A DNA stretch of 64,000 nucleotides from Desulfocapsaceae bacterium. Lineage in GTDB: Bacteria; Desulfobacterota; Desulfobulbia; Desulfobulbales; Desulfocapsaceae. Numbering within the stretch: the stretch's first letter is position 1; each line of letters starts with the position of its first letter. Below the pieces are notes generated by a model. It saw only the letters and a list, made by a program, of their open reading frames with translations, searched no databases and had not been told where the DNA came from. Of this stretch, positions 1 to 64,000 are shown in pieces. Made by a program: the position numbers and the translations under genes. The stretch lies in assembly GCA_031292275.1 (NCBI GenBank), contig JARLHL010000048.1, forward strand, positions 1 to 64,000, read 5' to 3'.

Positions 1-195
1 ATCATCGTTATCGCCACCCATGATCCGGTGCTGGCCCTGTCAGCCGACAGGAGGGTGGTCTTCGAGCACGGAGCGGTAAAGCTGGTCCAGAGCCGTACCG
101 GCAACGAGGAGGCCCTGCTGGCCAGACTCTCGGAAATCGAGCGGGAGCTGTCAAGGGTACGCGTCCTGCTTCGAGCCGGCGGCACATTAATATGA
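1..195 (+). CDS. ABC transporter ATP-binding protein, C-terminal end (partial)
   Basis: Reading frame 1 is open from the left edge to a TGA at 193-195 and gives 64 residues. It opens with IIVIATHDP, the beta strand and switch-histidine (H-loop) segment of ABC ATPases, followed by the usual ADRRVVFEHGAV stretch. Walker A, signature and Walker B lie outside the window, so the transported substrate cannot be told. The tail after the H-loop is charged and helical (LLARLSEIERELSRV). It is convergent with the next gene. The ABC ATPase assignment rests on the H-loop region alone. Confidence 0.72.
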   Translation: MIVIATHDPVLALSADRRVVFEHGAVKLVQSRTGNEEALLARLSEIERELSRVRVLLRAGGTLI

Positions 196-271
196 CAGTG
201 TGCTTGGTGCAGATACCGAAATAGGCCGAACACATACCGGACAGCTTATTTTCAGGACTGTTGCATGATCT

Positions 272-769
272 TCATTTAAAGCCGTGTTTCTTTCCTTTGA
301 TCGATTCTATATCTATACGAATAACTGCAGTACGTCCCAGATTCGCTTTTGGATAGTCGAACTTTTTTTCCGAGAACCTCGCCACAATCATATCCAGCAC
401 TTTCACCTTTTCGGCCTGGTCTGCGACAAAGGACACCCTTCCGAATCCAATGACTGTGCGATGTCTGGCCTCAAAGTCACAGGCAATTTCGTTTTCGATA
501 ATTCCATGATCACTACTCATCTCAAAACAAATCCTGTTGTTGCGTCTCATGATCTCAATTTTCGTACCCGCCTGCGCCGAGTGAAAATAGAGCGCTGTGC
601 CGTCAAAGGCGTAGAAGACGGGGACCAGGAAGGGGTTATCGCCATCAACCAGGGCGATACGCATGAGATGAGCCGAACGGATGACGGCATCGATCTCGGC
701 CCGATCAGTCATTTCTCTGTCTTTACGCCGCATGGCCCCATGCGGATGTTCAGTCTTCCGTTCCTGCAT
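272..769 (-). CDS. Pyridoxamine 5'-phosphate oxidase family, NimA-like flavin-binding protein
   Basis: A 165-residue protein of the split-barrel FMN-binding superfamily. Visible family features are the N-terminal helix leading to LMRIALVDGDNPFLVPVFYAFDG, then the FHSA.AGTKIE strand typical of NimA-like nitroreductase proteins, the ICFEMS segment and the late VIGFGRV strand. These proteins bind FMN or related cofactors as homodimers; the physiological substrate is unknown. The start at 769 has a strong AAAGGAG ribosome site five bases upstream. It lies 53 nt downstream of the gamma-glutamylcyclotransferase-like gene on the same strand and could be the last gene of the anf transcript, though no functional tie to nitrogen fixation is evident. 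Confidence 0.8.
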   Translation of the reverse strand: MQERKTEHPHGAMRRKDREMTDRAEIDAVIRSAHLMRIALVDGDNPFLVPVFYAFDGTALYFHSAQAGTKIEIMRRNNRICFEMSSDHGIIENEIACDFEARHRTVIGFGRVSFVADQAEKVKVLDMIVARFSEKKFDYPKANLGRTAVIRIDIESIKGKKHGFK

Positions 770-822
770 ACGATCTCCTTTTTATTCACTTCAGACCTAA
801 TCCGGTTTTCCTGTTGAAATCA

Positions 823-1380
823 TCAAGCGCCACAGTCACAGGAAAGATTGGCCAGAATAGATCTGTCAAATTTGCTTTTTTTAGGTACCGGAAAGCTGGC
901 CTTCCGGGTGCTCATATTTTTTAACTTTTCTATATACCCTGAAGGGAGAGCGTGAAAGCGTGCTCCCGAAACAATATGCCGAAGATACTCTTCAGTAGGT
1001 CTTTCCGGTTCACCCAAAATGGATTTCTTGATAAGGAGAACAGGATAGAGATTCTCCTTGGCATCCATAACCTCTGCAGGGCACAGAAAATGCGAACCGT
1101 TTCCATCCAACCGGACGTCCTGCCAGGCATCAAGGCGGTCTGCATCCGAAAAGGATAATTTGTAAATCACTCCCCAGAGATTTTCACCCGGTACGCGGAT
1201 AATGCTTTCATCCCCGCCGTCCCATGTTTTTGAATATCCGGAAAAAGAAATTCTGTGATCCTTTAAACATGCTACTGCAAAGACTTCGGGCTTGGAACAG
1301 CGGGAGATAATCTGTTCGTGATTCATATCGGAACCATACACAAAATATAACTGAAACGATCTGCTGTAGAAATCTCTCAT
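823..1380 (-). CDS. Gamma-glutamylcyclotransferase-like (AIG2/GGCT fold) protein downstream of anfO
   Basis: A 185-residue protein with the GGCT/AIG2 signature FVYGSDMN at residues 13-20 (family consensus YGSN/LM..), followed by the LWGVIYKL strand and a late tail of about 30 residues rich in lysine and serine. Members cyclise gamma-glutamyl amines to 5-oxoproline, but many AIG2-fold proteins have other or unknown roles; I could not place the catalytic Glu with certainty. The start at 1380 has AAAGGAG five bases upstream. It is 51 nt downstream of anfO, so it probably belongs to the anf transcription unit. Azotobacter vinelandii has an anfR after anfO; whether this is the same protein cannot be decided by eye. 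Confidence 0.75.
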   Translation of the reverse strand: MRDFYSRSFQLYFVYGSDMNHEQIISRCSKPEVFAVACLKDHRISFSGYSKTWDGGDESIIRVPGENLWGVIYKLSFSDADRLDAWQDVRLDGNGSHFLCPAEVMDAKENLYPVLLIKKSILGEPERPTEEYLRHIVSGARFHALPSGYIEKLKNMSTRKASFPVPKKSKFDRSILANLSCDCGA

Positions 1381-1431
1381 CCAAACTCCTTTCGAGCTGT
1401 AATGCCGGGGGATTCAATTTGTAATCGCCTC

Positions 1432-2169
1432 TCAGCAATGACGCATCGGAGAAACTGTAATTTTTACTCCATGGCCGGATATGTCCCTGATCTCGGAGAC
1501 AATCCTTACATTCAAGCTCTCTATCTCTTTTGAGAACCATTTTGGAGAATGATCACAATAAATTTCCAGTTTCCGGAACGACTGTTCCTTTAGAAAAGGG
1601 ATCAATATTTGCCTAGAGTTGAAATTTTGGCCGCTGTCCAGAGCATCCGCGAGATTAATCCGATAATATCCGTCATTCACATCCCCAACCAGCTCCGGTT
1701 TCGGGACAGCAGGACCAACCACACTCCATGTACTTCTCACAGCCTCAGCCGTGCTTTTCGCAGAGCGGTGGCAGCCGCCGCCGCAGCCTGACAAACCTTG
1801 CTCCTCCGGGGTCCTCTTCCAGGGATCCTCTTGAGAGCTGACGATCTCCGCCTCCTTTCGGGCCACATTATCCAGTTGTTCAGACAAGTCCCCTTCCGAC
1901 TTCCATGTACGGAGGCCCAGTTCTTCTAAAAAGACATTCAGCAGGCCTTTGGTTTCATGGACCAGGAAGACTTTGCAATCCCTCAATTGAGAGGCGACAT
2001 CGTTCAACGCCCTTTTCAATTCAGGAATTCCCATATTTTTGTTTATCTCAAGGGAGATTTCCTGCTTTCTCGTCCAGCGCCCCGAAATATTTTCAAAGAG
2101 ACAGACCGTCCCCTTCTCATACAAATTCACGACTTCCTGATGCTCATTGACAAAACTCGCAATCTTCAT
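1432..2169 (-). CDS. anfO: Fe-only nitrogenase accessory protein AnfO
   Basis: A 245-residue protein with the AnfO-type N-terminus MKIASFVNEHQEVVNLYEKG and the following LFE..SGRW segment, placed directly after anfK as in other anfHDGK operons. AnfO is needed for full Fe-only nitrogenase function in the organisms studied, with an undefined role in cofactor handling or assembly. A CGGGC motif at residues 129-133 (C129, C133, then H134) could bind metal or heme and sits in a low-complexity linker between the two halves. The start at 2169 is preceded by AGAGGT. The gap of 117 nt to anfK holds a hairpin. Recognised from the family N-terminus plus context. Confidence 0.85.
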   Translation of the reverse strand: MKIASFVNEHQEVVNLYEKGTVCLFENISGRWTRKQEISLEINKNMGIPELKRALNDVASQLRDCKVFLVHETKGLLNVFLEELGLRTWKSEGDLSEQLDNVARKEAEIVSSQEDPWKRTPEEQGLSGCGGGCHRSAKSTAEAVRSTWSVVGPAVPKPELVGDVNDGYYRINLADALDSGQNFNSRQILIPFLKEQSFRKLEIYCDHSPKWFSKEIESLNVRIVSEIRDISGHGVKITVSPMRHC

Positions 2170-2250
2170 ACCGACCTCTTTATTGCATGAAATTCCCGCA
2201 AAAGATGAATTGACATCTTTTTTTAAATATCGGACATCCCCGCAAGGAAG

Positions 2251-2272
2251 AACGCGTCGTGTCTCACGCGTT
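2251..2272 (-). other. Hairpin in the anfK-anfO gap
   Basis: An inverted repeat with arms AACGCG and CGCGTT separated by ten bases lies about 15 nt past the anfK stop, on the transcribed strand. It has no U tract after it, so it is more likely a processing or mRNA-stability hairpin than a terminator; this reading is inference. Confidence 0.35.
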
Positions 2273-2286
2273 TTCCTCGCCCGCCC

Positions 2287-3675
2287 TTACCAGACGTTGA
2301 GAATCCACTCCTTGTTTTTCTTGTACTCCATGTCGGTGAAAAGGGTGTTGGCCATCTGTTCAACCAGCCACATCGCCCCTGCATATCCGACAACCGGATG
2401 GCGATAGAGCCCTGCGCGATCATAGGTGGGAAAGCCGACCCGTACCATGGGAATGGTATTCTCAATGGCTGAATACCGGCCTTTGGAATGACCGAAAATC
2501 ATGTCCAGTTCGAGTCCCTGGTTCCTGATCCTGTCTTCCAGTTCCCAGAGGTCCGCATTGGTGATGATCTCCATGGGGAAATCGACGTTTTCCTGCAGCG
2601 CCTTGACCCGTGGATCGTTCCGGTAATTGGGGTTGTCGTCACCCAGAAGCAAAAGCACGGGCTTCATCTCCAGATCAAGGCAAAATTCCGCGATACCGAT
2701 GGCAAGATCGGGATTTCCGTAGATTGCCACCTTCTTGTCCGCCAGAAACATATGGGTGACATCGGTGATTGCATCCATGGCTATCCCGCGCTCCCGGACC
2801 AGGGATTCGGGAATCGGCTTACCGGTCAAGGTCATCAGATTCTGAAGAAAGGTATCGGTGTTACGGATGCCGATGGGTGTCGGCCCAAGAATGGCCGGCA
2901 CTCCGAATTCCTTTTCAAGATACAGGGCAGCCTTGCCTCCCTCATACCTGTTCAGGGCTATCGTACCGATGGCATTCGCCGTTCCGGACAGATCCTCGAC
3001 GGTTGTGTCGCCATGCGAGACAAAGTTTCCGTAGGGCATCAGCGGCGAGTCGAAGTTTTCGATCTCAAAGAGGACGGTGGCATCGATCCGCATTTCGGCC
3101 AGCAAATGCTTGAGGGCAGTCACGTCCCCGGGATTGACCCAGCCGGTAATAAGATTCAGTTTCCCGTCAGGCTCGGTCTTCTTTGCAAAATAGGTGACAA
3201 AATCCCGGACCGCGACATCGTAGCCGCTCACCATGCTGCCGACAAAACTCGGGGTATGGATCGGAATGAGGTGGACCTCCCTGCCGGGGTATTTCTCCTT
3301 CAGCAGACCGGCATTGAGCTTGTTGACCACACCGTCGATATCGTCGCCGATGATCTCCGTCGAGCAGGTCGAGATGATCGGGATGACCTTTACATCCGGA
3401 TACCGCATCAACAATACATCGACCGCCTCTTCGACACGTTTGACGGCGCCGAATACCGCCCCCTCCTCATGGACGGAAGATGAGGCAATCTCAAAACTTT
3501 CCTTGAAATGCTGCGATATCAGCAGCCGAACGAACATGACGCAGCCCTGCCCGCCATGCACGATCCCGATGCAGTCCTTAACGCCTATACTGACAAACTG
3601 GGCGCCGCAGGGCTGACAGGTGAATATCGGGTTGATACATCCGCCACGCGTCTTTTCTTTCACGTCACAAAGCAT
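2287..3675 (-). CDS. anfK: Fe-only nitrogenase FeFe protein, beta subunit AnfK
   Basis: A 462-residue protein, the same length as Azotobacter AnfK. The P-cluster cysteines are visible as C20 (FTCQPCGAQ), C45 (GGQGC) and C104 (ISTCSTEIIGDD). With AnfD and AnfG it forms the heterohexameric catalytic component that reduces N2 with obligate and generous H2 production. The start was set at 3675 (MLCDVKEKT) because AAGGAG lies seven bases upstream and the length then fits the family; a start six codons earlier would place a foreign MRRSGV in front. It begins 14 nt after the anfG stop. Confidence 0.95.
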   Translation of the reverse strand: MLCDVKEKTRGGCINPIFTCQPCGAQFVSIGVKDCIGIVHGGQGCVMFVRLLISQHFKESFEIASSSVHEEGAVFGAVKRVEEAVDVLLMRYPDVKVIPIISTCSTEIIGDDIDGVVNKLNAGLLKEKYPGREVHLIPIHTPSFVGSMVSGYDVAVRDFVTYFAKKTEPDGKLNLITGWVNPGDVTALKHLLAEMRIDATVLFEIENFDSPLMPYGNFVSHGDTTVEDLSGTANAIGTIALNRYEGGKAALYLEKEFGVPAILGPTPIGIRNTDTFLQNLMTLTGKPIPESLVRERGIAMDAITDVTHMFLADKKVAIYGNPDLAIGIAEFCLDLEMKPVLLLLGDDNPNYRNDPRVKALQENVDFPMEIITNADLWELEDRIRNQGLELDMIFGHSKGRYSAIENTIPMVRVGFPTYDRAGLYRHPVVGYAGAMWLVEQMANTLFTDMEYKKNKEWILNVW

Positions 3676-3689
3676 GACACCACTCCTTC

Positions 3690-4034
3690 TCAATAATGCT
3701 GGTCGGTCAGCTCAAGATTGAGCGATCCGGTAATAGTCAGGTAATCCATTCGTTCGTGGAGACCCTGCATAATCTGTTTGATTTCCTCTTTGCTCATCGC
3801 GGCAAGCCAGGGGTACCGGCTTTTATAGGCCTCGGCCAGGCATACGGCGTCCACCCAGAAACACCGGTCTGTCGGTGTTTCAAGCTCCACGGCCTCCCCG
3901 CATAATATCTGCGTGGCCTTCGTCAGCACCCCCGCGTTTTGATCCTTTCTGTCCCAGGCCCGTGAATGGAACTGCCAGAGACAATTTTTCATGATGTAAT
4001 CCACAAGCTGTTCGATTTTCTCTTTCATATCCAT
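3690..4034 (-). CDS. anfG: Fe-only nitrogenase delta subunit AnfG
   Basis: A 114-residue protein matching the small delta subunit found only in the alternative (V and Fe-only) nitrogenases. Characteristic features are the N-terminal [23 protein letters not shown] segment (shown here in two parts: [12 protein letters not shown] and [11 protein letters not shown]) and the central [13 protein letters not shown] stretch. The delta subunit binds the outside of AnfD and is thought to help cofactor insertion or complex stability. AAAGGA precedes the start. It sits 11 nt after anfD and 14 nt before anfK, so the three are translationally close. Its presence excludes a MoFe enzyme. Confidence 0.94.
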
Positions 4035-4045
4035 GGTCTTTTCCT

Positions 4046-5611
<1,566 letters not shown>

Positions 5612-5631
5612 TCATTCCTCCTTGGCTGGTA

Positions 5632-6003
5632 TTACAAAATGGCCTTTTCGCCGGTCTCGTCGGTACGGACCCGGACAGCATCGTCAACCGGACAGACAAA
5701 AATCTTGCCGTCGCCTATCTGGGCCGTCTGATTCACCTTGATGATGGCCTGCACCACCGCGCCGACATCGGCATCGCGGACAACCAGGGAAAACAATCGC
5801 TTCGGAATGTATTTCATTCCCCGGGACTTCCCCTCTCCCTGCAGTTCCGCGGGAAGTTCGCAGTTGATCTCGTTGGCAATACCACGCTGCTTGCCCCGTC
5901 CGATGGCCGGCATGGCCGTGAGGCTCAAAAATCCCAGATTTTCGAGGGCATCCTTTGTCTTTCCCATCTTTCTTGGACGGATAATTGCTATTATTTCCTT
6001 CAT
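5632..6003 (-). CDS. nifI2: Nitrogenase-associated PII protein NifI2
   Basis: A 123-residue GlnB-family protein starting MKEIIAIIRPRKMGKTKDAL, with a long T-loop region (IGRGKQRGIANE, then an inserted stretch with PAELQGEGKSRGMKYIPKR) and the conserved GDGKIFVCPVDDAVRVRT end. The longer T-loop marks it as NifI2 rather than NifI1. In methanogens NifI1 and NifI2 form a complex that binds and inhibits the dinitrogenase until 2-oxoglutarate relieves it. Here the pair lies between anfH and anfD, the usual place. The ribosome site AAAAGGATGAG is the 3' end of the 103-nt repeat at 6012-6114. Confidence 0.92.
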   Translation of the reverse strand: MKEIIAIIRPRKMGKTKDALENLGFLSLTAMPAIGRGKQRGIANEINCELPAELQGEGKSRGMKYIPKRLFSLVVRDADVGAVVQAIIKVNQTAQIGDGKIFVCPVDDAVRVRTDETGEKAIL

Positions 6004-6011
6004 ACTCTCAT

Positions 6012-6114
6012 CCTTTTATATGAAAGTCTCGATTTGATGCTGGCCGTGCCATACTGAAATGACGAGATTTCATATTTCGTTGAGACTGGTCATTCCGGTC
6101 CAGCCATGCTGGTT
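6012..6114 (-). repeat. 103-nt intergenic repeat, copy A (nifI1-nifI2 gap)
   Basis: Copy A of a 103-nt sequence, also at 18089-18191 and 33291-33393, alignable over its full length without gaps. By eye it is roughly 88 percent identical to copy B and more distant from copy C. In the sense direction it starts AACCAGCATGG at the nifI1 stop codon and ends CATATAAAAGG, supplying the nifI2 ribosome site. The 3' half pairs TATGAAATCTCG with CGAGACTTTCATA (one bulge). It fills the whole nifI1-nifI2 gap. Confidence 0.85.
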
Positions 6115-6430
6115 AAAGTCCTGTCTCGCCGGTGCGGACGGTAAAAACCTGATCCACCGGGGTGACGAAAATTTTGCCGTCTCCGAAGTTGCCGGTATAG
6201 GCCTTATATTTGATAAGCTTGATGACCTCCTCGACGTGTTTATCCTCGACCACCATCAGGAGCATCACCTTGGGCAGCTCATCATAATGGATCGTGCCAA
6301 CCGTGATACCTTTCTGCTTGCCGCGGCCGAAGGCGCTGAGTTTCGTCATCGAGAAAAATCCCATTTCCGCCAACCCGTCTGCGACACTGTCCGCAGCATC
6401 GGGACGTACTATTGCTTTGATCATTTTCAT
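6113..6430 (-). CDS. nifI1: Nitrogenase-associated PII protein NifI1
   Basis: A 105-residue GlnB-family protein starting MKMIKAIVRPDAADSVADGL, with the short T-loop (AFGRGKQKGITVGTIHYDELPK) seen here as AFGRGKQKGI and VGTIHYDELPK, and the conserved GDGKIFVTPVDQVFTVRTGE end. NifI1 acts with NifI2 in 2-oxoglutarate-dependent switch-off of nitrogenase. The frame is open upstream into anfH, but the real start is 6430: the family length fits and GGGGGTT-type purines precede it. The stop codon TAA shares two bases with repeat copy A. It lies 25 nt after anfH. Confidence 0.92.
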   Translation of the reverse strand: MKMIKAIVRPDAADSVADGLAEMGFFSMTKLSAFGRGKQKGITVGTIHYDELPKVMLLMVVEDKHVEEVIKLIKYKAYTGNFGDGKIFVTPVDQVFTVRTGETGL

Positions 6431-6455
6431 AGGGGGTTGTCCTTTCAGTCTGGTG

Positions 6456-7343
<888 letters not shown>

Positions 7344-7347
7344 TTAT

Positions 7348-7364
7348 AGCGAGAAGCATGCCAG
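7348..7364 (-). promoter_or_regulatory. Sigma-54 (-24/-12) promoter of anfH
   Basis: On the minus strand the sequence is CTGGCATGCTTCTCGCT. It matches the RpoN consensus (YTGGCACGRNNNTTGCW) at all but three fixed positions and keeps GG and GC exactly ten bases apart. Transcription would start near 7336, giving a leader of about 54 nt. Alternative nitrogenase operons are driven by RpoN with AnfA-type activators, and an AnfA gene lies just upstream. Confidence 0.7.
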
Positions 7365-7414
7365 CTGAATTATGAGACGGAACTGGAGGAGGGAGCCTTG
7401 GGCCTATTCAGATA

Positions 7415-7427
7415 TTAACCGTGTTAA
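7415..7427. promoter_or_regulatory. Inverted repeat upstream of anfH, possible activator site
   Basis: TTAAC-CGT-GTTAA, a perfect 5-bp dyad about 50 bp upstream of the -24 element. Function is guessed from position only. Confidence 0.25.
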
Positions 7428-7526
7428 ATTAGCATGTTGCGGAAAAATTAAAGAGCCTGATGATAGAACAAATGAAGGTCAAGCCAAATCGATGACCCTG
7501 TATTTCTTACCCAATGGTATCTTTTA

Positions 7527-7542
7527 GCGAATGCATGTTCGC
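7527..7542. promoter_or_regulatory. Inverted repeat upstream of anfH, possible enhancer
   Basis: GCGAA-TGCATG-TTCGC, a 5-bp dyad about 165 bp upstream of the -24 element, the usual distance range for enhancer-binding proteins acting through DNA looping. It does not match TGT-N10-ACA (NifA). Binding by AnfA is an untested guess. Confidence 0.3.
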
Positions 7543-7868
7543 AAACGTACTCTTGCTCGCCAACCAGCCGGAAATCGTTTTTTCTCTATCGGGGAAATGA
7601 GGGAAATGGAGAAAAAGCAACAGGCGTTTTTTGAATATTCCCGCAAGAACAGGCAGGAAGAAGCGCATGAAAGCCTTGAACTGCAATGCTCTGCGTACTG
7701 CATTTGAAATCCAGCCTGGGTCAGGCGAAAGGCTGCGAAGGTGGGCGGGAGATCCGCATTGCGGGAAGAATATGTTGCAGGAGGGCAATATCGATGTTCG
7801 TTATGGTACTATCTCTGATCGCTGGTGTCCTCAAAGGAAACTGCAATCCGATTCCTCGAACCGGATCA

Positions 7869-9521
7869 TCACTTCCGCTTTGACCGTGCAGGCGGCATCT
7901 CCCGGCGAAATTCCTTATAGGTAATCTTGTATTTTTTCATGCGCAATCCCATGGTCCGGCGGGTAAGCCCCAGTTCATCGGCAGACTCGGTGGCATTGCC
8001 CTGATGCAGCCGCAAGGCTTCAACCAGCATTTCATATTCCATGGATGCCAGCTTGGCATCAAGGCCGCCCTGGATTTCCGTTCCGGAGAAAACCGGAGAC
8101 TGCAGGGATAAAGGAAGATTATACCCGTGAATTGCATCGTCCTCCGTGAGAATGACCGCACGCTGTATCACATTTTCCAGCTCGCGGACATTGCCCGGCC
8201 AATGATAATGCATGAGCATATTGAGTGCAGACGTCGTAATTCTGCTTATTTTCTTCTCGTTTTCCTTTGAAAAACGCAAAACAAAATGTTCTGCCAAGGT
8301 GATGATATCGCTTCCTCGATCACGTAAAGGAGGAATCAGCAGAGGAAAGACATTGAGACGAAAAAAAAGATCCTGCCTGAAGGTTCCGTTGTCTACCATT
8401 TCGGTGAGATTTTTATTGGTGGCGGCAACAATGCGGATGTTGACTGTCACAACTTTATTGCCTCCTACGCGTTCGAAGGCCCTTTCCTGCAATACGCGCA
8501 GGAGCTTCGCCTGAACCCCGAGCGAGAGTTCGCCGACCTCATCGAGAAAAATCGTCCCTCCGTCTGCCTCCTCAAAACGCCCCTTTCGCAACTGGGTCGC
8601 ACCGGTAAAGGATCCTTTTTCGTGGCCGAAAAGCTCACTTTCCAGGATACTCTCCGGCAGGGCCGCGCAGCTGAATTTCACCATCGGCCCATGGGGATTA
8701 GGGCCTTCAAAGTGAATCGCATTGGCAATCATTTCCTTGCCGACACCGCTTTCCCCAAGCAGAAGCACCGTCGTCTTCGTTTTGGCGACCTTGTGCAGGA
8801 GAGCGAAGACTTCCATCATCGCCTTTGATGAGCCGATGATATTTGCCGGCATGAACCGCGCCCGCAATTCCTCGACCAATGCCCGATGGCGTTGCTCCCA
8901 AAGAACCTTATCCACATTTTCGACAAGGTACAGTTCAACCGCCTGGGCCAGTGTGTAGGAGACAACCATCAGTGTATCAACGTGTTTCTCCAGCAGTTCT
9001 TTGTTGTCGTAGCGGCGAATCGCACTGATGCTGCCGAGCACTTTTTTCCCGCGCAATATCGGCACGCAGAGAAAGGCATGATCACGGTCCTCCGGCCGAG
9101 AAAGACATCCCGTCCTGTTAAGAAAAGCCGGTTCTTCCCCAATACACGGCACAATTATGGGTTTTGCCGATTCAACTACCTGCCCGGTAATGCCTTCTCC
9201 GGAGAAATATATTCCCCTGGCCTGCTCCTCTTCGGTCAAGCCCATGCATTTGTGAATAAATATCCGGCCGGTCTCCCGGTGATGGAGGTTAATCATGGCT
9301 CGCTCGACCGCCATGTCGCTGTGCATATAATCAAGGAAAGTCTGAAGCGCGAGAGACAGATCGTTGTATTCCGATAAAGATCTCCCCATTTCGAAGAGCA
9401 AGGGTACGATTTTTCCTCTGCAGACTCCTGCATGGCATTCTTTCACAAGCGGATTATTCTGCTTATAAACACCAAAATGGCATTCCTTACTGGCAGCATT
9501 TTTTTGATTATTGTTCTTCAT
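7869..9521 (-). CDS. anfA: Sigma-54-dependent transcriptional activator AnfA (NifA/VnfA family)
   Basis: A 550-residue enhancer-binding protein. The N-terminus carries C14, C29 and C34 within a repeated KECH.GV motif, as expected for the Cys-rich sensor tips of AnfA and VnfA. A GAF domain follows (about 45-200), then the AAA+ domain with Walker A GESGVGKE (256-263) and the sigma-54 contact loop ELFGHEKGSFTGA (296-308), and a C-terminal Fis-type helix-turn-helix (NATESADELGLTRRTMGLRM). It should activate the anfH operon from distal sites. The gene is 55 nt after tonB on the same strand, so it may be read through from the transport operon. AnfA rather than NifA is chosen from the Cys-rich N-terminus and adjacency to anfH. 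Confidence 0.85.
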   Translation of the reverse strand: MKNNNQKNAASKECHFGVYKQNNPLVKECHAGVCRGKIVPLLFEMGRSLSEYNDLSLALQTFLDYMHSDMAVERAMINLHHRETGRIFIHKCMGLTEEEQARGIYFSGEGITGQVVESAKPIIVPCIGEEPAFLNRTGCLSRPEDRDHAFLCVPILRGKKVLGSISAIRRYDNKELLEKHVDTLMVVSYTLAQAVELYLVENVDKVLWEQRHRALVEELRARFMPANIIGSSKAMMEVFALLHKVAKTKTTVLLLGESGVGKEMIANAIHFEGPNPHGPMVKFSCAALPESILESELFGHEKGSFTGATQLRKGRFEEADGGTIFLDEVGELSLGVQAKLLRVLQERAFERVGGNKVVTVNIRIVAATNKNLTEMVDNGTFRQDLFFRLNVFPLLIPPLRDRGSDIITLAEHFVLRFSKENEKKISRITTSALNMLMHYHWPGNVRELENVIQRAVILTEDDAIHGYNLPLSLQSPVFSGTEIQGGLDAKLASMEYEMLVEALRLHQGNATESADELGLTRRTMGLRMKKYKITYKEFRREMPPARSKRK

Positions 9522-9576
9522 GACACTTCAGAAATAAATTAAAGGCTCATTTTCTTTGGTACAATTAATAGTAATT

Positions 9577-10503
9577 TCAGTATGATAATTTAAATTTAAC
9601 AGGCAGAACGACCCAGACTGCAACGGCCTCACCCTGATAACGGCCAGGAGTAAATTTCCATTTGTAGATTGCTTCGAGTGCGCTTTGTTCAAATATTTCC
9701 TTAGGTTCTGCCTCAATTACAGAGGCCTTGTCTACATTTCCATCTGCCTTCACTAGAAATCGTAAAACAACTCTCCCACCAACACCTAACCGGCGTGCCG
9801 CAAATGGAAATTCAGGTTCAACTGTGTGGGTAGGAATTGGTGGTTGATCAGCTTGTTTTAGAGAAAATTCCGCTGATGCCAAAAAAGTTTTAGCAGATGA
9901 AGTCCCACCACCTGCAATTCCAGAATTGCCCTGATCCTTGGGAATAGTTTTAATTTCATCTTTTGGAACGCCTTCTTTCCCGCGCTCAATGGCGTTTCCA
10001 TCACCTTGAGGGAGAAATTGATCGACGGGAGGAGTTGAGGGTGCTGAAACAGTTTTTAAATTCCCTCCGGTTCTCTTCCTTAAAGTAATGTCATCCGCTA
10101 TCCTTTTTTTGTTTCCGGTGAAGTCATGCCGTTTCAAGAGGTTTACTTTTTGGAGAGTGGAAATTGGCGGATTCTGAATGTCTTTCTCCCCCTTGTTTTT
10201 ATTGAATTGAGTTTGCACTTCAACAATATCTTCTCCTGGGTAAACCAGGCTAAGGGTGATAGAAGATTGTGTCTTCCCGGCTTGAAAGGTTGAAAAATAG
10301 GGAATCAATAAAATATAAAGGACGACGATGGCGTGGACCCCAACTGATATCCTTGCACCTATCAATATCCCCCGCCCCCGCAAAATACGGGGACGAAGAG
10401 AGGCGATACCATCTTCATGGCAGATTGTCCAAGAGGGCGCATCGTCAAGAATCAAAGAGTCTGTACTTTCCTGTATCATTCCATGATGCCATGTTTGCAA
10501 CAT
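9577..10503 (-). CDS. tonB: TonB family protein
   Basis: A 308-residue protein with a cytoplasmic head of about 46 residues, one membrane segment (about 47-70, ISVGVHAIVVLYILLIPYF), a long linker that is less proline-rich than usual, and a TonB C-terminal domain (PEFPFAARRLGVGGRVVLRF ... AIYKWKFTPGRYQGEAVAVW, given in pieces). It should couple the inner-membrane proton motive force to the outer-membrane receptor encoded four genes upstream. ExbB and ExbD are not in the window. It starts 150 nt after the binding protein gene and ends 55 nt before anfA. Confidence 0.85.
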   Translation of the reverse strand: MLQTWHHGMIQESTDSLILDDAPSWTICHEDGIASLRPRILRGRGILIGARISVGVHAIVVLYILLIPYFSTFQAGKTQSSITLSLVYPGEDIVEVQTQFNKNKGEKDIQNPPISTLQKVNLLKRHDFTGNKKRIADDITLRKRTGGNLKTVSAPSTPPVDQFLPQGDGNAIERGKEGVPKDEIKTIPKDQGNSGIAGGGTSSAKTFLASAEFSLKQADQPPIPTHTVEPEFPFAARRLGVGGRVVLRFLVKADGNVDKASVIEAEPKEIFEQSALEAIYKWKFTPGRYQGEAVAVWVVLPVKFKLSY

Positions 10504-10653
10504 TTATCTCTTTATACCAGCGTCACCTCAATTATCTATACCCCTGCGGATATTGTAAGCTGGTATATGATCAAGGTATGGAGGAGATGAGGCCCATCCT
10601 GGATTACGTCGGGTTCTCCTTTTTCCAAAATTAAATCAGTACCTTTTACCCCA

Positions 10654-11688
10654 CTATTTGCTTGCGGGAGTTTGCGGGGCATGGGGACCTCCTGCAAGAA
10701 TTTCCTCAACTTGCGTCTTCGATAAGGAAGCTTCGAAAATGTCGTTGTAGAAACCTCTCGTTTCGGCTACCACGTCAACATTACGGAACAGTCCGGGGTG
10801 AAACTGTTTCGCCGCCCACAAGACAGTAAGTGGTTGTTCTGACGTGCGGTTTCCCCAAGTATGGGCTCCACAAGGAACTACCAAAATTCTTCCAGTTCGC
10901 ACGGCTTTGAGGCCATCAAAGCGCGGTTCACGCTTCAACTCGGCAACCTCTTCTTGGCTGGAAACAATCAGAATATCAGGGTCCCAGGCCAGTAATTGCT
11001 CCATTGTAAAACTGCGTGATTCAATATTCCGGTTATCATCGGTAACACTTTCGCCGCCTGCAGTACGAATCCACCATTCGGCGACCAAGTGCGGCTGGGT
11101 TAGCGTAGTCGGATTAAAATAGAGTACTCGCGGGCGTGTCGGAGAGCCGTTCTGATCTAGTATTTTGGCAATCCGTTCCAAGGTTGAATCAAAACGTTTG
11201 GCATAGCGCTCAGCGGCCTGAGGCTTATCAAAAAGTTGGCCCAGCAGTCGTACAGCTTCCTTAACATCCTCCGGTTGACGCCAAGCAAGATATACTGCTG
11301 AAAGACCGGCTCGGCGCATACTGTCGGCACTCGCCTGATCCATGGTCAGAACGACGTCGGGTGCTGCTCTCAATAATGCTTCGAGGTTCGGCGTGTGATC
11401 ATGGTTGTCCATTGACGGCAACGCCGAAATATTCGGCGCGAACACCATTTGGTAAGCATAGCGAGGTCTTTTCGCCCAGTCCGGCAGGCCATTGATGATG
11501 CAATTCCCTTTGCCGATTGCAAATACCAGGCTGTTCAGCACCGGTACCGGGCCGACAGTGGCAACCTGCTCGACCCGTTCGGGCAGCGTCACCGTGTTGC
11601 CTGCCATGTCGGTTATTACACGTGCCGACGCGGCGTCCAACGGTTGTACAGAGAGGATGAAAAGAAGGACGAGAATTCTACTTAGCAT
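10654..11688 (-). CDS. Periplasmic metal or metal-chelate binding protein (BtuF/FepB/MolA class)
   Basis: A 344-residue class III solute-binding protein. A signal peptide (MLSRILVLLFILSVQPLDA) precedes the family opening RVITDMAGNTVTLPERVEQV. Later hallmarks are LEALLRAAPDVVLT and the long backbone helix leading to the C-terminal lobe with DPDILIVSS. This class binds vitamin B12, siderophores, heme or, in the MolA branch, molybdate and tungstate. Sequence alone does not fix the ligand; the adjacent modE-type regulator and anf genes favour Mo or W, free or chelated. AAAGGA lies ten bases before the start, 18 nt after the ATPase gene. Confidence 0.82.
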   Translation of the reverse strand: MLSRILVLLFILSVQPLDAASARVITDMAGNTVTLPERVEQVATVGPVPVLNSLVFAIGKGNCIINGLPDWAKRPRYAYQMVFAPNISALPSMDNHDHTPNLEALLRAAPDVVLTMDQASADSMRRAGLSAVYLAWRQPEDVKEAVRLLGQLFDKPQAAERYAKRFDSTLERIAKILDQNGSPTRPRVLYFNPTTLTQPHLVAEWWIRTAGGESVTDDNRNIESRSFTMEQLLAWDPDILIVSSQEEVAELKREPRFDGLKAVRTGRILVVPCGAHTWGNRTSEQPLTVLWAAKQFHPGLFRNVDVVAETRGFYNDIFEASLSKTQVEEILAGGPHAPQTPASK

Positions 11689-11706
11689 ACTGAATTCCTT
11701 TATTTT

Positions 11707-12471
11707 TTAAAGTCGAGGCATGTAAGCTGCCGGAACACCTTGGTGACTGATTACATCTACTGGAGTGCCGTAGAGCATAGCCAGCATTTCCGGCTGGAGT
11801 ATGTCCACAGCCAAACCCGAAGCAGCAATTCTACCACCCATGAGAGCAGCGACACGCGCTCCAAGCAGTAAGGCGTGTTCCGGTTGATGGGTGGTAACCA
11901 GCACCGTCATGCCATCAGCAGCGAGATCACGGATGGTGCGCAGCACGCGTGCCTGATTACCAAGATCAAGGCCAGCGGTCGGCTCATCCATAAGGAACAG
12001 GCGCGGTGCCTGCGCCAGGGCGCGTGCAATAAGTGTAAGCTGTCGCTCTCCTCCGCTAACCTGGTTAAACGGACGCCCAGCAAGATGGGCAATTCCAACC
12101 CGTTCTAAGGCTGTCAAGGCGAGATGTTCATCATGCTTCCCCGGATGCGACAGCGGTGGCAAATGAGGCGTACGCCCCATAAGCACGGTGTCGAGCAGCG
12201 TCAGCGCGCTATCACTCGCAGATTGTGGGACGTAGGCAAGTTTACGCGCCAGCGCGCGAGGTGCTCTTTGGGTTTGGCCGGCAATGCGTACGCTACCGCA
12301 TTCAAGGTGCAAGGCACCGATCAAACAGCGCAGCAAGGTGGTTTTGCCGGTGCCATTGGGTCCAAGCAGACAGAGAATCTCGCCCGCACCCAACGCTAGG
12401 TCTATACCGTCAAGCACCGGGGGCTGTCCGGGGACTCGGCGATAGACCAGACCTTCCACTCTTAAAACCAT
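11707..12471 (-). CDS. ABC transporter ATP-binding protein (FecE/BtuD/MolC type)
   Basis: A 254-residue ATPase with Walker A GPNGTGKTT (37-45), Q-loop YVPQSA, signature VSGGE (138-142), Walker B LFLMDEP (158-164) and H-loop VTTHQPEH. The frame is open 33 codons further upstream, inside the permease gene, but the start MVLRVEGLVY at 12471 gives the family length and a 10-nt overlap with the permease stop, a sign of translational coupling. It powers the BtuC-type permease. Confidence 0.9.
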   Translation of the reverse strand: MVLRVEGLVYRRVPGQPPVLDGIDLALGAGEILCLLGPNGTGKTTLLRCLIGALHLECGSVRIAGQTQRAPRALARKLAYVPQSASDSALTLLDTVLMGRTPHLPPLSHPGKHDEHLALTALERVGIAHLAGRPFNQVSGGERQLTLIARALAQAPRLFLMDEPTAGLDLGNQARVLRTIRDLAADGMTVLVTTHQPEHALLLGARVAALMGGRIAASGLAVDILQPEMLAMLYGTPVDVISHQGVPAAYMPRL

Positions 12472-13499
12472 TGCCGTTTCCCTTTCGCCAGTACAGCGAC
12501 GAAGACCGGGGCCCCGAGTATGGCTGTTGCAATACCTAACGGCAGTTCTGACGAGAAGGCGCTGCGGCAAAAATCGTCTACCAGGAGTAAATAGCCAGCG
12601 CCGAGCAAGACCGAGGCCGGAAGCAAAACCGCATAGGCTGGGCCAACAATGAGGCGGGCGAGATGCGGTACGAGCAGCCCAACCCAGCCGACGATACCAG
12701 ATATGCTTGTCACTGCCGCCGTCATGAGTGTCGCGGCAACGATCAATACTAGACGCAAATTACCAACCGGCACACCAAGTGTGCGAGCCTCGTCGTCCCC
12801 GGCCTCCAGCACTTGCGTCGGCCAGCGCAATAGAAAAAGCACTGCCATGCCAGTTAAGGTGAATGGTGCAGCCCAAGCCAAGTCGTGACTACTAACCCGA
12901 CCAAGCCCGCCTAGCAGCCAGAAAACGATTGTCGGCATCGTATCAACCGGATCTGCGACATATTTCAATGCCGAAGTAAGGGCTTGGAAGAGGGCTGAAA
13001 CAACCATCCCTGAGAGCACAAGAACCAGAACCGAACCGCGCCCCAGGCGGCCAGCGATAAACATTGCAGAACCGACGGCGACGATGCCCCCGACAAAAGC
13101 CGAACCTTGTACCGCCATAGCGCTGCCATGAAGTAACATTGCCAGTGCAGCGCCAAAACCGGCACCAGCTGAGACACCGAGAATGGCCGGAGCAGCAAGA
13201 GCGTTACGGAATAACGTTTGATAGCAGACTCCTGCACCGGCCAGGCAGGCACCAACCAGCATGGCCGAGAGCACTCGTGGTAAGCGAACAGCCAGTACTA
13301 CGTTATGTACAGCTTGAGACTGGCCAGACGGAATGCCGGTGATTGCCGACCGGAAAACGTCTAGCACTGCCGCTGATGGCAGCTGATAGTGGCCAAGCCT
13401 CATTGACGCAACGCCGGCCGCGATGACGGCAATTGACAACAACACCAGGAAGCCGGGGCCACGACACCGTGAAATGGGAACACTTTTCTTTACGCGCAT
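12462..13499 (-). CDS. ABC transporter permease (FecCD/BtuC/MolB type)
   Basis: A 345-residue, very hydrophobic protein with about ten membrane segments and FecCD family signatures (VRLPRVLSAMLVGACLAGAG, GVSAGAGFGA, GLLVPHLARL). It forms the membrane channel with the ATPase. The start is put at the ATG at 13499 with GAGGCGG just upstream; the frame also allows a TTG five codons earlier. It begins 20 nt after the receptor stop, so the operon is tightly packed. Confidence 0.9.
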   Translation of the reverse strand: MRVKKSVPISRCRGPGFLVLLSIAVIAAGVASMRLGHYQLPSAAVLDVFRSAITGIPSGQSQAVHNVVLAVRLPRVLSAMLVGACLAGAGVCYQTLFRNALAAPAILGVSAGAGFGAALAMLLHGSAMAVQGSAFVGGIVAVGSAMFIAGRLGRGSVLVLVLSGMVVSALFQALTSALKYVADPVDTMPTIVFWLLGGLGRVSSHDLAWAAPFTLTGMAVLFLLRWPTQVLEAGDDEARTLGVPVGNLRLVLIVAATLMTAAVTSISGIVGWVGLLVPHLARLIVGPAYAVLLPASVLLGAGYLLLVDDFCRSAFSSELPLGIATAILGAPVFVAVLAKGKRQWF

Positions 13500-13519
13500 A
13501 TCCGCCTCGCTCAACCGGC

Positions 13520-15736
13520 TTAGTACTTCACGCTCACCGTCATCGCCACCGTCATTGGCGCACCGGCATAATAGGCTGTAGCGCCATTCAGATTGGTATC
13601 GTTTGGCACAATTTCAGCGATGTAATGACTGTTGAACAGGTTCAATACGCTCAGTTTAAGCAAAATATCGTGACTGAATGTGTAACTGGCATTGAAGTCA
13701 AAAGCGGTATAACCGGCAACCGGCTGGGTTTCAGCCGAATCCCCGTAGCGCTTTCCGATATATCGTAGGACAGGCGACAAAGTGAGATTATACCAACGAT
13801 AGGAAACGCCACCTTTCAACATGAAATTCGGGGCGTTAGGGATCTGTTTCCCCTGAGTGGCCAACACAGCCCCCCCGCTCAAGGTCGGGGTATTCTGGTC
13901 GTAGGTTTCGGAAGCTAAGGTTCCCGAACCGAATATTGACCAGGAATTATCTATAATGTATTCCGCTTCGAGTTCAGTGCCATATTCAGTAGTCTCGGCA
14001 GTTCCTTCGTAGTATGACAGCCCACCGAGTGAAGGGTCGACGACCTGGACTTGGCGGTTTTGGTTTTTCGCTGCAAATATTGTCGGGACCAGAGTCAGAC
14101 CATTGCTCTTATAACGGGCGCTTATATCGATTTGATCAGATAATTCAGGCTTTACGAGGTTAACAAGAGACTGCAGGGTGATGTTTTTGGCAACAAATGC
14201 GGATTCATTGCTGATGTAATTGCTTGCTTGCGGTCCCCAGTCCGGACGACCGAACTTGCGACTGTAAGATGCACTGACACTCCATTCGGAATTAAGGTTC
14301 TCGCGAATGCCGATGTTAGGCAGGAAGCTCCTGTAATCTTTCGCGACTACGGAAGCATTGGTGTCAGGCGCAGGATTGTAAGCCCAAATTTGATCGTAGG
14401 ATACATCCGGCAAGTTAGCGGTCTTGAAGTACTGCATTTTTGGCGCACCGAGGTCCATGTATCTGACGCCCCCGCTCAAGACCGTCTGGCCGAGGGTTTC
14501 TGTGGCCTGAACATAGGGGCTATTGACGATAAAATTATCAATCTTGGCAAGTGTCCCCCATTTGGCGAATGCGAGCCCCCCATTAGACGTTACCGTATAC
14601 AGAGTCTGATCCGTCGGGGGAGGAGGGGGTTCCATGGATTCCAGCCAGTACCCTGCGACGATGTTTGTACTGGTTCCAAAGCGGCCTTGGTATTCCAACA
14701 CGCCGCCTGCATTATTGTTCTGCTGGTTCCAAATCTGGACATTCGATCCGTTGGCGGAATATTGTACTCCGTTGTCATTCCAGTAGTACGGTTTCAAAAT
14801 AAGATGTTGGCCTTGGGCCATAGTGACATCGATATTTGCCAAGGCCGCATAATTTTCGTATTCAACTTTATTAAAATTGTAATAATTAACGTCTGTCGCG
14901 GCCTTACCGGTTAACGATGTGTTGTAGTCATAATTGTAATTTGTACTCAACGCCTGTGTCTGTGCATACGTTAATGAGCGATAAGAATTACCAGAGTATT
15001 TATCGTAGACTACATCGAAATCAACCTTGACCTGGTCGCCAAGTTTTTGTGTCACCCCCAGCATTGCATTATTTCGCAGCTCATCTCCTGCGCCCTTCCA
15101 CTTATCGGCAGTCGTTGTTGAACCGGAGATGAAAGCTGCTGTTCCACTGCTATTCAAGACGCCGGTATCGACACGGCCAAACGTTCTGCTGAAATGGAAG
15201 GATCCAAGCGATTGTTTTGCCAAGACGCTGAACGTATCTTGTGGACCAAGTATTTGCTGATCAACCGCCCCCGAGGCATTCGATACTCCGAGTCCTTGGT
15301 TGGCCGATAATCCCCCGCGATACACATCAATCTGATCAATATTTTCAAGGTCGAAGAGATAGGCACCGCCTACAATTCCTGTCAAAGGCAAGCCTTGGAC
15401 ATCGTTTGTTAAATGAAAATTACTTTTTCCCCGAATATTGATGTTGCCGGTTGGGCTGAGTCCATAAGGATCCGGGCTTTCTACAATAACCGACGGCATC
15501 AGGATCAGCGGGTCATAGGGCCTGGCCTGGCCTGGACCTCCGAGTAAGTTTATGCCTGCTTTGGTGACACTGCTCTTCGGTGTCGGCTGAGGATCGGATA
15601 CCATTACTTCCGACTTGGCCGCTGCCCCTGAAACAACTACTTCAGGTAAGGTGGTGTCGTCAGCAGCAGAAACTTTTGGTGTAATCGCTAAGCTGAAGGC
15701 AATCGCAACCAGGAAGGGTTTGTGTAAATTTTGCAT
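13520..15736 (-). CDS. TonB-dependent outer-membrane receptor
   Basis: A 738-residue receptor. It has a signal peptide ending near VSAADD, a TonB box (about TLPEVVVSG), a plug domain with NINIRGKSNFHLTNDVQG and IDQIDVYRGG, then a 22-strand-type barrel with alternating aromatic strands and the closing VAMTVSVKY with C-terminal aromatic for BAM recognition. The start is the ATG at 15736 with CAGGAG eight bases upstream. The cargo is unknown: the neighbours point to a molybdenum, tungsten or iron complex. It lies 15 nt after the radical SAM gene. Confidence 0.9.
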   Translation of the reverse strand: MQNLHKPFLVAIAFSLAITPKVSAADDTTLPEVVVSGAAAKSEVMVSDPQPTPKSSVTKAGINLLGGPGQARPYDPLILMPSVIVESPDPYGLSPTGNINIRGKSNFHLTNDVQGLPLTGIVGGAYLFDLENIDQIDVYRGGLSANQGLGVSNASGAVDQQILGPQDTFSVLAKQSLGSFHFSRTFGRVDTGVLNSSGTAAFISGSTTTADKWKGAGDELRNNAMLGVTQKLGDQVKVDFDVVYDKYSGNSYRSLTYAQTQALSTNYNYDYNTSLTGKAATDVNYYNFNKVEYENYAALANIDVTMAQGQHLILKPYYWNDNGVQYSANGSNVQIWNQQNNNAGGVLEYQGRFGTSTNIVAGYWLESMEPPPPPTDQTLYTVTSNGGLAFAKWGTLAKIDNFIVNSPYVQATETLGQTVLSGGVRYMDLGAPKMQYFKTANLPDVSYDQIWAYNPAPDTNASVVAKDYRSFLPNIGIRENLNSEWSVSASYSRKFGRPDWGPQASNYISNESAFVAKNITLQSLVNLVKPELSDQIDISARYKSNGLTLVPTIFAAKNQNRQVQVVDPSLGGLSYYEGTAETTEYGTELEAEYIIDNSWSIFGSGTLASETYDQNTPTLSGGAVLATQGKQIPNAPNFMLKGGVSYRWYNLTLSPVLRYIGKRYGDSAETQPVAGYTAFDFNASYTFSHDILLKLSVLNLFNSHYIAEIVPNDTNLNGATAYYAGAPMTVAMTVSVKY

Positions 15737-15751
15737 CAAAGTCTCCTGATG

Positions 15752-16813
15752 TTATTTAAGAAAGATTGGCGTAAGGCCAAGTTCATCGAGATAGCGAGTT
15801 ATTTGCTGCATTTTGTTATGGACAGCGACGCGCTCGTTTACCGTAATGACATGGCCCTCTCCAGTGCCCTTCCCCTGTGGGACTCTCATTGAAACGGACG
15901 CTCCGAGCACTTGGTTTCCACCTCCGGCAAGCCACCATAAAGGGAGGTCGTCAGGGCTATTACCTGCCGCCAGGCCTAAATCAATGGTTGGCAAGAGTAA
16001 ACGGGCAACAGCAATGAGACGTGCAACCGGCCAGGGTGAGCAGCGTACTCCGCCAGCTGTAGCATTTGGAAAGGGTATAAAACGTGAGAAACGGAGATGA
16101 CGCAGCATGGAAAAGCGACGCAGGAATATGAGGTGGGCAATCCGATCTTCATCCGATTCCCCAAGACCAACCAATATCATCGAACGAATCGGCATTCCTT
16201 CCTCTTCACAAATCTCCATCAGGCGGATCCGTCCGCTCAAACTGTCGCCTGGTTTATAACGCTCAAACAGATTAGAGTTGAAGACCTCAAGGGAACTTGT
16301 AACTGCCACGACGCCGAGTTTCTGCAAGGCACGTACACCTTTCCGCGTCAGTGAAGGACCGACATTTACCTCAATTTCCATATCTACCGCATCCTTAATA
16401 GCCGAAACCAAATCAATCATCTGGCTGTCATAACCGCTAAAAGCCGCTCCCTCTGTAGCCAGCCGAGAACCACCGGAGAGGTGCAGATGGCGGATTCCAA
16501 GACTGGCAATAGCCTGCGCAGCAGCGACAATGTCTTCAATCTCAGCCGCTGAGCGAGTGAAAAAAGTACAGTAGGTACACGATGGTTCGATTTCACAGGG
16601 TGTTATAGCGGAAATACCAGCCGACCACCATGGACTACTGCCAAGGTTGAGGTCACGAATGGTGGTTGCAATTTTGAAAAGATTTGCAGCAAAAGAAGGA
16701 TCGGCAGAGAGGCTATAAAGATCAAGCAGATTCTTTTCGGTGTAACCCTCCGGCAATCCCTTCTCATCAAAACATGATTGCAGAAACAATGTTGCAGATT
16801 CGATACTTTTCAT
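15752..16813 (-). CDS. BioB/HmdB-like radical SAM enzyme, CX5CX2C type
   Basis: A 353-residue radical S-adenosylmethionine protein. The iron-sulfur ligands are C73, C79 and C82 in CEIEPSCTYC, the unusual CX5CX2C spacing reported for HmdB of the Hmd-hydrogenase cofactor pathway instead of the common CX3CX2C. The rest is a BioB/ThiH-like TIM barrel (LGIRHLHLSGGS, EIEVNVGPSL, MILVGLGESDEDR). It heads the transport operon, with GGAG eight bases before the start and divergence from modE. A small organic ligand or cofactor made or modified by this enzyme could be what the transporter carries, but that is inference. It is not biotin synthase on sequence spacing or context. Confidence 0.8.
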   Translation of the reverse strand: MKSIESATLFLQSCFDEKGLPEGYTEKNLLDLYSLSADPSFAANLFKIATTIRDLNLGSSPWWSAGISAITPCEIEPSCTYCTFFTRSAAEIEDIVAAAQAIASLGIRHLHLSGGSRLATEGAAFSGYDSQMIDLVSAIKDAVDMEIEVNVGPSLTRKGVRALQKLGVVAVTSSLEVFNSNLFERYKPGDSLSGRIRLMEICEEEGMPIRSMILVGLGESDEDRIAHLIFLRRFSMLRHLRFSRFIPFPNATAGGVRCSPWPVARLIAVARLLLPTIDLGLAAGNSPDDLPLWWLAGGGNQVLGASVSMRVPQGKGTGEGHVITVNERVAVHNKMQQITRYLDELGLTPIFLK

Positions 16814-17015
16814 TAAAGACTCCGCGGATATTTATTGAACGATATTTTCTGACTCCTCTTAGCTCAAACTGTTTAACCTGGTACTCTTTCCTGGAACGCA
16901 TAGCCCACGCGCCTCATCGGCAGCAAATAAAAGCATCAAGTTTGTCCTGGGGTGGCACTATCGTCAATTACCTTCCCGGATGTTAATTATTTCGGGCTTG
17001 AGTATCAGAACAATT

Positions 17016-17041
17016 CAATATGTTTTTATATATATAACGAT
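17016..17041. promoter_or_regulatory. Candidate ModE operator 1
   Basis: TATGT-N7-TATAT followed by AACGAT. This fits the E. coli ModE pattern TATAT-N7-TAYAT flanked by CGT and AACG, with a complete right half-site and one mismatch in the left core. The surrounding DNA is AT-rich, so chance agreement is possible. Confidence 0.4.
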
Positions 17042-17078
17042 GAGCATAATATTAAATGTCCACTATACAAGCACGTTA

Positions 17079-17102
17079 CGTTATGTCAATAATAACATAT
17101 CA
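17079..17102. promoter_or_regulatory. Candidate ModE operator 2
   Basis: CGT-TATGT-N7-AACAT. The left half-site is close to the E. coli ModE consensus (CGT TATAT) and the right core has one mismatch from TACAT. It lies 38 bp from the core of candidate 1, so two dimers could bind about four turns apart. Confidence 0.35.
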
Positions 17103-17680
17103 GTCAGTTTGCCAATCCCTATAACGAAAAAAGGAGCACTATATCTCATTCTTTTCGTATATTTATTCTTTGTTTTCGCTATACATAAAGGGAATAACGC
17201 AATACGGCAAAGATTATTACAAACGCCAAAATAACTTTTCCAAATTAATGGTCTGTCATAAAGATAAAATATCTTAAACCTTGTTTATCCCAATGGTCCG
17301 TCAATTCACTCCAGCTTTTGCCCATTCTCTTTACTGGCATCTGTTCATGCTATTTATCTAAGCAAAAAGGAGGCCAAGTAGGTATGATATGTCAATATGG
17401 GTGGAAAAACAGTCTATTAGAATTTGCTTGCCTACTTAATCTACCGAGAAAGGATTTCTACGGACATTTTTGTAGAGTATGTTTGTCGCATTTGTAGCAA
17501 TAACGACAAATTGGTACGCAGATCATCTCCTCTTTCTAAGCTCAAAAAAGATGCAAAGGAGAATATCATGATGCTAAACTTCATTGTTTCTACCAATAAA
17601 GTTATAACGTATCATTCTCAGGACAGAATTATTTCCTGATTTTTTGCATATGTCCCCCAATTCAATAGCAAAGGTATATT

Positions 17681-18133
17681 TTGCCTAAAATTAATAAAAA
17701 ATCCATTCGGAAAAGCGCATTAGCTTCTGGGCCGACCAACGCATGCCAAATGCAGATCAAGGGACGGATTTGGGTGGAGCGAAATGGTATAACCTATCTT
17801 TCCTGGGCAAGGATTGAATTACTCGGATTCATAGAAGAAAAGGGATCTGTGTCAGCGGCTGCTCGGGAAATGAAGATGAGCTATCGGCATGCCTGGGGGC
17901 TGATTCATGAAATGAATCAGCTTGCACCCGCTCCCTTGGTGGAAACAGCGGTCGGAGGCAAAGGAGGCGGGGGGGCCAGACTGACTACAACCGGTAAACA
18001 GGCGGTTGTCGATTTCTGGCAAATGGTCAAAAACTTCCAACAATGGCTTGAACTACAGAAAATATCAGAAAATAAAGGTGATTCTCCTAACCAGCATGGC
18101 CAGACCGGAATGACCAGCCTCAACAAAACATGA
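17681..18133 (+). CDS. modE: ModE-type winged-helix regulator without a molybdate-binding domain
   Basis: A 150-residue protein with the ModE N-terminal domain: strand GRIWVERNGITYLSW, helix-turn-helix GSVSAAAREMKMSYRHAWGL (56-75) with IHEMNQ after it, and the wing VGGKGGGGARLTTTG (91-105). Classic ModE has a further pair of Mo-binding TOBE/MOP domains; they are missing here, as in several bacterial short ModE proteins, so metal sensing would need a partner protein. The start is a TTG with AAAGG about seven bases upstream. The last 15 or so codons come from repeat copy B. It is divergent from the transport operon and is its likely regulator. Confidence 0.85.
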   Translation: MPKINKKSIRKSALASGPTNACQMQIKGRIWVERNGITYLSWARIELLGFIEEKGSVSAAAREMKMSYRHAWGLIHEMNQLAPAPLVETAVGGKGGGGARLTTTGKQAVVDFWQMVKNFQQWLELQKISENKGDSPNQHGQTGMTSLNKT

Positions 18134-18191
18134 AAGCTCGTCATTTCAGTATGGCCTGGCCAGCATCATAACGAGACTTTCACATAAACGG
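18089..18191 (+). repeat. 103-nt intergenic repeat, copy B (modE 3' end)
   Basis: Copy B of the 103-nt repeat. It begins AACCAGCATGG inside the last codons of modE, contains the modE stop, and ends CACATAAACGG. The hairpin arms are ATGAAAG plus CTCGT against ACGAG plus CTTTCACAT. Unlike copies A and C, no gene starts behind it, and its ribosome-site-like end has changed from AAAAGG to AAACGG. Confidence 0.85.
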
Positions 18192-18360
18192 CTGATCATT
18201 ATCTCTGCGGCAATGATTTCCTCTCACCATCGGTTTTGATCGATGCCCCTTTGCAGCTCGCTTGGGGATTTGTTTTGCTGAACCATGACGTTATAATTGC
18301 CAAATCAAATATCAGATTTCTTTGCATATTCCTCAACTAAATACGCCTACTGATAAGCCC

Positions 18361-18933
18361 TTATTTTGCCCCGGTATAATCCAGTAATTCCTTTCGCAGC
18401 TCCGGGCTGACGGGTTCCTTTCCCAGCCAGATACCCAGGAGTGCGTCGTTGAAATCCTTGCCTGGAACCACCCCCTTCACCTGGTTGCGGATTTTGACCT
18501 CCGTGCCCTTGGCGGGAGTATAATCAAGAGAGATCTGATCCCCTTTCTTCACGCTGTCAAACATCGCATTAAATTCAGCGATTCTGGTCTGCAGCAGGGC
18601 CAACTGCTGCGGGCTTGTGTTGGCGCGAAAGCCTTCATCCCAGGCCTCCGTCAACTTGTCCTTGCCGAGCTCCTCGTAGAGGAAGTGCATGACAATCCTC
18701 TTCCGGCCCTCGTCACCGATCACACTGGCGATGTTGGAGGCCGGATGCTCCATATAGAGCTCGGCGATATAGATCTGAAAAAAGAATTTCGAGCGAATGC
18801 CGGCCCCGTTCAAATGCAGGACCACGCCATCTCCCGCAGCCACCGTCGCCGGTATCTTTACATCGGCAATTTCCCGTGCGCTGGCAGACACTGCCAGGGA
18901 AACGAGAAGGAAAACAAGACACACTATCCGCAT
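18361..18933 (-). CDS. Chalcone isomerase-like domain protein, exported
   Basis: A 190-residue protein of the bacterial chalcone isomerase-like family. A signal peptide (MRIVCLVFLLVSLAVSASA) is followed by LHLNGAGIRSKFFFQIYIAELY, given here as LNGAGIRSKFFF and QIYIAELY, which marks the family. Bacterial members lack plant-type catalysis as far as known; fatty acid binding has been suggested for the fold. The start at 18933 was chosen because GGAGGAAGGG stands just upstream; the frame runs 17 codons further without a signal-like start. No operon partner. Confidence 0.8.
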   Translation of the reverse strand: MRIVCLVFLLVSLAVSASAREIADVKIPATVAAGDGVVLHLNGAGIRSKFFFQIYIAELYMEHPASNIASVIGDEGRKRIVMHFLYEELGKDKLTEAWDEGFRANTSPQQLALLQTRIAEFNAMFDSVKKGDQISLDYTPAKGTEVKIRNQVKGVVPGKDFNDALLGIWLGKEPVSPELRKELLDYTGAK

Positions 18934-19077
18934 TACCCTTCCTCCCGAGTGATATGATTGTACGCCTGAGCCGCGCTCCCTCACTGTCTCCTACACATTT
19001 TTTTCCAACTCCTCAATTGCAGACTCACGTCAACCTGCATTTTTTTGCTGCGGAAGGCGGGAAAGGAAAACAGAATA

Positions 19078-19608
19078 TCAGCGGGACTGCCGGCTCAGGG
19101 CCCGATAAAACAGCCAGCCGTAATCGAGACCGGCCGCAATACTGCAGCAGGAGGCGAAGAGAAGGGCATAGAGGGTCTTCTCAGGAAAAAGGAGAACGAC
19201 GATGAAAAGGATAAACTGGCCGCCGGTCGTCAGCTTGCCGGAGATCCTGGCATCCATGTCCTTGAAAGCCTGCCATCTTTTGCAAAAGATGACGTAGAAG
19301 ACGGTAATCCCCACAATCATGTCCCGGATCATCACCGGCAGGATCCACAAGAGGTGGAATTTACCGGCCAGGACAAAAACAATCAGGGTAAGAAGGATGA
19401 AGACCTTATCGGCAAGGCCATCCAGCAAACCGCCCTGCCAGCTCTGCACATGGAATCTTCTGGCAAACCAGCCGTCGAAGAAATCGCTCAGGGCCGCGCC
19501 GATGATGAGATAGACCCAGAATCGCTCGGGAGAAAAGGGTAGGCAAACTGCGAGGACCAGGCGAAGGAGGGAAAAAAGGCTCGGGATGACATAGAGATAT
19601 CGCCTCAT
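19078..19608 (-). CDS. CDP-alcohol phosphatidyltransferase family membrane protein
   Basis: A 176-residue membrane protein with the exact family motif DG-x2-AR-x8-G-x3-D-x3-D (DGWFARR ... GGLLDGLAD). These enzymes transfer a phosphatidyl group from CDP-diacylglycerol to an alcohol, as in phosphatidylglycerophosphate or cardiolipin synthesis. About five membrane segments follow. The start MRRYLYVIPSL at 19608 is typical of the family (short N-terminus then a LLRL segment); the longer frame to 19824 adds 72 residues of low plausibility. The acceptor alcohol cannot be told. Confidence 0.85.
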   Translation of the reverse strand: MRRYLYVIPSLFSLLRLVLAVCLPFSPERFWVYLIIGAALSDFFDGWFARRFHVQSWQGGLLDGLADKVFILLTLIVFVLAGKFHLLWILPVMIRDMIVGITVFYVIFCKRWQAFKDMDARISGKLTTGGQFILFIVVLLFPEKTLYALLFASCCSIAAGLDYGWLFYRALSRQSR

Positions 19609-19848
19609 AATATTGGCTCTCACCTGCCGATACAGAAAAAAATATGCAGCAAGGGATGCAGAGAGAAAGACCGCCAACCCTCCCCCTCTCTTTTCTGCCT
19701 TGCCCTCCCGGATCCGGGAGACGGAGCAACAGACCACCGCCGGATACCATTTCCAGCCAGAGAATGTACCGCCTGACTGTTTTCCGAGTTCATCGCCCCC
19801 TCCCATGGCAGGCATTTCTGACATTTCTGATCAGGAAGCCTGCGGTTT

Positions 19849-21639
19849 TCAGTCCTTCTCCTTCCAATCGGGACGAAGGAAGAGCTCAGTCAGCTGCTTC
19901 CGGGCCACGGCAGCGGGCGCCTCCGTCAACGGGCAGGTGGCCTTCTGGGTCTTGGGGAAGGCGATGACGTCACGGATGGAAGAGCTGCCGGTAATAATCA
20001 TCAGCAGCCGGTCCAGGCCGAAGGCAATCCCGCCGTGGGGCGGCGCGCCAAGTTCGAGGGCCCGCAGCAGGAAGCCGAATTTATCTTTCGCCTCTTCCTC
20101 TTCGATGCTCAAGGCCTGCAGCACCTTCATCTGGATGTCCTTCCGGTGGATACGGATGGAGCCGCCTCCGATCTCGATGCCGTTCAAGACCAGATCGTAG
20201 GCCCGGCTGTAGACGGAAGCCGGGTCCGTCTCCAACCGGCCCTCATCCTCTTCCTTGGGGGCGGTGAAGGGGTGATGCAGGGCCTGAAAACGCTTCTCCT
20301 TCTCATCGTATTCAACCAGCGGGAAATCGGTGACCCAGACGAAATCAAACTCATCCTTTTTCAGCAGATCAAGACGTCTGGCCAACTCGGAGCGGAGCTC
20401 TCCCAGGACCTGACGGACTACGGCGGGTTTGTCGGCGCCGAAAAACAGCAGGTCGCCCTCCCCGGCATCTAGGGCCCCGGCGATGGCCGTGCGCTCTTCG
20501 TCACTGAAAAATTTAGCGATGGGCGACTGCCATTCACCATCGGCCTTCATCTTGACCCAGGCCAGGCCCTTGGCCCCCAACTGCACGGCAAAGTCGGTCA
20601 GGTCGTCCAGGTCCTTTCGCGAAAATCCGGCGCAGTTCTTGGCATTGATCGCCCGCACGATCCCGCCCTTGTCGGCGATATCCCGGAAGACCTTGAAGCC
20701 GCAGCCTGCGGCTATCCCGGTCAGGTCAACAATCTCGAAGCCGAAACGCATATCCGGTCGGTCGGTGCCGAAGCGGGCCATGGCCTGATCAAAGGTGATC
20801 CGTTTGAAGGGAGGCGCCACATCCAGGCCGCGGGTCTCTTTGAAGAGCAGGGAGATCATGCCCTCTGTCACGGCGATGATCTGCTCCTCGTCGACAAAGG
20901 AGAGCTCCATATCGATCTGGGTGAACTCCGGCTGCCGGTCGGCGCGCAGGTCCTCGTCCCGGAAGCATTTGACGATCTGATAGTAGCGCTCCATACCGGC
21001 GATCATCAGCAGCTGTTTGAAGAGCTGGGGAGATTGCGGCAGGGCATAGAAGCGCCCGGCGTTGACCCGGCTGGGGACCAGATAGTCCCGGGCGCCTTCA
21101 GGCGTGGACCGGGTCAGCATCGGGGTCTCGATCTCGAGAAAATTATTGTCATTCAGATAGGTACGCACCGCCTGCACGGCCTTGTGCCGAGCGATGAGCT
21201 TGGCGGCCATCTCGGGTCTCCTGAGGTCCAGATACCGGTATTGCAGCCGCAGGGAGTCGGAGACCTCAATGTCCTCATCCAGCGGGAAGGGCGGGGTTTC
21301 GCTGGTATTCAGGATCCTCAGCTCGCTGACCAGGATCTCGATGTCGCCGGTGGCAAGTTTGGGATTGGCCATGTCGCCGGGACGCAGGGTCACCTCTCCC
21401 TTGACGGCCAGGACCCATTCGCTGCGAAGCTGATGGGCCTTGGCGTGGACCTCCGCACCAATCTCGGGATTGAAGACTACCTGCGTAATCCCGTAACGGT
21501 CGCGCAGATCGATGAAGATGACACCGCCATGGTCGCGCCTGCGCAGGACCCAACCCATCAGGACAACTTCTTCTCCCACATTTTCTTTGCCGAGATCATT
21601 GCACGAATGCGTCCGGCGTAAACTTCCCATTGATTCCAT
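19849..21639 (-). CDS. aspS: Aspartyl-tRNA synthetase
   Basis: A class IIb synthetase of 596 residues. The OB-fold anticodon domain opens with LRRTHSCNDLG and GWVLRRRDHGGVIFIDLRDR; motif 2 (CFRDEDLRADRQPEFTQID) and motif 3 (GIAFGLDRLLMI) are present. The bacterial GAD insertion lies between them (KRITFDQAMARFG ... KVFRDIADKGGIVRAI). It charges tRNA-Asp, and in organisms without AsnRS often tRNA-Asn as well. The start was set at 21639 (MESMGSLRRTHS) from family alignment; the TTG eleven codons earlier is less likely. It follows hisS by about 77 nt on the same strand. Confidence 0.96.
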   Translation of the reverse strand: MESMGSLRRTHSCNDLGKENVGEEVVLMGWVLRRRDHGGVIFIDLRDRYGITQVVFNPEIGAEVHAKAHQLRSEWVLAVKGEVTLRPGDMANPKLATGDIEILVSELRILNTSETPPFPLDEDIEVSDSLRLQYRYLDLRRPEMAAKLIARHKAVQAVRTYLNDNNFLEIETPMLTRSTPEGARDYLVPSRVNAGRFYALPQSPQLFKQLLMIAGMERYYQIVKCFRDEDLRADRQPEFTQIDMELSFVDEEQIIAVTEGMISLLFKETRGLDVAPPFKRITFDQAMARFGTDRPDMRFGFEIVDLTGIAAGCGFKVFRDIADKGGIVRAINAKNCAGFSRKDLDDLTDFAVQLGAKGLAWVKMKADGEWQSPIAKFFSDEERTAIAGALDAGEGDLLFFGADKPAVVRQVLGELRSELARRLDLLKKDEFDFVWVTDFPLVEYDEKEKRFQALHHPFTAPKEEDEGRLETDPASVYSRAYDLVLNGIEIGGGSIRIHRKDIQMKVLQALSIEEEEAKDKFGFLLRALELGAPPHGGIAFGLDRLLMIITGSSSIRDVIAFPKTQKATCPLTEAPAAVARKQLTELFLRPDWKEKD

Positions 21640-21716
21640 ATGTCGTATAGATCCGATTGAATTTGCACCCAAAGGTGTCTTGTCTGTCTGTTGCGTCTTC
21701 TTCGTATCAGCAGGGA

Positions 21717-22964
21717 TCAGGCGGCGATTGCATCCAGAAGCATCCGGGTATCCCCCAGTGACACCTCCTGCTGTTCCTGGGTGGTCATGTCCCTGAGCAT
21801 CCCGGTATTTCTTTCAAGCTCCGCATCCCCCAGTATCAGGACAAAACGGGCAAACGCCTTATCCGCCTGTTTCATCTGGCTCTTCAGACTCCGGCCATCG
21901 GGGTCCATCATCACCCTGGCGCCGGCCTGGCGCAGACGGTGCATCAGTGAAAAGCAGAGGCGGGAGGCAGCCTCTCCCAGACCGGCAATGAAGAGATCCA
22001 CCTCGGCGCCGGCTGCAGGCTGCTGCTGTTTCTGCAGCAGCAGTACAAGCCGCTCCATTCCCATCGCAAAGCCGATGCCCGGCGTCTTCGGCCCGCCCAA
22101 CTCCTCCACCAGGCCGTCATACCGCCCGCCGGCGCAGACCGCCGACTGGGATCCCAGGTCGGCGGTGATGAATTCAAAGGTTGTCCGGCAGTAATAGTCC
22201 AGGCCGCGGACCATGAACCTGTTGAGGCTGTAGACGATCCCCAGCTGATCCAGCCCGTCCTGCACCGCCACAAAATGCGTCCGGCAATCGGGGCAGAGGT
22301 GGTCCTGGATGGACGGGGCGTCCTCGACAATGCCGCGGCAGGCGGGATTTTTACAGTCAAGGACCCGTAGAGGATTGGTGTGCATCCTCCTTCTGCAATC
22401 GTCGCAGAGGGCCTCCTGCCGCGAGGCCAGAAAGACAAGGAGTCCTTCGCGAAATCCGGGACGGCAGACCGGGCAGCCCAGCGAATTCAACTCCAGGCTC
22501 ACCGTCAGCCCCAACTCTGAGAGCAGCATCGCCCCCATGGCCATCAACTCGGCATCCACCCGGGGATTGGCGGAGCCCAGGATCTCGGCATCCATCTGAT
22601 GAAACTGCCTCAGCCTGCCCTGCTGGGGCCGTTCATGACGGAACATCGGCCCGATGGTGAAGAGCCGCTGCACCGGTTTCTGCACATAGAGCCCGTGCTC
22701 GATATAGGCCCGCAGGAGCGACGCCGTGGCCTCGGGACGCATGGTGATCTGTTTTTCCGGAAAGGTATACATCTCCTTTTCCACAATATCGGTCGCCGCC
22801 CCGATGGACCGAGCGAAAAGATCGGTCTTCTCCAGAATGGGCAGCCGGATCTCGGAAAAAGTAAAGCGGGCAAAGACATCCCGGGCCAGATCCTCCAGCC
22901 GCCTCCAGAGCGGCGTTTCACCGGGCAGTGTATCTTTAAAGCCGTTCAAGGCCTTCAGTTTCAA
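21717..22964 (-). CDS. hisS: Histidyl-tRNA synthetase
   Basis: A 415-residue class II synthetase. Visible are the N-terminal KALNGFKDTLPGE, motif 2 (GPMFRHERPQQGRLRQFHQ), the histidine-A motifs GLDYYCRTTFE and GGRYDGL, and motif 3 (GIGFAMGMERL), then the anticodon-binding domain. The central insertion contains CPVCRPGF and CDDCRRR with CPDC, a zinc-ribbon-like insert seen in many bacterial HisRS. The start is a TTG at 22964 with GGAGGG placed correctly upstream. It is the first gene of a hisS-aspS pair. Confidence 0.95.
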   Translation of the reverse strand: MKLKALNGFKDTLPGETPLWRRLEDLARDVFARFTFSEIRLPILEKTDLFARSIGAATDIVEKEMYTFPEKQITMRPEATASLLRAYIEHGLYVQKPVQRLFTIGPMFRHERPQQGRLRQFHQMDAEILGSANPRVDAELMAMGAMLLSELGLTVSLELNSLGCPVCRPGFREGLLVFLASRQEALCDDCRRRMHTNPLRVLDCKNPACRGIVEDAPSIQDHLCPDCRTHFVAVQDGLDQLGIVYSLNRFMVRGLDYYCRTTFEFITADLGSQSAVCAGGRYDGLVEELGGPKTPGIGFAMGMERLVLLLQKQQQPAAGAEVDLFIAGLGEAASRLCFSLMHRLRQAGARVMMDPDGRSLKSQMKQADKAFARFVLILGDAELERNTGMLRDMTTQEQQEVSLGDTRMLLDAIAA

Positions 22965-23223
22965 ATCTTTCCCTCCGAAGAACCGAAGTTCTTGCTGGTT
23001 TGCAGTATTTGGTCCATACTCTGTAAAAGGAAGTAAGAATAAACGGAAATGTGCTTAAAAGTCAAGCCCGGCACTGCCGGAATGCGCGCAAATCGCCATA
23101 TAGAGGGATGAATCTCCCCGGAAAATGCTTACAGTGCCAGGATGAGTATACTTGACAATGTCAGGTATGTATGCTATCGAACTTTGGTTCTGATGCTATT
23201 ATCTATAGGAGTTTGCTAAAACG

Positions 23224-24210
23224 ATGAAGTTGCCCTCACTGAATATCGCACAATTCACGGCCCCTTTTCCGCTTATCCAGGGTGGGATGTCCATTCGCGT
23301 TTCCACCTCGGCGCTGGCCGTACCCGTTGCCAATTGCGGTGGGATCGGCGTCATTGGGGGGTCGGGACTCCCGCCTGAAGAACTGAAACAGGACATTCTC
23401 AAAGCCAAAGGTGAAACCGACGGCGTGATCGCAGTCAATATCATGTACGCGATGAAGAATTTCTACAACCTGGTCATGAGTTCCATCGAGGCGGGCGTCG
23501 ATATGATTATCACCGGGGCGGGTTTTTCCCGGGATATTTTCAAGATTGGCAGGGAGCACAAGACACCGGTGGTCATGATTGTTTCGTCGCCGGCGCTGGC
23601 CAAGCTGGCCGAGAAACTGGGCGCCGCCGCCGTTATCGTCGAGGCCAAAGAGGCCGGCGGCCATCTGGGTACCGACCGGCCGCTGCGCGAGATCTTCCCT
23701 CCCATCCGGGAGGTGGTGAAAAATATCCCGCTGATTGCCGCGGGAGGCATCACCAACGGCTACGAGATGGCCGAGATGATGGACCAGTACGGGGCCGACG
23801 GCATCCAGATCGCCTCACGTTTCGTCCTCAGCAAGGAATGCGACGTCTCCGACAATTTCAAGCAGGTCTATTTGAATGCAAAGAAGGAAGATATCGTAAT
23901 GACATCCTCGCCTGTCGGCATGCCGGGGCGGGCCATCGACACCCCCTTCCTACAGGATCTGAAGGCAGGCAAGAACGTAAAAGCCAAGAAATGCGAGTTT
24001 GTCTGTCTGAAGAAATGCGACCACCACTACTGTATAAGCGAACGGCTGATTCAGGCCCGAGACGGCAATGTCGAAGAAGGTCTTGTTTTTTCCGGCGAGA
24101 ACACCTATAAAATGAAAGATATCCTTTCAGTCGCCGAAATTTTTGCTCAGTTCAAAAGTCAGGCGGAATCTGTATATAAAGAGGGACGAGGTTTTTCACC
24201 AATAGCCTGA
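23224..24210 (+). CDS. Nitronate monooxygenase / FabK-like FMN TIM-barrel enzyme
   Basis: A 328-residue member of the nitronate monooxygenase superfamily: N-terminal FPLIQGGMSIRVST, the HLG motif with H147 (EAGGHLGTD), and phosphate-binding GGITNGYE and ADGIQIASRF. FMN-dependent oxidation of nitronates, or enoyl-ACP reduction in FabK relatives, are the known activities. A cysteine set C257, C261, C265, C270 near the C-terminus (KKCEFVCLKKCDHHYC) is a feature of a subgroup in anaerobes and could bind a metal or an Fe-S cluster. AGGAG lies 12 bases upstream. It is 24 nt before pcnB. Confidence 0.85.
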   Translation: MKLPSLNIAQFTAPFPLIQGGMSIRVSTSALAVPVANCGGIGVIGGSGLPPEELKQDILKAKGETDGVIAVNIMYAMKNFYNLVMSSIEAGVDMIITGAGFSRDIFKIGREHKTPVVMIVSSPALAKLAEKLGAAAVIVEAKEAGGHLGTDRPLREIFPPIREVVKNIPLIAAGGITNGYEMAEMMDQYGADGIQIASRFVLSKECDVSDNFKQVYLNAKKEDIVMTSSPVGMPGRAIDTPFLQDLKAGKNVKAKKCEFVCLKKCDHHYCISERLIQARDGNVEEGLVFSGENTYKMKDILSVAEIFAQFKSQAESVYKEGRGFSPIA

Positions 24211-24234
24211 CTACCAGTTCTTAACGCCTATCTC

Positions 24235-25617
24235 ATGGTCAATACCGGAAATATCGAGCCCGTTCCTGAAATCGGCCCCTCACAGGCCCCCGTGACCATT
24301 GGCCCTGCCGATCATCCGATACGCCCGGAGGCACTGGACAGCGACGCCCTCTTCGTGCTGCACAAACTCAACGCCGCCGGCTTTTCCAGCTACCTGGTGG
24401 GCGGCGGTGTCCGCGACCTCTATCTCGGCAAGACGCCCAAGGATTTCGATATCAGCACCGATGCCAGGCCGGGTCAGATCAGAAAGCTCTTCCCCAACAG
24501 CGCCACCATCGGCAAACGCTTCAGGCTGGTCCAGGTCTTCTTCCAGCACGGCAAGATCATAGAGGTCTCCACCCTGCGTTCGCTGAGCGAACACGATCTG
24601 GATGGTCCGGAGGCCGTACTGGCGCCCAACAATGCCTTCGGCAGCCTGGATGAAGATGCCCAGCGCCGGGATCTGACCATCAACTCCCTGTTCTTCGAAA
24701 CCGAACACTGCACCATAATCGACTATGTGAACGGGGTCCGGGATCTCGACGATTCCATCATCCGCATCGTCGGCGACGCGGATAAACGGATCAATCGAGA
24801 CCCGGTGCGGATGATGCGGGCCATCAGACACTGCGCCCGCGCCAATTTCACCATCGAGGCCGCAACCTGGAAGGCTATCTGCAATAACGCCCAGAAGCTG
24901 ACACTCTGCCCAACCTCCAGACTCCGGGACGAACTCCTCAAGGACCTCTATGGCGGTGCGGCGGCCGCCTGGTTTCAACTGGCTGTCGATGCGGGAATCT
25001 TTGCAAGCCTCTTCCCGTTCTACCGAAAAATCCTCCTGCAGGCCCCGAAGGAAGGGCCCTCGTACCGGGACCAGCTTGCCAGTATCATGGCGGTTATCGA
25101 CAGAATCAACATCCTGCTCAGCCAGCAGAAACGACCCAAACCCAGCCACTCATTCATTCTTGCCCTGCTGCTCATTCCCTGGGCCGACGCTCGGTATGAT
25201 CTCTGTCATCAGCAGCTGCAGGGCCATGCACTTTTCCATTTTTTAAAACAAATACGTGAGGATCTGGACAGCAACATCGGAGTCCAGCTGAACCTCCGGC
25301 GCTCCCTTCGTCAGGAAATGGCAACACTTTTGACCAATCTGCCCATTTTCATCCAGCATCACTTGAACGGCAGTTGGCCTAAGTGGCTTAAGAAGAAGAG
25401 TTACTTCAAAGACTCCACTCTCTTTTTCCAGTATTATATGGAGGCCATGAACGCACAGCAGGTCCCCGACAGATCCATTGACCTTTTCAAGGCGCCGCAA
25501 AAGTCAGAAAAGACTGCAGTGGGAATCGGATCTCCTGACGAAACGGTTGCTCCTCGAAAAAGCAGGCCCGCCTTCTCTCGAAAACACGGCGGCGGAATAT
25601 TTGGTTTTAAGAAATAA
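24235..25617 (+). CDS. pcnB: Poly(A) polymerase I-type nucleotidyltransferase
   Basis: A 460-residue class II nucleotidyltransferase. The active-site strand YLVGGGVRDLYLGKTPKDFD carries D70 and D72 (DFD), followed by TDARPGQIRKLFPN, IEVSTLR, RRDLTINSLF and the RNA-binding RDPVRMMRAIRH segment. The C-terminal region with basic residues (KSRPAFSRKHGGGIFGF) is PcnB-like. It adds 3' poly(A) tails that mark RNA for decay; CCA-adding activity is the main alternative in this superfamily. No strong ribosome site is seen before the ATG, which suggests coupling to the gene upstream. Confidence 0.9.
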   Translation: MVNTGNIEPVPEIGPSQAPVTIGPADHPIRPEALDSDALFVLHKLNAAGFSSYLVGGGVRDLYLGKTPKDFDISTDARPGQIRKLFPNSATIGKRFRLVQVFFQHGKIIEVSTLRSLSEHDLDGPEAVLAPNNAFGSLDEDAQRRDLTINSLFFETEHCTIIDYVNGVRDLDDSIIRIVGDADKRINRDPVRMMRAIRHCARANFTIEAATWKAICNNAQKLTLCPTSRLRDELLKDLYGGAAAAWFQLAVDAGIFASLFPFYRKILLQAPKEGPSYRDQLASIMAVIDRINILLSQQKRPKPSHSFILALLLIPWADARYDLCHQQLQGHALFHFLKQIREDLDSNIGVQLNLRRSLRQEMATLLTNLPIFIQHHLNGSWPKWLKKKSYFKDSTLFFQYYMEAMNAQQVPDRSIDLFKAPQKSEKTAVGIGSPDETVAPRKSRPAFSRKHGGGIFGFKK

Positions 25618-25981
25618 TACCATGTAGCATCGGCTCCTATTGCTTTTGTTCTCTATCTTCAAGTCATCTCCTCTCTTTGTTGAACCAAATTCCATTATTT
25701 CATGGTCTTACTTTTCTTATTAATAAATTTTACTTTTATTATAGATATTTTTAATGTAAAATTTTTTGAATTTGTTTGACATTTATTATGGATTACCTCA
25801 ATTAGCACATGTTGTTTACAATTTATTCAAATCCGATCTTTGAATGCACAACTTGCATAAGACAGGTACAGGGTGTTCGATCAGAAACAAAGAGGGGATT
25901 ACCAGTATTTTTTTATCGGCACACCCATGCCGATACAATCGCGCAACGCGCAAAACGTTGTTCTAAGCACAGGAGGTTGAT
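25618..25981. other. AT-rich control region upstream of the hydrogenase operon
   Basis: No gene is seen. The first 180 bases are strongly AT-rich and include the dyad at 25725-25764. A TTGACA hexamer at about 25778-25783 has no good -10 partner. The last 60 bases hold GCGCAACGCGC-type short repeats and then GGAGG before the hydrogenase start. No clear sigma-54 element was found. Confidence 0.5.
25725..25764. promoter_or_regulatory. 9-bp dyad upstream of the hydrogenase operon
   Basis: AAATTTTAC and GTAAAATTT, perfect 9-bp arms 22 bases apart, about 220 bp upstream of the small subunit start. It could be a regulator site or a hairpin after pcnB. The AT-rich setting raises the odds of chance. 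Confidence 0.35.
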
Positions 25982-27055
25982 ATGGCAGACACAGTAAACA
26001 AAACTCTGATCCCGCGACTTGATCGACGCGGCTTCCTCAAGGGTTGCACCATGGCTGCAGCTGCTCTGGGTCTCTCTGAGACAATGGTCCCGAAACTCGT
26101 TGAGGCCGCAACCACAGCACAGCGCCCCCCAGTGGTTTGGCTGCACTTTCAAGAATGCACAGGATGCACAGAGAGTCTGCTCCGCGCTTCCCATCCAGAC
26201 CTCGGACGTTTATTGCTCGACATTATTTCACTGGACTACCATGAGACCGTCATGGCGGCGGCAGGACATCAGGCAGAGCAGAACCTGAAAGACACCATCG
26301 AAAAGTACAACGGCAAGTTCCTCCTGGTGGTGGAAGGGGCTGTACCCACGAAAGACAACGGCATCTACTGCAAGATCGCCGGCAGGACCGCCATGGATAT
26401 CCTGGCAGATGTTGCCCCCAAGGCCGCTGCCGTCATTGCCATCGGGACCTGCGCCACCTTTGGCGGCGTCCAGGCAGCAGCACCGAACCCAACCGGCGCT
26501 GTCGGCGTGCAGACCCTGGTCAAAGGCCCGGTTGTAAATATCTCCGGCTGTCCTCCAAATCCCATCTCCCTGCTTGGAACCATCCTGCACTACCTAACCT
26601 TCAAACGGCTTCCGGCCCTCGACAGCCTTGGCCGGCCGCTCTTCGCCTATGGCCGCAGGAACCACGATCATTGCGAGAGAAGACCGCATTTCGACGAAGG
26701 CCGTTTTGTCGAGCAGTTCGGTGACGAGGCCCACAGACAGGCCTACTGTCTGTATAAGGTCGGCTGCAAGGGACCGGAGACCTTCGCCAGCTGCCCGTCG
26801 GTTCGCTTCAACGATGTCGGTGTCTGGCCGGTCAGCGTCGGACATGGATGCATCGGCTGTACCGAACCGAATTTCTGGGATACCATGACCCCCTTCTACG
26901 AGAGACTGCCCAACGTCAAGATCCCGGGATCAGGCATTGTTGCAGACGCTGACAGTGTCGGCAAGAAGGTCCTGGGCATTACCGCCGCCGCCGTCGGTAT
27001 CCATGCCGCGGTGGGGATCGGCAAACGCCTGATCAAGGGCAAGGACGAGAAATAG
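25982..27055 (+). CDS. [NiFe] hydrogenase small subunit, Tat-exported, membrane-anchored
   Basis: A 357-residue group 1 uptake hydrogenase small subunit. The twin-arginine signal is RRGFLK (15-20). Proximal [4Fe-4S] ligands are C59 and C62 (ECTGCTES), C157 (GTCATFGG) and C190 (SGCPPNP). Distal and medial ligands lie in HDHC, YCLYKVGCKG, ASCP and GHGCIGCTEPNFWD. The extra cysteines of O2-tolerant enzymes are absent (glycine at both places), so it should be oxygen-sensitive. A C-terminal hydrophobic segment (VLGITAAAVGIHAAVGIG) anchors it at the membrane. It carries electrons from H2 to the cytochrome b. HynB, HupS and HyaA are all used as names. Confidence 0.95.
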   Translation: MADTVNKTLIPRLDRRGFLKGCTMAAAALGLSETMVPKLVEAATTAQRPPVVWLHFQECTGCTESLLRASHPDLGRLLLDIISLDYHETVMAAAGHQAEQNLKDTIEKYNGKFLLVVEGAVPTKDNGIYCKIAGRTAMDILADVAPKAAAVIAIGTCATFGGVQAAAPNPTGAVGVQTLVKGPVVNISGCPPNPISLLGTILHYLTFKRLPALDSLGRPLFAYGRRNHDHCERRPHFDEGRFVEQFGDEAHRQAYCLYKVGCKGPETFASCPSVRFNDVGVWPVSVGHGCIGCTEPNFWDTMTPFYERLPNVKIPGSGIVADADSVGKKVLGITAAAVGIHAAVGIGKRLIKGKDEK

Positions 27056-27170
27056 GCCGAAGGCCCTGGCACTGTCCAATCTGACAGATATGAAATAAAA
27101 TTATCTGCAGCGGAGATCAGGAAAACCTGCCCGGTGCACGATATTCCAATACTTTATGGAGGTTCCACAC

Positions 27171-28871
27171 ATGGCTCAACGAATCACCATTGATCCGATC
27201 ACCAGGATCGAGGGTCACTTACGGGTAGACGTAGAAGTAGACGGTGGAAAGGTCACGAAGGCATGGTCTTCCGGCCAGATGTTCCGCGGTCTGGAGATCA
27301 TCCTCAAGGGCCGCGACCCGAGGGATGCATGGCATTTTGTGCAGCGTATCTGCGGTGTCTGCACAACCGTTCACGCCCTGGCCTCTGTCCGGGCGGTGGA
27401 AAACGCCCTGGGCCTGGTCATCCCGACCAACGCCCAGTACATCCGGAATATGATCCAGTCCATCCATGCCCTGCATGATCATATCGTCCATTTCTATGCC
27501 CTGTCTGCCCTTGACTGGGTTGATGTTGTCTCCGCCCTCAAGGCCGACCCGGTAGCCACCCAGAAGCTGGCGGAGACCCTTTCCGACTGGCCGGGGAACA
27601 GCGCCAAGCGTTTTGCCGCGGTAAAGGATAAACTCAAGGCCCTGGTTGACAGCGGCCAGCTCGGCCCCTTCGCCAACGCCTACTGGGGTCACTCTGCAAT
27701 GAAGCTTCCGCCCGAGGCCAACCTGATGGCGGTTTCCCATTATCTGGAGGCCCTTGATTACCAGCGCAAGGCCACGCAGGCACTGGCAATCATCTCCGGC
27801 AAGAACCCGCACGTGCAGAACCTCTCGGTCGGCGGCGTCACCTGTGCTATTAATCCGGACAATGATTCGACTCTGAACATGGAGCGTCTCTACTTCGTCA
27901 AGCAGCTGGTTGAAGAGGTTCGCGGTTTCATTCAGCAGGTCTATCTCTCCGATGTCGTCGCCGTCGGCGCCCTGTACAAAGACTGGCTCCCCTATGGCGC
28001 AGGCGTGACCAACTATCTGGCGGCACCGGATATGTTCCTGAACAAGGAGGGCACCGCCTTCGATCTGCCCGGCGGAACCATCATGGGCGGAGATTTGAAG
28101 ACCGTTAAGCCTATCTCAAGCCTCAATGACAAATATTTTCAGGAGAACGTGCAGGAATCCATCGCCCGCGCCTGGTATGACGGTGACTGGTCCAAGCATC
28201 CCTATGAGGAAGACACCGTACCGAAGTTCACCGAGTTCAAAGATGATGGCCGCTACACATGGTTGAAGGCCCCCCGTTTCCAGGGCAAACCGATGCAGGT
28301 AGGTCCTCTGGCCCAGATGATGGTCGGCTACGCGCTTGGCCATGAGCAGATCGTCAAGAATGTCGACGCGGCCCTGGCCCGCATCAGCGCCGTAGCCGGT
28401 GTCAAGGTCGGCCCCGAGATCCTGCACTCCACCATCGGTCGCCACGCCGCCCGCGCGGTACGCGCCTCCATGATGGCAGACCTGGCCCTGAAGCATTGGG
28501 GTCTTCTTGTCGAAAACATCGGCAAAGGCGATCTGGAGATCTTCAATCCGCCCACCTTCCCGAAAGGCGAGCAGCGCGGCGTCGGTGTGCATGAGGCCCC
28601 CCGCGGACTGCTTTCCCCCGGGATCGTCATCCAGGACGGCAAGATCAAGAACTATCAGTGCGTTGTTCCATCTACCTGGAATGCAGGGCCGCGGGATGCA
28701 AAGGACCAGCTCGGACCGTACGAGGCCTCCCTCATGGGCAACCCCATTGCCGATGCGGAAAAACCTCTGGAAGTGCTGCGGACCATCCATTCTTTCGACC
28801 CATGTATCGCTTGCGCCGTCCATATGTTGGATCCGGAAGGGAAGGAAACAGTTAAGGTGAAGGCCCTGTAA
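27171..28871 (+). CDS. [NiFe] hydrogenase large (catalytic) subunit
   Basis: A 566-residue catalytic subunit. The nickel-iron ligands are C61 and C64 (RICGVCT) and C545 and C548 (DPCIAC). The precursor ends ACAVH followed by 15 residues that the maturation protease at 34445 should remove after H551. N-terminal ITIDPITRIEGHLRV is conserved. The start is 27171 with GGAGG seven bases upstream; an ATG 15 bases earlier overlaps that ribosome site. It is exported folded with the small subunit, which alone carries the Tat signal. Confidence 0.96.
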   Translation: MAQRITIDPITRIEGHLRVDVEVDGGKVTKAWSSGQMFRGLEIILKGRDPRDAWHFVQRICGVCTTVHALASVRAVENALGLVIPTNAQYIRNMIQSIHALHDHIVHFYALSALDWVDVVSALKADPVATQKLAETLSDWPGNSAKRFAAVKDKLKALVDSGQLGPFANAYWGHSAMKLPPEANLMAVSHYLEALDYQRKATQALAIISGKNPHVQNLSVGGVTCAINPDNDSTLNMERLYFVKQLVEEVRGFIQQVYLSDVVAVGALYKDWLPYGAGVTNYLAAPDMFLNKEGTAFDLPGGTIMGGDLKTVKPISSLNDKYFQENVQESIARAWYDGDWSKHPYEEDTVPKFTEFKDDGRYTWLKAPRFQGKPMQVGPLAQMMVGYALGHEQIVKNVDAALARISAVAGVKVGPEILHSTIGRHAARAVRASMMADLALKHWGLLVENIGKGDLEIFNPPTFPKGEQRGVGVHEAPRGLLSPGIVIQDGKIKNYQCVVPSTWNAGPRDAKDQLGPYEASLMGNPIADAEKPLEVLRTIHSFDPCIACAVHMLDPEGKETVKVKAL

Positions 28872-28930
28872 AAAATGGCTCCATACTCAACCGACTCTTT
28901 TTCTTTCGGTGATACCGCTAGGAGGTTACT

Positions 28931-29575
28931 ATGACGTACGAAAAACAAAAATGCTGGAGCATCCTGCTCCGCCTCTATCATTGGAGCTTCGCCCTCTCCA
29001 TCGTTTTTCTGGTGGCAACGGGCATCTATATCAACTTTCCCTGGTCAAATACCCTGCAGTTGGGAACAGGATCCTTTCCTGTGGCCTGGGTTCGCTATGT
29101 CCACTTTGTCGCCGGCTATGTCTTTACGGCGGCTGTGCTGGCAAGGATCTTTTTGTATATCTTCGGCAATGCTCAGGAGAGAATCACGGACTGCCTCCCG
29201 ATATCGGGCCGCAACATCAGGAACCTGATAAAGACCCTGCTCCAGTACAGCTATATCAGCGATGAGCATGATGAACGGCTTGGGCATAATGTGCTGGCCG
29301 GCTGCACCTACATCATCACCATCATCGCCGCGGTCTTCCAGCTGGTCAGCGGCTTCTTCATGCTCTTTCCCGAGGCACACATCTGGCAGAGCTGGGGAGT
29401 GACCCTCTTCGGCAACCAGCAGGAAGCCCGCTTCATTCATCATCTGCTGATGTGGTGGTTTTTGATCTTTGCCGTGATCCATATCTACCTGGTTATCTGG
29501 AACGACGTAAATGGTCCGGAGGGACTTGTCTCCTCGATTTTCACAGGTGACAAATTCAAGCACAAAAAGGCATGA
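28931..29575 (+). CDS. Ni/Fe-hydrogenase b-type cytochrome subunit
   Basis: A 214-residue membrane protein of the HyaC/HupC family with four membrane helices. Candidate heme ligands include H17 (LYHWS), H58 (VRYVHFVAG) and histidines in RFIHHLLMWW and AVIHIYLV. It transfers electrons from the small subunit to the quinone pool. AGGAGG precedes the start. Its stop overlaps the hypF start by 4 nt (ATGA), so it is the last structural gene before the maturation set. Confidence 0.92.
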   Translation: MTYEKQKCWSILLRLYHWSFALSIVFLVATGIYINFPWSNTLQLGTGSFPVAWVRYVHFVAGYVFTAAVLARIFLYIFGNAQERITDCLPISGRNIRNLIKTLLQYSYISDEHDERLGHNVLAGCTYIITIIAAVFQLVSGFFMLFPEAHIWQSWGVTLFGNQQEARFIHHLLMWWFLIFAVIHIYLVIWNDVNGPEGLVSSIFTGDKFKHKKA

Positions 29576-31923
29576 TAGCAGAGGGAGTGGAGATCCTGGT
29601 CCATGGTATTGTCCAGGGTGTGGGTTTTCGCCCCTTTGTCTATAATCTTGCCACCCGCCTGAAGATCTCCGGCACTGTCAGTAACTCCAGTGCCGGAGTT
29701 TTAATCCGAGCCGCTTCCTCCAAAGAGCGGCTCGCATCCTTTCTCACGCTGCTGCGCCAGGATGCCCCGCCCCTGGCCCGGATTTTTTCCATCGAGGAGC
29801 GCCCGCTCGGCTCCGACCTGCCGGAAGGCGGCTTCCGCATCCTGGAAAGCGTTGCGGGAGAAAAGGCCAACACCGGAATTCCGCCGGATATCGCCGTCTG
29901 CGACGAATGTCTGGCCGAACTGCTGGCACCCGATGACCGCCGCGCCGGCTACCCCTTTATCAATTGCACCAACTGCGGCCCCAGGTTCACCATCGTCGAG
30001 ACCATCCCCTATGACCGGCCCAAGACCTCGATGAAGGTCTTCCCGATGTGTGCCGCCTGCTCTGCAGAGTATCACGACCCCGCCAACCGGCGTTTCCATG
30101 CCCAGCCCAACGCCTGCCCCGACTGCGGGCCGCACCTGAGCTGGCACGACTCTACCGGCAGCCCGATTGCAGGCGTTGATCCGGTGGCGGCTGCAAGCAT
30201 GGCCCTCAATGCCGGCGCGGTGGTGGCCGTCCGCGGCCTGGGCGGCTTTCACCTGGCGGTGAACGCCTGCTCCCAAACGGCTGTGCAGCGCCTGCGCGAC
30301 CGCAAGGGCCGAAAGGCAAAGCCCCTGGCCATCATGGTGGCCGATATGGCTGCAGCGGCACTGTTCGCCGAAGTCTCGGAAGACGAAGAGAAGATCCTGC
30401 TCAGTCCCGAGCACCCCATCGTCCTGCTCCGTAAGCATGAAGATTCGGCCCTGGCCTCGAATCTTGCCCCGGGTGTCGGCGACATCGGCGTCATGCTGCC
30501 CTATACGCCCCTGCATCATCTGTTCTTCCAGGATCCCCATTGCCCTGCGGCCCTGGTCATGACCAGCGGCAATGCCAGCGGAGCGCCCATCTGCACCGGC
30601 AATGAGGACGCCATCCGCCGTCTTGGGCCCATCGCCGATTTCTTTCTCCTGCATAACAGGGAGATCATTACCCGTATCGATGATTCCGTGGTCAGGGTCA
30701 GCAGCCGGGGGCCTCGCCTGTACCGCCGGGCCAGGGGTTATGTCCCGGCCCCTATCCAGTTGTCCTGTTCATTACCCCAGATAATCGGCTGTGGCAGCGG
30801 GATGAAGAGCACCTTCAGCCTGGCCCGGGGAAGACTTTGCTATCCCAGCCAGCATATCGGCGATCTCTTTAATTTGGAATCCTTTGACTTCTATACCGAA
30901 TCGGTGGAGCACCTGAAAAAGGTCTTCGAGATCGAACCGCTCATCGCCGCCTGCGACCTGCACCCAGACTATATGAGCAGCCGCTACGCGGCGGAACTTG
31001 GCCTGCCCCTCTACCCGGTCCAGCACCACCATGCCCATGCAGCAGCGGTCATGGCCGAGCACGGCCTGGCCGGCCCGGTGCTGGCCGTTATCCTCGACGG
31101 CACCGGCGCAGGCCCCGACGGCACCATCTGGGGCGGGGAATTTCTGCTGGCCGACCTGCTCGGCTTCCAGCGCCGCGGTCATTTTGAGCGCCTGCCCCTG
31201 CCCGGCGGCGACGCCGCAGCCCAGGAACCCTGGCGGATGGGGTGTTCGGCCCTTTTTCAGGCCCTCGGGCCCGAGGCCCTCACCGGCAAATACCTGCCGC
31301 CGGGCCTTGCCGCCATTGCCCCCGAAAGGCGGACGATCATCGCCGAGATGCTGGCCAGGGGCTTCAACAGCCCCCTCACCTCCAGCTGCGGCAGGCTCTT
31401 CGACGCCGCGTCCGCCCTGCTCGGCATCCGGCTGACTGCCAGCTACGAAGGACAGGCGGCCATGGAGCTTGAGGCTCTGGCGTCCCGGGCCGCCGGCAGA
31501 AGCTGGAAGGCAGGGTTGGATGCGACGCTTGCCGCAGCTCCGGCCGCCGAGCTTTCCTCTAAGGACGGAATATACACTCTGGCCACCACCCGCCTGATCA
31601 GGATGGTGGTCGATGCCCTTTTTCAGGGGCAGAACACGGCAATGACAGCACTCCGCTTTCATTTCGAACTGATCAGCAGTATAGTATCAATTATCCAGCG
31701 GCTCTCTGCCGAGACCGGCGTCCGGGAGGTGGTCCTCTCCGGCGGCTGTCTGCAGAACAGCCTCCTGCTGGAGGGTCTTTTTCATGCCTTGGCCGGGCAG
31801 GATCTCCGCCTCTTCACTGGAAAAGCCATTCCGGTTAATGACGGCGGGGTCTCTGTCGGCCAGGCAATTATTGGAGGTATGCAACATGTGTCTCGCCATC
31901 CCCATGCGGGTAACGAAAATTGA
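29572..31923 (+). CDS. hypF: Carbamoyltransferase HypF
   Basis: A 783-residue protein with an acylphosphatase domain (about 5-90, GIVQGVGFRPFVYNL), two zinc-finger pairs (CDECLAEL, CTNCGPRF, CAACSAEYHDP, CPDCGPH), a YrdC-like domain (KPLAIMV, TSGNASGAPI) and a Kae1-like domain with HHHAHAAAVMAEH. It activates carbamoyl phosphate and passes the carbamoyl group to HypE for the cyanide ligands of the NiFe site. Full-length and complete. The hypC start lies inside its last 38 bases. Confidence 0.95.
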   Translation: MIAEGVEILVHGIVQGVGFRPFVYNLATRLKISGTVSNSSAGVLIRAASSKERLASFLTLLRQDAPPLARIFSIEERPLGSDLPEGGFRILESVAGEKANTGIPPDIAVCDECLAELLAPDDRRAGYPFINCTNCGPRFTIVETIPYDRPKTSMKVFPMCAACSAEYHDPANRRFHAQPNACPDCGPHLSWHDSTGSPIAGVDPVAAASMALNAGAVVAVRGLGGFHLAVNACSQTAVQRLRDRKGRKAKPLAIMVADMAAAALFAEVSEDEEKILLSPEHPIVLLRKHEDSALASNLAPGVGDIGVMLPYTPLHHLFFQDPHCPAALVMTSGNASGAPICTGNEDAIRRLGPIADFFLLHNREIITRIDDSVVRVSSRGPRLYRRARGYVPAPIQLSCSLPQIIGCGSGMKSTFSLARGRLCYPSQHIGDLFNLESFDFYTESVEHLKKVFEIEPLIAACDLHPDYMSSRYAAELGLPLYPVQHHHAHAAAVMAEHGLAGPVLAVILDGTGAGPDGTIWGGEFLLADLLGFQRRGHFERLPLPGGDAAAQEPWRMGCSALFQALGPEALTGKYLPPGLAAIAPERRTIIAEMLARGFNSPLTSSCGRLFDAASALLGIRLTASYEGQAAMELEALASRAAGRSWKAGLDATLAAAPAAELSSKDGIYTLATTRLIRMVVDALFQGQNTAMTALRFHFELISSIVSIIQRLSAETGVREVVLSGGCLQNSLLLEGLFHALAGQDLRLFTGKAIPVNDGGVSVGQAIIGGMQHVSRHPHAGNEN

Positions 31924-32149
31924 AGGAAATCCCGATGACTTCTCAACGAGTCAGATCGCCACGGTCGACGCCGACGGCATCAGCAGGGACATCCGCCTGG
32001 ATGTGGTCGACCACTGGCCAGAGCTTGGAGATTATGTCATCGTCCATGCGGGCTTTGCCATTCACACGCTGGAGGCGGCCGAGGCCGAGGCCAATATCCG
32101 CCTGCTCAGGGAACTGGCAGCCGGGATGCCGGAAGAACTGCTGAAATAA
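31886..32149 (+). CDS. hypC: Hydrogenase assembly chaperone HypC
   Basis: An 87-residue HypC with the essential N-terminal MCLAIPMRV, whose cysteine (C2) holds the Fe(CN)2CO unit with HypD. The start is 31886, with GGAGGT eight bases upstream, inside the end of hypF; earlier codons in the frame belong to hypF in another reading frame. It is followed by hypD after 13 nt. Confidence 0.94.
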   Translation: MCLAIPMRVTKIEGNPDDFSTSQIATVDADGISRDIRLDVVDHWPELGDYVIVHAGFAIHTLEAAEAEANIRLLRELAAGMPEELLK

Positions 32150-32162
32150 GAGGAGTCCTCCG

Positions 32163-33248
32163 ATGAAATATCTCGACGAATTCCGGGAGAAGGGCCTGGC
32201 CATGCCGCTGGTGGCCGAACTCAGGCGCTCCGTCACCCGCCCGCTCAGGGTTATGGAGATCTGCGGTTCCCATACCATGGCCATCTTCCGCAACGGCCTC
32301 AGGTCGATCCTGCCCGAGGGATTCACCCTGCTCTCCGGCCCCGGCTGCCCGGTCTGCGTGACCTCCGCATCCCATATGGACGCCTTTATCTCCATGGCCG
32401 AGCGGCCGGGAGTCAGGGTCGCCATCTTCGGCGATCTCTTCCGGGTCCCCGGCAGCAACGGCTCCCTGGCCAACGCCAGCTCCCGGGGCGCCAAGGTCGA
32501 TATCGTCTATTCGTCCATGGATGCCCTCGAGCTTGCCGTCCGCAATCCTGACGACCTCATCGTTTTTCTGGGTGTCGGCTTTGAGACCACTACCCCGGGG
32601 ATTGCCGCCACCATCCTCGCGGCAAAAAACAGAAATATTAAAAATTTCACAGTCTTCTCAACCCAGAAGACCATGCCGCCGCCGCTCATCGCCCTGCTCA
32701 ACGATCCGGGGCTGAAAATCGACGGGCTCCTCTGTCCGGGCCATGTCTCCAGCATCATCGGCGCCGGGGCCTATCAGCCTTTGGCCGACAAATACCACCT
32801 CGCCTGCGTGGTGGCCGGCTTCGAGACCACGGATCTGCTCAACGGCCTCATCCTGCTGGCCCGCCAGGTCGGAGAAGGGGTGGCAAAGGTTGAAAACACC
32901 TACCAGCGGGTCGTCAACTGGGAGGGCAACCTCCGGGCCGCCAGGATGGTGGATGAGATCTTCGAGCCCACCGATATGGAATGGCGGGGCCTGGGCAATA
33001 TCGCCGGCAGCGGGCTTGCCATCAGGCCGCAATATGCCGATTTTGACGCGGTGGCGCGGCTTGACATTGTCCTGCCCCGGGCCACCGAGGCCAAAGGCTG
33101 CCGCTGCGGGGAGATCCTGAAGGGGATGAGCATCCCCACCCAGTGTCCGCTCTTCAACACCCGCTGCACGCCGCAAAACCCCATTGGACCGTGCATGGTC
33201 TCCAGCGAAGGGACCTGCGCCGCCTACTATAAGTACGGAATCGACTAG
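32163..33248 (+). CDS. hypD: Hydrogenase formation protein HypD
   Basis: A 361-residue Fe-S protein. Conserved motifs are EICGSHTMAIFRNGLR, GPGCPVCVT and GVGFETTTP, and the C-terminal cluster cysteines in GCRCGEILKG, QCPLFNTRC and IGPCMVSSEGTCAAYY. It scaffolds assembly of the Fe(CN)2CO centre with HypC. AGGAG lies seven bases before the start. It is followed by 42 nt and then repeat copy C before hypE. Confidence 0.95.
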   Translation: MKYLDEFREKGLAMPLVAELRRSVTRPLRVMEICGSHTMAIFRNGLRSILPEGFTLLSGPGCPVCVTSASHMDAFISMAERPGVRVAIFGDLFRVPGSNGSLANASSRGAKVDIVYSSMDALELAVRNPDDLIVFLGVGFETTTPGIAATILAAKNRNIKNFTVFSTQKTMPPPLIALLNDPGLKIDGLLCPGHVSSIIGAGAYQPLADKYHLACVVAGFETTDLLNGLILLARQVGEGVAKVENTYQRVVNWEGNLRAARMVDEIFEPTDMEWRGLGNIAGSGLAIRPQYADFDAVARLDIVLPRATEAKGCRCGEILKGMSIPTQCPLFNTRCTPQNPIGPCMVSSEGTCAAYYKYGID

Positions 33249-33290
33249 CAAGCGCCCTCTTCCGCCAGCGGCAGAGGGATTTTTCCAATC

Positions 33291-33393
33291 AACCGGCTTG
33301 GCTGGACCAGACTGGCCGGCCACAACAAAACATGAAAGCGCTTCACTCCGGCACGGCAAGGCTGTTGCTTCCGGAAAGCGTTCATATAAAAGG
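33291..33393 (+). repeat. 103-nt intergenic repeat, copy C (hypD-hypE gap)
   Basis: The most diverged copy, yet exactly 103 nt and alignable without gaps to copies A and B. It keeps CAACAAAACATGAAAGC in the middle and CATATAAAAGG at the end. The hairpin arms read ATGAA plus CGCTT against AAGCG plus TTCAT, different bases from copies A and B but still paired. The AAAAGGG end serves as the hypE ribosome site. Confidence 0.8.
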
Positions 33394-33399
33394 GCAACA

Positions 33400-34413
33400 A
33401 TGTCTGAAAAAACAATCCTTCTCGATCACGGCAGCGGTGGCCTTGCCAGCCAGGAGCTGATCGCCGATCTCTTTCTGAAGCATCTGGACAACCCGATCCT
33501 CCGCAGCCTGGAAGACAGCGCCATCATCGATAACCAGCCGGGCAGACTGGCTTTTACCACCGACAGCTATGTGGTCGACCCGATTTTTTTCCCCGGCGGC
33601 GATATCGGCAAGCTGGCAGTGCACGGCACCATCAATGACCTGGCCATGCGCGGCGCCAGACCCCTGTGCCTGAGCCTGGGGCTGATTTTAGAGGAGGGCC
33701 TGGACCTGGACGACCTAGAGAGGATCATCATCTCCATCGCCTGCGCCTGCAGGGAGAGCGGCGTGCCCATCGTCGCCGGCGACACCAAGGTGGTTCCCCG
33801 GGGTAAAGGGGACAAGATCTTCATCAACACTTCGGGCATCGGCATCGTCCCCGACGGCATCGATATCTCGTCCAAAAACGCCAGGGCAGGCGATGTGATC
33901 ATCCTCTCCGGCACCATGGGCGATCACGGCATCACCATCATGACCCGGCGGGCCGGCATCTCCATGCAGGGAAAGCTTGAAAGCGACACCATGCCCCTGC
34001 ACGGTCTGGTCCGGCAGCTGCTCAGCCAGATCCCCAACGGCATCCACACCCTGCGCGATCCAACCAGAGGCGGAGTCGCCACTTCCCTCAACGAGATCGC
34101 GGCCAACAGCGGGCTTGCCATCAGTATGGAGGAAGAGGCCCTGCCCATCCGGCCCGAAGTCCGCGCCGCCTGTGAAATTCTGGGGCTTGAGCCGCTCTAC
34201 CTGGCCAACGAGGGAAAATGCCTGGCTGTCGTCAGCCCGGAGCTGGCCCAGCAGGCTCTTTCAATCATGCGCTCCTGTCCGGAAGGCCGGGATGCTGCAA
34301 TCATCGGCAGGCTGACTGCCGGCAAACCCGGACGGGTGGTGATCAATACGCCGGTTGGAGGCTCACGGGTCGTGACTCCGCTCCACGGCGAGCCCCTGCC
34401 CAGAATCTGTTGA
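33400..34413 (+). CDS. hypE: Hydrogenase expression/formation protein HypE
   Basis: A 337-residue PurM-like ATPase. N-terminal LLDHGSGGLASQELI, LAFTTDSYVVDP and IAVVGTINDLAMRGA-like VHGTINDLAMRGA are conserved, and the chain ends PRIC, the cysteine that is carbamoylated by HypF and dehydrated to thiocyanate. The start at 33400 (MSEKTILLDHG) follows AAAAGGG from the repeat; the longer frame through the repeat is not coding. Its separation from hypD by 151 nt is due to the inserted repeat. Confidence 0.95.
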   Translation: MSEKTILLDHGSGGLASQELIADLFLKHLDNPILRSLEDSAIIDNQPGRLAFTTDSYVVDPIFFPGGDIGKLAVHGTINDLAMRGARPLCLSLGLILEEGLDLDDLERIIISIACACRESGVPIVAGDTKVVPRGKGDKIFINTSGIGIVPDGIDISSKNARAGDVIILSGTMGDHGITIMTRRAGISMQGKLESDTMPLHGLVRQLLSQIPNGIHTLRDPTRGGVATSLNEIAANSGLAISMEEEALPIRPEVRAACEILGLEPLYLANEGKCLAVVSPELAQQALSIMRSCPEGRDAAIIGRLTAGKPGRVVINTPVGGSRVVTPLHGEPLPRIC

Positions 34414-34444
34414 AATCCACCTCTACCACGGTTTCGTACCTCTC

Positions 34445-34978
34445 ATGGAAAAAACGCAAAAAAAGATCGGCATCATCGGCATCGGCAACCTGATCCTCAG
34501 CGATGAGGGCTTCGGCATCCACACCCTGCACTATCTGGAACAGAACTATATCTTCCCCGAAAACGTGATCCTGCAGGATGCGGGCACAGCAGGCATCTAC
34601 ATGTCGCCCTTTCTGGAGGCCTGCGACCCCATCTTCGTCATCGATGTGGTCGACCTGAAAGATGAACCCGGGTCTTTTCATTTCTATACGATGGAGGATG
34701 TAGGCGCCCGGAATTTCCAGACCAAGATGTCCCCCCATCAGCTGGGGCTCCTGGAGATTGTCGAGATCTGCCGCCTGCGGGACGCCGCCCCGGAGCATAT
34801 CGAGTTTTACTGCGTCGTTCCCCAGGCCCTGGACACCGGCATGGAACTATCGGCTCTGGTCGCACCCAGGGTCATTGAGGTGGCTGATAAGATCGTTAAA
34901 CGTTTACAGGAATCAGGTGTTTCCGTACAGAAGCGAGAGACACCGGTGGAAAAAAGGAATACCCTCTATCATGCATGA
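34445..34978 (+). CDS. Hydrogenase maturation protease (HyaD/HupD/HybD family)
   Basis: A 177-residue endopeptidase with the family opening GIIGIGNLILSDEGFGIHTL, including the nickel-sensing Asp/Glu in SDEG and a later Asp in VIDVVDLK. It removes the C-terminal tail of the large subunit after nickel insertion; the DPCIACAVH site at 28871 is its expected target. Its stop overlaps the hypA start by 8 nt. Confidence 0.9.
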   Translation: MEKTQKKIGIIGIGNLILSDEGFGIHTLHYLEQNYIFPENVILQDAGTAGIYMSPFLEACDPIFVIDVVDLKDEPGSFHFYTMEDVGARNFQTKMSPHQLGLLEIVEICRLRDAAPEHIEFYCVVPQALDTGMELSALVAPRVIEVADKIVKRLQESGVSVQKRETPVEKRNTLYHA

Positions 34979-35315
34979 AATCTCTCTGGTGCAGGCCATG
35001 CTGCAGCAGCTCTCCGATCTGGCCGCCGCCAACCGTGCGACCAAGGTGATCAAAATCACGATGAAGATCGGCCAGCAGTCCGGCGTGGTCGCCGACTCCT
35101 TCCGCTTCGGTTTTGAAGTCCTGTCGGCAAATGATGACCTGGTCCGCGGGGCCGAGCTGGCGATTATCTCTTCGCCTGCCACCTTCCGCTGCACGCAATG
35201 TGATCACACGGTAACGGCCATGGACAGACCCGACTGCTGCCCGAAATGCCAGGAGACCTTTCTAATCCCCGAAGGAGGGGATGAGCTGATCCTGCAACAG
35301 GTCGAAATGGAATAA
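34971..35315 (+). CDS. hypA: Hydrogenase nickel incorporation protein HypA
   Basis: A 114-residue HypA. MHEISL at the N-terminus provides the nickel ligand H2, and the zinc site is CTQC and CPKC. With HypB it loads nickel into the large subunit. The ATG at 34971 overlaps the protease stop, and the frame upstream is in the wrong register for the protease, so the short form is right. Confidence 0.94.
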   Translation: MHEISLVQAMLQQLSDLAAANRATKVIKITMKIGQQSGVVADSFRFGFEVLSANDDLVRGAELAIISSPATFRCTQCDHTVTAMDRPDCCPKCQETFLIPEGGDELILQQVEME

Positions 35316-35364
35316 AAAGGTAACAACTTTCAACTATTGAGCAACACAACGATAAGGAAACATT

Positions 35365-36105
35365 ATGTGCGATACCTGCGGATGCCCGTCCCCCTCGGAC
35401 CACGACCATCATACCCATGCACCTACCAAGACCGTGGATGTACATACCAGCCTGCTGGCAGCCAACGATGCCCTAGCCAAGCTCAACCGGGAACACTTCG
35501 AAGCCATGGGCGCGGTGGCCATCAACCTCATCAGCAGCCCCGGCTCGGGCAAGACCACCCTGCTTGAGCACACCATCGAGCAGCTCAAAGGCAGCATCAG
35601 GATCGGGGTCATCGAGGGAGATATCGAGACCGAACGCGATGCCGACCGGATCCGGGCCAAGGGCGTTCCCGTCATCCAGCTGACCACCGGCGGGGCCTGC
35701 CATCTTGATGCGGCCATGACCCATAAGGGCTTGCACCTGCTGGAGAAGCAGCCTGGAGGCGATGCGATCGATCTTCTCTTCATTGAAAACGTCGGCAATC
35801 TTGTCTGTCCTGCCACCTTCGATCTTGGCGAGCATAAACGAGTGGTGCTGGTCTCCGTGCCCGAGGGACCGGACAAACCGGCCAAATACCCCAAGGCCTT
35901 CACCAGCTCCAACGTCTTCCTGATAACCAAGACCGATCTGCTGCCCTATTTCGATTTTCCGGTACCGGAGGCTAAAGCCGAGGCCCTGCACCTGAACCCC
36001 AAGTTGACAGTGATGGATTTTTCTTCCAAGACCGGCGCTGGTTTTGAGGTCTGGCTCCAATATCTGCGCGATCTGGTCAAGGAGGCCAAAGCCAGGCAGG
36101 CCTGA
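35365..36105 (+). CDS. hypB: Hydrogenase nickel incorporation GTPase HypB
   Basis: A 246-residue GTPase. The N-terminal metal site CDTCGC is followed by a short histidine run (HDHHTH), the P-loop is SSPGSGKT, and IEGDIETERDADR, the metal-binding GGACHLDA, ENVGNLVCPA and ITKTDLLPY are present. It inserts nickel with HypA in a GTP-dependent step. It ends the hydrogenase locus. The terminator behind it points the other way. Confidence 0.95.
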   Translation: MCDTCGCPSPSDHDHHTHAPTKTVDVHTSLLAANDALAKLNREHFEAMGAVAINLISSPGSGKTTLLEHTIEQLKGSIRIGVIEGDIETERDADRIRAKGVPVIQLTTGGACHLDAAMTHKGLHLLEKQPGGDAIDLLFIENVGNLVCPATFDLGEHKRVVLVSVPEGPDKPAKYPKAFTSSNVFLITKTDLLPYFDFPVPEAKAEALHLNPKLTVMDFSSKTGAGFEVWLQYLRDLVKEAKARQA

Positions 36106-36134
36106 AAAAAGGGGCGGCCCCAGGGGACCGCCCC
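36105..36134 (-). terminator. Intrinsic terminator of hemC
   Basis: On the minus strand a 7-bp GC-only stem (GGGGCGG / CCGCCCC, plus strand 36111-36117 and 36128-36134) is followed by six U residues (AAAAAA at 36105-36110 on the plus strand). It stands 15 nt past the hemC stop. In the plus direction no U tract follows, so hypB is at best weakly terminated by it. Confidence 0.85.
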
Positions 36135-36149
36135 TCCCCAGATTGTCTC

Positions 36150-37082
36150 TTAAGCCTGGGCCCGGCGAATCTCGGCCAGCATCTCCCGACCGCCGATTTC
36201 AAGGATGGCTCGCCCCAGCTCCTCTCCCAACTGCTCCGCCGATTCCGCAGGACCGGCGAGACATTTCTTGAGGATCCGGCTGCCGTCCAGACTGACCAGG
36301 CCGCCGGTCAGGCTGATCCGGTCCGCATTGAGCACGGCCAGGGCAAAGGCCGGAATCGAGCACCCACCCTCCAGGGTCTTCAAAAAGGCCCGCTCGGCCA
36401 GCAGGCAGCATTCACTCTCCTCGTTGTTCAGACAGTCGCGCACCCTCTTTCTCTTGTCTTCGGCCAGACTGTTCGAGGCCTCGACCGCGATGCAACCCTG
36501 ACCCACCGGCGGGATGAAGTCGGATTCCGGGAAGATCTTGACGATCATATCCTCATAGCCCATCCGTTTCACCCCGGCATAGGCCAGCATCAGCGCATCG
36601 CAGTCCCCCTTCCTCATCTTCTCGATCCTGGTCTGCAGATTCCCGCGCATTTCCACCGTCTGCACATGGGGGTAAAAGTGCCTGAGCAGGGCGATACGGC
36701 GCACCGAGGAGGTGCCGATCCTGAAGGTTCGGCCAAAGTCCTCAAGGCGCAGGTCCGGATCGAGACTGAGCAGTACATCATTGACCCGTTCCCTCTCGGT
36801 AAAGGCGATCAGGTCAAAGCCCGGGGGCAGACAGGACTGCATGTCCTTGGCGCTGTGGACGGCGATATCGGTGAGCCCGCCCGCCAGCTGCATCTCCAGC
36901 TCTTCGGTAAAGACCCCCTTGCTGCCGATCTTGGCGATGCTGGTATCCAGGATTTTATCTCCTGTGGTCTCCATACTGCAGATAGTGGTCTCCATGCCGC
37001 CGGCCTGCAGGCTGGCAGCCACTGTCTCTGTCTGCCACATGGCAAGCCTGCTCTTCCGTGTTCCTATTCTGATTGTCGTCAT
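36150..37082 (-). CDS. hemC: Hydroxymethylbilane synthase (porphobilinogen deaminase)
   Basis: A 310-residue enzyme of tetrapyrrole synthesis. IRIGTRKSRLAMWQTE, HSAKDMQS with the catalytic Asp at 80, GTSSVRR, RGNLQTRI and the cofactor-binding cysteine C241 (LEGGCSIPAFA) are all present. It polymerises four porphobilinogens on a dipyrromethane primer. With cbiK nearby at 40894 it fits siroheme, cobalamin and heme supply. It is divergent from the EEP-family gene, 130 nt apart. Confidence 0.96.
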   Translation of the reverse strand: MTTIRIGTRKSRLAMWQTETVAASLQAGGMETTICSMETTGDKILDTSIAKIGSKGVFTEELEMQLAGGLTDIAVHSAKDMQSCLPPGFDLIAFTERERVNDVLLSLDPDLRLEDFGRTFRIGTSSVRRIALLRHFYPHVQTVEMRGNLQTRIEKMRKGDCDALMLAYAGVKRMGYEDMIVKIFPESDFIPPVGQGCIAVEASNSLAEDKRKRVRDCLNNEESECCLLAERAFLKTLEGGCSIPAFALAVLNADRISLTGGLVSLDGSRILKKCLAGPAESAEQLGEELGRAILEIGGREMLAEIRRAQA

Positions 37083-37212
37083 AAAATGTGTCTTGTCGCT
37101 CAGCCGCTAACAGTAAAATTGGTTATAGTCTCTGTAAATATGCTATCATGGAAAATTGAGTGGAGAATCGTACCGCCCGCTGTTTCCAGCCTCCAAGTAG
37201 AGTGAATTTTGC

Positions 37213-37968
37213 ATGCGCTTTCTTCTTTATAACATCCGCTACGCCACAGGCCACAAAGGCATGTATCACCTGCCTGTACCCTATGCAGGCTTTTTCAAGC
37301 ACACCCGGAACAATCTGGATCAGATCATTGACTTCATTCGCGCTACTGATCCGGATATCATCGGCCTGGTCGAGGTCGACGCAGGCTCATACAGGTCGGG
37401 AAAGTGCTGCCAGGCCGAGATCATCGCCGAGCAGTTGGGCTACACCCATATCGTCGAATCAAAATATGCCAATAATTCCATAGCCTCCAGGGTCCCGGTC
37501 CTGAAGATGCAGTCCAATGCCCTGCTTTCGAAGGAAAAAATCCTCCATCACTGCTTCCACTACTTCGACGAGGGGATAAAACGCCTGGTCATTCAGGTGG
37601 AACTGGAAAAGGTGGTCTTCTTCATCGTCCATCTCTCCCTCAAATACCGGCACCGGCAGAATCAGCTGGAGCGCCTCCACCATCTGGCCATGAATACCAG
37701 CAAGCCGGTCATTATCGGCGGAGATTTCAACACCTTCTGGGGTAGCAGGGAGTTGGAGCTCTTTCTGGCCGCAACCGGTCTGCACAACGCCAATACCGCC
37801 AACATCCCCTCCCACCCCAGCCATTCCCCGCGGAGGCAGATCGATTTCATCCTCTGCAGCCGCAACCTGCAGGTGCAGAATTTTCAGATCCCGGATATCC
37901 GACTCTCCGATCATGCCCCGCTGATCTGCGATCTGAGCCTGATCGATTCGGCTCCGGATTCCCCCTGA
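37213..37968 (+). CDS. Endonuclease/exonuclease/phosphatase family protein
   Basis: A 251-residue protein with the EEP fold: RFLLYNIRYATG at the start, catalytic Glu in IIGLVEVDAGS, HLSLKYR, GGDFNTFWGS and the C-terminal RQIDFILCSR and LSDHAPLICDL. Members hydrolyse phosphodiester bonds in nucleic acids, lipids or inositol phosphates, so the substrate is open. Its last 58 bases overlap the 3' end of the convergent histidine kinase gene. Confidence 0.85.
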   Translation: MRFLLYNIRYATGHKGMYHLPVPYAGFFKHTRNNLDQIIDFIRATDPDIIGLVEVDAGSYRSGKCCQAEIIAEQLGYTHIVESKYANNSIASRVPVLKMQSNALLSKEKILHHCFHYFDEGIKRLVIQVELEKVVFFIVHLSLKYRHRQNQLERLHHLAMNTSKPVIIGGDFNTFWGSRELELFLAATGLHNANTANIPSHPSHSPRRQIDFILCSRNLQVQNFQIPDIRLSDHAPLICDLSLIDSAPDSP

Positions 37969-39347
37969 AGACGCGGCAACCGCACACAGAAGCGGGCACC
38001 CTGATGCAGTTCGCTCTCCACACCCACCGTCCCGCCATGGGCCTCCACCACCGCCCGGACATAATTCAGGCCAAGCCCCAGACCCGGCTGGCTCCGGCTG
38101 CGATCCCCCCGGTAAAGCCGCTCCCAGATCCGGTGGACCTCGGCCTTTGAGATCCCCATGCCGTCATCGGCAAAAACCACCAGTGCATTGTCGCCATTGC
38201 CGACCGTGCTGATCACTACCTGCCCCCCCGCCTTCCCGTATTTGATGCTGTTGTCGAGCAGGTTAGCCCAGACCTGAGCGAGACGGGTCCGGTCTGCAAA
38301 CACTGTCAGGCCCGGCTGCAGGCGGCTTTCCACAGTGATCTTCTTATCCTCGGCCACATATTCATAGAGGGTCATCACATCGGAAAGAGAAGCCGCAAGC
38401 TCCACCGCCTCCTTCTGCAGGGACATGGTCCCTGATTCGGCCTCGGCGACACTCATCATAATTCTGAGCATGGACAGTACACGCTCTGATTCCTCCAGGC
38501 AATCCGATAATGCATCGCGGAGCTGTTCCGGATCCCTGTCCGGCTGCAGCGCATACTCCGCCACAGCCCGCAGTCTGGTCATGGGCGTCCGCAGATCGTG
38601 GGCGACATTGTCCAGAGACGCCTGCATCTCGGCGATCAGCTGCCGGTTATATTGCAGCAGCTGATTCAGCCGACCGTTGAGATCTGTGAGCTCCGGGCCC
38701 TCAAGCTTCGACGGCATCGGCAGCGCAGTCCTGCCCTCCTCCAGAATGGCGGCAATGCCCGCACTCATCCGCCAAATCGGAGCCGCTCCCCGCCTGACGC
38801 AGACCAAGGCCAGCGCCAGGGCCAGCGCCCCTCCCCCGATGGAGGCAAGCCAGAGCCCTCCCATCAGCCTATGATACAGGGAGTACAAGCCTCTGTCGGA
38901 GCCTGCCTGGACGACGAATCCCGAAGAGAGGGGCCTGCTGACGATGGTCCAGCTTCCTGTTTTTGCCGGATTGTCCAGGGATATCCAGATGCCCGATTTG
39001 CCGGGATCAAGGCTCGCCAGCCGGTGAAAGTCCACCGTATCCGGACTGGTCCCGGATACGAGAAGCTGTTCGCCCTGCCTGATGAAACGGATAAAGACCA
39101 GCCCCTGCAGATCCCCGGTCTCCCCCCGTCGTCTGGATATATCGATCAGGCCGGAGAGGGGAGAACCGGCCAGATAGCTATCCAGCCTGTTCTCCACCTC
39201 CCGGAGGTCGGTGTCCTGCAACTGTCCCTTGATGAAAAAGGCCAGGCACAAGAGGAAGGCAAGAATTCCCAGCCAGAGGCAAAGAAAGAAGGGCAGGGCC
39301 GCCTTCAACTCGGCGGCAGAGGGTATCCTACCTGGCGCGGAGGACAT
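37911..39347 (-). CDS. Sensor histidine kinase
   Basis: A 478-residue membrane sensor kinase. Two membrane segments (about 16-38 and 164-184) frame a periplasmic sensor of about 125 residues. HAMP follows (about 185-240), then HisKA with H250 (AHDLRTPMTRLR), and an HATPase domain with N-box (LLDNSIKYG), VFADDGMGI and GLGLNY. It phosphorylates the response regulator encoded just before it; the genes overlap by 20 nt. The stimulus is unknown. The 3' end overlaps the convergent gene by 58 nt. Confidence 0.92.
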   Translation of the reverse strand: MSSAPGRIPSAAELKAALPFFLCLWLGILAFLLCLAFFIKGQLQDTDLREVENRLDSYLAGSPLSGLIDISRRRGETGDLQGLVFIRFIRQGEQLLVSGTSPDTVDFHRLASLDPGKSGIWISLDNPAKTGSWTIVSRPLSSGFVVQAGSDRGLYSLYHRLMGGLWLASIGGGALALALALVCVRRGAAPIWRMSAGIAAILEEGRTALPMPSKLEGPELTDLNGRLNQLLQYNRQLIAEMQASLDNVAHDLRTPMTRLRAVAEYALQPDRDPEQLRDALSDCLEESERVLSMLRIMMSVAEAESGTMSLQKEAVELAASLSDVMTLYEYVAEDKKITVESRLQPGLTVFADRTRLAQVWANLLDNSIKYGKAGGQVVISTVGNGDNALVVFADDGMGISKAEVHRIWERLYRGDRSRSQPGLGLGLNYVRAVVEAHGGTVGVESELHQGARFCVRLPRLQGESGAESIRLRSQISGA

Positions 39348-40002
39348 AGCCGATTCCCCTGACGGTGTGAATCATCTTCTGGTCATAGCCCTTATCGATC
39401 TTGGTCCGCAGACGGCAGACCAGGACATCGACCACATTGGTCTGCGGATCGAAGGCGTAATCATACACCCGCTCCAGGATGGAGGTCTTGGAGAGGACCA
39501 CCTCGGGATTGCGCATCATATACTCAAGAAGCGCATACTCCTTGGCCGGGAGCTCTATCTTCACACCACTCCGGCGCACCTCATGCTTCAGCAGATCCAT
39601 CTGCAGAGAGTCAACGGCCAGCACCGTCGGCCTGGTATTTTTCTGATCCCGGCGGATCAGGGCCTGGAGCCTGGCCAACAGTTCGCTAAATGAGAAAGGT
39701 TTGACCATATAGTCGTCCCCTCCCCTCTGCAGGCCCTGGATCCGGTCATCAACGGACTGTCTGGCGCTGAGGATCAGCACCGGGGTATGAATAGCCTTGC
39801 TGCGCATCTTTTCTATCACGGTCAGACCATCCAACAGGGGCAGCATGATATCCACAACCGCCACATCGTAGTCCTCCGTCAGGGCCTGGGACAGTCCTTC
39901 AACGCCATCGCAGCAGACGTCGACCGCGAAACCTGACTCCCGTAGGCCCTTTTCCAGAAAGGAGGCGATCTTCCTGTCGTCTTCCACCAGCAGCAATCGC
40001 AT
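39328..40002 (-). CDS. OmpR-family response regulator
   Basis: A 224-residue regulator with a receiver domain (acidic pair E7, D8, D9, phospho-acceptor D51, then a PLLDGL turn) and a winged-helix DNA-binding domain (LPAKEYALLEYMMRNPEVVLS, RLRTKID, TVRGIGYVL). It is of the CusR/CopR/QseB type, often linked to envelope or metal stress, but no regulon can be read from the window. The kinase gene follows with a 20-nt overlap. Confidence 0.93.
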   Translation of the reverse strand: MRLLLVEDDRKIASFLEKGLRESGFAVDVCCDGVEGLSQALTEDYDVAVVDIMLPLLDGLTVIEKMRSKAIHTPVLILSARQSVDDRIQGLQRGGDDYMVKPFSFSELLARLQALIRRDQKNTRPTVLAVDSLQMDLLKHEVRRSGVKIELPAKEYALLEYMMRNPEVVLSKTSILERVYDYAFDPQTNVVDVLVCRLRTKIDKGYDQKMIHTVRGIGYVLRAR

Positions 40003-40014
40003 ATATTCCCTGTC

Positions 40015-40791
40015 CTATCTGTCGGTTTGCGGCCGCAGGACAATGACCGAGCAGTTGCGGCCGGTACGGCCCGAGTTCTCACGGCAGGCCCGCCGGTAGG
40101 AAAAATAATCGGACGAGCAGACAGTGCACTGTCCGGCCACGGCAATGGACGCCGCCTTTACCCCGCATTCCTGCAGCTGCCAGCGGCTGATCTCCCAGAA
40201 ATCGAAATAGTTTTCCCTGACCTGAAACCTCTGGAAGGCCTGCGGCAGCTCGGCTTCATAGTTGACGAACTCGCCGCAGCAGGGCCCAAGCGACGGACTG
40301 ACGGCGGCCTGCAGGAAGGCGGGCTCGGATCCGAAGCACCCCTGCATCCGGGCGACAGTCTTTTCGATGATGCCGGCGACACTTCCCCGCCAGCCGCAGT
40401 GGATGGCGGCGATGGCCCGATGGATCGGGTCATGGAGCAGGACGGCCTGGCAATCGGCCTGCTGAATCATGAGACCGACACCGGGCCGATCGGTGATCAG
40501 GGCATCTACTTCGTCGATCTCCTCATCTCCTGTCGCCGCATCAGCGCAATGAATGGCCTCGCCATGGACCTGACGGGCTGAAATGAGCCGGTCCAACTGC
40601 AGGGACCGCTTTACCTGCCGCCTGTTTTCCCGCACTGCGGCAGCATCGTCTCCGACCCCGAAACTGACATTCTTTGAAAAAAATGGCGCTCGCCCCACCC
40701 CGCCATGCCGGTTAAAAAAGGCATGGGAGCAGCCGGGGCTATTGAATTCAGCCAGTATCTGTTTATCGTCTGTTCCAATACTGCAAACCAT
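40015..40791 (-). CDS. YfiH/PgeF-family (laccase domain) purine nucleoside phosphorylase-like protein
   Basis: A 258-residue protein with the metal-binding residues of the family: H76 (ARQVHG), C114 (QQADCQAVLL) and H131 (AIHCGWRG). Homologues hydrolyse or phosphorolyse purine nucleosides, or correct peptidoglycan made with wrong amino acids (PgeF). The frame is open much further upstream over cbiK, but the true start is 40791 (MVCSIGTDD) with GAAGGGA upstream. It is 12 nt before the response regulator start. Confidence 0.88.
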   Translation of the reverse strand: MVCSIGTDDKQILAEFNSPGCSHAFFNRHGGVGRAPFFSKNVSFGVGDDAAAVRENRRQVKRSLQLDRLISARQVHGEAIHCADAATGDEEIDEVDALITDRPGVGLMIQQADCQAVLLHDPIHRAIAAIHCGWRGSVAGIIEKTVARMQGCFGSEPAFLQAAVSPSLGPCCGEFVNYEAELPQAFQRFQVRENYFDFWEISRWQLQECGVKAASIAVAGQCTVCSSDYFSYRRACRENSGRTGRNCSVIVLRPQTDR

Positions 40792-40893
40792 AAAATCCCT
40801 TCTTTTAAAAAAACACCGCTCCCGCGATGCGGCGGCCGGCTGTGTCTGACGGCAGAGGTTGCGGGAAAACATCTTTTTCAATAATAAAACCAC

Positions 40894-41673
40894 ATGAAAA
40901 AAAAGCAAATCCCCATCGTCATGGCTGCGTTCGGCACCACCTCGCGGGCCAGAGAGACCTACACGGCCATCGACACCCAGGTCCGGGATGCCTTTCCCGG
41001 CCAGGAGATCCACTGGGCCTTTTCGTCGCGGCTGGTCAAGGGGCTGATGCAGGCAAAACGGGACCAAAGCATCAAACATCCCCATCAAATTCTGCGCCAG
41101 CTTCAGGCCCAGGGCCACGACTGGGCTGTGGTTCAATCCGTCCACCTCCTTGGCGGCCATGAGTTTTTCCGGCTTCTTCAGGAGGTGCAGGACGAAACAA
41201 TTCGGACCTCCATCGGCATGCCGCTGCTCACCAGCCCGGATGATTATCTGCGATGCGCCACGTGCCTTGCGCCAATGATCGACTCGCATCCGGACAAGGC
41301 CATCCTCCTGGTCGGCCATGGCACGGACCATCCTGCCTGGACCGCCTATCCGGCCCTCGAGCAGACGCTGAGAAAGCTGTTCGGCGACAGAATTTTTGTA
41401 GGGGCGGTGGAAAAGTTTCCACCATCAGACGGGCTGATTGCCGAGATAGCGGCGGCTGGATTCAGGGAGGCGCTGCTGGTCCCCTTCCTGCTGGTCGCCG
41501 GCAACCACTACCGCCAGGACCTGATGGGAAAAGAGGCCGCATCCTGGATTTCCCGGCTCCGAGAGGCGGGGATCGCCTTCGAGGTGATCCCGGACGGCAT
41601 TGGCCGCCTGCCCTGTATCGGCGAAATCCTCTGCGACCACATCAGGGAGGCCCTTGAGGTGATTCCCGTCTAG
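40894..41673 (+). CDS. cbiK: Sirohydrochlorin cobaltochelatase, CbiK type
   Basis: A 259-residue chelatase. MAAFGTTSRARETY at the start, HLLGGHEF with H84 and H89, and the metal-binding H142 in LLVGHGTDHPAW match CbiK. It inserts cobalt (or iron) into sirohydrochlorin for the anaerobic cobalamin or siroheme route. No signal peptide is present, so this is the cytoplasmic form and not the periplasmic CbiK-P of some sulfate reducers. Divergent from the YfiH gene, 102 nt apart. Confidence 0.92.
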   Translation: MKKKQIPIVMAAFGTTSRARETYTAIDTQVRDAFPGQEIHWAFSSRLVKGLMQAKRDQSIKHPHQILRQLQAQGHDWAVVQSVHLLGGHEFFRLLQEVQDETIRTSIGMPLLTSPDDYLRCATCLAPMIDSHPDKAILLVGHGTDHPAWTAYPALEQTLRKLFGDRIFVGAVEKFPPSDGLIAEIAAAGFREALLVPFLLVAGNHYRQDLMGKEAASWISRLREAGIAFEVIPDGIGRLPCIGEILCDHIREALEVIPV

Positions 41674-41712
41674 CCCGGATCTCGCAGGAAGACAGGAGAA
41701 CAGCAGGGGGAA

Positions 41713-42156
41713 TTATTCGCTGTATCCCGGCTCTCGGGTATTATTGACAATCCGGTAGACCGCCAGCGGCCGGCCGCTGAAGGTAATCCGGCCCAGGCCC
41801 TTGTAGATTGCCTCCAGCCGAACGCTGTCCGTCCCGGTATAGAAGGGGATGAAACTCTTGCCGGTGACAATCTGCTTGGTGTCGGAGGGAGGACCGATGA
41901 GATCGGTGACCTGCCAAAGAGGCATACCGATACAGATCTCCTCGAAATGACTGCCGGAAGGAGAATCCTGAAAGACCCCCTGCCCATCCTCTGGCCCCGG
42001 CTGCAACGCCCCCTGCCCCGCGGGAATCTCTTCCTCCGCAACCCAATTCTCATAGTCGGACTGATCCGGGGACACCGAGCACAACACCATTCCCGGAGGA
42101 GGAGATACCAGCAGCGCCATGAATATGACAGCACCACCAATTGTCGATCGTCTCAT
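41713..42156 (-). CDS. Small exported protein with a BamE/SmpA-like motif
   Basis: A 147-residue protein with a signal peptide (MRRSTIGGAVIFMALLVSPP). The region from ICIGMPLWQVTDLIGPPSD to the IYKGLGRITFSG strand resembles the SmpA/BamE repeat (G-M-x-x-x-x-V-x-x-x-x-G-x-P). Between them is an acidic linker. I do not recognise a specific family; the likeness to BamE folds is weak and could be shared by other small lipoproteins. It is upstream-facing with a ribosome-site AAAGGGAAAGAGGG before the ATG, and convergent with cbiK. Confidence 0.55.
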   Translation of the reverse strand: MRRSTIGGAVIFMALLVSPPPGMVLCSVSPDQSDYENWVAEEEIPAGQGALQPGPEDGQGVFQDSPSGSHFEEICIGMPLWQVTDLIGPPSDTKQIVTGKSFIPFYTGTDSVRLEAIYKGLGRITFSGRPLAVYRIVNNTREPGYSE

Positions 42157-42246
42157 CCCTCTTTCCCTTTTCTCAAATACTCACCAGCCAGATCCGGCAA
42201 GCCACCACTCAGATTCCCCGATGCACAACAGTCCCCCCTGCCAGGC

Positions 42247-43551
42247 TCAGGGGCGGTAGGCATAGTGTTTATTTTTCCTGTCAAGCATCTGCGCAATCTG
42301 AAAGCCATCATGCTGCCGGTTAAAGCGTTCATACCCCTCCTGTTCACAGGCGGGGCAGCAGTTGAAGGGCAGCTCGATTCCCAGGCAAGCCCCAGTCCGG
42401 CGGGTCCGTGACTGGATGATCCTGATCCCGGCGCAGGAGTCGCAGTCCTTTAGCTCTTCACGTTGTTTTTCCGTGATATTTTCCGTATCGTAGAAGATAT
42501 CCCGGTTACGGATAAAATAATGCCCCTCCTTTTCAACAGACCCCGGTTTGGGATAAAAATAGACGTCCGTCATCTGCTGACAGAGCCGTTTGATGTAATT
42601 CATCGTATCCGGCTGTTCCCGAATCTGTTCAGGATTGAAATCCGGTTCCAGGACCGCCGAATAATCACAGCCCGCCATGGCCAGACAGATACCGAGATTG
42701 ACATAGGGCAAGGCTCCTTTAATGGCATAGCCACCTTCAAGGACAGCGATATCAGGCCTTAACATCGCATTGAGCCGGGCGTAGCCCTGGGCTGAAAAGC
42801 ACATATTGGTAATGGGATCGGAATAGTGGTTGTCCTGACCGGCCGAATTGATCACCAGATCGGGCTTGAAATCTGCCAATATCGGCAGCACCACATGCTC
42901 CAGGGCATGGAGATATCCCTCATCGGAGGTATTCGGCGGCAGGGGGATATTGACGGTCCTGCCCGCCGCCCTGGGACCGCCGTTCTCCTCGGGAAAGCCG
43001 GAACCCGGATAGAGGGTGCGGCCGTCCTGATGCATGGAGATAAAAAGAACGTCGGGGTCATGCCAGTACACATCCTGGGTACCGTCGCCATGATGGCAAT
43101 CGGTGTCGACAATGGCAATACGCTTCTGGCCGTAGTGTTCCCGGAGCCATTCGACCATCACGGCCTCGATATTGACGTTGCAGAAACCGCGGTTGCCCTG
43201 AACCACCTTCATCGCATGGTGGCCCGGAGGGCGGACCAGGGCAAAGGCCCGGCGGGTCTCCTTCTCCAGGACCAGCCTGGCGGCCTGGATAGCGCCTCCC
43301 GCTGAAATCCGATGCGATTCCGTGGCGATTGCATCGACGGAAGGAAAACAGAAATGGGTGCGCAGGATATCCTGATCCGTGGCCCTGAGAGGCCGGTGCT
43401 CAGTTATGCCCTGGATGTCAAACAGCCCCTCCTCCCTGAACTGATCCTGGGTGTACAGCAGGCGCTCTTCCCGCTCGGGATGGGTTTCGGAAATGGCCCA
43501 GTCATAGGCTGGGAAAAAGATAACTCCGAGAGTTGATTTGGCTTTCAGCAT
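42247..43551 (-). CDS. Histone deacetylase / acetylpolyamine amidohydrolase family protein with Cys-rich tail
   Basis: A 434-residue zinc amidohydrolase of the arginase/deacetylase fold. Catalytic H111 and H112 (RPPGHHA), zinc ligands D151 and H153 (DTDCHHGDGTQ) and D240 (SAGQDNH), and Y275 (EGGYA) are visible. Bacterial members deacylate acetylpolyamines, acetoin-related or acyl-lysine substrates. The last 75 residues are an unusual tail with two cysteine pairs, CDSC (370-373) and CPAC (399-402), plus C389 and C398, resembling a zinc ribbon. It ends a three-gene group with the HyuA and GGCT genes. Confidence 0.9.
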   Translation of the reverse strand: MLKAKSTLGVIFFPAYDWAISETHPEREERLLYTQDQFREEGLFDIQGITEHRPLRATDQDILRTHFCFPSVDAIATESHRISAGGAIQAARLVLEKETRRAFALVRPPGHHAMKVVQGNRGFCNVNIEAVMVEWLREHYGQKRIAIVDTDCHHGDGTQDVYWHDPDVLFISMHQDGRTLYPGSGFPEENGGPRAAGRTVNIPLPPNTSDEGYLHALEHVVLPILADFKPDLVINSAGQDNHYSDPITNMCFSAQGYARLNAMLRPDIAVLEGGYAIKGALPYVNLGICLAMAGCDYSAVLEPDFNPEQIREQPDTMNYIKRLCQQMTDVYFYPKPGSVEKEGHYFIRNRDIFYDTENITEKQREELKDCDSCAGIRIIQSRTRRTGACLGIELPFNCCPACEQEGYERFNRQHDGFQIAQMLDRKNKHYAYRP

Positions 43552-43608
43552 GGGGATGACCTATGGGTCTGAAATAGTAGTCGTTGAAATCGGTTCACCG
43601 AACTGCGA

Positions 43609-45303
43609 TCAGGTCCTGCTGTTGACGCGAACACCGGTATTGCCGGTGTCGATATGGGCAATGACAGCCGGCTGCACCTGAGCCACCACCCTGATATTCC
43701 GGCCGGCGGTATAAAAATCCTCCACGATGTTGAACGAATCAGCCTGGGTGATCTGTACCTCCTCCGGGGAGATGGAAACCCCTGCCTGTTCCAGGTCGCC
43801 GATCAGCAGCGATCTGGCCTCGCCGATGGCAGTGTCCAGATCGTAGCTTCTGGGGATGGACCGGTAGATGGCCAACCGCGGCACAGAGACTTTGCCCTTG
43901 GCGGTATCCGCAGTCAGATCCAGGTAGGCGGTAGAGCGGGTCAGGGCGGCGCCGATGGCGTTGGCGACCTCATAGAGAGGTGGGACAACGACCTCCATCC
44001 CCAGCCGGGTCCGGAGAAGCTCCTGAAAAACAGCGGCGGGGCCGCCGATTATGATCAGCTGGGCAGGGGCGATAGGTCTGTCTTCCAGGATCTCATGGAT
44101 CGTGTAGACAGGCCTGGAGTTCACCAGTGCGATCAGGTCCTCTATCTTGGCGCTGATTGCATTGATTGCCGTATCCACGGCCTTTGCAGCCAACTGCCGG
44201 CCTGTCATACCACTGCGGACCGCCAGGGCCTCCACCCCCCCGGCAGAACGCTCCACATCACCGAAGGCCGCCAGGTTGAGGACATTGAAGGCATCCATCA
44301 GGGTCGGCAGGGCGCCGCCCCTGGCCATACAGGGCCCAAGCCGCTGCGGTCCCACCAGGACCGCAGCCTGCTCGACTTGCAACAGGGAATCACCGCCGAT
44401 GCCGATGGACTCAACGTGAATGGCCCGGACCAGGGTCGGACGCCCCTCGATGGAAATACCCTCGCGTTCCAGCAGCGGCTGACCGCCGGCAAAAATGGCA
44501 ATATCGGTGGTGGTGCCGCCGATATCGAGGATCAGGCTGTCAGTGTCAGTCCGGGTGATAGCCAGGATCCCCATCGCCGAGGCCGCCGGTCCGGAGAAGA
44601 TGGACTGGACCGGGGTCTCCAGTGCCCGGGCCATCGGCATCGTGCCGCCATCGGCCTTCAGGATGTTGACCTCGGCCTCGATATCAAAACCTTGCAGGCT
44701 CTCCATCAGGGCCGTTGAGAAGGTGTAGAAATTCCTCCAGACCGCCGAATTATAATAGCAAGTGTGGATTCTGCGACCGAAGTTGAGCTGGCCTGAAATC
44801 AGATGACCGGAGGAAATGAAGTCGGCCTGCTCCTGCAGGTGCGCCCTGATCAAATTTTCGTAGACCGGATTCCGGGGTGAAAACTTGGAAACCACAGCAA
44901 AAGTCTTGACGCCCTTCTCGAAGCATCCGGCCACCACCGTCTGCAGTTCCTCACTATCAAGCGGTGCTGTCTCCGTCCCCAGATGATCCAGTGAACCCGG
45001 TATGAGATGATAATGAGATCCGACCCTGTACGTCTCAACCGCGATTCCCGGACCGCCCACCACCAGGACTCCCACCGGATCAATATTGCCGGTGACGATG
45101 GCATTGGTATTCAGGGTCGTGCTGAGATTAAGGGTGGTGACTTTTTTCGGGTCCTGGTTTAAAAGAATGGAACTCAGGACCCGGCCAATGGACTCCAGGA
45201 GGTTATCATACAGCGTCGGTGCCTTGGCAGCAGCTATGAGCCGTTCTCCATCGACGAGTACCCCGTCAGTGTGGGTGCCGCCGATATCAATACCTATACG
45301 CAT
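43609..45303 (-). CDS. Hydantoinase/oxoprolinase A-subunit-like ATPase (HyuA family)
   Basis: A 564-residue protein of the HyuA/5-oxoprolinase superfamily. DIGGTHTDG at residues 5-13 is the ATP-binding strand; LNLSTTLNTNAIVTG, FSGPAASAMG, LDIGGTTTDIAIF and SIGIGGDS follow. Known relatives open cyclic amides such as 5-oxoproline or hydantoins with ATP, usually with a B subunit; no HyuB is present here. The neighbour upstream is a gamma-glutamylcyclotransferase, which would make 5-oxoproline. It starts 50 nt after that gene and is 57 nt before the deacetylase. Confidence 0.88.
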   Translation of the reverse strand: MRIGIDIGGTHTDGVLVDGERLIAAAKAPTLYDNLLESIGRVLSSILLNQDPKKVTTLNLSTTLNTNAIVTGNIDPVGVLVVGGPGIAVETYRVGSHYHLIPGSLDHLGTETAPLDSEELQTVVAGCFEKGVKTFAVVSKFSPRNPVYENLIRAHLQEQADFISSGHLISGQLNFGRRIHTCYYNSAVWRNFYTFSTALMESLQGFDIEAEVNILKADGGTMPMARALETPVQSIFSGPAASAMGILAITRTDTDSLILDIGGTTTDIAIFAGGQPLLEREGISIEGRPTLVRAIHVESIGIGGDSLLQVEQAAVLVGPQRLGPCMARGGALPTLMDAFNVLNLAAFGDVERSAGGVEALAVRSGMTGRQLAAKAVDTAINAISAKIEDLIALVNSRPVYTIHEILEDRPIAPAQLIIIGGPAAVFQELLRTRLGMEVVVPPLYEVANAIGAALTRSTAYLDLTADTAKGKVSVPRLAIYRSIPRSYDLDTAIGEARSLLIGDLEQAGVSISPEEVQITQADSFNIVEDFYTAGRNIRVVAQVQPAVIAHIDTGNTGVRVNSRT

Positions 45304-45353
45304 AAGAAAATCCTTACCATAATGTGAATGACTGGCGCTAAAAGTCTGGTTTA

Positions 45354-45776
45354 TTATCCCTCTTCAATATGTCTGAATCCCAGATACCGAGCTACAAATA
45401 TCTGTTTTTCCTTGGCAAGAAATTGCCCAAAATCCCAATTCCGGCCGGTGAGCTCCAGCCGGAATTCAGGTCTGAAAACATAGCACCAGGCCTGCATCCT
45501 GCACCCGTCTTCAGTAAAAATCCTGACCAGGCGGCGATCATATCTCTCCTGTTCAAACCGGTCCAGCCGGCCCCATTCCGCAGGCGTTATGTCATGATAG
45601 ACAAGGCCCGGGACTGAATGGCCGCTATTTGGGACAACAGCCGGATACTGCTCGTTTTTTACAGAAAATCGGCGATAATCAGGCAAGACGGCAAGTCTGT
45701 GGCGGTGCGGCTGCCCGACAACTGCAGACAGTATATCCCCGCACATCAGCGAACCGTAGGCAAAGAAATTTTCCAT
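45354..45776 (-). CDS. Gamma-glutamylcyclotransferase family protein
   Basis: A 140-residue GGCT-fold protein with the signature FFAYGSLMCGDIL, the VPGLVYHD strand and LDRFEQERYDRR, which carries the conserved Glu/Asp cluster of the family. It should convert gamma-glutamyl amines or dipeptides to 5-oxoproline. No clear ribosome site precedes the start at 45776. It heads the group with HyuA and the deacetylase-like protein. Unlike the GGCT near anfO it is of the short, canonical length. Confidence 0.85.
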   Translation of the reverse strand: MENFFAYGSLMCGDILSAVVGQPHRHRLAVLPDYRRFSVKNEQYPAVVPNSGHSVPGLVYHDITPAEWGRLDRFEQERYDRRLVRIFTEDGCRMQAWCYVFRPEFRLELTGRNWDFGQFLAKEKQIFVARYLGFRHIEEG

Positions 45777-46109
45777 GATTGTACGATGTGGAACAGGAAT
45801 GAATACCCCTTCGAAGATCTGTCAGGATATATTCCGATACACGACATCCCATAACTCCAAGAAGAGATACAACGGGTTTTGCGGGTTGAGTATTTTCCTC
45901 TGTGCATCCTTGCCCTTCCCATCTGCGAAGATTTCCAAACATCCCCTGGTATGCACCAAGCAAAAACACATGCTGACAAATCGATATTTCCACTGTATAC
46001 CAGGGAAGCAGGCTGATTGCATCAAGAAAAAAATCAACCTGGGCGCAGAGCAGCAGAATCCGATTCCGCTCCCAGGGACTCCCAGGCAATCCTGTTGCAG
46101 GAGGGCCGG
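45777..46109. other. Intergenic, 333 nt, nothing recognised
   Basis: Between the GGCT gene and the PrkA-like gene. Short frames exist on both strands but none looks like a protein, and no strong promoter or hairpin stands out. Confidence 0.5.
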
Positions 46110-48398
46110 CTATTTCAGACCGGCAAAGGTCGTGGCCAGATTGTTGTCTATGACGTAGATACAGATTTCGCGGGCCCCCTGTCTGGTATAACGGTGCTTC
46201 TCCCGCAGATTCTTCATCAGGAAGGTCACGTCATCGCGGATTTTCTTATCATAGGTCTTGAAGGACTCCTCATCGAAATCCTTGACCGCCCTGCGGAAAT
46301 TTTCATTTTCGAGAAAGGGTTCCAGGACCTTTTCTTTCAGATTGTACTCATACCGGTCGTGGAGCTGTGCATAGAGGGAGGTTTTCGTGATGGGCAGATT
46401 GTCACGGAGCATCTCCTGGGTCAGGGCACTGGTTGTATATGCCTTCTGCACATCGGCCCTGAACCGGGCGGCATCCTTGGGATTGGTCAGCAGTCTCGCC
46501 TCAATACGCTTAAAATACTCCTCGGTGATCTCAAGATTTTCTCCGGTATATTTACAGAACTCCACCGTTCCCGGCTCAAAGTTTACCGCAAACATATAGT
46601 TTTGGATCTCTCTTGCGATCTGCTCCTCGTTATAGTAGTAGAGCGACTCCTTCACCTCCTGAAGGACTGAATAGTTATACATCTTCAGCACGGAATCCAG
46701 AAAGCCAAGGGGCAGGATATTGCGATCCTGCTTGCAGTATTTCTTAAAGAACTTGATCAGCATGGACATGTCGATGAGTTTGTCATCCTGCTTGTAGCTC
46801 GAATAAAACTCATTGAACATCCGGATGGAATCACGTCCCGACAGCCCCTTCCAGCCATCCTTTTCAGACTCGGCGATGATTTTCTGCCGCCGTTTGGCCG
46901 TAAAACTCTTCAGATCCTCCTCCAACAGCCATTTGGGAATAAAGCCGGTATAGATCTCCATCTTCAGGAGCTGCAGGTTCTGATCGCAGAAGAGCTCGTA
47001 TTTTTCAGGATTGCCGATCCATTCCAGCATGGAGTCCGACTTGGTATGCAGACGGGTGGCGATGATGGTCCGGGCAAAATTATGCAGGACCCTGGGCAGG
47101 AAGTTCTCTTCGACATGCCGCCCGAAGATCTCCCGATAGATCTCGACCTCGGTCTTGAGGTCGAGGATATAGGGCACGTTGATATACTCGATCCGATCAG
47201 AGAAGGCCTGCAGGTCCTTGAAGAGTTTTTTATCCTCGGGGTTCATCAATGCAAAGAGCAGGGAATTGACGTTCTCCTCGATATCCTCCACCTTGTGGAC
47301 CCCGTCGCTGATGATGTTATGCAGCTCCATCAGCCGCTCGGTGTTATGGGACTTGATGTCCATCAGCGCATAGATGCCGTTGTTGGTCTTGGCATAGCGG
47401 GAATAGAGATAATTGACCTGATTGGAATCGATAAAGAGGGTATCGAGGGAGCGCTGCACCATCTCATTGCGCATCACGACCTGCTGCAGGGGCTTGTCGC
47501 CGGGACTGAAGACTGAAATTCCCTCGCCGATCCTTCGGTTGATCATGTAGGGACGGGCAAAGGCCAGTTCCAGCACCCTGACGGGATCGTTATACTTGCG
47601 CAGCAGGGCCTGGTAGAGCGAGGTGCAGATGGTACAGGGAGACTCCTGAAAGACCCACTCATATTTTTTGTCTGTGAACAGCTTCCACTTAAACTCTTCA
47701 TTCTCCAGGATATCATCAAAAAACTGCCGTCTGGCCTTCTTCGGAATCAACAGGATGGGGTTATCGTGACTGGGACAGGGCACTTCAAAATAACTGCCGA
47801 GTTCACCCTTTTTATCACAGGCGCAGCGCACCTCCTTGGCCAAGTCTTTCTTGCCGTCATTTTCCAGGACCCAGGCAAGTTTTTCGGTGAGCGAATTCAG
47901 CGAGTGAACACCGCCGACCAGATGATCACGTTTCAGGCGCCAGACAATCTCATAGCGGGCCCCTTCCGGCGTGTTTGTATATTCTTCAAATTTCCGCAGG
48001 AGATTATTGAGAAAGGTCGACTTGCCGCTGCCGTGCGGCCCTTCAAAGATGTAGATCTTGTTCTGCTGCGCCCCGAAGGAGAGCGAATCGACATGGGCCA
48101 CCAGTCTGTTGGCAAAGAGCCGGTCAGCAAAGAACGGGCGGTCCGAGCCCTCTACAAACAGGCGGCTGCAGTCATAATTCAGATAATGAATACTCTCGGG
48201 ATCATCGGGATACTCATCCATCTCAGCGCTGACGTAGGTCTTGATCATGTCTGAATAGACCTGATAGACGCTTCTGACGACCCGATGGGGATGGGCTACA
48301 AGCTCCTGTATGAATTCAGAGAAAGAAAGGGTTGGCCTCTGTTCCCAGCCGATCTCCTCCTGGCTGAGATTTTCCATGGCTTTTGTCAAATCCCGCAT
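46110..48398 (-). CDS. PrkA-like serine protein kinase/ATPase, second paralogue
   Basis: A 762-residue AAA+ protein of the PrkA family. Walker A is GPHGSGKS (120-127); a cysteine-rich insert (CACDKKGELG, VPCPSHDNPILLIP, SPCTICTSLY) suggests a zinc site, which the larger PrkA proteins share. The C-terminal part (ARFRADVQKAYTTSALTQEM) is PrkA-like. It is longer than the usual PrkA of about 640 residues. It is the last gene of the prkA-yeaH-spoVR-prkA2 group, starting 33 nt after spoVR. The upstream paralogue at 51581 is more canonical. PrkA homologues act in stress and sporulation-like responses; the phosphorylation target is unknown. Confidence 0.85.
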   Translation of the reverse strand: MRDLTKAMENLSQEEIGWEQRPTLSFSEFIQELVAHPHRVVRSVYQVYSDMIKTYVSAEMDEYPDDPESIHYLNYDCSRLFVEGSDRPFFADRLFANRLVAHVDSLSFGAQQNKIYIFEGPHGSGKSTFLNNLLRKFEEYTNTPEGARYEIVWRLKRDHLVGGVHSLNSLTEKLAWVLENDGKKDLAKEVRCACDKKGELGSYFEVPCPSHDNPILLIPKKARRQFFDDILENEEFKWKLFTDKKYEWVFQESPCTICTSLYQALLRKYNDPVRVLELAFARPYMINRRIGEGISVFSPGDKPLQQVVMRNEMVQRSLDTLFIDSNQVNYLYSRYAKTNNGIYALMDIKSHNTERLMELHNIISDGVHKVEDIEENVNSLLFALMNPEDKKLFKDLQAFSDRIEYINVPYILDLKTEVEIYREIFGRHVEENFLPRVLHNFARTIIATRLHTKSDSMLEWIGNPEKYELFCDQNLQLLKMEIYTGFIPKWLLEEDLKSFTAKRRQKIIAESEKDGWKGLSGRDSIRMFNEFYSSYKQDDKLIDMSMLIKFFKKYCKQDRNILPLGFLDSVLKMYNYSVLQEVKESLYYYNEEQIAREIQNYMFAVNFEPGTVEFCKYTGENLEITEEYFKRIEARLLTNPKDAARFRADVQKAYTTSALTQEMLRDNLPITKTSLYAQLHDRYEYNLKEKVLEPFLENENFRRAVKDFDEESFKTYDKKIRDDVTFLMKNLREKHRYTRQGAREICIYVIDNNLATTFAGLK

Positions 48399-48431
48399 TG
48401 GCGCTTACTCCGTCTATAACATAGATACCCT

Positions 48432-50063
48432 TCATTCAAGGGTCTTGCGACTCAGTTTTCTGTCCTGCATCCTGTACCGGACCCTCTGCCAGGCAATCTC
48501 CGGCTGGGCATGTCCCTCATCAGGTCCTTCGAGCTGGGACAGGGGTCCCGGAGGCACCACCTCCGAGGTATCCAGATAGACCTGCCCTCCCCAGAGATAC
48601 TCAATGCCCAGCAGCGCCCCTTTGATATAATCCTGAACCAGGGGTTTTCCCTCGAAGACATGGTTGAGCTGGAGGGTGTTGTCCGCCAGGACCTGCATCT
48701 GAATGGAAGGGGGATGATACAGCGATTCAAGGACCATCTCCTTATAATCCCTGGCCTTCCTGCTCTTCACATAGTACTGCCACGCCATTCGCTCCTTGTT
48801 GAGACGTTTTCCGGCCACAAAGAGCTTATGGAGATCGACGAAATCCTGATCGATGAAGGTGTTGACGAACATCGAGTCGGCAAAATTCTCCCGCACCGAG
48901 AAGATGAAATCCCGGCCCTTTTCAATATTGGTATCGAATTTCTGCCGGCTTTCCTTATCCTTCAACATCATGAAATCCATGGATATCCGCCCTTTGTTGG
49001 CCTTATCCTCCAGGTAGGAGAAGAGCCGCATCCCCAAGGCGTAAGGGTTCAGGCCGACCCTGGGCATCGAGGTCACCTTGGCATTGACTATGGCAAAATC
49101 CACCTCATGGCCGCGGATGCGGTCGTCCTGGAGAAAAAGTGTCTCATGCCAGTAGCTGGCCCAGCCTTCATTAAGGATCTTGGTTCTGATCTGGGGCTGG
49201 AAGTACATTGATGTCGACCTGACCACCTCCATCACTGTCAGCATCCACTGGTTTTCCTCCCGGTTCAGAAACTCCGAATGCTCCATCAGGAACTGGAAGA
49301 TATCCAGCCGCTCGGTGGATTTTTCACCGCTTTTCTTTTTTTGATAGCGCGATTCGAACTCGGAATACCGGCTTTTGACGTCCTCGATGAAGAGGAATTC
49401 ACCCTCTTCGGGGTGCTTGCGGATCAGCGCGTTATACTTCTCCAGCTCCTTGATGTACTCCACGGTGGAGACCTTTTTCTCATTTTGCAGGAAGGTGTCG
49501 AAAAAGAAGTCCAACCGGGAGAGCTTCCTGCCTTCATCTTCCCGCGCATAGGGCGACAGAAGGGTGAAATAGCCGACCAGATTGTCGATGGCCCGGGAAA
49601 ACTCGATCACATAGTCGAGCCAGCGCCCTTTCTCCGAGCGGAGTTTGGCGATCAGCCGCTTATCGGAGAGCGCGCGGCTGGCGAAATCGTAGTCCCAGGT
49701 ATGGCGGAAGAACAGGTTGTTCTGGAAAAAATCGATGTGGCCGATGACGTGATAGAAGATCATCACGTTCAGCCAGTCCGGATTGTTATCGTTATAGAAC
49801 GAGATGGCCGGTCGGGTATTGATCACCGTTTCGTAGGGATTGGAGGGGTAGAGCTCGTAGCGGCCGCTCTCCTTTAAGACCTCAACATCCTGCACCCAGT
49901 AATCATAAAGGGTTGGAATCATGACCTTCGGCGACAGCTCCAGCATATCACGGTTGGTGACGATATACTCCAGGCTTTCGTTCTGGAAGTGGAGCCCGGC
50001 GTCCCGCGCCCTCTCCTTGCATCCTTCCATGATTCTTTTTGCATGCTGGCTGATCAATTCCAT
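48432..50063 (-). CDS. SpoVR family protein
   Basis: A 543-residue SpoVR/YcgB-type protein. Conserved parts include YPSNPYETVINTRPAISFYN, MIFYHVIGHIDFF, FFRHTWDYDFASRALSD and the late INTIDQDFVD-like VNTFIDQDFVDLHKLFVAG. Its function is unsettled; it acts with PrkA (YeaG) and YeaH in starvation and stress survival in enterics and in spore cortex formation in Bacillus. GGAGGT lies about 12 bases before the start. It lies 61 nt after yeaH and 33 nt before prkA2. Confidence 0.9.
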   Translation of the reverse strand: MELISQHAKRIMEGCKERARDAGLHFQNESLEYIVTNRDMLELSPKVMIPTLYDYWVQDVEVLKESGRYELYPSNPYETVINTRPAISFYNDNNPDWLNVMIFYHVIGHIDFFQNNLFFRHTWDYDFASRALSDKRLIAKLRSEKGRWLDYVIEFSRAIDNLVGYFTLLSPYAREDEGRKLSRLDFFFDTFLQNEKKVSTVEYIKELEKYNALIRKHPEEGEFLFIEDVKSRYSEFESRYQKKKSGEKSTERLDIFQFLMEHSEFLNREENQWMLTVMEVVRSTSMYFQPQIRTKILNEGWASYWHETLFLQDDRIRGHEVDFAIVNAKVTSMPRVGLNPYALGMRLFSYLEDKANKGRISMDFMMLKDKESRQKFDTNIEKGRDFIFSVRENFADSMFVNTFIDQDFVDLHKLFVAGKRLNKERMAWQYYVKSRKARDYKEMVLESLYHPPSIQMQVLADNTLQLNHVFEGKPLVQDYIKGALLGIEYLWGGQVYLDTSEVVPPGPLSQLEGPDEGHAQPEIAWQRVRYRMQDRKLSRKTLE

Positions 50064-50124
50064 TTCAAATACAGACCTCCGGTGGTTTACGCATCGTCGG
50101 GCACCCCCTGCTTCAGGACCTCTT

Positions 50125-51513
50125 TCACGATGTCAGTTTCCTGATCCCCTCTATCAGCCGCCCTTCTTCGCTGTCCTTGGACATCACATCCAGCCGGAGC
50201 AGATGACGCATCGACTCCAGCAGGCCCGAGCCCCTGACATACTTTTCGACCTCGCTGCTGCCGCTGATCCCATAGCCGTTTTCAGCAATGGTGATCCCTA
50301 CCCGGTTTGCATAGGTGAGCATCTTCTCCAGCTGGGGCAGGGTCTCCTTGCCCGTCGTGTCCCAGTCATCACCGTCGGTCCCGTGGAAGATGTAGATATT
50401 ATAATCACGCTCGAGATTCTCGGTCTCCACAATATTGTTGACCAGCTTGTAGGCAGCCGCGACCTGGGTCCCTCCGGCCACCCGAAGGTTGTAATAGGTG
50501 TGAAAATCGTCCACCTCCCTGGCGTCGGTGTCATGGAGGATGAAACGGGTCTTGACCTGATTCTGATACTGGTAGATGAGCCAGGAGTAAATCAGCACAT
50601 GCTGGGCCACCACCAGCTCTGTCGGCTTGCCGCTCATGGAGCCGGAGTAGTCGCGGACGAAGAAGACCACGGCCTGGGATTCGAAATCCTTTTCCTTGGA
50701 CAGGATGCGGTAGACACGGTCGTCCGGGGAAATCAGCAGGTTATAGGGATCAATAGGGACACTGGCCTGCACCCTTCCCAGTCCGATATTGGTCTGCAGG
50801 ATGCGCCTGAGGGTCGCCTTCTTGTCCAGGATCTGGCCAAATCCACGATTTTTATCAGTGAGATCGTACGTATACCTGGTAAGCGATCGTTTTTTTCCCT
50901 TATCCCTCAGGTTGGGCAGCTGAAACTGCTCGGTGAGGATGCGCCCCATCTCATAGGCGTCGGACTCGATCTCATGCCCTTCGCCGCCGCCCTGGCCGGC
51001 ACCGCCCTGGCCGCCTGTCTCTTCCCTGACCGGCTGCTCTCCGATTACCTCGCCTTCCTCACCCTCGCCCGCTCCGCCTTCACCGCCGCCCTCACCTTCA
51101 CCGTCCTCGCCGTCCTCACGGGCCCGAACCTGGTCATGGTAGAGTTTTTCTTCCACCGTTGTGGGGACCACCACCACCTTGTCGTCACCGTTGCGGCCCT
51201 GCTTGATCAGCTTGCCGATCCGGATCTTCCGGGGGAAGCCATCCTCTTCGCGCTGCCGATCCCGGTCCAGCAGCTCATCCAGGGAATGGGTGGGCGATAA
51301 CGACAGGACGGCGGGACGCAGAGGTTCCTCAAGCATGGTCAGATCGGAATAGGCGTAGAGGCTCTTCGGCCTCCGAAAGTCCTGCCGACTCTGATGATCA
51401 AGGCCGCCCGGACGGGCCGCCTGCTCCAGCTCGAGGCCGATGAGCCGCTCCTGTTCCGCCGTTAGCCCCTTCTCCTGCAAACTGCGATAAAAATCCAGTA
51501 GTTTCTGCATCAT
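50125..51513 (-). CDS. YeaH/DUF444 family protein with VWA domain
   Basis: A 462-residue protein with the DUF444 architecture: N-terminal region with RPAVLSLSPTHSLDELLDRDR, a long acidic glycine-glutamate linker (about residues 130-165), then RYTYDLTDKNRGFG and a VWA-like domain with the metal site DYSGS in FFVRDYSGSMSGKPTE. It is the partner of PrkA/YeaG in the stress module and likely a binding adaptor. The gene begins 67 nt after prkA1. The Glu-Gly linker is common to the family. Confidence 0.88.
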   Translation of the reverse strand: MMQKLLDFYRSLQEKGLTAEQERLIGLELEQAARPGGLDHQSRQDFRRPKSLYAYSDLTMLEEPLRPAVLSLSPTHSLDELLDRDRQREEDGFPRKIRIGKLIKQGRNGDDKVVVVPTTVEEKLYHDQVRAREDGEDGEGEGGGEGGAGEGEEGEVIGEQPVREETGGQGGAGQGGGEGHEIESDAYEMGRILTEQFQLPNLRDKGKKRSLTRYTYDLTDKNRGFGQILDKKATLRRILQTNIGLGRVQASVPIDPYNLLISPDDRVYRILSKEKDFESQAVVFFVRDYSGSMSGKPTELVVAQHVLIYSWLIYQYQNQVKTRFILHDTDAREVDDFHTYYNLRVAGGTQVAAAYKLVNNIVETENLERDYNIYIFHGTDGDDWDTTGKETLPQLEKMLTYANRVGITIAENGYGISGSSEVEKYVRGSGLLESMRHLLRLDVMSKDSEEGRLIEGIRKLTS

Positions 51514-51580
51514 AACAAGCTTCTCAAGGGTTCAGGATTGTTCTCTGGCCAACGGCATCACCTCTCCTTTCCGCCACGTT

Positions 51581-53644
51581 CTAATTCTCATCGACCTGGG
51601 TGCAGAAATACTCGATGGTCTTTTGGGCACAGGTGGTACAGTATCCCAGTTTGTGGAGCATGGTCTCGATCATCCTGTCATAAAGCTTCTGATTCTCTTC
51701 GTTGGTCCGGTTGGCCAGCGCCCCGATCAGGCTTCCGGCCCCGGCGATGTCGGACTTGAGACGGACATCGGTCACGGCCTTGACCAGCTCCAGATTGTCC
51801 ATGAAGTCGTAGTCGGGATCGACGGACATCTTCTGGCCGTAGATCTTCCGGATGGAGGTCCTGAACGACTCCTTCTGCTCTCTGGTCTTCAGCCCCAGGC
51901 GGTCCTCGACGGAATCGATATAACGCTCGTCAATCTTTAAGGCCAGCAGCTCGCCGGTCTGCGGATTCTTGTATTTCCACATCTTGTCAGCGCCGAGATT
52001 CTCCGCATCAATGCCGATGATCATATTGACATAGTGCATCACGTCCTTGCGGATGGCCAGAGGCTCGTCCATATAGGCATTGAACATCTCGGTCATGATC
52101 CGTTCCCTGTACAGGCCTTTGGAGGTCCTCAGATCATCCAGGAACTTGGCCCGGTCATTGACTTCGGAGACATAGTCCAGGATCACCCTCTCCAGCGCCC
52201 TGAAGACATCGTAGGCAAACATGCACCGCCCTTCGTTAGTGCCCGAGTTCTCGAGCATCAGCTGCATGGAACGGCCAAGGTTCCTCTGGCCCAGACCTTT
52301 CTGGCCGAAACGTTTTGTGATATCGGGATCCTGATTTAAAATATCAATCACCTCGGAGAGGGTCTTGATGCTCTTTTCGCCTGCCACCTCACCCGCAGCC
52401 AGCTTCATGGTCTCAATGGGCGTCAGCTTCTCGGACCGGGGAAGCCTGGTCAGGGTGACGGCTATCGAAGCCGCATAATTCAGGTTGGGGTCCTGATGCA
52501 TGGTGTCACCGGTAAGCGTGGTCTTCGATTCGTTACCAATGGCATAAGCCGTCAGCTGTTTCTGCAGCTTATAGTTGGTATTATGGGACACATAGCAGAT
52601 ACGGCAGCGGTCGACGATGGGCGCCTCCTCCTTCTCGGCCAGGAAACGGTTGAACTCCGAGTTGTTGCTGGTTGCGATGATCAAGGTGTCGATGGGCCAC
52701 TTATAGCCGTCGATCTCGATGGTCCTGTTCTGGATAATCCCCAGGTAGACCTGCACCAGGTCCTTCTTGTTCTTGTAGATCTCATCGCTGAAGTGGATGC
52801 CGCCCCCGGCAACCCGGGCCAGGGCCCCCCGGCGCAGATCAAAGCGGTAGGGGTTGTTGGTGTCGGTGATATGCAGCAGCCGCTGGATGGACTCCTCGCC
52901 CAGGAGGTCGACGGCCGAGGAGGTGATCTTATCCTTGGCCGGATACTTGCCGGTGACGGTGCCCAGGCTCTCGATCAGAGGCACCGGCACAATCTCGATG
53001 AACTTCAGCATCTCCTCAAGGTCGCCATTGGCGGCATTGCGGATATCATTCCAGATATAGGCGGAACAGGCAGCCAGGGGCCGATAATTCTCATACCATT
53101 TTTCCAGTTCCTTATCAGCAAGACGATATTTTTTGGCCAGAAAGTCCCTGGACTGATCCACGCTTTCGCCTGCGTTCATGGCCAGGATCATCGGGTCTTC
53201 ATAGGTCTGGGATTCGGCGGTCTTTATGTGACCGTAGTTGCCGATCTTGTCCAGGTTGACGAAGCGGAAGGTATATTTTCTGTTTTCGGGCAGGCTCAGG
53301 AAATTCCTGTACATGGAGCAGAGATATTCCACCAGGAAGGTCTTGCCGTTGCCGGGCTCGCCGACCAGGACAAAGGCCATCTCTTTTGAAGAACCGCCCT
53401 CGGAGGCGTCCTTGACGAAGGAGACGAAGGAATTGATCTCGTCGTACATGCCGATGATATGCTTCTTTCCTTCCCTGAAGATCTTGAAGTCGAATGTCGT
53501 CTTGCCGTTGACCATCACCTTGTCGATATCCTTTTCAAGGATCATCCTGGTCACGCCCTGAAAAGCGTTTTCAAAAGCACGTTCACCTTTTTTGACGTCC
53601 GTAATATGTTGATGAAGTGTCGTATTTTTGCTTTGTACCATCAT
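51581..53644 (-). CDS. prkA: PrkA/YeaG serine protein kinase
   Basis: A 687-residue AAA+ kinase. Walker A GEPGNGKT (95-102) and the AAA+ core with FSDEIYKNKKDLVQVYLG and IIATSNNSEFNRFL are typical, followed by the PrkA C-terminal kinase-like region. The start is the first of two adjacent ATGs (53644), with GGAGGAGGG directly upstream; a start eleven codons earlier has no such site. It leads the stress module with yeaH, spoVR and prkA2. Homologues phosphorylate targets under nitrogen or carbon starvation. Confidence 0.9.
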   Translation of the reverse strand: MMVQSKNTTLHQHITDVKKGERAFENAFQGVTRMILEKDIDKVMVNGKTTFDFKIFREGKKHIIGMYDEINSFVSFVKDASEGGSSKEMAFVLVGEPGNGKTFLVEYLCSMYRNFLSLPENRKYTFRFVNLDKIGNYGHIKTAESQTYEDPMILAMNAGESVDQSRDFLAKKYRLADKELEKWYENYRPLAACSAYIWNDIRNAANGDLEEMLKFIEIVPVPLIESLGTVTGKYPAKDKITSSAVDLLGEESIQRLLHITDTNNPYRFDLRRGALARVAGGGIHFSDEIYKNKKDLVQVYLGIIQNRTIEIDGYKWPIDTLIIATSNNSEFNRFLAEKEEAPIVDRCRICYVSHNTNYKLQKQLTAYAIGNESKTTLTGDTMHQDPNLNYAASIAVTLTRLPRSEKLTPIETMKLAAGEVAGEKSIKTLSEVIDILNQDPDITKRFGQKGLGQRNLGRSMQLMLENSGTNEGRCMFAYDVFRALERVILDYVSEVNDRAKFLDDLRTSKGLYRERIMTEMFNAYMDEPLAIRKDVMHYVNMIIGIDAENLGADKMWKYKNPQTGELLALKIDERYIDSVEDRLGLKTREQKESFRTSIRKIYGQKMSVDPDYDFMDNLELVKAVTDVRLKSDIAGAGSLIGALANRTNEENQKLYDRMIETMLHKLGYCTTCAQKTIEYFCTQVDEN

Positions 53645-54131
53645 TCCCTCCTCCAGAAGGTAAATTGAGTTCTTCATCCTGATTTTTTTATTATCGTCAT
53701 AATTACGTCACGAATTCAAGCCCTGATTGACCTGCTGCCCAATTATTATACTCTCATTTTTGTTCGAATTTCCCGGCCGCGCCGGGTTTTCGCGCAGCGG
53801 GCACGCGCTTCCCTTCAAAATCTAATACTAATCATTTGCAGACAGATTTCCTGTAAAAGCTGCAGAGCGCAGTCCCAGCAGTCAATAATCGGGAGCAGGC
53901 TGCAGGAAGGCATCCTTGCGCTCTCTCCGGCAGCGGACAGCGCACCACCGAAACGCTGCATTCTGTCAGGGAGCCTCATAATGCCCTTTGCAGGTGTCGT
54001 TGTCAATGGCTTCTCCTGCACCGTATTTTCTGCTCTGATGAAGACAGGAAAAGACACCGCGATCCGGCTTTCTCCCCAATCTGCACCCGGATCCTTGCGG
54101 GAATTGCAAATCCGGTGTATCCAGGACATTT
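53645..54131. other. Divergent intergenic region between prkA and the MFS gene
   Basis: No gene accepted. It should carry the prkA promoter. It contains a GC hairpin at 53772-53786 (CCCGGC-CGC-GCCGGG) followed by TTTT, which looks like a short terminator facing the MFS gene, although no plus-strand gene ends there. Confidence 0.5.
53772..53790 (+). terminator. GC hairpin with T run, terminator-like
   Basis: CCCGGC-CGC-GCCGGG then TTTT. The stem is six perfect G-C pairs, the T run is short. It could stop antisense transcription into the prkA operon, or be chance. Confidence 0.35.
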
Positions 54132-55370
54132 ATGAATGTCCCCCTCTCCACCGATCCGGCCATGTCCCGGCAACACCAGCGATCCTTCATGCTCTTCTGG
54201 TGCGCCCGGGTGTCAACCATGCTCGCCTTCCAGATGCAGGGAGTTGCGGTGGGATGGCAGATTTACGCGCTGACCAACAGCGCCTGGAATCTGGGCCTGG
54301 TCGGGCTGGCCCAGTTCCTACCGATGTTCGTCCTGACCCTGGCCGTGGGCCAGGCGGCCGATCGCTATGACCGGCGGAATATCGCCCGCTGCTGTCAGGT
54401 TGTCGAAGCCGCCGCCGCAGGCATCCTGGCCTGGGGGACTGTCAGCGGCTGGCAGAGCAGCCACAGCATCCTGCTGATCATGTTCATTGTGGGAACAGCC
54501 CGGGCCTTTGAAGGTCCGACCATGCATGCTCTGCTGCCGGGTCTGGTACCGCCGGCCCTGATCCCGCGGGCGGCCGCATTGTCAGCCTCAGCCATGCAGA
54601 CCGCAAGCATCCTGGGTCCGGCCCTCGGCGGCTTTCTCTATGCACTGAACGCCACCACTGTCTACGCCCTTGCCTGCGCCCTCTTCCTGACGGCAAGCCT
54701 CTTCCTGGCGGCGCTCACCACTACCCGTTCCGCCACCGGAGGCGAACACGTCACCCTCACCTCAGTCTTTGCCGGCATTGCCTTTATCCGCAGCCGCCCG
54801 GAAATTCTGGGCGCCATCTCCCTGGATCTCTTTGCCGTACTGCTGGGCGGGGCGACGGCGCTTTTGCCTATCTACGCTCGGGATATCCTGCTGACGGGCT
54901 CGTGGGGCCTGGGCTTGCTGCGCTCGGCCCCGGCGGTGGGGGCCCTGGCAATGTCGGTCTTTCTGGCAAGACACCCCCTGAGTCGCCGGGTCGGCAGGAC
55001 GATGTTCGCGGCGGTGACGGTCTTCGGCATGGCCACCATTCTCTTCGGCATCTCGACCTCCTTCCCGCTTTCCCTGCTCTCCCTCACCATTCTTGGGGCC
55101 TCGGACGTTATCAGCGTCGTCATCCGGCATTCGCTAGTCCAGATCGAGACCCCCGACGCGATGCGGGGCAGGGTCAGCGCGGTGAATTCCCTCTTTATCG
55201 GGACCTCAAATCAGTTGGGAGAATTCGAGTCCGGGGCGACTGCGGCCCTGTTCGGCACTGTGCCGGCTGTACTTATCGGCGGCATCGGCACCATCATGGT
55301 CGTCGTTATCGCCATGCGCCTTTTTCCGCAGCTGGCGGCCAAAGACAGCCTGTCAGGACCGGAAGGCTGA
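54132..55370 (+). CDS. MFS transporter, EntS/multidrug type
   Basis: A 412-residue major facilitator with twelve predicted membrane segments. The loop 2-3 motif is AVGQAADRYDRRNIAR. It resembles the enterobactin exporter EntS and related drug or siderophore efflux proteins (LGLVGLAQFLPMFVLTLAVG and AFEGPTMHALLPGLVP near the middle). No siderophore genes are nearby. AGGAC precedes the start. The 3' neighbour is convergent. Confidence 0.85.
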   Translation: MNVPLSTDPAMSRQHQRSFMLFWCARVSTMLAFQMQGVAVGWQIYALTNSAWNLGLVGLAQFLPMFVLTLAVGQAADRYDRRNIARCCQVVEAAAAGILAWGTVSGWQSSHSILLIMFIVGTARAFEGPTMHALLPGLVPPALIPRAAALSASAMQTASILGPALGGFLYALNATTVYALACALFLTASLFLAALTTTRSATGGEHVTLTSVFAGIAFIRSRPEILGAISLDLFAVLLGGATALLPIYARDILLTGSWGLGLLRSAPAVGALAMSVFLARHPLSRRVGRTMFAAVTVFGMATILFGISTSFPLSLLSLTILGASDVISVVIRHSLVQIETPDAMRGRVSAVNSLFIGTSNQLGEFESGATAALFGTVPAVLIGGIGTIMVVVIAMRLFPQLAAKDSLSGPEG

Positions 55371-55417
55371 AGACCGACGGAAAATAGCACTGAGACTGCC
55401 GGCACCCCCTGCGGCAT

Positions 55418-56278
55418 TTATCTACGGGAAGGGGGCTCGGCCACCGGGACCTTCCATTCGGTATCGAAGCCCAGCCCCTCCAGGATGGCAACACCCCGTT
55501 CCATATTGACCCCGATAGAGGACAGGCCGTGTGAATCGTCTCCGGGCACAACGGCAATGCCGAGTTCCCGGGCCTGCCTGAGGATGGATTCGGTGATATA
55601 GGGTTCCTGCGCCCCCTTGAGCAGGGCCCGGAGGTTGAAATCCATGATCAGCCCCCGCTCGCTGATGAGTTCCAGGTTCCTGCGGATGCGGCAGGCGATG
55701 TCGGGCTTCAGGAGCCGTTGCCGATAGTCGGGGTCGAACATCCGGATCAGGTCGAAATGGCCGACCACGGCGGGGCTCAACAGTCTGATCATCTCGTACT
55801 GCTGATCAAAATACCGGCAGTAGAGCGCATCGATCCCACCCGCCGCCGCGGCTGTAATCGCGTACTGTTCCTTGGAATAATCGAAATTCATGTCGTTGAC
55901 GAAATGGACCGAACCGACGATGTATTCAGGCTGGAACCGTTCCATCAGCAGGGGAATAAAGGCCTCATAGCCGCTGTAGGTCTCGATCTCCATGGCCACA
56001 TAGATCTTGAGCTTGGCGGCGTATTTCTGCTGTAGCCTCCGGCATTCCAGCATATAGGCGGCAAATCTGTCGAAGAGAATCGCAGGGGTCAGCCCCGCCT
56101 CCTTCTGATCAGGATAGAGGAGATCGTCCCGCAGTCCGGGCACATGCTCCGTGATGCCCACCCAGGCAAAGCCGTGGCTGATATAGGCGCGGATAATCTC
56201 CTCCAGTGAGTCTGTCGCATGGTGGCAGAACTGACCGCTATGACCACCGTGCACGGACACAAACGTCGGCTTTCCCAT
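55418..56278 (-). CDS. PHP-family histidinol-phosphatase
   Basis: A 286-residue PHP phosphoesterase of the HisK type. The metal-binding motif is HGGHSGQFCHHA (H10, H13 from the chosen start), followed by GITEHVPG, EIETYSGYE, SVHFVNDMNFDYS and late GDDSHGLSSIG. It would dephosphorylate histidinol phosphate in histidine synthesis; related PHP proteins have other substrates. The start at 56278 has GGAGGAAAG upstream. It follows the M20 gene by about 143 nt. Confidence 0.8.
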   Translation of the reverse strand: MGKPTFVSVHGGHSGQFCHHATDSLEEIIRAYISHGFAWVGITEHVPGLRDDLLYPDQKEAGLTPAILFDRFAAYMLECRRLQQKYAAKLKIYVAMEIETYSGYEAFIPLLMERFQPEYIVGSVHFVNDMNFDYSKEQYAITAAAAGGIDALYCRYFDQQYEMIRLLSPAVVGHFDLIRMFDPDYRQRLLKPDIACRIRRNLELISERGLIMDFNLRALLKGAQEPYITESILRQARELGIAVVPGDDSHGLSSIGVNMERGVAILEGLGFDTEWKVPVAEPPSRR

Positions 56279-56421
56279 CTCGTCTCTTTCCTCCTGCTGC
56301 ATCTGTAGCTCAACGCGCAATCACAGGCCCAGTCGGCCGGTGATCCGCCTCTCACGCTGCCCGTGACGGCAAGGATGCATTTCGCTCCATCCCTGCCCCG
56401 GCGGGAAATCCGGGTACTGCT

Positions 56422-57543
56422 TTATTGTCCGGCCGGGGAAGAAAGCACTTCCATCAGCAGCTGGTAGTAAATCCCGGCTGCGGCCAGGACCTCCGCCTCA
56501 TCAATGCACTCGTCGGGGACATGGGCCTTGGCCAGACTGCCCGGCCCCAGCAGGATGGGTTTAATCCCATGCGCCCAAAGCAGATTGGCATCGGAATGGC
56601 TGGGAAAGGCCGCAGGCGACCAGGGCAGGGCCCGCTGATCATATATTTTCTGCAGCGCCTCCACCACAGGACCTTTCCCCGGCAGATCGTAGCCGTCCTG
56701 GATGGTATGGAAACGCACCTCCATCGGGTCTTTCGTCCCCGGACTGCACACCACCTCCTCCAGTTCGGCGCAAAAGGCCCCGGTGGGGGTGTGCGGCGGC
56801 AGATGAAAGTCCACCCAGGCCTGGCACCATTCCGGGACGGCAAAGCCGGACTTCGAGGTGAGCAGATCGCGAATGTTGTATACGGCCTCCGGCCGCTGAT
56901 CCAGATGATGGGTCAGTGCCAGAAGGGTCTTCAGCATTTTTTCTACCGGGCTATGCCTCCCTCGGGCCAGGGAGGCATGGCGGCGTTTACCCTGGGCAGT
57001 CAGCTGCATCTCAATATAGCCGTAATGGGCAAGGCAGGGAGCGAGCCCCGTGGGTTCGGCAATAATACACCAGGGGAAATGCAGGTCCTCCAGCAGCCTG
57101 GCCGCACCATCACCGTTTTCCTCCTCTCCCACCACCAGGATCAGGGCCGCCGGCACATCAGGACCGGCGGTTTCCCAGAGACAAAGACAGGCCTCGATGA
57201 TGGCGGCACAACCGCCCTTCATGTCGGCGGCGCCCAGCCCGGAGATGACACCCCCCTCCCGGGAAAAGCCGAAGGCCTCCAGATCGTGGGCGCTGACGGT
57301 GTCCAGGTGGCCGATCAATGCCAGCTGGATGTCGACGCCGGGAGGGGCCACAATCAGATTATAGCGGCCATCCTCCAGCATCTGCCTGCCGACCGGCAGC
57401 CCGCGCTTCTTAAAAAAGGCATACAGATATCCAAGCAACTCCTCTTCCTTGCCGGAAGGGCTGTAGATATCCATCATACGCTGGAGCAGCCGGAGCAGAC
57501 GCCTGGGCTGAATAGGATCCTGCGGGGGAGGGAGGGCAGTCAT
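56422..57543 (-). CDS. M20 family metallopeptidase (ArgE/DapE/ACY1)
   Basis: A 373-residue zinc hydrolase with metal-binding motifs ALIGHLDTVS, GLGAADMKGGC, VVGEEENGDGA and a late PAFPSHSDANLL. It resembles acetylornithine deacetylases and related acyl-amino acid hydrolases such as LysK. The dimerisation domain in the middle (HASLARGRHSPVEKML) is present. It starts 4 nt after the GNAT stop, which suggests a matched pair of acetyltransferase and deacylase. The exact substrate is uncertain. Confidence 0.88.
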   Translation of the reverse strand: MTALPPPQDPIQPRRLLRLLQRMMDIYSPSGKEEELLGYLYAFFKKRGLPVGRQMLEDGRYNLIVAPPGVDIQLALIGHLDTVSAHDLEAFGFSREGGVISGLGAADMKGGCAAIIEACLCLWETAGPDVPAALILVVGEEENGDGAARLLEDLHFPWCIIAEPTGLAPCLAHYGYIEMQLTAQGKRRHASLARGRHSPVEKMLKTLLALTHHLDQRPEAVYNIRDLLTSKSGFAVPEWCQAWVDFHLPPHTPTGAFCAELEEVVCSPGTKDPMEVRFHTIQDGYDLPGKGPVVEALQKIYDQRALPWSPAAFPSHSDANLLWAHGIKPILLGPGSLAKAHVPDECIDEAEVLAAAGIYYQLLMEVLSSPAGQ

Positions 57544-57547
57544 GGCT

Positions 57548-58081
57548 CTATTTTTTCCCCTGGCCGTTGCCTTTTTTTTCCGGGGATGGCTGCTGGCGAC
57601 CGGAAAGGTTCATAGTCAGGTAGATATGCTCCTGAGGATTGGTGAACCCCATCTTGCGAAAAAACTGCAGGGCCGGCAGGTTATCCGCTTCGGTATCGAC
57701 GATGAGCATCCGTACGCCCTCATCGAGCATGGTCTCCAGAAAGAAATTGGCCAGACGATCGGCAATGCCCTGCCGAGAGAAGGCAGGATCCACCCCCATC
57801 CAGATCAGATGTCCGTATTTCCAGGCAGATTTTGATTTGCTGATCACTGTGCCCAGAACGAATCCGGCCATCTGGTCGTCAATTTCGGCCACAAAACAGA
57901 ATTCCGCATCGCTCTGATACAGACCGACGACCTCAAATTCATCCCAGGTCCGGTACAGATTGGGCACCGTATTGGCGGTAAAAAGCTTTTCGCCCAGATG
58001 AAAGACAGGCGCCAGATCATCCACCTCCATGGGACGGATTTTCAGTCCCGGGGGCTTTTTTTTCAATTCACTTCTCGACAT
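57548..58081 (-). CDS. GNAT family N-acetyltransferase
   Basis: A 177-residue acetyltransferase. The acetyl-CoA binding motif A is VDPAFSRQGIADRLANFF, after the strand GHLIWMGV, and the domain opens KIRPMEVDDLAPVFHLGEKLF. The start is taken at 58081 (MSRSELKKK); a GGAGGAG lies about 13 bases upstream, rather far, so a nearby alternative start is possible. It is paired with the M20 peptidase. The substrate is unknown. Confidence 0.82.
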   Translation of the reverse strand: MSRSELKKKPPGLKIRPMEVDDLAPVFHLGEKLFTANTVPNLYRTWDEFEVVGLYQSDAEFCFVAEIDDQMAGFVLGTVISKSKSAWKYGHLIWMGVDPAFSRQGIADRLANFFLETMLDEGVRMLIVDTEADNLPALQFFRKMGFTNPQEHIYLTMNLSGRQQPSPEKKGNGQGKK

Positions 58082-58279
58082 GAGTGATGAAGATCTCCTC
58101 CCAAAAATTTTATAGACAACAATCGACGACAAAGGTATGCCGGTTGCACGCCTTTTTCAAGCCCTAATCTCCAATATCGCTGACCGGCAGGCAAATAATG
58201 CGGCCCCGCATCACTCCTCATCTCATGTCGAACGATCCCGGCCTTAATGCAAATAGAATTGCGTAAAACCTGCACCAGC

Positions 58280-58329
58280 CATAACTCCCCATTGGGGTTA
58301 TGCGTCGATTATTTTCATACAGAATCGAC
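58280..58329. other. Two adjacent inverted repeats upstream of the PilZ gene
   Basis: First dyad 58280-58302 (CATAAC...GTTATG, with CCCC and GGGG inside and loop ATT), second dyad 58304-58329 (GTCGATT and AATCGAC, loop 12). They lie 86-135 bp before the PilZ start, in a gap of 333 bp. They could be tandem RNA hairpins or operators. Confidence 0.4.
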
Positions 58330-58414
58330 ATTCCTCTCGATATTTCAGCAAAATAATTTATATTAGATACAGGTATTATAGTCAGCGTTTCCCGATGCAA
58401 CTCTTTCCAGGAGC

Positions 58415-58819
58415 ATGAAAACCTTGGAAACAAAAAAGAGAAAAAGCGGTCCAAAGATCTCAAACGGCCGACTTTATTCAAAAAGGAAACATCCTCGCTT
58501 TCAGGTAGACGGACTTGCGTGTCATATTGCTGACGGGAATCTGGTCTTGGACGGGGTGGTTGGCGATATCTCCAGCGGCGGTTTCAAGATGGCCAATTTA
58601 CCGCAGAGTTTCATGGCCGACCGGCATATCTACAAGGCAGTACTGTCAGGAAACGGCCATCATCATCCTCTCGTCGTTATTCCATGCTGGTCAGAAAAAA
58701 CAGCAAACAGCCAGGTGGAGACGGTCGGATTCCGGATTATCGAGGCATCCTGGGAATGGACGGAATACATTTTGAATACCGCCAGTGTTCTTGAAAATAT
58801 CAATTCCTTCGAAGCCTGA
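58415..58819 (+). CDS. PilZ domain protein
   Basis: A 134-residue stand-alone PilZ protein. The c-di-GMP signature is the basic motif KRKHPRFQ at about residues 23-30 and DISSGG at about 52-57 ([DN]xSxxG). The rest is a short beta barrel. It would bind c-di-GMP and control motility or exopolysaccharide output. AGGAG sits only one base before the ATG at 58415, so a TTG three codons later (58424) may be the real start. Confidence 0.88.
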   Translation: MKTLETKKRKSGPKISNGRLYSKRKHPRFQVDGLACHIADGNLVLDGVVGDISSGGFKMANLPQSFMADRHIYKAVLSGNGHHHPLVVIPCWSEKTANSQVETVGFRIIEASWEWTEYILNTASVLENINSFEA

Positions 58820-59015
58820 CCCAGACTGATTCTTCAGGTCCGGCAGCACTGGTATCCGGAAGGGCCGGTTTCCACTCGGCACGGGAATTCTTCTGCAGAA
58901 ATTGGCTGAGGAGGTTCCCGGACGCGAAAGTGCCGAAGCTGTCGGCAGCCCGAACAGGCAGCTGCCGACATCGGCACAGTACCCCCCTCCTGCAGGAATT
59001 TCCCGCCTAAAAGTC

Positions 59016-61292
59016 CTATGCTTCCATGGTTTCCATTGCATTCTTATGCTGGGCCTGGGCCACGGTTATGGCAATAATGGTGGCCACGTTTTCCATATCG
59101 CTGTTGCGTTGGACCACATTGAAAGGCCTGCTGAGCCCCATGAGCAGAGGTCCGATGGCCTTTACCCCGCCAAGCCGCTCCAGAAGCTTGTAGGAGATAT
59201 TCCCCGAGGTCAAATCGGGAAAGATCAGGATGTTGGCATGCTTGCCGAGACGGTTAAAGGGAAACCGCTCGTTTAAGATCGTATCGACAAGAGCAGTGTC
59301 CGCCTGCATCTCGCCATCAATAAGGATGTCCGGCCGGCGCCGTCTGACAATATCCATGGCCGAAGTCACCTTGTCCACCTCAGGGTGCTGGACACTGCCG
59401 AAATTGGAGAACGACAGCATGGCTACCCGCGGCTGCATATCGAAAAAGGCCGCTGCCTCGCTGGCCAGAATGGCAATCTCGGCCAGATCCTCGGCACTGG
59501 GTTGAATATTGACGGTGGTATCGGTAAAGAGCAGGGTGCGATTTTTCGAGATCATCAGATAGAGGCCGGAGACCTTGGACACCCCCTGCCGCCGGTCGAT
59601 GACCTGAAGGACGGGGCGGATAGCGTTGGGATAGGAATCAGCGACCCCGTGCACCTGGCCGTCAACCAGACCTTCCCGAACCAGCATTGCCCCGAAAACA
59701 TAGGGGTTCTTAAGTTGCCGCCGGACTTCGTCCATAGGCCAGCCCCGCCGCTGCCGCATTTTGAAGAGCCTGTTGGCAAAGGATTCCATATAGGGATTGC
59801 TCTCCGGATCGATGATCTCGATGCCCTCCAGCGGGATCTGCAGGCCGGCGGCAATGACTGCAATCTTTTTCAGATTGCCAAGCAGAACCGGCTTGGCAAT
59901 CCCGTCGCGCAGGGTATGATGGGCTGCCCTGATAATCACAGGGAGACTGCCCTCGGGCAGGACAATACGCTTGGGGTCCTGCTGAGCCCGCATGATGATC
60001 TTGCGCAGAAGTTCACGCTCGGGCCCGAGGGTCGCCTCCAGTTTATTCACATAGACCGAATGTTCAGGCATCGCGATCCGGGCCACACCGCTGGCCACGG
60101 CCGCTTCGGCCACGGCCGGCACCACCTTGAGGAGCACCTGGCTGTCAAAGGGTTTGGGAATGATGTAGTCGGCCCCGAACCTGATAGGCTTACCGCCATA
60201 GGCCCGGAGGACCGCATCGGGGACATCTTCTCTCGCCAGCTCGGACAGGGCCCGTACTGCCGCAACTTTCATTGCCTCGTTAATGGTGGTGGCGCCGACA
60301 TCCAGAGCCCCGCGAAATATATACGGAAATCCCAGGACATTATTAACCTGGTTGGGGAAATCGGATCGCCCCGTGGCCACAATCGCATCGGGCCGCGCCG
60401 CTTTAGCCTCTTCATAGCCGATCTCCGGATCCGGGTTGGCCAGCGCAAAAATAATCGGCGCCGGATTCATCCCCTGTAATAATTCGCGGGTGAAGGCCCC
60501 CTTGGATGAGAGCCCTACCAGCATATCCGCCCCCTGCACCGCCTCCTCCAGGGTCCGGCATGCGGTCTCGCAGGCAAACTCCTCCTTATACGGATTCATC
60601 CCTTCCGTCCGGCCCTTATAGATGACCCCCCGGGTATCCACCATTATCACGTTTTCCCGTACTACACCTAAAAGGACGTAGAGTCTGGCGCAGGCTATTG
60701 CCGCCGCCCCCGCCCCGTTGACCACCACGCGAAGTCCGGAAAGCTTTCTGGAGGTGAGCATCGCCGCGTTGATCATAGCGGCAGCCGAAATGATCGCCGT
60801 GCCATGCTGGTCATCATGAAAGACCGGGATGGACATCTCCTTTCTCAGCCGCTCTTCGATATAGAAACACTCGGGGGCCTTAATATCCTCCAGATTTATC
60901 CCCCCGAAGGTCGGCTCAAGATGTTTGACCGTGCGGATGAACTCATCGGGATCGGTGGCGTTGATCTCCAGATCAAAGACATCGATATTGGCGAACCGTT
61001 TAAAGAGGACCGCCTTTCCCTCCATCACCGGCTTGCTGGCCAGGGCCCCGATGGACCCCAGGCCGAGCACGGCCGTGCCGTTGGAAATGACGGCGATCAG
61101 ATTGGCCCTGTTGGTATATTCAAAGGATTTTTTTGGGTCTTTTTCAATCTCGAGGCAGGGAACCGCCACCCCGGGCGTATAGGCCAGGCTCAGATCTGCC
61201 TGGGTCATAAAGGCCTTTGTCGGCACAACCTCCGTCTTTCCCGGCCTGGGTTCCCGATGGTACCTGAGCGCCTCTTCATCGTAGTGCTTCAT
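59016..61292 (-). CDS. maeB: NADP-dependent malic enzyme with phosphotransacetylase domain
   Basis: A 758-residue MaeB-type enzyme. The malic domain (about 1-430) carries [32 protein letters not shown] and [17 protein letters not shown]. The phosphotransacetylase-like domain (about 430-758) starts near [23 protein letters not shown] (given in parts) and includes GIEIIDPES and [11 protein letters not shown]. It decarboxylates malate to pyruvate with reduction of NADP; the C-terminal domain is regulatory, responding to acetyl-CoA or acetyl phosphate. It stands alone. Confidence 0.93.
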
Positions 61293-61827
61293 CGTCCTTC
61301 CTCCCTCTGTCCCGTTGTATTCCGCTGATCACATCTGCAGCTGCTCCCCTTGAGCGTACGGCTCTTCCTGCTTGCCGGCCTCCCGACTCTATCAGAATCT
61401 CTGACTGTATCAGAAAATGGGCCTAAATACCAGCCTTGCCGACAGCAGGAGCCGGTTGGAAAAATTTCTTTCCGGCAGCATCGCAGTCCGCCCGACTAAA
61501 ACGAAATCTCCAGCCCAGAATGGACAGCAGGGGGGGCCTGAAGTATAAAACCCCACAAGGGGGCGAGGGCGATGAATAAAAGAAGATCCGCTTCTTCGCA
61601 GGCAGTCCCTGCCGGGAAGTATCCGGGGTACAGGGAGGGGACGGGACGTGTACAGCCCTTCGCATGAACCGGGAATTTCAGACCCAGCGGTCTTTGGACT
61701 TCGCCAACACCGGGGCCAGAAACATTTTTTTTACAGAGCGGACAAATCGTGGTCCTTCTTGGGGACAGACTTCAGGTCTGCCCCCAAATAACGGTCCCTT
61801 CTTCGGCGGGGCGGGACCGCTGCTGCA
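61293..61827. other. 535-nt gap between maeB and the lipoprotein gene, with one inverted repeat
   Basis: No gene accepted. One open frame (minus, around 61423-61665) is compositionally odd and unlike any known protein. The dyad at 61759-61787 is the only structure found. Confidence 0.5.
61759..61787. repeat. Inverted repeat TTGGGG...CCCCAA, REP-like
   Basis: TTGGGG-A-CAGAC, loop, then GTCTG-C-CCCCAA. The arms are 11 pairs with one mismatch, length 29 in total. It has the shape of REP-type palindromes and sits downstream of the lipoprotein gene, where it may act as a hairpin at the mRNA end. Only one copy was seen in the window. Confidence 0.4.
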
Positions 61828-62412
61828 TCACTGCCTTCCCCTGATCGCATCCTGCAGCCGGCGGTCTTCAAGGATCTTGGTGATCGTCTCCGTCAGCTGG
61901 TCGTTGAGCATCGTCTCCAGAAAAAGGACCTGCGGCCGGGTCAACGATTCCTTATTGGCCTCCCGGTTATACTCCAGGGTAACGACGTTTCCGTAATTGC
62001 CGACAATGATCTGCAGACGGGTTCTGGCCTGGCTTTCATACAGGGCGCGGGGCTTGGTGACCTTGGCCTGCAGTTCCTTGACCAAGACGGTGATGGAGAT
62101 ATCGGACCTGTCACCCAGATTCAATCCCTGCTGCCGGAGCCCCTGGACCAGGCTGTCCTTGATCAGGACCTGCGGGGGAATGCGGTTCGTCAGCCTCTGG
62201 ACCGGTTCATTGTCCATTTCGTACAGGATGACTGACGGATCAGGGCGTTTATCCCGGCCGATCACGATCACATCCAGGGCGGCCGGATATATCCCTGCCG
62301 ACTGACCTTTAATATCAGGCATAAGATCCGCCTTCTCCGGCATGGTATTCGCACACCCGGCCAGAATCATCGCCACCAACGCCAGTATCCCCGCCAGCAA
62401 TCCTCTGTTCAT
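61828..62412 (-). CDS. YajG-family-like lipoprotein
   Basis: A 194-residue lipoprotein with a signal sequence and lipobox LILAGCANT-like (MILAGC, cysteine at about residue 20). The central part has DRSDISITVLVKELQAKV and VVTLEYNREANKES, features of YajG-type uncharacterised lipoproteins. Function unknown. Its ATG overlaps the stop of the glycosyltransferase gene (TAATG), so the two are translationally coupled. Confidence 0.75.
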   Translation of the reverse strand: MNRGLLAGILALVAMILAGCANTMPEKADLMPDIKGQSAGIYPAALDVIVIGRDKRPDPSVILYEMDNEPVQRLTNRIPPQVLIKDSLVQGLRQQGLNLGDRSDISITVLVKELQAKVTKPRALYESQARTRLQIIVGNYGNVVTLEYNREANKESLTRPQVLFLETMLNDQLTETITKILEDRRLQDAIRGRQ

Positions 62413-64000
62413 TACGCCCCATCCTCTCTGGTTGCGGCCCGTTCTTCGGTCTCAGGCACGCCTGCGGCCGTCAAGGTCATATTGTTGATTATTTTCTTCG
62501 GCAGTTTGGCAAAGCCGCTGACCAGTGACATGAATACCGCCGCCCCATAAGGAATGGACTGGATCAGCAGCACAATTATCCAGACCATCAGATCCGGAGT
62601 ATCGGTCCCCTGCAGGCTGGCAACCCCAATGGCCGCAAGCCAGAGCGCCACCATGATCACCCCCTCCTCCCTCGCCGACTGCAGGGCCTGGAAGACGGCA
62701 TGGGCCTTGGCCTTCTTCGGCGTCCGGAAAAACGGTTTATCCTTGGTGACAAAACCCGACAAAATCGCCAGCGAAATGGTGTGGGACAGGGACAGGCCCG
62801 CCACCGCCGAAGCAAGGGTCTGGGTGACGGTGGCACCGACCCTGGTCCGGTAGAGATAGATCATCTTTCCCATCTTGAAGACGAACAGGATCAGAGGCAT
62901 GAACGACAGGATCACCAGCGGCGGATCGACGAGATGAACAAAGAGGCACATCCCGGTGGACCAGGCCAGGGCCGCTATGGTGAATATCAGATTTATGCTG
63001 TCCGCAAGCCAGGGAAGCCAGCCGGCGATGAAATGGTACCGCTGCCCGCGGGTCAGGGCCGAGGCATCCCTGCCCATGAGGGCCCCGAGATGGCGCCGCA
63101 TGATCTGGATCGCTCCATAGGCCCAGCGGGCCCGCTGTTTCTTGAAATCCAGGAAGGTATCGGGCATCAGGCCCTTGCCATAGGACTGCGGGATATAGGT
63201 GGCCTCATAGCCCTCTTCAAAGATCTTCAGCCCCAGTTCGGCATCCTCGGTGATACACCAGTCGGACCAGCCGCCGACCTCCACCAGGACCGACTTCCGG
63301 ACCATGGTCATGGTGCCGTGCTGGATGATGGCGTTGCGTTCGTTGCGGGTCAGCATCCCGATGTAAAAAAATCCCTGGTATTCGGAATAACACATGGCCT
63401 TGAAAAGATTCTCTCCGTCATCCCTGTAATCCTGCGGGGCCTGGACAATGGCGATCTTCGGGTTCTGAAACTGCGCGGCCATATCGTGCAGCCAGTCGGA
63501 GGTCACCATATAATCGCTGTCGATCACCGCGATGACGCTTGCCTCCTCGGCGGTCTGGGCCAGGGCATAGTTGAGGGCCCCGCCCTTAAAACCGGCCAGG
63601 GGATCGACGTGGAAGAAACGAAAACGCGGCCCCAGCTTTTCGCAGTGGGCCTTAACAGGCTGCCAGACCGCAGGATCCTTGGTGTTGTTGTCCATCACAA
63701 TCACCTCAAAGCGGGGATAATCCAGCTGTGCCAGGGCGTCCAGGGTTTCGATCATCATATCCGGGGGCTCATTGTAGGCCGGCACGTGCACGGACACCAT
63801 GGGGAACTGGTCTTCCGGCAGCTTCCGGCTCACAAAGGGCCTGCGCCAGGTGGAGACCCAGGTGGCCTCCGCCCATTCATGGGCCTCGGTAAACAGAACC
63901 ACCACCACGCCGATCATGCCGATGATCATCAAGATGCCGATAACGATGGACAAGAGCGTCAGATACTGCCGGGAATAGCTGTAAATGACCCAGACCGCAG
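62412..64000 (-). CDS. Membrane glycosyltransferase family 2 (cellulose synthase-like), N-terminus outside window
   Basis: At least 528 residues; the frame stays open through the right edge (AVWVIYSYSRQYLTLL... before the TTG at 63953), so the real start is outside. The catalytic set is NNNTKD, DSDYMV, TEDAEL and KQRARWAYG (the (Q/R)xRW motif), as in processive beta-glycan synthases. Membrane helices at both ends place the active site in the cytosol. It would polymerise a polysaccharide; the sugar is unknown. A lipoprotein gene is coupled to its 3' end. Confidence 0.9.
   Translation of the reverse strand, partial: AVWVIYSYSRQYLTLLSIVIGILMIIGMIGVVVVLFTEAHEWAEATWVSTWRRPFVSRKLPEDQFPMVSVHVPAYNEPPDMMIETLDALAQLDYPRFEVIVMDNNTKDPAVWQPVKAHCEKLGPRFRFFHVDPLAGFKGGALNYALAQTAEEASVIAVIDSDYMVTSDWLHDMAAQFQNPKIAIVQAPQDYRDDGENLFKAMCYSEYQGFFYIGMLTRNERNAIIQHGTMTMVRKSVLVEVGGWSDWCITEDAELGLKIFEEGYEATYIPQSYGKGLMPDTFLDFKKQRARWAYGAIQIMRRHLGALMGRDASALTRGQRYHFIAGWLPWLADSINLIFTIAALAWSTGMCLFVHLVDPPLVILSFMPLILFVFKMGKMIYLYRTRVGATVTQTLASAVAGLSLSHTISLAILSGFVTKDKPFFRTPKKAKAHAVFQALQSAREEGVIMVALWLAAIGVASLQGTDTPDLMVWIIVLLIQSIPYGAAVFMSLVSGFAKLPKKIINNMTLTAAGVPETEERAATREDGA

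Follow-up and report, generated by a model that had tools for sequence, protein, structure and literature searches.

A TonB/FecCD-type uptake operon with ModE-like boxes and an HcgA-like radical SAM gene lies head to tail with anfA in a Desulfocapsaceae bacterium

In the window (the whole 64 kb stretch of DNA that was analysed), a radical SAM enzyme, a TonB-dependent receptor and a FecCD-type ABC importer are encoded on one strand directly upstream of anfA, the activator gene of an Fe-only nitrogenase cluster. We consider it likely that these genes encode a ModE-repressed, TonB/MolBC-type importer of a molybdenum (or tungsten) complex that is tied to control of the Fe-only nitrogenase. The reading draws on gene content, gene order, homologies, genomic linkages and an enrichment of ModE-like boxes before related operons, all of which can be read from the sequence; under it, the operon would be repressed by molybdenum and co-transcribed with anfA, its cargo would be molybdenum, and the enzyme would act on the imported ligand. 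The features of the locus are as follows.

1432 to 7283, minus strand: Fe-only nitrogenase cluster anfH, P-II, anfD, anfG, anfK, anfO (NCBIfam equivalogs above cut-off; P-II, PF00543)
7869 to 9521, minus strand: anfA, sigma-54-dependent activator (GAF, HTH_8), starting 55 bases past tonB
9577 to 10503, minus strand: TonB protein (PF03544, 76.9 bits)
10654 to 11688, minus strand: periplasmic binding protein, MolA-related (PF01497)
11707 to 12570, minus strand: open frame of the ABC ATPase, probable ATG at 12471 (PF00005)
12462 to 13514, minus strand: FecCD/BtuC-type permease (PF01032, 257 bits)
13520 to 15739, minus strand: TonB-dependent outer-membrane receptor, probable ATG at 15736 (PF00593, 93.5 bits; plug PF07715 weak)
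15752 to 16813, minus strand: radical SAM enzyme, HcgA/HmdB-like, first gene of the operon (PF04055, 50 bits)
17014 to 17041, no strand assigned: ModE-box-like palindrome TTCAATATGTT-N6-TATATAACGAT (24.4 bits; 16/20 to consensus)
17062 to 17089, minus strand: sigma-70-like promoter TTGACA-16-TATAGT (11/12, best of the region; consensus match only)
17175 to 17201, no strand assigned: second ModE-box-like site TTCGCTATACA-N5-GAATAACGCA (16.4 bits)
17681 to 18133, plus strand: HTH-only ModE paralogue, 150 aa (TIGR00637, 89 bits; cut-off 98.5)

The minus-strand genes run in the order radical SAM enzyme, receptor, permease, ATPase, binding protein, TonB and anfA, followed by anfH, P-II, anfD, anfG, anfK and anfO, with no large gaps from the radical SAM gene to anfA and with the probable start of the ATPase overlapping the end of the permease. 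The gene set, order and place directly upstream of anfA given in the earlier note are thus present as open frames, and the modE-type gene that it described as divergent from the operon is borne out as well. The 55 bases that separate tonB from anfA contain no intrinsic-terminator-like site, and the uptake operon and anfA look like a single transcription unit, in which anfA would be co-transcribed with the uptake genes. Since no Rfam family matched within the 64 kb window, no Moco riboswitch was detected. The nitrogenase can be assigned to the Fe-only type because the anf gene set is present (anfH, anfD, anfG, anfK and anfO all exceed their family cut-offs) and because the ANFD score of 1073 bits (cut-off 873.8) is above the VNFD score. 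AnfA is 60-85% identical to the activators adjoining most other anf clusters in our phylum sample of 395 genomes.

The main ModE-like box lies just downstream of the predicted operon promoter. When scored with what we take to be the E. coli-type ModE consensus, it was the best site of the window (p 0.005-0.007 against shuffles). With a matrix made from eight ModE-like boxes that all come from other genomes, the two best sites of the whole 64 kb both fell in the gap between the modE-type gene and the operon, and when the 350 bases upstream of the operon were shuffled for comparison, the main box reached p 0.001. Because the eight boxes were first picked with the consensus, the matrix is not wholly independent of it. 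A strict, exact ModE-box pattern had no match in the genome, and sites were therefore sought by scoring palindromes; no ModE-like box was seen before the genome's own modEABC. Two marks of a ModE regulon are found here, namely a predicted box in the promoter region of the operon and a gene elsewhere in the genome for a full-length ModE of the molybdate-sensing type, and the operon would accordingly be a candidate for repression by ModE with molybdenum.

This full-length ModE has two Mop stretches and is encoded beside modABC (contig C45). The Mop/TOBE molybdate-binding domain is absent from the product of the gene adjacent to the operon, which keeps the GGxGGGGxxLT element of the full-length protein; residues 40-121 are matched by E. 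coli ModE (1b9m) and by 2ijl, a 135-aa, HTH-only protein. The genome holds another HTH-only ModE-like gene (contig C58) and a second ModA-type system (contig C59).

Related operons are linked to molybdenum genes or to alternative nitrogenase. At a threshold of E 1e-35 or better, homologues of the binding protein were found in only three others of the 395 phylum genomes (G275, G408 and G236). In G275 and G408 a MoeA-type gene (60-74 bits for each of PF03453 and PF00994) comes after the permease, ATPase and SBP genes, genes for a TonB receptor and a DUF364 protein also lie downstream in G408, and the G236 homologue sits in an Fe-only nitrogenase cluster, where the receptor is 35% identical to that of the window. 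Clusters of anf genes are rare in the sample (8/395 genomes), and in three of the eight (the window, G236 and G188) anfA has a FecCD importer as its direct neighbour or only a few genes away. The G188 operon encodes on one strand a class I methyltransferase-like frame, an unassigned frame, a DUF364 protein, a protein that we take to belong to the FmdE family (its gene resembles only 2gvi, and weakly), receptor, TonB, SBP, permease, ATPase and anfA. A modE-modD-modABC set adjoins anfH both in G188, on the other side from the importer, and in G236.

ModE-like boxes also precede the transporter in several of these and other genomes. Sites scoring at least 15, of which 0 to 0.4 per locus are expected by chance, stand directly ahead of the receptor operons in Methylocystis MJC1 and Methylosinus C49. 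In the former genome the neighbouring flavin oxidoreductase gene has its own such site, and in Paracoccus ferrooxidans they precede a permease-ATPase-SBP-DUF364 operon. Two such sites precede the G188 operon, and in G236 they precede modDABC, which served as a positive control, and a nifH/nifX/anfA operon. No ModE-like box was present upstream of the G236 permease or at G408, and the one at G275 was weak. Over eight transporter operons, three negative or weak ones included, the boxes gave a combined p of 3.7e-7, with the upstream windows for the counts set after the first scan.

The receptor is 45% and 43% identical to plasmid receptors of Methylocystis MJC1 and Methylosinus C49, respectively, both of which likewise adjoin ABC genes, and the permease shares 45-53% identity with the Methylocystis, Methylosinus and Paracoccus permeases and 42% with that of one archaeal operon. 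Among NCBIfam families, the receptor was best matched by TonB-siderophor (TIGR01783, 106.8 bits, short of the curated cut-off of 223.5) and the permease by BtuC (194.8 bits, short of 461). Such matches could be taken to mean that the operon imports iron, as a ferric siderophore or similar, and was recruited to the molybdenum-limited state, in which the Fe-only nitrogenase needs much iron and ModE control would reflect the need for FeFe-cofactor. Indeed, TonB-receptor/ABC operons and an iron ABC operon of A. vinelandii rise under Fe-only conditions via VnfA1 (PMC9542535). We regard iron uptake as unlikely, however, since the same transporter also has ModE-like boxes before it in Methylocystis, Methylosinus and Paracoccus, and the stretches examined around those importers showed no nitrogenase genes, since homologues of the binding protein are linked to MoeA, and since the nearest relative of that protein with a known ligand is MolA.

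The last point comes from a profile of binding-protein orthologues, by which MolA (HI_1472, 3psa/3psh) ranked third among PDB proteins (E 1.1e-35). The names of the two proteins above it carry no ligand, and MolA is thus the top-ranked PDB relative whose ligand is known; siderophore, heme, nickel and B12 proteins rank lower. This ranking supports molybdenum without proving it, because the relation to MolA is distant and siderophore SBPs score close below. Against the BtuF model the binding protein reached 26.1 bits and missed the cut-off of 234. The motifs EWWI-x-x-AGG-x-SVT and H-x-W-x-NRT-x-EQPLT-x-LW are common to the window protein and the MoeA-linked binding proteins; a structure model of the window protein was poor (pLDDT 50) and was left out of the evidence. 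By make-up (FecCD permease, ATPase and MolA-related PF01497 protein) the importer is of the MolBC-A type, and MolBC-A is an experimentally proven BtuCD-type importer of molybdate and tungstate (PMC4031551).

We therefore favor molybdenum (or tungsten) as the probable cargo on sequence grounds. It would be carried as a complex or chelate and not as the free oxyanion because a receptor and TonB are present, going by the usual function of such receptors. The genome also has ModABC and the second ModA-type system, so molybdenum has other routes besides this operon. The proposal in the earlier note that uptake is linked to molybdenum or tungsten is well supported by comparison, through the ModE boxes, the linkage to MoeA and anf genes and the relation of the binding protein to MolA. 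That the cargo is tungsten instead of molybdenum, or both metals indiscriminately, seems quite improbable to us: MolA binds both oxyanions (PMC4031551) and MoeA-transporter clusters for tungsten exist (moeA1-mobB-tupBCA; PMC13197769), but the ModE-box and anf links would favor molybdenum, the metal that represses alternative nitrogenases.

The first gene of the operon encodes a radical SAM enzyme whose best NCBIfam match is HmdB (TIGR03957, 124.9 bits), well short of the equivalog cut-off of 320.9. The cluster motif CX5CX2C (C73-C79-C82) is present in the window protein and in four homologues; it has been described as unique to HcgA, which forms a pyridinol that serves as a precursor in making the cofactor of [Fe]-hydrogenase (PMC10100467). 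The predicted structure (pLDDT 75.6) has the HydE/BioB/PylB fold. Archaeal relatives were sought by a genome-contig scan and in a 300-genome sample of the archaeal phylum concerned. Three archaeal operons (L011, L022 and L023) hold radical SAM relatives of 26-33% identity, each together with a PF01497-type binding protein, a FecCD permease and an ATPase, in two gene orders; these relatives scored 127-164 bits against TIGR03957, also below the cut-off. No transporter was seen alongside a fourth relative (L012), and no molybdenum gene was seen near the archaeal radical SAM/importer operons. Because enzyme and importer share an operon in three archaea, the pairing is real, and its recurrence across domains is good evidence that the two act on the same compound.

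The earlier note proposed to check whether the radical SAM gene, the receptor and the short ModE are conserved together in other genomes. This check failed: the radical SAM gene occurs in 0/257 other genomes of the window's class, and scans with its protein alone gave no hits among viral contigs, plasmids, 38 relatives and the 395 phylum genomes. Matches at 26-29% identity from the class search carry CX3CX2C, look like biotin synthase and were not counted, and alignments A1-A4 were artificial probes with randomised rows for tuning the search pattern and are not evidence. What the relatives do conserve is the transporter and its ModE box, and anf or moeA genes often accompany them.

Relatives that lack the radical SAM gene have other small-molecule enzymes near the importer. 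In Methylocystis a flavin monooxygenase/oxidoreductase gene adjoins the importer under its own ModE-like box, an arrangement that is weaker in Methylosinus, and in G188 the methyltransferase-like frame takes such a place. Enzymes in this position may either tailor a ligand or break it down. The radical SAM enzyme plausibly produces or modifies the imported ligand, as it is HcgA-like, is paired in archaea with the same type of ABC importer, and has its counterpart in the other small-molecule enzymes of the relatives. The same similarity to HcgA, with its CX5CX2C motif and pyridinol product (PMC10100467), would allow the enzyme to make an HcgA-like pyridinol or another cofactor apart from metal capture, with the transporter scavenging that cofactor or a precursor, and the archaeal enzymes do pair with FecCD importers that have no molybdenum genes nearby. 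We think this very unlikely given that most relatives combine the transporter with ModE boxes, moeA or anf and have no radical SAM enzyme, and given the score below the TIGR03957 cut-off.

Returning to import of a molybdenum complex, we hypothesize that the system works as follows. When cytoplasmic molybdate is ample, full-length ModE would bind the box near the promoter and turn the operon off, and the HTH-only ModE made beside the operon would perhaps act with or against it. On molybdenum depletion, repression would be lifted, and the operon and probably the terminal anfA would be transcribed. Drawing energy through the TonB encoded in the operon, the receptor would carry a molybdenum-loaded organic ligand across the outer membrane, and the MolA-related binding protein would hand it to the FecCD/BtuCD-type ABC importer. 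In the cytoplasm, the HcgA-like radical SAM enzyme may build or tailor the ligand, or may dismantle it to free the metal, as AnfA meanwhile would turn on the molybdenum-free nitrogenase. Repression of anfA by molybdenum is established both in A. vinelandii, whose anfA and vnfA1 promoters hold ModE sites (PMC9542535), and in R. capsulatus, where it acts via MopA/MopB (PMC7294313, PMC6925177).

Several known systems resemble parts of this arrangement. MolBC-A of Haemophilus influenzae (HI1470-1472) shares the BtuCD/FecCD-type permease, ATPase and PF01497 binding protein, but it is distant in sequence and is a low-affinity importer of free oxyanions, and its description mentions neither a receptor or TonB nor a ModE box or radical SAM gene (PMC4031551), all of which the window operon has, the box by prediction. 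The VnfA1-dependent operons of A. vinelandii (Avin_30860, 39890 and 47130), compared by their description, likewise join TonB receptor and ABC genes under alternative-nitrogenase control (PMC9542535); they differ in having VnfA1-activated sigma-54 promoters and no ModE box, and a radical SAM gene is not mentioned. With HcgA/HmdB enzymes, the window and archaeal proteins share the CX5CX2C motif and the best NCBIfam family, whereas they score far below the equivalog cut-off, have no hmd/hcg neighbours and are partnered by an ABC importer. In diazotrophs with ModE-controlled modABC and anfA, molybdenum represses both its own uptake and the alternative nitrogenase activators (PMC9542535, PMC6925177); the window differs in that a TonB/FecCD operon is followed head to tail by anfA and has an HTH-only ModE gene next to it.

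In the open-licence PMC literature, searched for TonB receptors tied to molybdate or ModE and for HmdB or DUF364 with transporters, the present arrangement was not described, and neither was an outer-membrane receptor for a molybdenum complex. MolBC-type import and ModE control are already known; in this family, an import line with a TonB receptor under predicted ModE-box control and with an HcgA-like enzyme is apparently new, the silence of the literature being weak evidence. A bolder idea, which we hold tentatively and as an unlikely one, is that the operon represents an undescribed class of ModE-regulated, TonB-dependent uptake of a molybdenum metallophore, in which the HcgA-like enzyme by itself would make a small, molybdenum-binding ligand of the pyridinol type, or cleave it after import, and of which hyperthermophilic archaea would hold an ancestral version free of an outer membrane.

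Nitrogen fixers use molybdenum-binding chelators. In several bacteria, among them methanotroph isolates, the operon family described here supplies candidates for the receptor and the binding protein as well as an operator sequence, and the question of a receptor for molybdenum complexes therefore becomes directly testable. It also links molybdenum scavenging to the activator of a molybdenum-free nitrogenase within one apparent transcription unit and suggests a new role for a branch of HcgA-like radical SAM enzymes that is common to archaea and bacteria.

The anf cluster of G329, a genome from a family other than that of the window organism, was 85-91% identical to the cluster in the window (L052, the G329 locus, 3692-3782). 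The G329 contig stops just upstream of anfA, and a search of the G329 genome sample for the radical SAM gene and the binding protein detected neither. After anfO, the window carries a small AIG2/cyclotransferase-like gene (PF13772; 823-1380), and in two other anf genomes anfO is likewise followed by a frame whose start resembles that of this gene (2727-3308 in L034, the locus of genome G236, and 16131-16751 in locus L058).

A HypB/UreG-like GTPase, possibly a metallochaperone, is encoded close to the anf-linked uptake genes in both of these loci (L034 11381-12067 and L058 876-1562), and the two proteins were 75% identical. SBP_bac_6-like proteins adjoin the anf-linked receptor of G236 (L034 12058-13044 and 15720-16739) and, in the window's genome, Mo-type ABC genes (locus L041, 213-1241); those of L034 and L041 have a PCPVK/PCPLK motif close to the start, and no obvious signal peptide was seen in them.

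Within the window, NiFe hydrogenase small and large subunit genes with hypD occupy 25982-33248, approximately 8 kb past the modE gene. A second HTH-only ModE-like gene of the window's genome lies on contig C58 (L042 1314-1658).

In Paracoccus, a weaker ModE-like site, matching the consensus at 14 of 20 positions (L015 3821-3850), was also observed at the neighbouring receptor operon, which carries a methyltransferase. Because this operon has such a site as well, the sequence suggests that two Mo-linked uptake operons adjoin each other in Paracoccus.
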